A DNA stretch of 32,326 nt, from contig NZ_VCNK01000017.1 in assembly GCF_006265095.1 (NCBI RefSeq), forward strand, positions 1 through 32,326, written 5' to 3'. The stretch comes from Phaeobacter sp. B1627 (GTDB lineage Bacteria > Pseudomonadota > Alphaproteobacteria > Rhodobacterales > Rhodobacteraceae). This document shows, one piece after another, positions 1 through 32,326 of the stretch. The notes beneath the pieces are model-generated. The model was not told the DNA's origin, did no database searches, and saw only the letters and a program-made list of their open reading frames with translations. Each line of letters opens with the position of its first letter. Position 1 is the stretch's first letter. A program made the position numbers and the translations under genes.

Positions 1-258
1 GTGCCGGGACCGGTGGCGGGCATGTTCTTCTACCTGTACCTCATCGTAGATATCTTTAGTCGGAAGATCGTCGGCTGGGAGGTTCATGACCGAGAAGCCT
101 CAGACCCGGCCGCGACGCTGATCCGACAGGCGGTCCTGGCCGAGGGCTGCATCACCCGGCCGCTGGTCTTGCATGCGGACAACGGCAGCCCAATGAAGGG
201 CGCCACGATGAAGGTGACAATGGAGAAGTTGGGCATCACGGTGTCCTACACCCAATAG
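1..258 (+). pseudogene. IS3-family transposase fragment (middle of the DDE integrase domain)
   Basis: The frame is open from the first base, so the 5' part lies outside the window or is lost. It reads as the central rve/DDE region of an IS3-family OrfB. The block around residues 10-27 (LYLIVDIFSRKIVGW) carries the first catalytic Asp, and LHADNGSPMKG near residue 57 carries the second. Homology stops at about base 252, where family members continue into the segment holding the catalytic Glu. Here the frame instead meets a TAG at 256-258 and the sequence changes character. The enzyme therefore lacks its third catalytic residue and its C-terminal third and cannot be active. The break coincides with the start of the IS66-type DNA that follows. 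Function call is secure; the exact junction is not. Confidence 0.85.
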
Positions 259-280
259 GCACATTCCCGGGAGTGGAACG

Positions 281-448
281 ATGAGCGAACCGGCCCTGAC
301 CCTAAACGGCAGGGCGGGACGGACTGTCTTTGCCTGTCTTCATGGAATGGTGCCTCAGCCGGGCCAGCTTCTCGCAGCCCCTGTGTGCAACACCTTGCGT
401 CCGGTTGGCGGGCGGAGGCCGATACCCCATGAGGAAAATTTGAAATGA
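281..448 (+). CDS. Possible 55-residue leader protein coupled to the IS66 transposase
   Basis: An ATG at 281 opens a frame of 55 codons ending in a TGA that overlaps the tnpC start as ATGA (445-448). A purine-rich GGGAGTGG lies just upstream (270-277), about the right distance for a ribosome binding site. The protein begins MSEPALTLNG, is rich in Arg, Gly and Pro, and matches no family I recognise; it does not resemble IS66 TnpA or TnpB. The 4-base overlap suggests translational coupling to the transposase, but chance is possible for so short a frame in G+C-rich DNA. Confidence 0.35.
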   Translation: MSEPALTLNGRAGRTVFACLHGMVPQPGQLLAAPVCNTLRPVGGRRPIPHEENLK

Positions 449-2115
449 CCATCCAAGGGCCCGGCTGGCTGCCGGGCCAGCAGGAGACGGATGCCGGCGA
501 GCTGAGCCCTATTGGCCTTCTTTGCGACGGCATTCTCAGCGCTGTTCGCCAGCTTCCCAGCAGCCCTGAGGAAGCCACGGTTGAGATCGGCACGCGGATC
601 AGCAGCATTCTGTCGCTGTTCTCCGAGGCTGAAGGCGAAGTCCAGTCTGCCAAACGGCGTATCTCTGCGCTCAAGAGCGATCTGCGCCGGGTGACGGAGC
701 AACTGGCGGTGTTGCGTCAGGAGCATTTCGGGCAGAGCTCGGAAAAAGACCTTCGCGATCCCGCGGAAGAGGACCTTTGCCTCGCGCTTGAGGATGACCT
801 TGACGATGAACCGAAGGAAGAACCCAAGGGTAAGCGCCCACACAAAGTACCCGAGGACATCAAGGTCATCACAGTTGATCATTTCCCCGACGATATGAGT
901 TGCGGCACATGCGGGCATGATCTCAAGACGATCAAGCGTGAGGTGCGTGCCGGGAGCCTCCGCATCGTGCCGGAGCATGTGGTTTTGGTGAAAAACGCAT
1001 ATCACACCTGCGCGTGCAACCGCGGGATCTGCAAGGAGAATAAACCGGTGGCCGCGAAATCAAAACACTACATCATGACGAGGCGCGGTCTGGAACCGGG
1101 ATTTGCAGCCGAAGCTGCATGCCAGAAGTTCTTCGAGCATATCCCGCACTACCGGTTTGAGCGCCGGCTCAGAAACGCAAACTTCAATCTGGCCCGCCAA
1201 ACGATCGACAAGGGTGTTGCCCGCTTGGCTAAACACCTGTTGCCGGTCCAGGACGAGCTTCATGCGTATGTGCTTGCTGGTCATACCGCACAAATGGATG
1301 AGACCCCGGTGAAGGTTCAGGCGCCTGGAAAGGGAAAGTGCGACACCGGGTATTTCTGGGTGATCAATCGCGATGAGCGCGATTGGAATTCCGAAGCCCG
1401 GCCGGCAGTGGTGTATCGCTATGCCCATTCCCGTGCCGGCGCAGTTGCAGAGGAATTGCTTTCTGGCGCGTCGCTCCGTTTCCTGCAGACTGACGGTTAC
1501 TCGGGTTACAACTGTCTCTTTAAAGATAGCCGGGAGAATGACGGGCTGATGCCGGTGCGCTGCAATGCCCATGCGCGGCGCAAGTTTTTCGAGGCCCATC
1601 TGGCAACCAAGAGCAAGCTGGCAGCCAAGGTCGTGCAGATGTACCGCAAAATGTATGCCGTTGAAAAAGCGGCCAGAGGGCTGCCCCCGGAGGAGCGTAA
1701 ACAGTTGCGCCTCGAGAAAACCCTGCCCATCCTGACCGAACTCAAAGCCATCCTGACGAAACATCAGAATGACGCCACCGGGAAACTGAAGACGGCCATC
1801 AATTACACGCTAAACGCCTTTGACGGGCTGCAGCAGTTCGTGTTCGATGGCCGGCTTGAGATCGATAACAACGCGGTCGAACGCTGCATCCGCGGTATTG
1901 CTCTGACGAAGAAAAACTCCCTCTTCGCTGGATCCCACAAGGCGGCTGAAGTCTGGGCAACCTACTATTCGCTCATCGAAAGCGCGCGCCTGAACAAGGT
2001 CAATCCCCGCAGCTACCTGAACTGGGTGGTGCAGGAAATCGAGCGCACCCGCGGCGAGGTCGACTACGGTCAGCTGATGCCCTGGCACTGCCCGGTCGGC
2101 CGGATCGACGACTGA
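445..2115 (+). CDS. tnpC: IS66-family transposase (TnpC)
   Basis: A 556-residue transposase of about normal IS66 length. The N-terminal ~110 residues include a helical, charged stretch. A zinc-binding domain follows, with paired cysteines (CGTCGHDL near 152-159, then CACNRGIC near 189-196). The catalytic core has the expected DDE residues: Asp in QMDETPVKV (near 284), Asp in LQTDGYSGYN (near 350) and Glu in IDNNAVERCIRG (near 480). All motifs look intact, so the protein could be active. tnpA and tnpB partners are missing nearby; only the small frame at 281-448 precedes it. A strong hairpin follows the stop codon. The ATG at 445 overlaps the upstream stop, and homologues with a zf-IS66 domain commonly start about this far upstream of the zinc site. 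Confidence 0.93.
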   Translation: MTIQGPGWLPGQQETDAGELSPIGLLCDGILSAVRQLPSSPEEATVEIGTRISSILSLFSEAEGEVQSAKRRISALKSDLRRVTEQLAVLRQEHFGQSSEKDLRDPAEEDLCLALEDDLDDEPKEEPKGKRPHKVPEDIKVITVDHFPDDMSCGTCGHDLKTIKREVRAGSLRIVPEHVVLVKNAYHTCACNRGICKENKPVAAKSKHYIMTRRGLEPGFAAEAACQKFFEHIPHYRFERRLRNANFNLARQTIDKGVARLAKHLLPVQDELHAYVLAGHTAQMDETPVKVQAPGKGKCDTGYFWVINRDERDWNSEARPAVVYRYAHSRAGAVAEELLSGASLRFLQTDGYSGYNCLFKDSRENDGLMPVRCNAHARRKFFEAHLATKSKLAAKVVQMYRKMYAVEKAARGLPPEERKQLRLEKTLPILTELKAILTKHQNDATGKLKTAINYTLNAFDGLQQFVFDGRLEIDNNAVERCIRGIALTKKNSLFAGSHKAAEVWATYYSLIESARLNKVNPRSYLNWVVQEIERTRGEVDYGQLMPWHCPVGRIDD

Positions 2116-2122
2116 CAGGCTA

Positions 2123-2148
2123 TCACCGCCCCGCAAACGGGGCGGTGA
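2123..2148 (+). terminator. Hairpin terminator after tnpC
   Basis: Perfect 11-base-pair stem (TCACCGCCCCG / CGGGGCGGTGA) with a 4-base loop, eight bases after the tnpC stop and followed by CCATTTTT. Its position just inside the proposed element end is typical of IS66 elements. Confidence 0.75.
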
Positions 2149-2334
2149 CCATTTTTACACGGCCGGTACCTCATGTGAGGTTCCGGCCCAAAGCCGTGTC
2201 TGGACGGCTTCCCGGTGATACTTGCAAGTCTTCATAGCCCTAATCCGTTTAGCACTGCGCCCCCTTGTTCGGGCTCAGGCAGAAACTGGAACGAGTTCAG
2301 CGGCAAGCTCCAGTACAAGACCGCTCACCGCCTC

Positions 2335-2898
2335 CTAGGCTTGGTCCTGCGATGTCTTCCCGCGCAACTTGCGGGCCAGCGCGGACCCGCGGGCGGAGGC
2401 TTCCTGTGCCAGCAGCAGAAGGGCGATTTCCCGCATCTGATGCATGGCCAGATCGGCTTCGTCCTGCCCTAGCAGCATTGCAAGCTCAGCCGGTGCCGTG
2501 CAGTCGGCCAGTAGGCGCTTCAGCGCAGGTCCATTCTTTGATGCCTCGGCCCGGGCAATACAGATGTCGGTCATACCCGCCATCTCGGAGTGAAAAACCT
2601 CAACCGGCATGCTTGCTGTCTGCCTGGAATAACCGGCCTGCCGCTCGACATGGAGCTCCCGCTGCGCCGGGTCATAGGACATCATTAGCCCATCAAGCGA
2701 CACGTCCGATGCAATGGGATTTCCGAAGCGCTTGCGCAGGCTGAGCGCTTCGGCAAAGAGCACCAGCTGCAAAAGGCCGGCCTGCGGCAGATCGCAGGAA
2801 ATACGCTGGATGCCGCTGCGGCCGGCGTGCTTGTACTTGAGCGCGAGCCGGGCACCGCCGTCCTCCCGCGCCTCCTTCGAAAATATCTTTGCAGCCAT
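2335..2898 (-). CDS. Hypothetical protein, 187 residues
   Basis: I do not recognise a family. The protein starts MAAKIFSKEAREDGG, is charged and soluble-looking, and has no signal peptide or membrane segment. The middle (about 45-110) is mixed alpha/beta; the C-terminal third is helical and rich in Ala, Leu and Arg. An overlapping plus-strand frame exists at 2265-2744. I prefer the minus frame because it has a near-ideal promoter placed right at its ATG. There is no Shine-Dalgarno sequence, and the -10 hexamer ends seven bases before the start codon, so a leaderless message is likely. It stands alone between IS66 debris and mscS. Confidence 0.6.
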   Translation of the reverse strand: MAAKIFSKEAREDGGARLALKYKHAGRSGIQRISCDLPQAGLLQLVLFAEALSLRKRFGNPIASDVSLDGLMMSYDPAQRELHVERQAGYSRQTASMPVEVFHSEMAGMTDICIARAEASKNGPALKRLLADCTAPAELAMLLGQDEADLAMHQMREIALLLLAQEASARGSALARKLRGKTSQDQA

Positions 2899-2905
2899 GG
2901 CGCGG

Positions 2906-2933
2906 ATTATATGGAAAGCTGCCGGACCTTCAA
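2906..2933 (-). promoter_or_regulatory. Sigma-70-type promoter giving a probable leaderless transcript
   Basis: On the minus strand TTGAAG (2933-2928) and TATAAT (2911-2906) are separated by 16 bases. The -10 box is perfect and the -35 matches four of six positions. Transcription would start at about 2898, the A of the ATG for the 187-residue gene. Confidence 0.55.
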
Positions 2934-3294
2934 GCGGCGGCCGGAAGGTCCGGCGATGCTAGGCGGCCACGCGCCTAAGGTCAGGCAGCAGATGGAAGGC
3001 ACGTGTTTGCATGGGAGCACCCTTGGCCATTCCGGATTTTCCAGGCCACGCGGAAATGCGGTGTTCAGTGAAGGGGAATCGCGTGGTCCGTCTTTGATTG
3101 GAGCGATGGTCTTGTGAATGCGTGCTTGCAAGAAAATCTGCGGACCAGTCAATTTCCGGGGCCGATACACCGCTTACGCCGAAAAAGACCGAAACGGTTC
3201 AGGCGGCGGCCCCGCAAAGCGGCGTTTATGCCAAGGCGGGGGCGTCCCCCGCCTTGCGGCAGGGAACGGCCTTCGGGGGCTGAGGCAGCGCCGC
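2934..3294. other. Intergenic region with one strong hairpin
   Basis: No convincing gene is seen; several overlapping frames of 60-96 codons lack family resemblance and ribosome binding sites. The only clear structure is a perfect 11-base-pair stem with a 3-base loop at 3232-3256 (CAAGGCGGGGG-CGT-CCCCCGCCTTG). It lies 39 bases beyond the mscS stop on the minus strand, so it may end that transcript, although no T-run follows on either strand. Confidence 0.5.
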
Positions 3295-4101
3295 TCAGCC
3301 CTTTTTCTGGATTTCCACGCTATGGGGGTAGGGGATGGAAATACCCTCTGCATCAAAGGCTTCCTTGACGCCCTGGATCATCGCCCATTTCAGTTCCCAA
3401 TAGTCGTCGGCGTTGCACCACAGGCGGGTGGAGATATCGACGGAACTGTCGCCGAGGTTGGTGACACGCACCCAGGGGTCCGGATTGGCGAGCACGCGGG
3501 CGTCGGCCTCCGCCAGCCGCAGGATGACGGCCTTGGCCTGTTCGATATTGTCGCCGTAGTCGATGCCAAAGGTGATATCCAGGCGGCGGGTGGCATGGGC
3601 CGAGAAGTTGGTGATGATCGCGCCCCAGGCCTCGCCATTGGGGACGATCAGCTGCACGTTGTCGGGGGTGACCAGCTCGGTGAAAAACAGGTTCAGATCC
3701 CTGACCGTGCCGGCCGTGCCGCCGATGTCGACGTATTGACCCAGCTTGTAGGGGCGGAACAGGATCAGCATGAAACCGGCCGCCAGATTGCTGAGCGTGC
3801 CCTGCAGCGCCAGGCCGATGGCGAGGGTGGCAGCGCCCAGCATGGCGACAAGGCTGGTCGCCTCGATGCCAAAGATGCCGAGCACCGCGACCAGCACGAT
3901 CGCGAGCAGGACCCAGCGCACCACGCTGGCGGCAAAGCTGCCGAGGGTTTCGTCAATTTGCGGTGTCTTGTTGATCCGGGTGCGGACGGCGCTGGAAATC
4001 AGCCCGGCTGCCATCCACCCGAGGATCAACACCATCAATGCCTTGATACCATTCAGTACCAAGGGCCAGTATAAATAGGCCTGTTCAGTGAACTCTTCCA
4101 T
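3295..4101 (-). CDS. mscS: Small-conductance mechanosensitive channel, MscS family
   Basis: An inner-membrane channel that opens under membrane tension and releases solutes during hypo-osmotic shock. At 268 residues it is close to E. coli MscS (286). Three hydrophobic segments lie near 13-36, 58-82 and 88-110. The third is the Gly/Ala-rich pore helix (AMLGAATLAIGLALQG, about 86-101), followed by LSNLAAGFMLILFRPYKLGQYV, the start of the cytoplasmic beta domain with its typical FRPF/YxxGD-like signature. The C-terminal part forms the cytoplasmic cage. The ATG at 4101 is preceded by AAGGGACAAGACC on the minus strand, a good ribosome binding site. It lies 67 bases downstream of mscL on the same strand, so the two tension-gated channels are probably co-transcribed. 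Confidence 0.95.
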   Translation of the reverse strand: MEEFTEQAYLYWPLVLNGIKALMVLILGWMAAGLISSAVRTRINKTPQIDETLGSFAASVVRWVLLAIVLVAVLGIFGIEATSLVAMLGAATLAIGLALQGTLSNLAAGFMLILFRPYKLGQYVDIGGTAGTVRDLNLFFTELVTPDNVQLIVPNGEAWGAIITNFSAHATRRLDITFGIDYGDNIEQAKAVILRLAEADARVLANPDPWVRVTNLGDSSVDISTRLWCNADDYWELKWAMIQGVKEAFDAEGISIPYPHSVEIQKKG

Positions 4102-4168
4102 GGTCTTGTCCCTTGAAATGCGAAAACAGGAGCCCTCTGGCCCCTGTTCCTGTGTCAGTCTGTGGTGA

Positions 4169-4597
4169 TTATTTCTTCAGCGCGTCGCGGATTTCCAACA
4201 GAACGTCAAGCTCGGTCGGTCCGGCCGGAGCGGCCTCCGCGACCACGTCTTCCTGGGTGTCCATGGAGGCTTTGACCTTGTTGACGTAGCGCACCAGCAT
4301 GAACACGACAACGGCGATGATCAGGAAGTTGATCACGGCCATCAGGAAGGCCCCGTAGGCAAAGACGGCGGCCCCGGCTTCGCGGGCGGCTTCGAGCGAG
4401 GCATAGGGGCCGTCGCCGGCCAGCACGACGAAGTTGTTGGTAAAGTCGAGCCCGCCGGTGAAAAGACCGATGATCGGGTTGAGCAGATCGCCGACCATGG
4501 ATTTCACGATTGCGGTGAATGCGGCGCCGATAATGATGCCGACCGCCATGTCCATGACATTGCCCTTGGCAATGAATGCCTTGAATTCGTTAAACAT
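4169..4597 (-). CDS. mscL: Large-conductance mechanosensitive channel MscL
   Basis: A pentameric inner-membrane valve that opens at near-lytic tension. The 142-residue product begins [27 protein letters not shown], which contains the conserved N-terminal amphipathic helix and the first membrane helix (about 16-45). A periplasmic loop follows (about 55-78), then the second helix (about 79-105) and a charged C-terminal helix ending [10 protein letters not shown], as is usual. The frame is open a further 34 codons upstream, but the ATG at 4597 is chosen because it matches the family start and has GAGGAAGGGAAA just before it. Its pairing with mscS suggests a small osmotic-release operon. Confidence 0.96.
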
Positions 4598-4792
4598 CGA
4601 AGTTTCCCTTCCTCTATCCCTGCCGCAGCCTATGTGCGGCAAAATGTCCTGTAAACGCTGATATTTGCGCCTTTCAGGAAACGGTAGGGGGAAAATCACC
4701 GGGCAAATGGCGTTTCCGCTAGGGAAGGGCGGCGGGCTCTGTGGTCCTGTGCAGCGGTGGAGAAGGATCGGAAAGCCCGCCAGTTTCGGTCG

Positions 4793-5908
4793 CTACGACA
4801 GCAGGCTGCGTGGCGCGGTGACGTCGATCCCGAGCGCGGCGCCGACGGCGGCATAGGTGAGTTTTCCCGCGTGGATGTTGAGACCGTTCAGCAGGTGCGC
4901 ATCCTCCGCGCAGGCCTGTTTCCAGCCTTTGTCGGCCAGCGCGAGCATGAAGGGCAGGGTGGCGTTGCCGAGCGCCTGCGTCGAGGTGCGCGCAACCGCC
5001 CCCGGCATATTGGCGACACAGTAGTGCAGGATGCCGTCGACCTCGTAGATCGGATCCGCATGGGTCGTGGCGCGGGAGGTTTCAAAGCATCCGCCCTGAT
5101 CGATCGCCACGTCCACCAGCGCCGCACCGGGCTTCATTTCCGCGAGATCGGCGCGCGAGACCAGTTTCGGAGCAGCGGCCCCGGGGATCAGAACCGCCCC
5201 AATCACCATGTCGGCCTGGCGGATCAGTTCGCTCGTGGCGCCGGCGGTGGAGTAGCGGTTCTTGAAGGTCTTGCCAAAAACATCGTCGAGATACCGCAGC
5301 CGGGGCAGCGAACGGTCCAGAACCGTGACATCCGCGCCCATGCCGGCGGCGATCCGTGCCGCATGGGTGCCGACGACGCCGCCGCCGAGGACGACAACCC
5401 GCGCGGGCGCCACCCCCGGTACTCCGCCCATCAGGACGCCCAGACCGCCGTTTGCTTTCTGCAAGGTCCACGCGCCCACCTGCGGCGCCAGCCGGCCTGC
5501 GACCTCTGACATCGGCGCCAGCAAGGGCAATCCGCCGCGATCGTCGGTCACCGTCTCATAGGCAATGCAGGTGGCGCCGGATGCCAGCAAATCCTGGGTC
5601 TGGCGCGGATCAGGCGCCAGATGCAGATAGGTGAACAGCAGCTGACCTTCGCGCAGCATCTCGCGTTCGACCGCCTGTGGCTCCTTGACCTTGACGATCA
5701 TGTCGGCGCCGGCGAACACCTCTGCTGCGGTCTCATGCACCGCAGCCCCTGCGGCGATGTAGTCCTCATCTGTGAACCCCGCGCCGAGCCCCGCCCCGGA
5801 TTGGATCATGACCTGATGGCCGTGGGCCACCGCCTCCCGCGCGGCATCAGGCGTCAGCCCGACCCGAAATTCCTGCGGTTTGATTTCTGTGGGGCAGCCG
5901 ATTTTCAT
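4793..5908 (-). CDS. ald: Alanine dehydrogenase
   Basis: Catalyses NAD-dependent oxidative deamination of L-alanine to pyruvate and ammonium, mainly allowing alanine use as carbon and nitrogen source. At 371 residues it is exactly the family length. It begins MKIGCPTEIKPQEFRVGLTP, with the catalytic Lys in IVKVKEP (K75) and His in TYLHLAPD (H96). The NAD-binding Rossmann motif is VVLGGGVVGTHAA (about 172-184), and VDVAIDQGGCFETS (about 266-279) carries the conserved Asp. The frame stays open for over 550 codons upstream in antisense to neighbouring genes. The true start at 5908 is fixed by the family N-terminus and the site CCGAGGAGACAGGTCC before it. It is divergent from an Lrp-type regulator 141 bases away, the standard arrangement for regulated alanine catabolism. 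Confidence 0.97.
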   Translation of the reverse strand: MKIGCPTEIKPQEFRVGLTPDAAREAVAHGHQVMIQSGAGLGAGFTDEDYIAAGAAVHETAAEVFAGADMIVKVKEPQAVEREMLREGQLLFTYLHLAPDPRQTQDLLASGATCIAYETVTDDRGGLPLLAPMSEVAGRLAPQVGAWTLQKANGGLGVLMGGVPGVAPARVVVLGGGVVGTHAARIAAGMGADVTVLDRSLPRLRYLDDVFGKTFKNRYSTAGATSELIRQADMVIGAVLIPGAAAPKLVSRADLAEMKPGAALVDVAIDQGGCFETSRATTHADPIYEVDGILHYCVANMPGAVARTSTQALGNATLPFMLALADKGWKQACAEDAHLLNGLNIHAGKLTYAAVGAALGIDVTAPRSLLS

Positions 5909-5958
5909 GGACCTGTCTCCTCGGGGTGACGTTCCGACAGAGTGTCGCAGATCCGGAT

Positions 5959-5988
5959 TCAAATGTGCTGCTTCTTTGATCAAATGTG
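5959..5988. promoter_or_regulatory. Candidate Lrp-type operator between ald and its regulator
   Basis: The 9-base sequence TCAAATGTG occurs at 5959-5967 and again at 5980-5988, 21 bases apart, i.e. two helical turns on the same face. The second copy overlaps the palindrome TTTGATCAAA (5975-5984). The A/T-rich sites sit in the short divergent promoter region, where an Lrp/AsnC protein would be expected to bind. Confidence 0.5.
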
Positions 5989-6049
5989 AGCGGTGACATC
6001 GGGAGAATCTTCGAATATAGATGCCACACACGCAACAAAGGTGTAGTGA

Positions 6050-6511
6050 ATGGCGATGGATCAGTTGGATCGTCGAATCCTCGCGGTTTTGCAAAAGCAG
6101 GGCCGGATCTCGAATGCAGAGCTGAGCGAGGCGGTGAGCCTCTCGGCTTCGGCCTGTCACCGACGGGTGCAACGGTTGGAAAACGAGGGCTACATCCGCA
6201 AATACGTCGCGCTTCTGGATGCCCGCAAGCTGGGAGTGCCGACAACGGTTTTTGTGGAAATCACTCTGCAAACCCAGGCCGACGAAGTGCTGGACGCCTT
6301 CGAGAAGGCGGTGGCGCGGATACCGGATGTGCTGGAATGCCATCTGATGGCGGGCACGGCGGATTATATTCTCAAGGTGGTTGCCGAGAACACCGATGAC
6401 TTTGCCCGCATCCACCGGCAGCATCTGACGCGGCTGCCGGGGGTGGCGCAAATGCAAAGCAGCTTTGCCCTGCGTACGGTTTTCAAGACCACGGCGCTGC
6501 CGATCAGCTGA
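6050..6511 (+). CDS. Lrp/AsnC-family regulator, probable regulator of ald
   Basis: A 153-residue protein of standard Lrp length. The N-terminal winged helix-turn-helix spans about residues 5-60 (MDQLDRRILAVLQKQGRISN then LSEAVSLSASACHRRVQRLE). The C-terminal RAM ligand-binding domain spans about 70-145, with the typical LECHLMAGTADYILKV stretch. Family members form octamers or larger and sense amino acids. The divergent position next to ald, as in AldR-type pairs, makes alanine the likely effector; this is inference from context. ATGs at 6050 and 6056 are both possible starts; neither has a strong ribosome binding site. Confidence 0.92.
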   Translation: MAMDQLDRRILAVLQKQGRISNAELSEAVSLSASACHRRVQRLENEGYIRKYVALLDARKLGVPTTVFVEITLQTQADEVLDAFEKAVARIPDVLECHLMAGTADYILKVVAENTDDFARIHRQHLTRLPGVAQMQSSFALRTVFKTTALPIS

Positions 6512-6672
6512 GGACGCGCATCCGGTGGGCGGCTTCTGCACCGTGTGGGCGAGCGGACGAGATTTCAGTCGCCTGATGCTTGCTCGGGGCACCGATTGAG
6601 CGGCACAATGGGGCGGAACAGCACGGCAGGGTCGGCGGAGGCCACTCTTTTCGACCCAAGAGTCGACGCAAG

Positions 6673-6719
6673 TGGTGTGACCTGACACCAAAGAATTACA
6701 TGTCACCGGTATGCGGTGA
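6673..6719. promoter_or_regulatory. Two inverted repeats upstream of the polyphosphate kinase gene
   Basis: TGGTGT-6 bases-ACACCA at 6673-6690 is followed by TCACCG-5 bases-CGGTGA at 6703-6719. Their centres are about 29 bases apart, and they end 32 bases before the ppk2 start. The rest of the 240-base gap shows no gene. These could be operator sites for an unknown regulator; the half-sites do not match a Pho box. Confidence 0.35.
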
Positions 6720-6751
6720 TCAAAACCTGTTACAGTCAAAGGAGAAACAGT

Positions 6752-7669
6752 GTGAGCAGCGATCAGGAAAATACATCCTTCGAATGGCTGGAAGCCGAGC
6801 TGCAGGACACGCTGGACGAGGATTTCGAAATCGAATTCGCCGAGCCCATGCTGTCTATGGAGCTGCGCAAGATCTACCGGGCCCAGCACCCCGAGATGCT
6901 GGATCGCGAGGTTTATTTCCGCAACCTGCTGCGCCTGCAGGCCGAACTGATCAAGGTCCAGGATTGGGTCCAGCACACAGGGGCCAAAGTCTGCATCCTG
7001 TTCGAGGGCCGCGACAGTGCCGGCAAGGGGGGCGTCATCAAACGCATCACCCAGCGGCTCAATCCGCGGGTGGCCCGGGTGGTCGCCCTGCCGGCGCCCA
7101 GTCGCCGAGAGCAGAGCCAATGGTATTTCCAGCGCTACGTGCCACATCTGCCGGCCGCCGGAGAAATTGTCCTGTTCGACCGCTCCTGGTACAATCGCGC
7201 CGGTGTCGAACGTGTGATGGGCTTCGCCACGGATGATCAGGTCGAACAGTTCTTCCAGGACGTTCCCGAATTCGAACGCATGCTGGCGCGGTCCGGCATC
7301 ATCTTGCTGAAATACTGGTTCTCGATCACCGACGAAGAACAGCAACTGCGCTTCCTGATGCGCATCCACGATCCGATGAAACAGTGGAAACTGTCGCCAA
7401 TGGATCTGGAATCGCGCATCCGCTGGGAACAATATACCAAGGCCAAGGAGGATATGTTCTTCCGCACGAACATCCCTGAGGCGCCGTGGTATATCGTCGA
7501 AGGCAATGACAAGAAACGCGAACGTCTGAACTGCATCGAGCACCTGCTGACGCGCATTCCCTACCATGATGTGCCCAGCGAAAAAGTCGCGTTGCCGGAC
7601 CGGGAATACAATCCCGATTATGAACGTCGGGTGCTGCCGGACGAGCTCTACGTGCCAAAGATCTACTGA
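6752..7669 (+). CDS. ppk2: Polyphosphate kinase 2 (PPK2 family)
   Basis: Transfers phosphate between polyphosphate and nucleoside diphosphates or monophosphates. The 305-residue protein is about the size of a single-domain class I PPK2. It has the Walker A motif FEGRDSAGKGG (84-94), the Walker B motif LFDRSWYNRAGVE (141-153) and the family's C-terminal blocks WKLSPMDL and SRIRWEQYTKAKE. The frame opens at 6716, but GTG at 6752 is preferred because AAAGGAGA (6738-6745) lies at ideal spacing; the upstream residues do not resemble the family. It stands alone. The paired inverted repeats upstream suggest regulation. Whether it makes NTPs or polyphosphate cannot be told from sequence by eye. Confidence 0.93.
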   Translation: MSSDQENTSFEWLEAELQDTLDEDFEIEFAEPMLSMELRKIYRAQHPEMLDREVYFRNLLRLQAELIKVQDWVQHTGAKVCILFEGRDSAGKGGVIKRITQRLNPRVARVVALPAPSRREQSQWYFQRYVPHLPAAGEIVLFDRSWYNRAGVERVMGFATDDQVEQFFQDVPEFERMLARSGIILLKYWFSITDEEQQLRFLMRIHDPMKQWKLSPMDLESRIRWEQYTKAKEDMFFRTNIPEAPWYIVEGNDKKRERLNCIEHLLTRIPYHDVPSEKVALPDREYNPDYERRVLPDELYVPKIY

Positions 7670-7714
7670 GCGCCGGAAACTGATCCGACAGCAGCACAGA
7701 AGGACACATCCCCT

Positions 7715-7763
7715 TTCATCTTTTGAAAAATACCTCGGGGAGCGCGAGGGGCAGAGCCCCTCG
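7715..7763 (+). repeat. Roseobacter-type intergenic repeat, copy 1
   Basis: TTCATCTTTTGAAAAATACCTCGGGG is followed by a perfect stem-loop, CGAGGGGC-AGA-GCCCCTCG (7745-7763). The same head sequence and a similar G/C hairpin recur near 10181-10242, each time a few tens of bases after a plus-strand gene. The head is unlike coding DNA and the hairpin could end ppk2 transcription. The remaining 7764-7911 holds the short direct repeats noted separately and no convincing gene. Confidence 0.6.
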
Positions 7764-7855
7764 CCATACAGCCTCGCCAGATCGCCGCAACCAGCGGGAT
7801 CGCCGCCGCCAGTCTGGCCGACCCGGTCGGGTCCCGAGCGTGAAAGCCCCTGTGA

Positions 7856-7910
7856 ACGAAGGACAAACGACGGACAAAACGACGGACAACCTGGGAACGG
7901 CGGACAAAAT
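7856..7910 (+). repeat. Irregular short tandem repeat (ACGACGGACAAA-like)
   Basis: GGACAA occurs at 7861, 7872, 7884 and 7902, each preceded by ACGA, ACG or GGC. The first three units are 11-12 bases long and the last is displaced by six. The array sits just upstream, on the plus strand, of a bidirectional terminator. No function is evident. Confidence 0.4.
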
Positions 7911-7911
7911 G

Positions 7912-7942
7912 AAACCCCCGTGGCAGGACCGCGGGGGTTTTA
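7912..7942 (-). terminator. Bidirectional hairpin terminator, ends rpsU
   Basis: AAACCCCCG at 7912-7920 pairs with CGGGGGTTT at 7932-7940 (nine base pairs, 11-base loop). T-rich sequence on either side in both directions fits a factor-independent terminator serving rpsU on the minus strand, 45 bases after its stop. Confidence 0.7.
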
Positions 7943-7986
7943 TTCTTAAACAGTATCCAGAAGAGAACTGGAAACGGCGAGGGGGC

Positions 7987-8193
7987 TCAGAGGAGACCTT
8001 CGCGCTGTGCTTTCTTACGTGCCAGTTTACGGGCCCGACGGATTGCTTCAGCTTTCTCGCGCGCTTTTTTCTCGGACGGTTTCTCGAAATGTTGCTTGAG
8101 CTTCATTTCACGGAAAACGCCTTCGCGCTGCAGCTTCTTCTTCAGGGCACGAAGCGCCTGATCGACGTTATTGTCGCGAACACTAACCTGCAT
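7987..8193 (-). CDS. rpsU: 30S ribosomal protein S21
   Basis: A 68-residue basic protein of the small ribosomal subunit, involved in translation initiation. It begins [21 protein letters not shown], continues with the conserved [20 protein letters not shown] and ends in an Arg/Lys-rich tail. Length and sequence fit alphaproteobacterial S21. A long Shine-Dalgarno match, AAAGGTGG, lies ten bases before the ATG on the minus strand. It is divergent from the COQ9-like gene (120 bases apart) and ends at the hairpin at 7912-7942. Confidence 0.97.
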
Positions 8194-8313
8194 GTGGTTG
8201 TCACCACCTTTCTAGTTTCGAGTTGCAAGGAAATTGCAGGAAGTGGCCATATAGCAAGGCCGACCTAGATTGTCTAGTACTGGACTGAACCGAGCCAAAG
8301 GAGACGGCGCAAG

Positions 8314-9030
8314 ATGACGCAGAGACAGGAAAACTCCGAACCTGAGGCAGGAGAACTGCAGGAAACCCTCCTGGATGCGGCGCTTTCACATGTGCCCTTC
8401 GACGGCTGGAGCGAGGCCACCTTCCAGGAGGCCCTGGCCGATTCGGGGCTGGACGCGGGGCTGGCCTCGGCGCTGTTTCCACGGCGCTCCCTTGATCTTG
8501 CGGTCGCCTACCACCGGCGCGGCGATGCGATGATGCTGCAAAAACTGGCAGAGGCCAACCTGGGCGAGATGCGGTTTCGCGACAAGATCGCCACGGCCGT
8601 GCGGTTCCGGCTGGAGGTCGTCTGCGACAAGGAAGCGGTACGTCGGGGCATGGCACTATTTGCGCTGCCACACCATGCGGCTGAAGGAACTCGTCTGATC
8701 TGGGGCACTGCTGACGCAATCTGGACGGCATTGGGCGATACCTCGCAAGACGTCAACTGGTACACGAAACGAGCGTCTCTGTCGGGCGTTTATTCCTCCA
8801 CCGTTCTGTTCTGGCTGGGCGATGACAGTCCGGGCCACCAGGCGACCTGGGACTTTCTCGATCGCCGCATCGAGAATGTGATGCAGTTCGAAACGCTCAA
8901 GGCCAGCGTCAATCAGAACCCGCTGCTGAAACCGTTGCTTGCGGGGCCGAACTGGCTGCTGAACCAGATCCAGGCGCCAAAATCGCGTGACGATCTACCA
9001 GGGCGCTGGCGGCCCCGCGCCGACGGCTGA
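8314..9030 (+). CDS. COQ9-family protein (ubiquinone biosynthesis accessory factor)
   Basis: A 238-residue protein with the COQ9 signature. The N-terminal segment resembles a TetR-like helical fold (LLDAALSHVPFDGWSEATFQEALADSGL, about 20-48). The C-terminal domain contains WGTADAIWTALGDTSQDVNWYTKRASLSGVYSSTVLFWLGD (about 130-170), the block typical of the family. Eukaryotic COQ9 binds lipids and supports the COQ7 hydroxylase; the bacterial role is inferred by homology. AGGAGACGGCGCAAG precedes the ATG. The next gene on the same strand, 108 bases on, is a quinone-oxidoreductase-like enzyme, though no functional link is shown. Confidence 0.88.
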   Translation: MTQRQENSEPEAGELQETLLDAALSHVPFDGWSEATFQEALADSGLDAGLASALFPRRSLDLAVAYHRRGDAMMLQKLAEANLGEMRFRDKIATAVRFRLEVVCDKEAVRRGMALFALPHHAAEGTRLIWGTADAIWTALGDTSQDVNWYTKRASLSGVYSSTVLFWLGDDSPGHQATWDFLDRRIENVMQFETLKASVNQNPLLKPLLAGPNWLLNQIQAPKSRDDLPGRWRPRADG

Positions 9031-9138
9031 GCGCTCCGGTTTCTGTGCCGCCCGCGGGGCCGGGGCAAGGGGTGCATGGCTTGGCGGGGCGCGGTGGGGA
9101 TGCTACCCCTTTCCTCAACAGCAGGAGAGAGCGTTCCC

Positions 9139-10167
9139 ATGACCCAGCCCGCCACACCGTCCGAAACACAGTCACGGCCAGACACCATGCACGCCATCGA
9201 GATCTCGGAATTTGGCGCGCCAGACGTGCTGAGGCCGGTCGTGCGCCCGGTGCCTCAGGCCGGCCATGACCAGGTTGTGATCCGCGTGGCCTATGCGGGC
9301 GTCAATCGCCCTGACGCATTGCAGCGGGCGGGGGCCTATGCGCCGCCCAAAGGGGCCAGCGATCTGCCGGGCCTGGAGGCCTCCGGCGAAATCGTGGCGG
9401 TCGGTGCCGGGGTGACCGGATGGCGTCCGGGGGATCTGGTCTGCGCCCTCCTGCCGGGCGGGGGCTACGCGGAATATGTAGCGACCCCTGCCGCCCATTG
9501 CCTGCCGATCCCGAATGGCCTCGGCCTGAAAGAGGCCGCCTGCCTTCCTGAAACCTGCTTCACCGTGTGGTCCAATGTGGTGACACGCGGTGGACTGAAG
9601 GCCGGAGAACGCTTTCTGGTGCATGGCGGCTCATCCGGGATCGGGACCACGGCAATCCAGCTGGCCACGGCCTTGGGTGCGCGGGTCTATGCCACCGCCG
9701 GAACGGATGACAAATGCGCCGCCTGTGTCGGGCTTGGTGCAGATGTTGCGATCAACTACCGCGACGAGGATTTCGTCGAAATCCTGCAGGCGGACGGCGG
9801 CGCCGACCTGATCCTCGATATGGTAGGGGGCGATTATATTCCACGTAATATCAAGGCGCTGGCCGATGACGGACGGATGGTGCACATCGCGTTTCTGCAG
9901 GGGCCGAAAGCGGAGCTGAACTTTGCCCAGATCATGGCGCGGCGGCTGACGGTCACCGGCTCGACCCTGCGCCCCCAGAGCGACCTGGCCAAGGCCCGCA
10001 TCGCCCGCGACCTGGCCGAGGCGGTCTGGCCCCTGATCGAGGCGGGCAAGCTGCGCCCCGTGATGGACAGCACCTTCCCGCTGGCCGAGGCTGCCGCAGC
10101 GCATGCCCGGATGGAGGGCTCAACTCACATCGGCAAGATCGTACTGGAGGTCGCAGGCGATGGGTGA
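9139..10167 (+). CDS. NAD(P)H:quinone oxidoreductase-like enzyme (zinc-free MDR, PIG3/QOR type)
   Basis: A 342-residue medium-chain dehydrogenase/reductase. The N-terminal catalytic domain contains NRPDALQRAGAYAPP and LPGLEASGEIVAVGAGV. The nucleotide-binding motif is VHGGSSGIGTTAIQLA near residues 160-175. Catalytic-zinc ligands are absent, as in the quinone oxidoreductase group, which reduces quinones or enones with NADPH. PIG3-type enzymes share the LVHGGSSGIG pattern. The frame is open to 9076, but the ATG at 9139 has AGGAGAGA eight bases before it; an internal ATG at 9187 matches the shorter family start (MHAIEISEFG). The substrate cannot be assigned from sequence. Confidence 0.88.
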   Translation: MTQPATPSETQSRPDTMHAIEISEFGAPDVLRPVVRPVPQAGHDQVVIRVAYAGVNRPDALQRAGAYAPPKGASDLPGLEASGEIVAVGAGVTGWRPGDLVCALLPGGGYAEYVATPAAHCLPIPNGLGLKEAACLPETCFTVWSNVVTRGGLKAGERFLVHGGSSGIGTTAIQLATALGARVYATAGTDDKCAACVGLGADVAINYRDEDFVEILQADGGADLILDMVGGDYIPRNIKALADDGRMVHIAFLQGPKAELNFAQIMARRLTVTGSTLRPQSDLAKARIARDLAEAVWPLIEAGKLRPVMDSTFPLAEAAAAHARMEGSTHIGKIVLEVAGDG

Positions 10168-10180
10168 CGGCCCGCGTGGC

Positions 10181-10242
10181 TTCATCTTTTCAGAAATACC
10201 TCGGGGGTGAAGCCCGCCAGGGCTGAGGGGGCAGCGCCCCCT
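10181..10242 (+). repeat. Roseobacter-type intergenic repeat, copy 2, with hairpin
   Basis: TTCATCTTTTCAGAAATACCTCGGGGG repeats the head of the copy at 7715. It is followed by a perfect stem-loop, AGGGGGC-AGC-GCCCCCT (10226-10242), and a short T-run. It lies between the convergent quinone-oxidoreductase-like gene and RNase T2 gene, so it probably also acts as a transcription terminator. Confidence 0.6.
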
Positions 10243-10270
10243 TTGCTCCCCTTCCCATCAACAGCGTTCC

Positions 10271-10915
10271 TCAGCGCAGAGGTTCAAACACTGCGTCTTT
10301 GAGCGTGCAGTCGCGGATCACATCCCGTCCGCAGGGAACCGGGGTCAGCGCGCGGGACAGGCAGATGCGGGCCTCCTGAATGAAACCATCGCGGCAGGTG
10401 ATTGTCAGGCTGTCCTTGCTCAGCTGCGGATTGTCTTTCAGAAAGGCCTCCTCCACCACCGAAGCCGGAAGCCGGACCGGCTTGTCGAGACGGCGAAAGA
10501 TCGCCGGCCGGGTCACTTGCTCATAGGCGGTGCGCGACAGGTCGAAATAGCCACGCGCGGACAGGCCCGAGCAGGTCCCGTGCTTCTTCCACTGATGCCA
10601 CGCCAGGCCGGATGTCCCCATGATATCGGTCATTTCGCCGGTCTGCCTGCGGGTTGGTGCGGCCTCTGTTGTGCGGCAATAGCTGGGCCAACCGCGGTGA
10701 AATTGCGGCCAGAGCCCGTGCAGGGTCCAGCCGTGATCCTCTGCGCTGTCACATTGTGGCGATCCCTTGGCGTCGCCTTCGAGGGCGCACCAATTGGGCG
10801 ACCAGCTGAGAGCCAGCACGTAGTAGTCAAATTGCCCGGCTCGCTCGCCTTCGGCTCGTGCCAGAGGGGGAAACAGCCCCAGAATCGCCAGTATTGTGAA
10901 CAAAAGCCCGCGCAT
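10271..10915 (-). CDS. Secreted RNase T2-family ribonuclease
   Basis: Cleaves single-stranded RNA through a 2',3'-cyclic phosphate intermediate, in the periplasm or outside the cell. The 214-residue precursor has a clear signal peptide (residues 1-21, cut after LARA). Both catalytic segments are intact: HGLWP at 66-70 (catalytic His) and WHQWKKHGTC at 106-115 (the conserved Glu position occupied by Gln, with His112). Eight or more cysteines could form disulfides, as is usual for exported enzymes. It faces the plus-strand gene at 9139 and is divergent from the TrcR gene. A role in scavenging RNA-derived phosphate and nucleosides is plausible but not shown by the sequence. Confidence 0.92.
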   Translation of the reverse strand: MRGLLFTILAILGLFPPLARAEGERAGQFDYYVLALSWSPNWCALEGDAKGSPQCDSAEDHGWTLHGLWPQFHRGWPSYCRTTEAAPTRRQTGEMTDIMGTSGLAWHQWKKHGTCSGLSARGYFDLSRTAYEQVTRPAIFRRLDKPVRLPASVVEEAFLKDNPQLSKDSLTITCRDGFIQEARICLSRALTPVPCGRDVIRDCTLKDAVFEPLR

Positions 10916-11081
10916 TCGCCTCTTTCCTTATGATTTCAAGGCGACTATATAGACCTGAAGTTCCCCGACAACGGAAACCCACCCCGAGACCCAAGGGGCC
11001 GCCGATTTCTGGCGATGGGAGAGATTTACCCGGCGGGCGTCCGGCAGGTCGGGGACGAAGGTGTTTAAAGGAGTAGAGCAC

Positions 11082-11852
11082 ATGGCAAAACCGTTGATGG
11101 CCAAGGCGACCGCCGTGTGGCTGGTGGACAATACCACAATCGGCTTCAAGCAGATCGCTGATTTCGTAGGCATGCACGAGTTGGAAATTCAGGGCATTGC
11201 CGACGGTGACGTCGCGGCCGGCGTCAAGGGCTTTGACCCGGTGTCCAACAACCAGCTGACCCAGGACGAGATCACCGCGGCGGAAAACAATCCGCTGCAC
11301 AAGCTGAAGCTGAAGTTCAACGCCTCTGCCGCCGGTGAAGAAAAGCGCCGTGGCCCGCGCTATACGCCGCTGTCAAAGCGTCAGGACCGACCGAACTCGA
11401 TTCTGTGGCTGGTGAAATTCCATCCCGAGCTGTCGGACGGCCAGATTGCCAAGCTGGTGGGCACGACCAAGCCCACGATCCAGTCGATCCGCGAGCGCAC
11501 CCACTGGAACATCTCCAACATGGAGCCGATCGATCCGGTCGCGCTGGGGCTGTGCAAACAGTCCGAGCTGGACGCGGCCGTGCAGAAAGCGGCCCAGAAG
11601 CGGGCCGCCGAAGGGGGCGTCATGACCGATGATGAACGCCGCAAGCTGGTATCGACCGAGCAGTCGCTGGAGATGGACGCCGAACCCAAGATACCGACCG
11701 CCATCGAAGGACTGGAGACCTTCACGCTGGGCTCGCTCAGCAACAATGACAAGAAGGATGAGCCCATCGTCGATGCGGACAGCTTCTTCAATCTGCCCGC
11801 TGGCGACGATGAGGATGACGACGAGGACAACAGCGACGATCCTCGCTTCTGA
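11082..11852 (+). CDS. trcR: Cell-cycle transcriptional regulator TrcR (DUF1013 family)
   Basis: A conserved alphaproteobacterial protein of 256 residues, described as a transcriptional regulator of the cell cycle. The N-terminus MAKPLMAKATAVWLVDNTT is typical. Two helix-turn-helix-like blocks are visible: TIGFKQIADFVGMHELEIQGIADG (about 20-43) and LSDGQIAKLVGTTKPTIQSIRERTHW (about 118-143). The C-terminus is an acidic, disordered tail with a DDEDDDEDNSDD run. The frame opens at GTG 11061, but ATG 11082 follows AAAGGAGTAG and matches the family start. A hairpin terminator follows 26 bases after the stop. It is monocistronic and divergent from the RNase T2 gene. Confidence 0.92.
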   Translation: MAKPLMAKATAVWLVDNTTIGFKQIADFVGMHELEIQGIADGDVAAGVKGFDPVSNNQLTQDEITAAENNPLHKLKLKFNASAAGEEKRRGPRYTPLSKRQDRPNSILWLVKFHPELSDGQIAKLVGTTKPTIQSIRERTHWNISNMEPIDPVALGLCKQSELDAAVQKAAQKRAAEGGVMTDDERRKLVSTEQSLEMDAEPKIPTAIEGLETFTLGSLSNNDKKDEPIVDADSFFNLPAGDDEDDDEDNSDDPRF

Positions 11853-11878
11853 GCGATCCCGCCTGATCCGGAAAACAT

Positions 11879-11910
11879 GCCGTCGGCCCGCGAGGTCGGC
11901 GGTTTTTTTT
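11879..11910 (+). terminator. Factor-independent terminator after trcR
   Basis: GCCGTCGGCC and GGTCGGCGGT pair (with some G-T pairs) around a short CGCGA loop and are followed by eight T residues, 27 bases past the stop codon. Confidence 0.8.
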
Positions 11911-12057
11911 GACCTCTTGCAATTCCTGATTAAATAAGTCAGATAAGCGATACCCAGCCTGCCGGGATACGCCCGGAGATGCCCGGTTCACTGTGAACAG
12001 GCCGTGCCCCGACCCTGTCGCGGGGCACCAGGGCCGACTAGGCAAAGGGCGATCCGC

Positions 12058-12570
12058 ATGACTTTTCAGGTTCCAATCCCTCCGGCGTCGACTGCTGATC
12101 TGGGGCAAATGCCACTGGCGGCTTTTGAATTTGATGAGTTTGAAACCCGCCTGCTGGCCCCCATGCGGCATTTCCTGACGGCCTCGGCGGCGCCGGGATG
12201 TCAGGCCTGGCACCGCGCCTTTGTGATCGCTGCGGAGAACTGGGGCGAAACCCATGGGCTGGCCGTCGCCTACGCCCTGTGGCCGGTCCTGCGAGAGACC
12301 CATGCCTTGTTGGGCAGCGAACTGAGCTACAATGATCCGTTGGATATGGACATGCGGGGCCTGCTGACGCCGGATGAGGCGCGGCTTTTGTATATGCTGC
12401 ACCACATGCGGCGCGATGAAACAGCGCAGGCCAGAGACGCGGTGGAGGCGCTGTCGCGCGGGCGGCTGGAGCCGGAGCTGATCCGGGCTGGTCTGTCCTT
12501 TGCGGACCGTTTCCCCTGTGGCGCGCGCCACCGCCTGCGGGGCACGCCGCTGCTCCGGCTGGTGGGCTGA
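12058..12570 (+). CDS. Hypothetical protein, 170 residues
   Basis: I do not recognise a family. The product is a mostly helical, soluble-looking protein without a signal peptide or membrane segment. Recognisable stretches are FDEFETRLLAPMRHFLTASAAPG (about 24-46), HRAFVIAAENWGETHGLAVAYALWPVL (about 52-78) and LLYMLHHMRRDETAQARDAVEALSRGRLEP (about 112-141). Conserved-looking Trp, His and Asp/Glu residues suggest a real protein. ATG 12058 is chosen because AAAGGG lies eight bases upstream; the frame itself opens at 12004. It ends 198 bases before the sulfurtransferase gene and could be in the same transcript. Confidence 0.7.
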   Translation: MTFQVPIPPASTADLGQMPLAAFEFDEFETRLLAPMRHFLTASAAPGCQAWHRAFVIAAENWGETHGLAVAYALWPVLRETHALLGSELSYNDPLDMDMRGLLTPDEARLLYMLHHMRRDETAQARDAVEALSRGRLEPELIRAGLSFADRFPCGARHRLRGTPLLRLVG

Positions 12571-12768
12571 GAATGGTGGCCTGAGGGTGGCCTGAGATCC
12601 TTCGCGTGCGAGCCGCGCGTTGCAAGTGGCGCCGCACGTCCTCATGATCAACCCGGCAGGGAGGCGCACCGGGACGCGCCGGGGCGTGAAAGCTTCGCAA
12701 GCAGCCTTGCGTGCAGAAGGCTTGGGTAGTAGGCCTTTTGCCAACGCAAATTCCGGGAGGCGTTGAGA

Positions 12769-13620
12769 ATGGATGATCCAAAAACCCTGGTTTCCACCGA
12801 TTGGTTGGCCGCGCATCTGAAGGATCCGGATCTGCGGATCCTCGATGCATCCTGGTACCTGCCGCAGATGGAACGTGATGCACGTGCCGAATACGAAGCC
12901 GGGCATATCCCCGGCGCGCGGTTTTTTGACATTGACGAGATTTCCGATCACCGCTCTGACCTGCCGCATATGGCGCCGCCGGTCGAGAAATTCATGTCGC
13001 GGCTGCGGGCGATGGGCGTGGGCGATGGCCACCAGGTTGTGGTCTACGACGGCGCGGGGCTGTTTTCCGCCGCCCGTGTGTGGTGGCTGTTCCGCCTGAT
13101 GGGGCAGACAAATATCGCGGTGCTGGATGGCGGGCTGCCGAAATGGACGGCCGAAAACCGCCCGTTGGAGGATCTGCCGCCGGTGATCCGCGACCGCCAC
13201 ATGACGGTACGGGTGCAGAACCATCTGGTGCGCGACGTGACGCAGGTGTCCTCCGCTGCCAAGCTCGGCGATCATGAGATCATCGACGCCCGTGCCGCTG
13301 ACCGCTTTCGCGGCACCGCGCCGGAGCCGCGTCCGGGCATGCGCGCAGGCCATATTCCGGGCTCCAAGAATGTGCCTTTTTCAACCTTGCTTGCCGACAA
13401 CGGCACCATGAAGGACCCGGATGAGCTGCGCGCGGTGTTCGAGGCTGCGGGAGTAGATCTCGGCAAGCCCGCGATCACCTCTTGCGGATCGGGCGTGACC
13501 GCAGCGGTTCTGAGCCTCGCCATGGAACGAATGGGCAAGCATGACCACGCGTTATATGACGGGTCCTGGTCCGAATGGGGCGCCTTTCCGACCCTTCCCG
13601 TTGCAACCGGAGACGACTGA
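12769..13620 (+). CDS. sseA: 3-mercaptopyruvate sulfurtransferase (two-domain rhodanese)
   Basis: Transfers sulfur from 3-mercaptopyruvate to thiols or cyanide. The 283-residue protein has two rhodanese domains: the inactive N-terminal one (about 8-130, with YEAGHIPGARFFD) and the catalytic C-terminal one (about 160-280, with FRAGHIPGSKNVPF-like sequence). The active-site loop is CGSGVTA at 239-245; the form CGSGVTA is typical of mercaptopyruvate enzymes, while thiosulfate sulfurtransferases usually have CRKGVTA. ATG 12769 follows GGGAGG at good spacing. Its stop codon shares one base with the start of the aminotransferase gene (TGATG), so the two are translationally coupled. An aminotransferase could supply mercaptopyruvate from cysteine. 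Confidence 0.95.
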   Translation: MDDPKTLVSTDWLAAHLKDPDLRILDASWYLPQMERDARAEYEAGHIPGARFFDIDEISDHRSDLPHMAPPVEKFMSRLRAMGVGDGHQVVVYDGAGLFSAARVWWLFRLMGQTNIAVLDGGLPKWTAENRPLEDLPPVIRDRHMTVRVQNHLVRDVTQVSSAAKLGDHEIIDARAADRFRGTAPEPRPGMRAGHIPGSKNVPFSTLLADNGTMKDPDELRAVFEAAGVDLGKPAITSCGSGVTAAVLSLAMERMGKHDHALYDGSWSEWGAFPTLPVATGDD

Positions 13621-14804
13621 TGTTCGAGAACCTCAAACCGCAGCCCGCCGACAAGATTCTGGCGTTGATGCAGATGTACCGCGACGATCCGCGACAGGAT
13701 AAAGTCGACCTGGGCGTGGGTGTTTACAAGAATGCCGAGGGCGTGACGCCCGTGATGCGCGCGGTCAAGGCGGCCGAGCACCGGATCTGGGAGGCGCAGA
13801 CCACCAAGGCCTATACCGGCCTGGCCGGAGACCCCGCCTATGCGGATGCAATGATCGATCTGATCCTCGGCTCCTCGGTGGAGCGCGACAAGATTGCCGC
13901 CGTTGCCACGCCGGGCGGGACCGGGGCGATCCGTCAGGGGTTCGAGCTGATCCGGATGGCAAGCCCAGAGGCGCGGGTCTTTGTCTCCGATCCGACATGG
14001 CCGAACCATGTGTCCATCCTGAAGTATCTCGGTATGGAGAGCGTCGCCTATCGCTATTTCGATCCAGAGACCCGGGCCGTGGATTTCGACGGGATGATGG
14101 CGGATCTGAAGGAGGCACGGCCGGGCGATGTGGTGCTGCTGCATGGCTGTTGTCATAATCCGACCGGTGCCAACCTGAACCTGTCGCAATGGCAGGCGGT
14201 TGCGGATCTGGTCAATGAGCGCGGCCTGATCCCGATGATCGACATCGCCTATCAGGGCTTTGGCGATGGTCTCGATGAGGATGCAGCGGGGGCGCGTCTG
14301 GTGGCCTCTTCGGTGCCGGAGTGTCTGATCGCGGCCAGCTGCTCCAAGAACTTCGGGATCTACCGGGAACGCACCGGGTTGTTGATGGCGCTAAGCCAGC
14401 AGCCGGATGCGCAGGCGCTGAACCAGAAGACATTGGCCTTTCTCAACCGCCAGAACTATTCCTTTCCGCCGGATCACGGGGCCCGTGTGGTGACCACGAT
14501 CCTGACGGATGAAGCATTGCGCACCGATTGGGCGCGGGAGCTGGAGGACGTGCGTCTGGCGATGCTTGATCTGCGTCAGCAACTGGCGGGTGAGCTGCAG
14601 CGGCTGACCGGCTCCGATCGGTTCGGCTTCATCGCAGAGCATCGGGGCATGTTTTCGCTGCTTGGGACGACGCCTGAGCTGGTGGAACGGATGCGGGTCG
14701 AGCATGGGATCTATATGGTGGGAGACAGTCGGCTGAACATCGCGGGCCTGAATGCGCAGAGCGTTCCGATCCTGGCCAAGGCGATTGTCGACGCAGGCGT
14801 CTGA
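13620..14804 (+). CDS. Aromatic/aspartate aminotransferase, class I (TyrB/AspC type)
   Basis: PLP-dependent transaminase of 394 residues, the usual length for the AspC/TyrB group. Landmarks are VDLGVGVYKNAEG (29-41), HNPTGANL (179-186, with the Asn that contacts PLP), DIAYQGFGDG (208-217, Asp and Tyr contacting the cofactor) and SCSKNFGIYRERTG (240-253), in which Lys243 forms the Schiff base. Family members act on aspartate, tyrosine, phenylalanine and often cysteine. Coupling to sseA suggests the pair converts cysteine to mercaptopyruvate and then moves the sulfur on; this is inference. The start overlaps the sseA stop by one base, and a hairpin terminator follows 29 bases after the stop. 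Confidence 0.94.
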   Translation: MFENLKPQPADKILALMQMYRDDPRQDKVDLGVGVYKNAEGVTPVMRAVKAAEHRIWEAQTTKAYTGLAGDPAYADAMIDLILGSSVERDKIAAVATPGGTGAIRQGFELIRMASPEARVFVSDPTWPNHVSILKYLGMESVAYRYFDPETRAVDFDGMMADLKEARPGDVVLLHGCCHNPTGANLNLSQWQAVADLVNERGLIPMIDIAYQGFGDGLDEDAAGARLVASSVPECLIAASCSKNFGIYRERTGLLMALSQQPDAQALNQKTLAFLNRQNYSFPPDHGARVVTTILTDEALRTDWARELEDVRLAMLDLRQQLAGELQRLTGSDRFGFIAEHRGMFSLLGTTPELVERMRVEHGIYMVGDSRLNIAGLNAQSVPILAKAIVDAGV

Positions 14805-14833
14805 GCCGCAACCGGATTTCACTGACAGTGCGA

Positions 14834-14861
14834 GCGCGTCCCCAAGGGGGGCGCGTTTTTG
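14834..14861 (+). terminator. Terminator of the sseA-aminotransferase operon
   Basis: GCGCGTCCCC pairs with GGGGGCGCG-type sequence around a short AAG loop and is followed by TTTTTGTTT. Confidence 0.8.
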
Positions 14862-14970
14862 TTTGCCCGGTGTTCTGTGAAGAGTGCGCTGTGAAACGGC
14901 GGGGCGGCGTTGTGGTGGTGTTCGGCGTGATGGTGCGGGATGTCGCCGGGGGGGGGCTCCCGCCCGTATC

Positions 14971-14991
14971 GCCTGCATTGAAAATGCAGGC
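14971..14991. repeat. Perfect intergenic hairpin (GCCTGCATT-GAA-AATGCAGGC)
   Basis: A perfect 9-base-pair stem with a 3-base loop lies in the 237 bases between the aminotransferase terminator and the amtB terminator. It is flanked by G/C-rich runs (a nine-G run at 14948-14956) and by a second small inverted repeat, GCCGCTGACGCGGC (15010-15023). The region holds no convincing gene and may be a REP-like repeat; only one copy lies in this window. Confidence 0.45.
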
Positions 14992-15039
14992 TCTCCCGTT
15001 GGGCCGGGCGCCGCTGACGCGGCGCAGGCCGCCATAGGC

Positions 15040-15068
15040 AAAACGCGGCCCCCGGGGGAGCCGCGTTT
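15040..15068 (-). terminator. Terminator of glnK-amtB
   Basis: Read on the minus strand, AAACGCGGCTCCC pairs with the following GGGGCCGCGTTTT (one small mismatch at the loop), ending in a T-run about 30 bases after the amtB stop. Confidence 0.75.
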
Positions 15069-15098
15069 CCTGCGTTTGTAGCGAGTGTGGAGCGGCGT

Positions 15099-16430
15099 TT
15101 AGCCTGCTTTGAACTCCGGATAGGCTTCCATGCCGAGTTCGGACATGTCGAGGCCGTTGACTTCGTCCTCTTCGCTGACGCGGATGCCCATGGTCGCCTT
15201 GAGGATGAACCAGACCACACCGGAGGCGATCACGGTGTAGAGACCGATGATGACGATGCCGTAAAGCTGAGCGCCGAGGGTCGCGTCGCCGTTGGAGAAG
15301 ACGACAGCGATCGTGCCCCAGATGCCCGCTGCAAGGTGCACGGGAATTGCACCGACCACATCGTCGATTTTCAGCTTGTCCAGGAAGGGAACCGCGAAGA
15401 CCACGATCACACCGCCGACGGCGCCGATCAGGGTTGCACCGCCCAGGGAGGGGGCGAGCGGCTCTGCGGTGATCGACACGAGGCCTGCCAGGGCGCCGTT
15501 CATGATCATGGTCAGGTCCGGCTTCTTGAACAGGAGCTGTGTCAGGATCAGAGCGGCGACAGCGCCACCTGCGGCTGCGGCATTGGTGTTGGAGAAGACG
15601 CGGGAGATATCCGCCACATCACCGACAGAGCCCATTGCCAGCTGAGAGCCGCCGTTGAAACCGAACCAGCCGAGCCAGAGGATGAACGTACCGAGGGTTG
15701 CGAGTGCCAGGTTGGAGCCGGGCATCGGGATGGTCTTGCCGTCCTTGTACTTGCCGATCCGGGGGCCGAGGATGATGGCACCGGTCAGAGCCGCCCAGCC
15801 ACCTACGGAGTGCACGATGGTCGACCCCGCAAAGTCGGAGAAGCCCGCTTCGCCGATGAAGCCGCCGCCCCAGGTCCAGGAGGCCTGCAGCGGATAGATC
15901 ACACCGGTCAGGATGATGGTGAAGATCAGGAAGGGCCACAGTTTGATGCGCTCAGCCAAAGTACCGGAGACGATGGAGGCCGTCGCGGCGCAGAACATCA
16001 GCTGGAAGATGAAATCCGAACCTGTCGACGCGTAGGAATAGTCATCAGCGGCATCGGCAGTGACGCCGACCGCTTCGAGAACGCCGGGGCCAAAGACACC
16101 GGACAGCACGCCTTCGATGGACCATGTGCCGAGCGGGTACATCAGGTTGTAGCCAATCAGCCAGTAGAAGATCGAGGCCAGCGAGAACAGGGCCAGGTTC
16201 TTGGTCAGCTGCATGGTCACGTTCTTGGAGCGGACGAGGCCCGCTTCGAGCATGGCGAAACCGGCCGCCATGAAAAACACGAGGAAGCCGCCGATGAGGA
16301 ACAGCAGCGAGTTGAGAATAAAGACGGTGTCTGTGGAGGGGTTTACACCCGGCACCACATCCTGTGCCTGGGCAAGGCCCGGCAAAGCCGCCAGCGCCGT
16401 GGCGGCGAGGGTCAGTTTCAACTTGGTCAT
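15099..16430 (-). CDS. amtB: Ammonium transporter AmtB
   Basis: A trimeric inner-membrane channel that imports ammonium. The 443-residue protein has a cleavable signal peptide (MTKLKLTLAATALAALPGLAQAQ, 1-23) and then eleven expected membrane helices. Landmarks are FFMAAGFAMLEAGLVRSKNV, FCAATASIVSGTLAERIK, FAGSTIVHSVGGWAAL (with the first pore His) and LAAGIWGTIAVVF (near the second pore His, IPVHLAAG). The frame could start at GTG 16439, but ATG 16430 is preferred because AAAGGA then lies ten bases away. It begins 32 bases after glnK on the same strand, the near-universal glnK-amtB arrangement in which GlnK plugs the channel when nitrogen is plentiful. Confidence 0.97.
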   Translation of the reverse strand: MTKLKLTLAATALAALPGLAQAQDVVPGVNPSTDTVFILNSLLFLIGGFLVFFMAAGFAMLEAGLVRSKNVTMQLTKNLALFSLASIFYWLIGYNLMYPLGTWSIEGVLSGVFGPGVLEAVGVTADAADDYSYASTGSDFIFQLMFCAATASIVSGTLAERIKLWPFLIFTIILTGVIYPLQASWTWGGGFIGEAGFSDFAGSTIVHSVGGWAALTGAIILGPRIGKYKDGKTIPMPGSNLALATLGTFILWLGWFGFNGGSQLAMGSVGDVADISRVFSNTNAAAAGGAVAALILTQLLFKKPDLTMIMNGALAGLVSITAEPLAPSLGGATLIGAVGGVIVVFAVPFLDKLKIDDVVGAIPVHLAAGIWGTIAVVFSNGDATLGAQLYGIVIIGLYTVIASGVVWFILKATMGIRVSEEDEVNGLDMSELGMEAYPEFKAG

Positions 16431-16462
16431 TCGTTTCACGTCCTTTGAAGGGAAATAGCGCC

Positions 16463-16801
16463 TTAGAGGGCGTCTTGATTGGTTTCGCCGGTGCGCACGC
16501 GCACGGCCTGGGCCACGTCGAGCACGAAGATCTTGCCATCACCGATCTTGCCGGTGCGGGCGGTTTTGGTGATGGTCTCGACAACCTGATCGGCCAGGTC
16601 GGAGGGCACCACGATCTCCAGTTTGACCTTCGGTACAAAGTTCACTTCGTATTCCGCACCGCGATAGATCTCGGTGTGGCCGGCCTGTGCGCCAAAGCCC
16701 TTGATTTCGGTTACCATCAAACCAGATACACCGAGTTCGGTCAGCGCTTCGCGGACCTCCTCCAGTTTGAAGGGTTTGATGGCTGCAATGATCAATTTCA
16801 T
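16463..16801 (-). CDS. glnK: Nitrogen regulatory protein P-II (GlnK)
   Basis: A trimeric signalling protein that senses 2-oxoglutarate and ATP/ADP and controls AmtB and nitrogen metabolism. It has exactly the 112 residues of the family, beginning [20 protein letters not shown]. The T-loop carries the uridylylation site Tyr51 in RGAEYEVNF (48-56). The P-II signatures [16 protein letters not shown] (about 83-98) and VRVRTGE (about 101-107) are intact. The frame is open 39 codons further upstream, but the start at 16801 matches the family, and AAAGGGTGTCGAG precedes it. I saw no convincing sigma-54 or NtrC site in the 276 bases before it. Confidence 0.97.
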
Positions 16802-17077
16802 CTCGACACCCTTTCCCGGGCTCCCCGCCCGCTGTTGCATGGGCAGAAGACCGTCCCTCCCGAGTCGTGGAAACGTTACTGAGGGGTAAAGACGCCTGCT
16901 TTCTGGGCGCTGGCCCAATAAATTCGCTCAAAAAAGGTGCTTCGCCTATAATTTGGGCGGTATTTGGATCGCGTTTGGCGGGAATCCGCCTCTCTACAAG
17001 CGGACACAGAGCCGCTATTCTGTGCAAAACGGGCCGGGCGTAAGCCCGCCATTGGCAGGCAAAACAGGATATCGAGC

Positions 17078-19294
17078 ATGACGCAGGGGCGTAATTCCGG
17101 GCGTGGGGCACAGGGACGCGGGCGCGGGGCGCTGGTGGCGGAGAAACGCTATGCAGCCACCGGCGGCCGCCCTGCCGCCAAAAAACCGCGTCGAAAACAG
17201 CCCACGGCCCCCCGCAGGGGCTGGCGCCTGTTCGGGCGCCGCAAAGCCAGGCCCCCGCGCAGACCACGTGGCATTCTGGGCTGGATACTGCTGCCGTTTC
17301 GTGTGGTGGGGCGCATGATCTGGGCGCTGACCTGGCGCATGGGGGTATTGGCCGGGGTGTTTCTGGCCGGGGCGATCGCCTACCACTACAGCAAGCTGCC
17401 GGAGTATCAGGCGTTGCTCGACGGGCGCAATCAGGGCTCTGTCACGCTGCTGGATGACAGGGGCGAGGTCTTTGCCTGGCGCGGCGACCAGTTTGGCGGT
17501 GTGGTCACCACAGAGACCGTTTCTCCGCATCTGAAGAACGCCATCGTCGCCACCGAGGACAAGCGGTTCTATCGCCACTTTGGCGTCAGCCCGCGCGGGG
17601 TCGCCAGTGCGGTACGCATCAACCTGAGCGAGGGGCGCGGTCCATTGTCGGGGCATGGCGGATCAACGATCACCCAGCAGACGGCCAAGCTGATGTGTCT
17701 CGGCGTGAATTATGATCCCGCTGTCTGGTCCTCCGAAGCTGCCTACGAGTCCGATTGCCGCCAGTCCTCATTGTGGCGCAAGGCCAAGGAGGCGATTTTC
17801 TCCATGGCCATGGAGGTGAAATACACCAAGGATGAGATCCTCTCCATCTATATGAACCGGGCCTATATGGGTGGCGGGGCCTATGGGGCCGAGGCGGCGG
17901 CGCAGCGATTCTTTGGCAAATCGGCCAATGAGGTCGACCCGGCAGAAGCGGCGATGCTTGCGGGGCTTTTGACCGCGCCCTCGACACTGGCGCCGACCAG
18001 CGACATCGACCGGTCCCGCAACCGCGCTGCGACCGTGCTGCGGCTGATGGAGGAACAGGGCTACCTGAGCGATAGCGAGCGCCGGACCGCGATGGCCCAC
18101 CCGGCCGAGCTGAGCGAAGCGGCGGCGGCCCGGGCGGGCGGCTATTTCGCGGATTGGATCATGGATACGGTGCCGGGGTTCCTGGGGGACCAGACCACCG
18201 AGGATGTGGTGATCCGCACCACGCTGGACCAGCGGTTGCAGCAGGCCGCCGAGGATGCCGTCAACTTTGTGTTTGAAAACAAGGTGCGGGAAGGCTCCAA
18301 GGCGCAGACGGCCGTCGTCGTGATGAGCGCCGACGGGGCCGTCCGGGCCATGGTGGGCGGTCGCAAGGTGCGGGCGTCCGGTGTGTTCAACCGGGCGACC
18401 CAGGCCAAGCGGCAGACCGGTTCGTCGTTCAAACCCTTTGTCTATGCGGCCGCGCTGGAGTTGGGATATTCGCCCTATGACCGCCTGCTGGACGCCGAAT
18501 ACTGTCTGGATATTCCGGGCTCCGGCCCGTGGTGTCCGAAGAACTACACCAACAAATACTATGGTGAGGTGACGCTGGCCGAGGCGCTGCGCGACTCGCT
18601 GAACATCCCGGCGGTCAAGATCTCCGAGGCGGTGGGCCGGGACAATGTGCGCCACGTGGCGGGCGAATTCGGGATCGAAAGCAATCTTGCGGATGGGCCG
18701 GCGCTGGCGTTGGGGGCATCGGAAAGCACCCTGATCGAGATGACAGGCGCCTATGCGGGGATCCTGAACGGCGGCTCTTCGGTGACGCCCTACGGGGTCG
18801 AGGCATTGACGCTGGTCGGGGACGCGGAGCCGTTGATGGGTGCCTCGGGCGGCATGGGAGAGCGGGTGATCCGCCCCGCCGCCGCAAAAGAGCTGATCTG
18901 GATGATGGAGAAGGTGATCGCGGGCGGCACTGGCCAGCGGGCGCAGATCCCGGGCTGGCAGGCTGCGGGCAAATCGGGCACGACCTCGGCGGCAAAGGAC
19001 GCCTGGTTCATCGGATTCACCGCCGATTATGTGGCCGGCGTCTGGATGGGATATGACGACAACACGCCGCTGACCGGCGTCACCGGGGGCGGCCTGCCCG
19101 CAGAAATCTGGCGCGAGACCATGGTGCGGGTGCATGAGGGGCTGACACCTCAGCCGTTGCCGATGAGCGAACCGGCCCCGATTGCAGTGCCTGAGCCGGA
19201 GGAGCCGCAGCGGCGGCAGAGCTCCGGACAGGGCGGTGGCAGCGGGCTGGAGCGTACCCTGAACAAGGTTCTGCGCGATATCTTCGGGAATTGA
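17078..19294 (+). CDS. Bifunctional class A penicillin-binding protein (PBP1A type)
   Basis: Builds and cross-links peptidoglycan at the outer face of the inner membrane. The 738-residue protein has a long, very basic cytoplasmic N-terminus (1-85), one membrane anchor (about 88-103), a glycosyltransferase domain and a transpeptidase domain. Glycosyltransferase motifs are ATEDKRFYRHFG (158-169, catalytic Glu160) and HGGSTITQQTAK (193-204). Transpeptidase motifs are SSFK (449-452, active-site Ser), SLN (507-509) and KSGTT (632-636). A loop with two Cys (near 207 and 227) interrupts the glycosyltransferase domain, where enteric homologues are shorter. The frame is open to 16964; ATG 17078 is chosen for its AGGA site and because the basic tail then begins. 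A Pro/Glu-rich tail follows the catalytic domain. Confidence 0.94.
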   Translation: MTQGRNSGRGAQGRGRGALVAEKRYAATGGRPAAKKPRRKQPTAPRRGWRLFGRRKARPPRRPRGILGWILLPFRVVGRMIWALTWRMGVLAGVFLAGAIAYHYSKLPEYQALLDGRNQGSVTLLDDRGEVFAWRGDQFGGVVTTETVSPHLKNAIVATEDKRFYRHFGVSPRGVASAVRINLSEGRGPLSGHGGSTITQQTAKLMCLGVNYDPAVWSSEAAYESDCRQSSLWRKAKEAIFSMAMEVKYTKDEILSIYMNRAYMGGGAYGAEAAAQRFFGKSANEVDPAEAAMLAGLLTAPSTLAPTSDIDRSRNRAATVLRLMEEQGYLSDSERRTAMAHPAELSEAAAARAGGYFADWIMDTVPGFLGDQTTEDVVIRTTLDQRLQQAAEDAVNFVFENKVREGSKAQTAVVVMSADGAVRAMVGGRKVRASGVFNRATQAKRQTGSSFKPFVYAAALELGYSPYDRLLDAEYCLDIPGSGPWCPKNYTNKYYGEVTLAEALRDSLNIPAVKISEAVGRDNVRHVAGEFGIESNLADGPALALGASESTLIEMTGAYAGILNGGSSVTPYGVEALTLVGDAEPLMGASGGMGERVIRPAAAKELIWMMEKVIAGGTGQRAQIPGWQAAGKSGTTSAAKDAWFIGFTADYVAGVWMGYDDNTPLTGVTGGGLPAEIWRETMVRVHEGLTPQPLPMSEPAPIAVPEPEEPQRRQSSGQGGGSGLERTLNKVLRDIFGN

Positions 19295-19373
19295 GGCCCC
19301 GGCGGTGCCATCGGGCGCGGCGGACAATCTGGTGCAGGGCGGGTCCGGGCGTCAGTCCGGCTCTGACGGGGGC

Positions 19374-19398
19374 CAACAGGGGCGGTCAACAGGGGCGG
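19374..19398. repeat. Short tandem duplication in a convergent intergenic region
   Basis: CAACAGGGGCGG occurs at 19374-19385 and again at 19387-19398 (period 13), between the penicillin-binding protein and the phosphatase gene. It is probably a replication-slippage product; no function is seen. Confidence 0.45.
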
Positions 19399-19416
19399 CT
19401 TTGTCGGGTCAGGACG

Positions 19417-20148
19417 TTACGGAACGGAAATGAAGCGATGGGTTTTGCCGTCCAGCTGAACAGCGGTCAGCCGCCCTGTTGCATAGGCGCCGGTATCAAT
19501 GGAAATTCGCCCGTTGTGCACCTTGGGGTCGCTGACAATCGTATGGCCGTGCACCACCCATTGGCCGTCCTTGCGGGCGGTTCTGAGAAAATCCGGATGT
19601 CCCCATTGCAACACGCTGTCGGTTTGTTCATCCACCGGTTTGCGCGGATCCGCGCCGGCGTGGGCCACCAGAACATTGCCGGAGCGAAAGCTGGTCGGGA
19701 GATAGGACAGCCAGTTGATCATCAGCTCGCCCATCCGGTCGCTCAGGAAATCGCAGGCATTCACAAGGTCGGGCGTCTTCATATAGGCTGCAAGCCGCGG
19801 AACGCCGAAGGATGCAAGGGTCTGCAATCCCCCATGGTCCAGCCAATGGCGGCCGTTCTGGGCGGGATTGCGCAGGAACCGGAGCAGCATCTTTTCGTGA
19901 TTGCCCTGCAGGCATAAAATATCAGGGCGCTCAATCAAAAACCGAAGAACCCTGGCGCTGTCTTCGCCCCGGTCAACATAATCGCCGACGCAGATGATTT
20001 TATGATCCGCCGGAAGCCGATCCAGAATGCGGCGGAACAGATCATAGCGGCCATGGATATCGCCGATGACGCAAAGCGGTTCGTCTGGTGCGACCGGTGA
20101 AAATTTCTTTGTCAGGCCCAGTTTTTCTGTTGCCCAGGTAACTAGCAT
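19417..20148 (-). CDS. PP1/PP2A-like serine/threonine phosphatase or ApaH-related metallophosphatase
   Basis: A 243-residue calcineurin-like phosphoesterase using two metal ions. The diagnostic motifs are in order: GDIHGRYD (28-35), GDYVDRGEDS (54-63), QGNHEKM (80-86), VLVAHAG (about 158-164) and VVHGHT (about 197-202). This set is shared by bacterial PrpE/Pph-type protein phosphatases and by diadenosine-tetraphosphate hydrolases, which cannot be separated by eye. The length (about 240) favours the protein-phosphatase-like group. It is convergent with the penicillin-binding protein gene. The ATG at 20148 has a weak AAGGCG site upstream. Confidence 0.88.
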   Translation of the reverse strand: MLVTWATEKLGLTKKFSPVAPDEPLCVIGDIHGRYDLFRRILDRLPADHKIICVGDYVDRGEDSARVLRFLIERPDILCLQGNHEKMLLRFLRNPAQNGRHWLDHGGLQTLASFGVPRLAAYMKTPDLVNACDFLSDRMGELMINWLSYLPTSFRSGNVLVAHAGADPRKPVDEQTDSVLQWGHPDFLRTARKDGQWVVHGHTIVSDPKVHNGRISIDTGAYATGRLTAVQLDGKTHRFISVP

Positions 20149-20540
20149 ATAAAATTCGCCTTCTCGACATTATGGATGCGGCGACAGCAGTGTCTTCGCC
20201 CTGCATTCAAATTTACAGCCTTGTTTGCGATGCAACGAAATCTACTCAGTCACAGAAATTCAAAATCTGAAATGCTCTGAGAGCTGTCGTTGTCCAGTGC
20301 AGTCGAGACCCCTGCCGAATCCGCACAACGCCATGCAGTCTGGCAATTATTTCGCGATCCGGAAAGGTTTGTGAGACAACCTTGGGCATTGTTGCCCAGC
20401 AATTTTACAATTGACTAAAATTTGGCGTGGTTTTTTGCGAAAATAAGGCAACTGCGCGCAATCTGCCTTGCGATCATACCCTGCCATACCATCGGAGTAC
20501 GCATTGCAGGGCATGATCTTAATGTGGTGGCCTTGCAAAA
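20149..20540. other. A/T-richer intergenic region without a recognisable gene
   Basis: Nearly 400 bases of lower G+C than the neighbours. Frames of up to 94 codons on the minus strand show no family resemblance. A small inverted repeat TGGGCA-TTGT-TGCCCA lies at 20383-20398. The region should carry the promoter of the phosphatase gene, but I could not single one out. Confidence 0.5.
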
Positions 20541-21074
20541 TCAGCAGGCGGCGACGCCCATGCGAATAATCTCGCTGCCGCGTATCTTGTGAACGCCGGA
20601 GATCCGGTTGCGGCCCTTTTCCATGAACCATTTCTGCAGCGGCACCGGGTAATAATCTGCCATGACGCGGGAAAAATAGTCGAATTGCGATTGTTCCAGC
20701 CGACGGCCGGAGCGGGACGGGCCGTGAAAGCCGAACACGGTATTCGGATCAACGCAGGTGTGCGGCAGGCCCAGGTACATGGTGCAGGTCGAGTAGCAGA
20801 CCTTGCCGCGGATTTCCACGCGTGTTCCCTGGGATCGCAGGTTGGTCAATTCCAGCAAACGGTCATGCAGATACCCGCCCCGGTCATTGCCTATGACATA
20901 GCTTGCGGGCCGGGCGCTGCTGCTGGCGGCCTCAGTGGCGGGCACGGTGGCGGCGACGGCAGCGACTGCGGTCAGGCCGGTGACCAGCCCGCGCAAGGCG
21001 GCCCCGAGGCGCGATTTGGTTTCGGTCATATTCGCGACGGTTGCGACGCGGGAGAGAGCTGCAGGAAGAGACAT
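20541..21074 (-). CDS. Small exported protein with a ClpP-like/periplasmic Cys motif, function unknown
   Basis: A 177-residue protein with an N-terminal hydrophobic export signal (about 28-48, LVTGLTAVAAVAATVPATEA). The mature part resembles periplasmic relatives of ClpP. YLHDRLLELTNLRSQGTRVEIRGKVCYSTCTMYLGLPHTC corresponds to the 'Cys-Ser-x-Cys' region in place of the catalytic serine turn, followed by VFGFHGPSR. These relatives usually keep the fold without clear protease function; this is tentative. ATG 21074 is chosen because GAGGA lies seven bases upstream; a later ATG at 21029 would give a more ordinary signal peptide. A 7-base-pair hairpin lies directly upstream of the ribosome binding site. 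Confidence 0.65.
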   Translation of the reverse strand: MSLPAALSRVATVANMTETKSRLGAALRGLVTGLTAVAAVAATVPATEAASSSARPASYVIGNDRGGYLHDRLLELTNLRSQGTRVEIRGKVCYSTCTMYLGLPHTCVDPNTVFGFHGPSRSGRRLEQSQFDYFSRVMADYYPVPLQKWFMEKGRNRISGVHKIRGSEIIRMGVAAC

Positions 21075-21085
21075 GTTCCGGTCCT

Positions 21086-21107
21086 CGCAAGTGGGTTTCA
21101 ACTTGCG
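21086..21107 (-). promoter_or_regulatory. Hairpin abutting the ribosome binding site of the exported-protein gene
   Basis: CGCAAGT and ACTTGCG form perfect 7-base arms with an 8-base spacer. On the minus strand the second arm runs straight into the GAGGA ribosome binding site of the gene ending at 20541. The hairpin could limit ribosome access or be a protein-binding site. Confidence 0.4.
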
Positions 21108-21285
21108 GACCGGGATAGGCAGCGGACGCGGACTGGCTGCGATCAGGCTGTGGCAGAAATGCGGAGCTTAACGTCACTTTAATGAGAATTTTTGGAAAAA
21201 TACCAACAGTGACAACGATTTGAAGCGGTGCTCCGCAGGGAGAGCCCTGCAGCGCCATGCCCGTCAGAGGGGGCAGTGCGGCCGT

Positions 21286-22470
21286 TTAGCTGAGCGAAAT
21301 CAGGAGCGAGCAGACCGCATTGGGATCGTAGTGCTCTGGCTGCCCGTCTTTGGCGAGCGGCAGCCTGTGGCAGGTCACCGGGTGATCACGGGCGGCGCGC
21401 TCCAACTCCTTTGCGGGCACTTGCATGTCGCAGATCACATGGGTCAGCAGATCCGTGGTCTCCCCGCAGGAGCCCAGATCCCGGCGCAGCGGTTCCAGCA
21501 GGGCGGCGATCTGGTCGGACAGCCGCATGCCGTGACATTCAGGGTCCGTGCCGAGGCTGGGGATATAGACCTTGGGCACCGGACGCGCGGCGATGGTGCG
21601 GCCGACCCCGGCGGGCAGAAGGTTGGAGATGACGCTGGAAAAGAGACTGCCGGGAGGATAGCAGATCAGGTCGCTGGCCTGTATCAGCTTCTGGTTCCGC
21701 TTCGGCAGACGCACCGCCTCGGCCGGGAGCTCCCGGGTGCCGTCCGACAGGAAGAGGCGCGTGATCCGGGTGCCGAGCGGCGCGCTCTCCTTCCCGGTCA
21801 TCCCGCGCTGACCGATGACGCGCCGCCCGTCCTTCAGATCGGCCCCGATCTGGAGGTTCACATCTGCAATGGGGCGCACGGTGCCGCGCACATCGACCAT
21901 CTTTGACATCAGGAAAAGGACAGGCTCCAGACCGCGATCATTGTCGAGATACCCTCCGGCGAGGATCAGATTGCCAATGCTGGCGTTGCGGTACTCGAGA
22001 TCCGCAGGGGCGGCCGCCTGAAAGTGGCGCAGATAGCTGACAATCAACTGCCGCATCGGCTTTGACAGCGCCTTCAGCAAGGGGTGAGAGCCGTCAAACA
22101 GGCTCTGGACCTGCTGGCTGAGCTCCGTATCTGTCCCGGTCTTTGGCAAACGGTGGGAAAACAGCCGGTAGATGTCAGGCTGGCCCAGCTCGGTTTCATC
22201 CGCCAGGGCCATCAGCCGGGACCGCAGATCGCCCACCGCAGGCATGGCAAAGGCCTCCCGCAGGACCTGGCTGGAGCCGCCGCTGTCGAACGGGGTGATC
22301 AGGTGACAGGAATTGTGGGTATAGTGTTTCAGCCTGCGCGAAATCTCGTTCAGCGCGCTGCCGCCGGAAAAGAACAGCAACCGCGGCCCGAGGTTGGGGG
22401 CGGCGAGGGACCGGGCAAGGCGCAGGGTGTCGGGAACCGTGGCCTGGCGGTGGATCGCGATGTCGGACAT
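21286..22470 (-). CDS. CofD/YvcK-like protein of the GAK system
   Basis: A 394-residue member of the CofD/YvcK fold. These proteins bind nucleotide-sugar or cofactor precursors; CofD transfers phospholactate in F420 synthesis and YvcK binds UDP-GlcNAc. Conserved loops are visible: FFSGGSALN (33-41), TPFDSGGSSQVLREAF (59-74, the glycine-rich substrate loop), SIGNLILAGGY (164-174), GQRGMTG (220-226) and ASDLICYPPGSLFSSVISNLL (265-285). The C-terminal YDP (381-383) also matches YvcK. I recall a distinct family, CofD-related in GAK systems; the neighbours support this rather than F420 synthesis. It is divergent from the kinase-ligase operon, with 425 bases between. The ATG at 22470 lacks a strong ribosome binding site. 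Confidence 0.85.
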   Translation of the reverse strand: MSDIAIHRQATVPDTLRLARSLAAPNLGPRLLFFSGGSALNEISRRLKHYTHNSCHLITPFDSGGSSQVLREAFAMPAVGDLRSRLMALADETELGQPDIYRLFSHRLPKTGTDTELSQQVQSLFDGSHPLLKALSKPMRQLIVSYLRHFQAAAPADLEYRNASIGNLILAGGYLDNDRGLEPVLFLMSKMVDVRGTVRPIADVNLQIGADLKDGRRVIGQRGMTGKESAPLGTRITRLFLSDGTRELPAEAVRLPKRNQKLIQASDLICYPPGSLFSSVISNLLPAGVGRTIAARPVPKVYIPSLGTDPECHGMRLSDQIAALLEPLRRDLGSCGETTDLLTHVICDMQVPAKELERAARDHPVTCHRLPLAKDGQPEHYDPNAVCSLLISLS

Positions 22471-22895
22471 GATCACCCATCTGTGCAATTCGTGCGGACC
22501 ATGCCATTGACCGACTGGAAATGCCACCGGCTTGCCGCGATCTCCGTGTCATCCGAGGGTCCGGGGGTGACGCGCGGGAAGAGATCGGGCAAAGATCAGG
22601 CAGAGATCGGGCCGAGACCGAGCACTGAGGCCGCCCTCATGGGCAAGCCGCCACCAATCTGGCGTCAGCCACGCGGATCCTTCGGCGCGCTCTGCGGATC
22701 TGCGCCTTCTCGGGCATCATCTGCCCGGCTGTCATGGAGATGTCACATATGTAGCCCAGATGGGAAAACATCCGGATTCCAGACAGATCGGGCGCGGGTG
22801 GCCTGATAGCGGGGCGGGGGCTGCCCGATTTGACCCGCCCTGCGTCGCGCTGCTATCGGAGGGGACCGGCAGAAAGTACCAAGGGGTCGTGCAAT
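22471..22895. other. Divergent regulatory region of the GAK cluster
   Basis: These 425 bases separate the divergent CofD-like gene and the PhoU/kinase operon. No gene is convincing. The clearest signal is the Pho box at 22729-22746, oriented toward the plus-strand operon. A poorer half-site, GTGTCAT, lies at 22544-22550. No matching box faces the CofD-like gene. Confidence 0.5.
22729..22746 (+). promoter_or_regulatory. Near-consensus Pho box (PhoB binding site)
   Basis: CTGTCATGGAGATGTCAC consists of two 7-base half-sites in direct repeat, 11 bases apart. The first, CTGTCAT, matches the PhoB consensus fully; the second, ATGTCAC, matches six of seven; the 4-base linker is off-consensus. It lies 150 bases before the PhoU/kinase gene in the correct orientation. 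One near-match by chance is possible, but the downstream PhoU-like domain makes a functional site more likely. Confidence 0.6.
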
Positions 22896-24530
22896 ATGAA
22901 ACTGCCTGAAGCCGCGCAGGAAAACCTGGCGTTTCTGCTGGCAGAGCTGGACAGCCAGCTGGCCTCCATGCTGGCCTATTTCAAGGCGCCATCGACGGGG
23001 GCGGCGCAAAAGGTGATCCTGCGGGCTGGCTACGCCCATAACCTGTGGTCGCGGGTTCAGGCCTCCTGTCGGGCTGCGGGCGGGCGCGGAAAACCGTCGC
23101 AATCGCGGCGGCTGCAGTTGCAGAACGTGGACACGATTGCCCGCAACCTTGACCAGCTGTCGCGGCTGGCACGTCTGGCGCTGGTGCATGCGGAGGATGT
23201 GGAGCGGGTCAAACTGTTGCGCCCTGCCGCCTATGGAACGGTGCTGACACATGTGGCAACGGCGCTGCAGGAGGTGCTGCCGGCGCTGCATGCCTCCGAC
23301 AGCAGGCGCGCGATCGAGATCGGCCAGACCAAGGCGGGCCTCGATGCGTTCTACGACCGCATGTTCCGCACCTATACCCGGGATATGCGCGACACCCGCT
23401 ATACCGAGGATCTGGCCAATGCGCTGCTGGTTCTCAATGAGGTCCGGCGGATGGGAGAGAGCCTGCAGGGCATCAGCGAGGCGCTGTTGTCGATCAGCAT
23501 CGGCCAGAATGTGCAGTTCGAGCGCTATTTCACCCTGCGCAGCGTGCTGTCCGCCGGCAAGGTGCCGGGCGACGATATTGCCTTGAAACCACTGGCCGAA
23601 ACCCGCTCCGGCAGCGCCATTTCCTCGGTCACGGGCCGCGACAAGGACGGCGATCAGATCGATGCGGTGTTCAAGGACGGCGACAAACGCAAGGTCAAGG
23701 AAGAGCGCGCAGGGGTGAAGAGCTGGCATGCGATCTATCCGGGGCTGGCCCCGCGCATCCTGTCCTATGAAAAACGCGGCCAGTCGGCGGCGCTGCTGAT
23801 CGAGCACCTGCAGGGATATACCTTTGAACAGGCGCTTCTGGGCGAGGCGGACGCGACATTCGCGGCGGCGCAGAAGACCCTGCACAAGACCCTGAGCGAT
23901 ATATGGACCCGGACCCGGATCGAGACCCCGGCCGAGATGGCGGCGATGCGCCAGCTGTCCCGGCGGATGGGGGACGTCTACCGGGTGCATCCGGGGTTCA
24001 AGACCGGCGCATTGTGGATTCAGGGCCTGAAACAGCCGGGCTTTGACGAGCTGTTGCAGGCCGCCGAGACCCGCGAGGCGGCAGCTCCGGCCCCGTTCTC
24101 TGTCTATATCCACGGGGATTTCAACCTGGACAACGTGATCTACGACCCGGGCGAAAACAAGATCCGGTTCATCGATCTGCACCGGTCGCGCTATATGGAC
24201 TACGCGCAGGATGTCTCGGTGTTCATGGTGTCGAACTACCGGTTGCAGGTTCAGGACGGGCCGGTGCGGGCGCGGATTGCCGAGACGGCAGCCGGGCTGC
24301 ACCGGATGGCCACCCGCTTTGCCCGGGCGCAGAAAGACGACACATTCGAATTCCGGCTGGCGCTTGGTCTTGCGCGCAGCTTTGCCTCCTCGACCCGATT
24401 TGTCTTCGACAAGGAGCATGCCCGGCGCATGATCCTCAGGTCGCGGTATCTGCTGGACAGGGTGCTGGCGGTGCCCGAGGGCCGGGAGGGACGATTGAAA
24501 TTGCCGATCAAGGAGCTGTTTGGTGACTGA
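22896..24530 (+). CDS. PhoU-like domain fused to an aminoglycoside-phosphotransferase-type kinase (GAK operon)
   Basis: A 544-residue two-part protein. The N-terminal ~215 residues are entirely helical; the stretch RYTEDLANALLVLNEVRRMGESLQGISEALL (168-198) looks like a PhoU four-helix repeat. The C-terminal half resembles aminoglycoside and choline kinases. It has an N-lobe (about 225-305), HGDFNLDNVIY (406-416) with the catalytic Asp408 and Asn413, and IDLHRSRYMDYAQD (426-439) with the metal-binding Asp427. Such kinases phosphorylate small molecules or proteins; the substrate is unknown. It opens the plus-strand operon behind the Pho box. ATG 22896 follows CAAGGGG. The last eight bases overlap the ATP-grasp gene. 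A PhoU module on a kinase suggests a response to phosphate status (inference). Confidence 0.8.
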   Translation: MKLPEAAQENLAFLLAELDSQLASMLAYFKAPSTGAAQKVILRAGYAHNLWSRVQASCRAAGGRGKPSQSRRLQLQNVDTIARNLDQLSRLARLALVHAEDVERVKLLRPAAYGTVLTHVATALQEVLPALHASDSRRAIEIGQTKAGLDAFYDRMFRTYTRDMRDTRYTEDLANALLVLNEVRRMGESLQGISEALLSISIGQNVQFERYFTLRSVLSAGKVPGDDIALKPLAETRSGSAISSVTGRDKDGDQIDAVFKDGDKRKVKEERAGVKSWHAIYPGLAPRILSYEKRGQSAALLIEHLQGYTFEQALLGEADATFAAAQKTLHKTLSDIWTRTRIETPAEMAAMRQLSRRMGDVYRVHPGFKTGALWIQGLKQPGFDELLQAAETREAAAPAPFSVYIHGDFNLDNVIYDPGENKIRFIDLHRSRYMDYAQDVSVFMVSNYRLQVQDGPVRARIAETAAGLHRMATRFARAQKDDTFEFRLALGLARSFASSTRFVFDKEHARRMILRSRYLLDRVLAVPEGREGRLKLPIKELFGD

Positions 24531-25410
24531 ACTCAAAATCGGGGTGGTGGGCATTCCGGGCAAGTGGTCGACCGAGGCCATCGCCGACGCATTGGAGGCG
24601 CGCACGGGGTTTCGCCTTGTCATCGACATGGCGGAGGTCTCGCTCGATCTGGACAGCGGCGCATTGATGTTTCGCGGTCAGGATCTTTGCGGACTTGACG
24701 GGCTGGTGGTCAAGAAGATTTCCGAGATCTACAGCTATCATGCGCTGGACCGGCTGGAGATGCTGCGTGTGGCCGAGGCCCGCGGTGTCCGGATCTTCAG
24801 CAGGCCGGAGGCGATCCTGCGGCTGATGGACCGGCTTGCCTGCACGGTGACGCTGGCCAATGCGGGCATCCCGATGCCGCCGACCACCATCACCGAGAGC
24901 GAAGAGGCGGCGTTGGCTGCGGTCCGCAGCTACGGCAGCGCGGTGTTCAAACCGTTGTTTTCCACCAAGGCCCGCGGCATGTGCGTGATCTCCGCGACAG
25001 ATGCGGATGCGCCTGCGCAGATCGCGGCCTTCAGGGCCGAAAACCCGGTGATGTATGTGCAGGCCCGGCGCGAATTGTCGGGACAGGATCTCGGAATGGT
25101 GTTTCTGGGAGGGCGATACCTATGTACCTATGCCCGGGTGAAACAGGACGGACGCAGCTGGAACACGACAATCCTGTCGGGGGGCAAATACGAGCCCTTC
25201 GACGCGGATGCGGATCTGATCGATCTGGGCCGGCGCGCGCAGGCCCCGTTTGGCTTGACCTTCACAACGGTGGATATCGCGCTGACGGACAGCGGCCCCA
25301 TTGTCTTTGAGGTCTCTGCCTTCGGGGGGTATCGCGGAGTGAAGGAGGGCTGCGGGATGGATGCTGCCGGTCTGGTGGCGGAACACGTGATCGCAGGAAT
25401 GGATGAATGA
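24523..25410 (+). CDS. ATP-grasp ligase of the GAK system (RimK-like)
   Basis: A 295-residue ATP-grasp enzyme, matching the roughly 290-residue family I recall from GAK systems. Such enzymes make amide bonds through an acyl-phosphate. The N-terminal domain is KIGVVGIPGKWSTEAIADAL (5-24). SRPEAILRLMDRLACTVTLANAGIPMPPT (93-121) is the hallmark RimK-type helix and linker. The ATP loop is VFKPLFSTKARGM (141-153). The metal-binding end is VFEVSAFGGYRG (261-272), where the usual Asn of 'EVN' is replaced by Ser, an oddity that may mark the family. GTG 24523 is preferred because AAGGAG lies seven bases upstream. It overlaps the previous gene by eight bases and the next by four, indicating coupled translation. 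Confidence 0.85.
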   Translation: MTELKIGVVGIPGKWSTEAIADALEARTGFRLVIDMAEVSLDLDSGALMFRGQDLCGLDGLVVKKISEIYSYHALDRLEMLRVAEARGVRIFSRPEAILRLMDRLACTVTLANAGIPMPPTTITESEEAALAAVRSYGSAVFKPLFSTKARGMCVISATDADAPAQIAAFRAENPVMYVQARRELSGQDLGMVFLGGRYLCTYARVKQDGRSWNTTILSGGKYEPFDADADLIDLGRRAQAPFGLTFTTVDIALTDSGPIVFEVSAFGGYRGVKEGCGMDAAGLVAEHVIAGMDE

Positions 25411-26498
25411 CGCTATCTGATGTTGCGCAGGTCCGGGCGCTGCTGGATCTCAGCGCCGCCGAGGCGGCAGAGCCTCTGGACCTGAAAGTGGGCAGCGTGA
25501 CGCTCCGCGTTCTGTGCGGGGCGCCTGCCCTGCGCGATGAGCTGGCAGAGTATTTCAAGGAAGCCCGCGCCACGGTTGCGAGGGCCGACATCACCGTGCA
25601 TGTGACCGAGGGGCAGAGCATTGACCCTGCGCCGCTCTGGCGGCTTTGGGCGCGGGAGCCGGGCAAGCAGGGGCGCAAGGACGAGATCCATGACCTTGCG
25701 GACGGGCGGCTGATCCACAAGGCGCGCACCGGCGTCACCTTTCTGCAATCTCCGGCGCTGCTGGTGGCATTCGGGCCGGTCTCTGCGAATGCCAATCAGG
25801 TGGTGAATTTCATCAATACGCAGGTTCTGAACAGGGCACAGCGGGAGGGGTGGCAGATCTGCCATGCGGCGGCCGTGACCCGAGCCGGTCGGTCTCTCGC
25901 GATCGCGGGCTTGTCGGGCGGGGGCAAGTCGACCTCGGTCCTGCGGATGATGGACATTGCCGGGATGCAGTTCATGACCAACGACCGGCTGTTGTGTCAG
26001 GTCACGGCAACCGGCGCCGACGGGCTGGGCATTCCCAAACATCCGCGGATCAATCCGGGCACCATACTTGGAAATGACCGCCTGCAGGGGATGCTGAGCG
26101 AGGCGCGCAAGACCGAGTTGCGCAATATGGCCCCGGATGCGCTCTGGACGCTGGAAGAGAAACACGATCTGATCATTCCCGACATCTACGGGCCGGGCCG
26201 GATCACCTATGCGGCGCCTTTGACGGATTTCTGGGTGCTCAACTGGGAGCGCGACGTCGACAAGGTGACCATGATCGAGCAGGTCGATCTGGCAACGCGC
26301 CCCGACCTTTTGGGTGCGATCATGAAAAGTCCGGGACCTTTCTATCAGGCGGCGGACGGGGCGTTTCTGCGCGACAGTGCGGTGCCGGAGCCGGAGGGGT
26401 ATCTGGCGGCGCTCGCCCATGTCCGGGTGCAGGAGGTGACGGGCCGCGTGGATTTCGACTCGATTGCCAATCTTGGCCGCGATCTGTTTGATGCCTGA
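25407..26498 (+). CDS. HprK-related kinase (type B) of the GAK system
   Basis: A 363-residue P-loop protein related to HPr kinase/phosphorylase. The N-terminal ~145 residues form a separate domain. Then comes ICHAAAVTRAGRSLAIAGLSGGGKSTSVLRMM (151-182), which combines the HprK-type 'HAaav' strand with the Walker A motif GLSGGGKST (168-176). FMTNDRLLCQV (189-199) corresponds to the acidic metal-binding loop (N-D in place of the usual D-D). No HPr gene is nearby, so the substrate is probably another protein or a small molecule. The ATG at 25407 overlaps the preceding stop as ATGA, and the end overlaps the next gene by eight bases. Family call is firm; the subtype is from memory of the family names. 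Confidence 0.83.
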   Translation: MTLSDVAQVRALLDLSAAEAAEPLDLKVGSVTLRVLCGAPALRDELAEYFKEARATVARADITVHVTEGQSIDPAPLWRLWAREPGKQGRKDEIHDLADGRLIHKARTGVTFLQSPALLVAFGPVSANANQVVNFINTQVLNRAQREGWQICHAAAVTRAGRSLAIAGLSGGGKSTSVLRMMDIAGMQFMTNDRLLCQVTATGADGLGIPKHPRINPGTILGNDRLQGMLSEARKTELRNMAPDALWTLEEKHDLIIPDIYGPGRITYAAPLTDFWVLNWERDVDKVTMIEQVDLATRPDLLGAIMKSPGPFYQAADGAFLRDSAVPEPEGYLAALAHVRVQEVTGRVDFDSIANLGRDLFDA

Positions 26499-27210
26499 TC
26501 CTGATCCCGCGCCTGATCCCGCGCCGCGCTATGTCGCGCTGATCCGGCATGGCGCCTATCATCAGCGGGCGCAGACGCCATCGGCCCTGCAGCCCTTTCC
26601 CCTGACGCAGGAGGGGCAGGCGCAGGCGCAGGCATGCGGGGCGCAAGTGCATGCGATCCTTTCGCGGGAAAACTGGACCCTTGCGCCGGTGATCCACAGC
26701 TCGCACCAACTGCGCGCCTGGCAGACGGCGACAGCGGTCGCGGCGGTCCTGCGTGAGGCGGGCCACCGGGTCGCCCCCCTTGCCGAGACACCGGCGCTGG
26801 CAGAGCGCGCGGTGGGCGCGGTGGCCAATCTGACCACGACAGAGATCGAGGCGCTGCTTGATCTGGATCCGCGCTATGACCCAGCGCCGCCGGGGTGGAA
26901 ATCCGACAGTCACTACCGGCTGCCCTTTCAGGGGGCGGAATCGCTGTTGCAGGCGGGGGCGCGGGTGGCGGATCATCTGACAAGGGTCGCAGAGGCGGCC
27001 CCCGCGCGGTCGCTGACGCTCTGCGTCGGGCATGGGGCCTCGTTTCGTCATGCGGCCTGTGATCTGGGGCTGCTGTCATTGGGCGATATCGCGCGTCTTT
27101 CCATGCATCATGCCACCCCGTTACTGCTCTGTTACATGGGGCGTGGTAGATGGGCGCACTGTGGCGGCGCCTGGAAACACCGGCGCAGCCAGGAGACCCA
27201 CCTGGACTAG
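26491..27210 (+). CDS. Histidine phosphatase superfamily protein (GAK operon)
   Basis: A 239-residue phosphoglycerate-mutase-like phosphatase. ALIRHGAYHQ (16-25) holds the catalytic His20; SSHQLRAWQTA (70-80) carries the second arginine; CVGHGASFRHA (178-188) has the second catalytic His181. Its activity would remove a phosphate from a protein or small molecule, opposite to the upstream kinases. ATG 26491 overlaps the HprK-like gene by eight bases and precedes DPDPAPDPAP, an acidic Pro-rich leader. A paired kinase-phosphatase function within the system is inferred from the tight overlaps. The last ~30 residues are less family-like, and the next gene may begin inside them. Confidence 0.85.
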   Translation: MPDPDPAPDPAPRYVALIRHGAYHQRAQTPSALQPFPLTQEGQAQAQACGAQVHAILSRENWTLAPVIHSSHQLRAWQTATAVAAVLREAGHRVAPLAETPALAERAVGAVANLTTTEIEALLDLDPRYDPAPPGWKSDSHYRLPFQGAESLLQAGARVADHLTRVAEAAPARSLTLCVGHGASFRHAACDLGLLSLGDIARLSMHHATPLLLCYMGRGRWAHCGGAWKHRRSQETHLD

Positions 27211-28562
27211 GAACAGATGCTTTGCAGACCTGCCGTACGGCCCGCTCGCCTCTTTTGCCGCCTGTGTATGACCCCTTCGGCGAGCTCCCTGATTTGCCGC
27301 ATGAACTGGAGCGCTGGCCAGTGGCAAGCGCCCACTCCGGCAGCCCCGGCCCGGACGGCATCGATCAGCTCAAGGCCTGCCTGAGCCGCGCCGAGGCCCA
27401 TGGAGGCTGGCGCTGGCCGACCCGGCCCGTTGTCTTCCTTTCCGACACCCATGCCGATGCCGAAGGATTTCTGCGGTCGCTGGTGGTGTCCGGTCTGATC
27501 CGGCGCGATCGCGCCGCGCCGGGGGGATTTGTCCTGACGGCATTCGGCCGCAGCGCAACGATCCTGATCGGGGGGGATTGCCTCGACAAGGGACCGAGCA
27601 ACCTTGATATGCTGGATGCGCTGGGCGCGTTGATGGCGATGGGGCCGGACCTGCGCATTCTGGCGGGCAATCACGATCTGCGGCTGCGGCTGGCCATCGG
27701 CGCGCTGCAGGAGACGCCGACGGCGCTGAGCGAGCATCTGCTGGTGCGGATGGGCCGCAAGATCATCCCGTTGCTGCGGGAGGTTCACGACCGATACGTG
27801 AGCGCGGCCGACCTCGCGGCCCTGCCGTCCGAGGCCGAATGCCGGGCGCGTCTTCATCCGCGTGCAGGCTGGGCGGAGCGGTTCTCTGTCGCAGCGGTGC
27901 AGCATCTGAAGTCCGCCGCCGTGGCGCTCGAGATCGCCAAGCTGGAGCGGAAAGCCGCGCAGTTTGACGCGGAGGTTCTGCGGGCGGGGCTGAGTGCACG
28001 CGCGGTTCTGGCGGCGGCGCTGAAGTGCCGCGAGGTGTTCTTCATGCCCGGAGGCGACTATGCCTGGTTCTATGACGCGATGGACGTTGTCTGTCAGCTG
28101 GGCTCGCTGCTGTTCGTGCATGCCGGGGTGGATGACAGCATGTGTCGCCTGCTGGCGGAGGGGGGAGCCGCCACGGTGAACCGTCGCTACCGGTCCGGGC
28201 AGGGGCAGGATCCGTTCGCCTTCTACTTCGGCCCTCTGGCAAATCTGGTGCGCACGAAATACCGCACCTCGGACGCGCAGCTGACAAGGGCCGGCGTGGC
28301 GGATCTGCATTGTATGGGCGTCCATATGGTGGTGCAGGGACATGTGAACAATGCAAAGGGTCAGCGGCTGCTGGCCAAAAGGGGGCTGTTGCATCTGGAA
28401 GGTGACGTGACCCTGGACCGGAGCTCTCGTCAGGGGGAGGGGCTGTCAGGGATCGGTGCCGGGGCGACCTTGATCTTTCCCAGCGGGGATGTCATCGGAT
28501 TGAGCAGGGACTATCCGCGGGCCAAGCATTTCGCGCCGGAGCGGCAATTCAGGATCAGTTGA
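27150..28562 (+). CDS. Calcineurin-like metallophosphatase (GAK operon)
   Basis: A 470-residue two-metal phosphoesterase. Motifs run in order: FLSDTHADAEG (96-106), LIGGDCLDKGPSN (139-151), ILAGNHDLRLR (170-180), LFVHAGVDDSM near 324 and VVQGHVNNAKG near 399. The catalytic core is interrupted by a long helical insert (about 185-300), longer than usual. The start is uncertain. ATG 27150 lies inside the preceding gene (61-base overlap). TTG 27222, with TAGGAA upstream, and GTG 27264 (VYDPFGELPD) are alternatives, and the first ~30 residues look non-native. It ends one codon before the amphi-Trp frame. The substrate is unknown; with two kinases in the same operon it may be a phosphatase of the same target. 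Confidence 0.8.
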   Translation: MGALWRRLETPAQPGDPPGLGTDALQTCRTARSPLLPPVYDPFGELPDLPHELERWPVASAHSGSPGPDGIDQLKACLSRAEAHGGWRWPTRPVVFLSDTHADAEGFLRSLVVSGLIRRDRAAPGGFVLTAFGRSATILIGGDCLDKGPSNLDMLDALGALMAMGPDLRILAGNHDLRLRLAIGALQETPTALSEHLLVRMGRKIIPLLREVHDRYVSAADLAALPSEAECRARLHPRAGWAERFSVAAVQHLKSAAVALEIAKLERKAAQFDAEVLRAGLSARAVLAAALKCREVFFMPGGDYAWFYDAMDVVCQLGSLLFVHAGVDDSMCRLLAEGGAATVNRRYRSGQGQDPFAFYFGPLANLVRTKYRTSDAQLTRAGVADLHCMGVHMVVQGHVNNAKGQRLLAKRGLLHLEGDVTLDRSSRQGEGLSGIGAGATLIFPSGDVIGLSRDYPRAKHFAPERQFRIS

Positions 28563-28591
28563 GCCAGACGTTGAACATGAGGCGGGCGAAG

Positions 28592-28885
28592 ATGGCAAAG
28601 GACGACAAGGCACGCGATGATGCGCGGTTTCGCCATGACTCGCTGCAGGACCGCAAGACGGTGAAGACGCTCATCGACGCGATTGGCAAGGGGCTGGCGA
28701 AGGGCGAACTGAGCCTGAGCGATGACGACAACGAAATCCTGTTGACCCCCGAAGGATTGCTGACCCTGCGCATTCGGGCCGAGCGCAATGATGGTCAGTG
28801 CAAGGTGGATTTTCGTGTCAGCTGGACCGAGCGGGACGACGACCTTCGGGAAAGAGCGGCCCCGAAAGTCAAACCCCGAAGCTGA
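28592..28885 (+). CDS. Amphi-Trp domain-containing protein
   Basis: A 97-residue acidic protein without a signal peptide. The core, VKTLIDAIGKGLAKGELSLSDDDNEILLTPEGLLTLRIRAERNDGQCKVDFRVSW (about 25-79), shows the pattern of the amphi-Trp domain: a helix, a G-x-L turn, alternating beta strands and an invariant final Trp. Such small proteins are known beside GAK operons and in archaea. ATG 28592 (MAKDDKARDD) is preferred because GAGGCGGG is upstream; ATG 28577 is an alternative. It closes the operon, 29 bases after the metallophosphatase. Size and position would suit a small carrier or substrate protein for the ligase and kinases, but that is a guess. Confidence 0.75.
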   Translation: MAKDDKARDDARFRHDSLQDRKTVKTLIDAIGKGLAKGELSLSDDDNEILLTPEGLLTLRIRAERNDGQCKVDFRVSWTERDDDLRERAAPKVKPRS

Positions 28886-29011
28886 GGACAAACCCCGGGG
28901 CGGGCTGCCACAGGCCAATGCGCTTGTTAGCAATCATTCAGCCTGATACCGCCGTTTCAGAAGGTTTGATACCGGAAGAGGCCGGTCTATCTCGGTCGTT
29001 CTCGGATGGGA

Positions 29012-29413
29012 TTATCGGCGCGTATTGTGAAACCAGTCATGAATTGCGCTCTTTCCGACTTTTCGGCCTGGGGGAAACCCGTCGGCAATCGCTGCCGCCA
29101 GTTCCTCGAAGGTCATGACGTCGATCCGATTCAGGACAAAGGCTCTCAGTTCAGGGTCGGCGTCAATACGGCGCGGACGACCAGGGCGGTGAAGGCGGCG
29201 ATGATACTCCGCCCTGAAGGGGCCTTTCGATGGGTCTTCAACATGAGCTTCAGGCGCCGCTTCAAGAGCGCAGGTGAGATGTGAGAGAGCGACATGTGCC
29301 ATGGCTTCGATGGCCTTCACGCTATCGAGAGCTTGAGCCAATCTAAGCCGCTCTTCATCTTCCAGTGATGGGGCAGAAGGTTCAGAGGTTGAAGTGGCGG
29401 CGCACATTTCCAT
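29012..29413 (-). CDS. Small putative helix-turn-helix protein of prophage origin
   Basis: A 133-residue protein with an Arg/Pro-rich HRPGRPRRIDADPELR segment, then LRAFVLNRIDVMTFEELAAAIADGFPPGRKVGKSAIHDWFHNTRR at the end, which resembles a DNA-binding helix-turn-helix. I cannot name a family. ATG 29413 (MEMCAATSTSEPS) is chosen; the frame opens at GTG 29461. It lies in a run of Mu-like prophage remnants on the same strand, which suggests a phage regulator. Confidence 0.55.
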   Translation of the reverse strand: MEMCAATSTSEPSAPSLEDEERLRLAQALDSVKAIEAMAHVALSHLTCALEAAPEAHVEDPSKGPFRAEYHRRLHRPGRPRRIDADPELRAFVLNRIDVMTFEELAAAIADGFPPGRKVGKSAIHDWFHNTRR

Positions 29414-29553
29414 ACTTACTCTCGCAGGCGTGACACGGTGATATTCTCGCGGCCGTAGCACGATCTCCGGATCGGAGCGCTATGTGGGGTTTCCGGCTCG
29501 ACCGGACTGCGAGGCCCCACCGCCTGCGCCCTAGAACACCCTCAGGTATTTCA

Positions 29554-29994
29554 TCACATGTTGTACTGATTGAGATACAGGCGGACTGTTCTGTCCGTCC
29601 GGCGGATCGTCCTGGCGATTTCATTGACGGGCATCCCCTGCCAGTGGAGAAAGGCGGATATCCAAGCGTTTGCCAATGGCACACGACGTTGCAACAGATG
29701 CGCTACATTTGCCAGTGCCCGCACGTTGTCCGCTCCAACCAGTTTCTCGACCCTCGGCCGCCTTTTTGGATTTTGCGGGATAAACAGTTCGGAGCCACCG
29801 AACTGAAGAAGAAATTGGACCGTCAGTTCTGGCCCCAATACATCAAGATAGGGCTGCACCTGTGCGGTAGGCTTTGGAAGTGGAAGTGTAGGCCTGCTGA
29901 TCCTTAAAACGGTCTGTGGCAGCCCCCACTTGACGTCCGGCAAACTACGAAAAGGGGGCAGATCCACGCCAGACCACGAAGAGGTCAAGCGCAT
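29554..29994 (-). CDS. Mor-like transcription activator (Mu-type prophage), tentative
   Basis: A 146-residue frame. The core reads YLDVLGPELTVQFLLQFGGSELFIPQNPKRRPRVEKLVG (about 49-87), like the N-terminal domain of Mor/C activators, where a phrase similar to 'FGG..LYIP' is typical. It ends in a helix-turn-helix, MPVNEIARTIRRTDRTVRLYLNQ (about 121-143). Mor controls the middle-to-late switch in Mu-like phages. The first ~45 residues are not family-like and no ribosome binding site is seen, so the true start may be later or lost. Position among Mu-like remnants supports the call. Confidence 0.5.
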   Translation of the reverse strand: MRLTSSWSGVDLPPFRSLPDVKWGLPQTVLRISRPTLPLPKPTAQVQPYLDVLGPELTVQFLLQFGGSELFIPQNPKRRPRVEKLVGADNVRALANVAHLLQRRVPLANAWISAFLHWQGMPVNEIARTIRRTDRTVRLYLNQYNM

Positions 29995-30026
29995 GCGCAG
30001 ATTAGGGATGGGGGAGCCCGCGCACC

Positions 30027-30964
30027 TCAGTCACTGAGCGGGTCGGGTGACAATCCCGGTTGGGCGCAGATCGCAGCCGCTTCGTGTGAACTGGATGTGG
30101 ATTGCCCAATGCCGTTGTCGGGATCGCTGGGCAACGACGTTGAGTTGATCAGATGGGCGTATGCTCCCGGTATCGAATTGGAAACGAAGGTATCAAATGC
30201 CGCCTCGTCTTTCTGGCAGAGTGCAGCGGCCCATTCTTTCATTCGGGGCAGGATGATGCCGTTCGCGACCGCGTCCGAGACCTTGCTTGCAATTCGGCTT
30301 TCCGCTTGGGTCGAAGGCTGTTGGTTTCGATCCTGCATCAATTCCTGAATGGCCTCGATGGGAACGAAGCGCGCGGGATCATGAGACTGGGCGGCAGTTT
30401 CTGCGCGGGCCTCCCCTTTGAGCGTCGCAATTGCCTCAAAACCCGCTTGGGGTTCAGCTTCGGCTGGCAGGTCCAGAGCTTGGGCCAGTTGCTGCATGAA
30501 ATTTTGACTGTCGGGCATGGCGGTGTCCTGGCTTGCAAGGGCATGAAGTTGAAGTTTGGGATTGTGAACCAGCCCAGCACCTTTGAGCTTGGTGATGGCT
30601 TTGTTGCCCGGCCCGAAGAAGAAGGAGGGGCTGAGGTAGCGGTAAGCCTCGGTCGCAATCAGTTCGCGCGCCTGAGCGGTCCATTCCACGCGCACCCAGA
30701 GGCCTGCTGCGTCCGCTTTCAGTTCCTTGATCCAGAGGTGGCGGGAACCGGGCTGACATGCCCATCAGGCTTGCGGTCATTCTGGTGTTCGTAGTCAATC
30801 GGCAGATCGACGCCGGACTGATGGAATGCCAGTCTGACCGATTGCGGATCGGACAGGGCGAACCGTCGCCCATCCCAACCAGCCATGTGCCCAGGCGGAA
30901 ACAAATGGACCCAATCCGGAGCCTTACAGGATAGCTCACATGTTGCGCTTGCTTCGTTCAGCAT
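30027..30964 (-). pseudogene. Mu-like phage protease/scaffold protein I, frameshifted
   Basis: The N-terminal part (30964-30719) reads WVHLFPPGHMAGWDGRRF and DLPIDYEHQNDRKPDGH, the signature of phage Mu protein I (gp32), which matures the capsid and whose C-terminal part is the scaffold. At 30735-30741 one base is missing. In the next frame the sequence continues WIKELKADAAGLWVRVEWTAQARELI without gap and runs to the stop at 30027, ending in the typical C-terminal ICAQPGLSPDPL. Restoring one base gives 312 codons, close to normal. The gene lies four bases after the T remnant in the direction of transcription. Confidence 0.85.
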
Positions 30965-30968
30965 CAGT

Positions 30969-31424
30969 TCACTCGCCGATAAACGGCGAGACCATCAACT
31001 TCGCGGTGCCTTTCCACTGGTTGGTTTCACCACCTGAGCCAAGCTCCGAGTTCAGCAGCTTGAGAGCATCGCTCTCAAGAGAGGGCGGTACGACCAATGT
31101 GGTCGGCTGGATGCCCAATATCCGGCCACCATCCGCCCGGAAGTTCATCATCGCGGAACGCGCAGCGGCATAAATTTCCGAGGTCAGAGCGCCCTTGCTG
31201 CCATAGCCGAGTTGCCAAAGGCCAAAGCCCGCGTTGACCCGTGCCCGAACGCGGTAGATGTATTCGTCGTTCATGAACACATGGGGGGTTTGCCGGATCA
31301 CTCATCGCAGTGAACTGGTAGTCCTCGCGCTCCTGCCAGATAGCGGTTTCACGGCGCGGGAAGTATCCAGCAGGAACCACGGGGTTTCTGCGCCGTCCTG
31401 CACGTTGCTGACGGTGACTTCCTT
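30969..31424 (-). pseudogene. Mu-like major head protein T, 5'-truncated and frameshifted
   Basis: The C-terminal half is open from GTG 31301: HVFMNDEYIYRVRARVNAGFG and GFGLWQLGYGSKGALTSEIYAAARSAMMNFRADGGRILG, followed by PTTLVVPP, are characteristic of Mu gpT, the major capsid subunit. Upstream sequence on the same strand continues the family in other frames (NVQDGAETPWFLLDTSRAVKPL, then WQEREDYQFTAMSDPAN). This needs one missing base near 31338-31346 and one extra C in a six-C run at 31283-31288. The start is cut off at about 31424, where IS3 sequence begins. Confidence 0.85.
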
Positions 31425-32103
31425 ATGGCTCTCGCAAGATCACCGGTTTGCTGGTTCAGGCGGGGTGTCAGGCGGGGTGGTGCGTGAACCATAAGCGGGT
31501 CGAGCGGATTTGGCGACGCGAAGGGCTTAAAGTGCCGCAAAAGCAGAAGAAACGCGGGCGGCTTTGGCTGGCGGATGGCTCCTGCGTGCGGCTGCGGGCC
31601 GAACGGCCGAACCACGTCTGGTCCTATGATTTCGTGCAGGATCGGACCGCGGACGGGCGGGCCTACCGCATGCTCAATATCGTCGATGAGTTCACCCGGG
31701 AGGTGCTGGTGATACGTGTCAAACGCAAGCTCAATTCTGTCGAAGTGATCGACGCGCTGACAGACCTGTTCATCCTCCGCGGCCCACCTGAGTTCATAAG
31801 GTCCGACAACGGCCCTGAGTTCATCGCGACCAGGCTGCGAACTGGATCGAAGCGGTGGGCGCCACAACGGCCTATATTGAGCCGGGTTCGCCATGGGAGA
31901 ACGGATATGTGGAAAGTTTCAACGCTAGGCTTCGCGACGAATTGCTTGATGGGGAGGTGTTCTATTCACTGAGAGAAGCCCAGATCCTGATCGAGCGCTG
32001 GCGCCAACATCATAACAGGGTGCGCCCGCACAGCTCTTTGGGCTACCGCCCACCAGCGCCGGAAAGCATCGTACCCATAGACCAGAGGCCCACGATGCAC
32101 TAA
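31418..32103 (+). pseudogene. IS3-family transposase (OrfB), 5'-truncated and frameshifted
   Basis: The readable protein starts at about YGSRKITGLLVQAG (31424), roughly a fifth of the way into OrfB. It includes the HTH_21 region (NHKRVERIWRREGLKVPQ) and the DDE core: Asp in VWSYDFVQD and Asp in IRSDNGPEF. A base is missing at about 31830-31842; the continuation in another frame carries the catalytic Glu (ENGYVESFNARLRDELLDGE) and ends normally in RPHSSLGYRPP with a stop at 32101-32103. The enzyme is thus dead twice over. It is not the same IS type as the fragment at 1-258 (different core sequence). Confidence 0.9.
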
Positions 32104-32137
32104 CTTTCAAACCGGACCACTCAAGTGGGGCAGATCA
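31424..32137 (+). mobile_element. Truncated IS3-family element, right end visible
   Basis: The right end is proposed at 32137, since GACCACTCAAGTGGGGCAGATCA (32115-32137) resembles the terminal repeats of IS3 subgroup elements that begin TGATCTGCCCC. No left end is seen: the element begins abruptly inside OrfB at about 31424 within the phage T gene, so its 5' part has been lost by recombination. Confidence 0.65.
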
Positions 32138-32326
32138 CTCGGGTGGGGGTCGTTCCTTTCGCTATGAAACCAGCACGCACCAATTGATAGGAGACTTTTG
32201 CAGCATCTTCAGGTGTGTTATTTGGTGACATCAGTACTACCATAGCCTCGTGATTGCTTGCTATTGTAGATGGGGACCAACGCGGTCAGAGCTTCATGAG
32301 AGCCTTAGGCTCAGGACCCATTGATT
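32138..32326 (-). other. Fragment flanking the IS3 right end, possible broken coding sequence
   Basis: On the minus strand a frame can be read from about 32241: MVVLMSPNNTPEDAAKVSYQ and onward to LVRAGFIAKGTTPT, running into the IS end. It is preceded in the same frame by an in-frame TGA and a short MGPEPKALMKL. The residue composition looks coding, but I recognise no family. It is probably the remnant of a gene cut by the IS. Confidence 0.3.

Follow-up and report, generated by a model that had tools for sequence, protein, structure and literature searches.

Described Systems Related to the Locus

In NCBIfam, GAK is a name without a function: the system is covered by models TIGR04354–TIGR04357, and the entries of the three GAK models either state no function or give the type "hypothetical equivalog." On two annotated plasmids, only generic names are given to the genes for PhoU-APH, NUDIX and the two phosphatases, and SixA-NUDIX is absent from the GAK gene names seen. 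The open-licence PMC literature, a scope outside which most subscription papers lie, contains no paper with "GAK system," "amphi-Trp" or "HprK-related kinase"; the one paper there with "CofD-like protein" is listed as an Enterococcus urine proteome.

RimK-type ATP-grasp ligases use D, E and N as metal ligands of the ATP-grasp site, APH-type kinases have an HGDxxxxN motif and a downstream Asp, and PPP phosphatases have the metal motifs DxH, GDxxD, GNHD, H and GH. PhoU has a metal-binding motif. Eukaryotic PPIP5K consists of an ATP-grasp domain and a histidine phosphatase.

The CHAD domain is described as binding polyphosphate in a passage of one paper (PMC6537752). An excerpt of another presents folD, ppk, parA and CHAD as a conserved group in Acidithiobacillus (PMC10892726), and passages from a review on organelle positioning, published in 2025, name AlgP for polyphosphate granules (PMC13052382).

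The GAK Locus of Phaeobacter sp. B1627

The window is the whole stretch of 32,326 nucleotides analyzed here, and positions 21286..28885 are a cassette of the GAK system of NCBIfam. Four of its proteins pass curated cut-offs (CofD_rel_GAK, grasp_GAK, HprK_rel_B, and amphi-Trp; Table 1), which upholds the GAK naming that a sequence-only reading had put forward, and the neighborhood matches that of the two annotated plasmids. All seven genes were confirmed at the positions first claimed, with the CofD gene on the strand opposite to, and divergent from, the remaining six. Pfam matches are above cut-off for CofD, APH, RimK, and His_Phos_1, and slightly below it for PhoU (20.7 < 23.5), Metallophos (19.1 < 21.5), and Amphi-Trp (26.7 < 27); the HprK-like protein has no Pfam match.

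Table 1. Features of the GAK locus, with positions in the window.
Feature	Position	Strand	Evidence
CofD-like (YvcK-like) protein, CofD_rel_GAK	21286..22470	-	TIGR04357, 467.8 bits (cut-off 340)
NUDIX hydrolase gene remnant	22682..22906	+	about the last two fifths only, no Nudix box; not a working gene
PhoU domain fused to APH-type kinase	22896..24530	+	profile match, AF2 model, invariant motifs
RimK/MptN-like ATP-grasp enzyme, grasp_GAK	24520..25410	+	TIGR04356, 437.4 bits (cut-off 300)
HprK-related kinase B	25407..26498	+	TIGR04355, 319.7 bits (cut-off 200)
Histidine phosphatase, branch 1	26464..27210	+	PF00300, 75 bits
Calcineurin/PPP-like metallophosphatase, long insert	27150..28562	+	metal-binding motif set; nearest PDB profile ApaH
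Amphi-Trp protein	28559..28885	+	TIGR04354, 59.4 bits (cut-off 31)

The probable start of the CofD-like protein is at 22470, with the open reading frame extending to 22527, and that of the amphi-Trp protein is at 28592, its conserved part beginning at F24 (28628); the true start of the metallophosphatase is probably downstream of 27150. Catalytic motifs, which had been judged intact, are invariant or nearly so across aligned relatives (20–30 sequences for the kinases and phosphatases). The earlier description of the cluster as complete-looking holds for the presence of the seven genes, but not for the NUDIX gene, which heads the operon in close relatives and has decayed here to a remnant. The frame of this remnant is broken upstream by a stop, and in tblastn comparisons with the NUDIX proteins of relatives it corresponds to residues 100–174 of 174 in locus L064, with 56% identity.

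The analysis adds three new elements: the kinase fusion contains a complete PhoU domain, NUDIX and SixA-NUDIX proteins occur as accessory members, and some cassettes have a CHAD–ParA module next to them. The sequence-only reading had overlooked these elements, the decayed NUDIX gene, and the CYTH gene that can accompany the CHAD–ParA partners.

Conservation of the Cassette

In 79 of 91 loci the genes run in the order PhoU-APH kinase, ligase, HprK-like kinase, histidine phosphatase, metallophosphatase, amphi-Trp, and the ligase and HprK-related kinase B exceed their cut-offs in exactly the same 12 genomes out of 299 sampled from the window's phylum (chance by random draws about 1e-21, phylogeny not corrected). 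The genes first described as one cluster are thus a conserved neighborhood. For the ligase, 80 of 380 relatives were read. The core, kept wherever the contig allows, consists of the PhoU-APH kinase, the RimK-like ATP-grasp enzyme, the HprK-like kinase, and amphi-Trp; the histidine phosphatase, the PPP-type phosphatase, and the NUDIX and SixA-NUDIX hydrolases are dispensable.

Core Kinases and Ligase

The PhoU part of the kinase fusion matches the PhoU structure 4q25 in a profile search (E 4.7e-11), and this match settles the PhoU assignment despite the sub-cut-off Pfam score. An AF2 model of the fusion superposes on 4q25 with a TM (target) of 0.84–0.85 and an rmsd of 2.3–2.5 over about 208 columns, and in this model the two-repeat PhoU fold is complete. 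The fusion therefore resembles PhoU phosphate signaling proteins in the entire fold as modeled, but differs from them in that the domain is joined to a kinase; within the RIGDHARNIAE stretch of 4q25, GDH is aligned with GEA in the window protein. The same model matches APH(3')-Ia (E 9e-9). The kinase motifs HGDFNxDN and IDLH(R) are invariant in an alignment of 28 sequences, including H406, G407, D408, N413, and D427 in 28/28.

The HprK-like kinase is aligned by hhalign with the HPr-kinase-domain protein of its own genome (PF07475, 66.9 bits) with a probability of 96.5 and an E of 9.1e-10. Features shared with HPr kinase/phosphorylase are a His ahead of the P-loop, GxSGxGKS, and an Asp-Arg after it; SGGGKST is invariant or nearly so in 26 aligned sequences, and H153, K174, D193, and the Arg are kept in 83/83 HprK-B sequences. 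The N-terminal part, however, is longer and has invariant Arg/Lys, and ADDR becomes xNDR, with Asn (81/83) or Gly (2/83) in place of the first Asp. Because of this replacement, the window kinase is classed as HprK-related rather than as HPrK.

The closest PDB entry to the ligase is a "probable alpha-L-glutamate ligase" (7qyr, E 3.4e-16), and ATP-grasp homology to the RimK and MptN alpha-L-glutamate ligases covers its whole length. After grasp_GAK, it scores best with tetrahydromethanopterin:glutamate ligase MptN (120 bits, against a cut-off of 350), and it reaches the cut-off of no other NCBIfam family listed. Whereas D252 and E264 are kept, the N position is S266 in 85/85 GAK ligases, so that EVN of the solved ligases reads EVS; because this position is Ser, the enzyme is not classed as RimK.

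CHAD–ParA Association and Possible Phosphate Context

A CHAD gene lies beside 9 of 91 cassettes, accompanied by ParA in eight of the nine; the two CHAD proteins scanned gave E values of 1e-60 and 7e-47. The CHAD subfamily defined at E 1e-60 is present in 20/49 GAK genomes (13/42 after removal of the seven that supplied the model), in 2/287 phylum-sample genomes without GAK, and in 18/199 genomes of the window's family, with or without GAK. Within that family, and without the model genomes, the comparison is 12/30 against 17/198 (p 3.6e-5), with phylogeny corrected roughly. If all types of CHAD are counted, there is no clear enrichment (6/12 GAK against 84/287 non-GAK genomes).

The CHAD–ParA pair is found in 36 of 38 CHAD loci, a count that includes five repeats of the same genome; a contig end accounts for one of the two exceptions. 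Where GAK is not nearby, the module adjoins SixA-NUDIX homologues (L241, L242, L243, L253, L257, L271, and L273). The pair recalls CHAD phosins and the folD-ppk-parA-CHAD group as excerpted for Acidithiobacillus (PMC10892726), but here it occurs with GAK, CYTH, or SixA/NUDIX genes. A further difference is that the two CHAD proteins scanned have no fused CYTH domain. The flanks of 82/91 cassettes are free of CHAD, and 29/49 GAK genomes have no CHAD subfamily at all; no protein reaches E 1e-60 in the window's own genome (G000), where the only CHAD hit is a generic one of 62 bits.

An Na/Pi symporter gene is present in the flanks of 6/91 cassettes, representing about three lineages, and adjoins the cassette in three (L034, L141, and L143); in three closely related endosymbionts it is about 9 kb distant. 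Pho-box matches precede the operon in 14/90 cases, against 31/963 for other genes. This excess is not specific, because the stretch upstream of the metallophosphatase scores as often (16/86), with matches that probably come from coding sequence. Of the 131 families hit in a scan of 116 flanking proteins, the 25 listed show no phosphate theme, and no PPK2 homologue was found in cassette flanks.

Proposed Function

The gene company suggests, rather than proves, a phosphate/polyphosphate role. Our preferred reading, held tentatively at a probability of about 0.4, is that GAK is a phosphate/polyphosphate-linked modification system in phosphate/polyphosphate homeostasis; it is placed there because of the PhoU domain, the CHAD–ParA company, and polyphosphate binding by CHAD as described in the passage cited above (PMC6537752). 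The PhoU domain would read the cellular phosphate state and gate its fused kinase, and the two kinases and the ligase would attach phosphate and a glutamate-like amino-acid group to a common target, for which amphi-Trp may serve as a docking adaptor via the conserved tail at its C-terminus. Removing phosphate or cleaving pyrophosphate bonds would fall to the phosphatases and the NUDIX enzymes. The probable target is a protein or a phosphorylated compound of the polyphosphate/phosphate store.

The ligase sits without explanation in the polyphosphate reading and was counted against it.

An extension of the preferred reading, unlikely in its full form, is that GAK and CHAD–ParA–CYTH together make up a single unrecognized system for building, marking, and positioning a polyphosphate store in marine Proteobacteria, each contributing one half. 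CHAD would bind the polymer. ParA would space the store along the nucleoid in the way that carboxysomes are positioned, and a new reversible mark, placed by the GAK kinases, ligase, and amphi-Trp, would couple the store to phosphate supply.

The CHAD–ParA co-occurrence, the common SixA/NUDIX genes, and the PhoU domain turn the GAK label into a testable claim on phosphate storage in marine bacteria. If it is true, a writer-and-eraser system, possibly with a ParA positioning factor, would be added to bacterial polyphosphate biology.

The Amphi-Trp Protein as a Possible Substrate

In the model built on the sequence-only reading, which named amphi-Trp as a possible target, two kinases and the ligase would modify the amphi-Trp protein and two phosphatases would reverse this, with no special polyphosphate link. 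Such a cycle of writing and removal can be inferred from the enzyme set, but amphi-Trp as its obligatory substrate is weakly supported, and we consider this model unlikely. Amphi-Trp is a core member: it is present in 88/91 loci, with L137 and L182 ending before the gene and L184 having it just beyond the stretch examined, and in 11/12 GAK genomes of the phylum sample, the twelfth being interrupted by a contig end. The AF2 model of residues 21–90 (block pLDDT 88–96) has one helix and four strands. GAK amphi-Trp proteins have in common F24 (84/84), near-invariant H26 (82/84) and S28 (82/84), and a C-terminal tail [PL]x[VI] (82/84 and 83/84), whereas H26, S28, and the tail occur in 0/5 and F24 in 1/5 non-GAK amphi-Trp proteins. 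However, L062 carries H26Y and S28A, and L063 carries S28A, although each locus retains the two kinase genes and the ligase; L062 also lacks the histidine phosphatase. Besides H26 and S28, no Ser, Thr, or His is invariant among 78 amphi-Trp sequences, and in the tails examined no Glu is conserved at the C-terminus that a RimK-type reaction could use.

Phosphatases and NUDIX Members

In the histidine phosphatase, RHG, E114, and H190 are invariant (20 sequences). The metallophosphatase is closest to the PDB profile of ApaH, weakly (E 0.0028); in 30 sequences its DxH, GGDxxDKG, GNHD, and GH motifs are invariant or nearly so, with D99, H101, D143, N174, H175, H324, and H398 invariant and D146 nearly so. 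A NUDIX gene is present in 60/91 GAK loci. The SixA-NUDIX fusion was not found in the window's own genome, which has separate NUDIX and SixA homologues only.

These enzymes would also fit inositol-pyrophosphate-like signaling: a small pyrophosphorylated messenger would be synthesized by the ATP-grasp enzyme and the kinases and broken down by DIPP-like NUDIX, SixA, and histidine phosphatases, a parallel to the PPIP5K and DIPP of eukaryotes. The phosphatase set and the PhoU domain are compatible with it, and PDB matches for the NUDIX half of the SixA-NUDIX fusion include Ap4A hydrolase (E 1.2e-7) as well as diphosphoinositol polyphosphate phosphohydrolases (E from 6.7e-7). It is nevertheless quite improbable: the ATP-grasp enzyme is closest to carboxylate-amine ligases, with no ATP-grasp kinase among the PDB matches listed, and NUDIX and SixA-NUDIX are both missing in 19/91 loci.

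The CofD-Like Protein and a Possible Cofactor Pathway

A clear CofD domain is present (PF01933, 128 bits), and the CofD gene is divergent and upstream in 49 of the 50 loci having CofD nearby. Assignment as YvcK was rejected (TIGR01826, 109.4 bits; curated cut-off 196).

In a small-molecule cofactor pathway similar to the tailoring of F420 or methanopterin, CofD-like transfer would be followed by glutamate ligation, and kinases and phosphatases would adjust phosphate. This pathway would accord with the CofD domain, with MptN as second-best ligase family, and with CofD located elsewhere in the genome in 24 of 30 examined genomes that have none within 10 kb of the cassette. It too appears improbable, given the Ser that replaces the EVN Asn in every GAK ligase compared. 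Moreover, CofD exceeds the GAK cut-off in only 5/12 ligase-bearing genomes, being below it or missing in 7/12, which makes an F420-type pathway unlikely as the GAK core; as CofD is also unmatched in the other 6/30 examined genomes, it is not indispensable.

Genomic Setting

That GAK is a mobile defense or stress cassette is extremely improbable: the patchy spread (12/299 genomes) and occurrence on five of 72,556 plasmid records would agree with mobility, but PADLOC detected none of the seven window proteins, nor the SixA-NUDIX fusion or CHAD, and gave one weak match for ParA, no relative was confirmed in viral contigs, and a penicillin-binding protein gene is the same chromosomal neighbor in the window and in L064–L067.

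GAK Cassette and Its Conservation

The cassette in the window consists of one minus-strand CofD-like gene and six plus-strand genes, which overlap or almost abut. Four of its proteins pass curated NCBIfam GAK models, in agreement with the GAK assignment of the sequence-only reading, and the enzyme motifs are, as claimed there, intact; among aligned relatives they are invariant or nearly so. The top-ranking relative of the ligase, at 87% identity, comes from Tritonibacter horizontis. The GAK finding is sound and its name already existed; that name does not yet assign a function.

Curated cut-offs were applied to 299 genomes of the window's phylum (Pseudomonadota). The ligase (TIGR04356) and the HprK-related kinase B (HprK-B; TIGR04355) exceed them in the same 12 genomes, and amphi-Trp does so in 16 genomes, including 11 of the 12, the exception being G138, whose contig stops after the metallophosphatase. 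CofD_GAK is above cut-off in six genomes, five of them among the 12. A set of 91 loci, excluding the window, was composed of the best 80 of 380 ligase relatives from a scan of named genomes and 11 loci from further genomes. The order PhoU-APH, ligase, HprK-B, histidine phosphatase, metallophosphatase, amphi-Trp is kept in 79 of them, and the joint conservation that had been proposed as a check is thus seen both in genomes and in loci.

Occurrence of cassette genes and neighbors in 91 loci
Gene	Loci	Remark
HprK-B	91	
Ligase	91	
PhoU-APH	90	L130 begins at ligase
Amphi-Trp	88	L137, L182 end earlier; in L184 just past fetched stretch
Metallophosphatase	86	Including fragments in L097 and L099
Histidine phosphatase	83	
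NUDIX	60	
CofD	50	
SixA-NUDIX	37	
Na/Pi symporter	6	

These counts indicate that both kinases form the steady core together with the ligase and amphi-Trp. CofD and the hydrolases are members that can be lost or moved: neither phosphatase was seen in L070, L073, L079 and L095, a metallophosphatase fragment is the sole phosphatase trace in L097 and L099, and CofD, upstream and divergent in 49 of its 50 loci, lies elsewhere in the genome in 24 of the 30 genomes examined that lack it within 10-kb flanks.

PhoU Domain, NUDIX Proteins and Na/Pi Symporters

The sequence-only reading overlooked a full PhoU domain, a NUDIX gene, its decayed copy in the window, and a SixA-NUDIX fusion. Profile search and predicted structure (PhoU-APH pLDDT 86.5; TM 0.84–0.85 versus 4q25) identify the N-terminal portion of the APH kinase as an entire PhoU domain. 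PhoU-APH is the gene after NUDIX in 58/60 NUDIX-bearing loci. In the window, NUDIX is a remnant (approximately the last two fifths readable at 56% identity, preceded by a stop), and the cassette, described earlier as complete-looking, is therefore complete for the core genes but not for the ancestral set. In 21 of its 37 loci, SixA-NUDIX is flanked by HprK-B and the histidine phosphatase; in the sole fusion searched (L123), the SixA half is nearest to SixA, and the NUDIX half to Ap4A hydrolase and diphosphoinositol phosphohydrolases. The Na/Pi symporter adjoins the cassette in three of the six loci that have it in their flanks, and that of L141, the sole one scanned, itself contains a PhoU domain.

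Amphi-Trp Protein

GAK amphi-Trp proteins carry F24 (84/84), H26 and S28 (82/84 each) and a [PL]x[VI] tail, whereas H26, S28 and the tail are absent from all five amphi-Trp proteins of GAK-free genomes, one of which has F24; a docking role therefore fits. The earlier suggestion that this protein may accept phosphate is weakly supported: H26 and S28 are near-invariant, but an obligatory acceptor role of either is doubtful because L062 has lost both and L063 has lost S28. Structure prediction gives a core made up of one helix and four strands, for which no solved relative was found.

CHAD–ParA Association

A CHAD protein is found in the flanks of nine of the 91 cassettes (L080, L092, L101, L103, L121, L141, L143, L182, L184), accompanied by a ParA-type ATPase in all except L092 and, in some, by a CYTH protein (L103, L121) and a small fourth protein. 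CHAD is described as a specific polyphosphate-binding domain by Lorenzo-Orts and colleagues, whose introduction names Ddp1-type Nudix enzymes, PPN2 and TTM3 as polyphosphatases (PMC6537752), and a passage on Acidithiobacillus terms folD, ppk, parA and CHAD a highly conserved group (PMC10892726).

The CHAD subfamily (E 1e-60 or better) occurs in 20/49 GAK genomes, a count from 50 of the 80 loci that includes seven whose CHAD built the model, and in 13/42 without the model-supplying genomes. In the phylum sample it occurs in 4/299 genomes (2/12 GAK-bearing versus 2/287; p 0.008). In the window's family (one genome per genus), the baseline is 18/199 whatever the GAK state, five of these positives duplicating GAK genomes, which lowers the excess; among GAK genomes assigned to the family from record titles it is 16/34 (p 5e-7). 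Without the four model-building genomes, the values are 12/30 versus 17/198 (p 3.6e-5). These tests ignore relatedness between genomes; the positives include four from Tritonibacter or Epibacterium and two from Chachezhania. Away from GAK, CHAD–ParA can adjoin a SixA or NUDIX homolog of the SixA-NUDIX fusion (L241, L242, L243, L253, L257 [= L270], L271, L273). L242 and L243 are Paracoccus plasmids with CHAD–ParA–CYTH and a NUDIX gene, and without GAK genes in the stretch read.

Proposed Function

The likeliest field of GAK, formerly "unknown", is, with limited confidence, phosphate/polyphosphate homeostasis; the new evidence moves GAK in this direction and makes direct tests possible. Beyond the observed gene set, motifs, co-inheritance and partners, we infer a mechanism in which the PhoU domain would sense phosphate state and control its fused kinase, HprK-B, whose characterized relatives can use ATP or pyrophosphate, would be a second writer, the ligase may attach an amino-acid-like group, and amphi-Trp may dock the target or the enzymes.

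Against phosphate/polyphosphate homeostasis stand several results. The CHAD–ParA subfamily is absent from the window's own GAK-bearing genome and also from 29/49 GAK genomes; 82/91 cassettes have no CHAD in their flanks; and when all CHAD types are counted, the phylum sample shows no clear enrichment (6/12 with GAK versus 84/287 without). The flank scan gave no common theme among the families listed, and a Pho-box test on the stretch upstream of the operon was unspecific. No polyphosphate model explains the ligase; it is not called a RimK because EVS replaces the expected EVN in 85/85 GAK ligases.

Neighboring Features

The second calcineurin/PPP-type phosphatase of the window belongs to none of the clusters common to at least five loci, and the flanks of the remaining cassettes yielded no PPK2 homolog. 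The AAA_21 and RloB-like pair of L209 might be a defense pair within the cassette. L101 is labeled Enemella evansiae, an actinobacterium, yet its genome was sampled in the window's family and the same CHAD coordinates recur in G353 and G368; the label is probably wrong.

Coordinates of the cassette and of neighboring features
Sequence	Position	Strand	Feature
Window	445–2115	+	IS66 transposase (PF03050)
Window	6716–7669	+	PPK2-type polyphosphate kinase (PF03976, 350 bits), ~14 kb from cassette
Window	19417–20148	-	Second calcineurin/PPP-type phosphatase (PF00149, 56.9 bits)
Window	21286–28885		GAK cassette
Window	29554–31301	-	Mu-like phage genes (late activator, head protease, gpT head protein) soon after cassette, toward contig end
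L033 (G006)	9925–13695		Lone CofD_GAK gene beside Na/Pi symporter; no GAK ligase above cut-off in genome
L165	357–1268	-	Second GAK-type ligase gene (E 1e-96) adjoining CofD gene, outside main cassette
L209 (G116)	2105–3796	+	AAA_21 ATPase and RloB-like protein between metallophosphatase and CHAD–ParA pair
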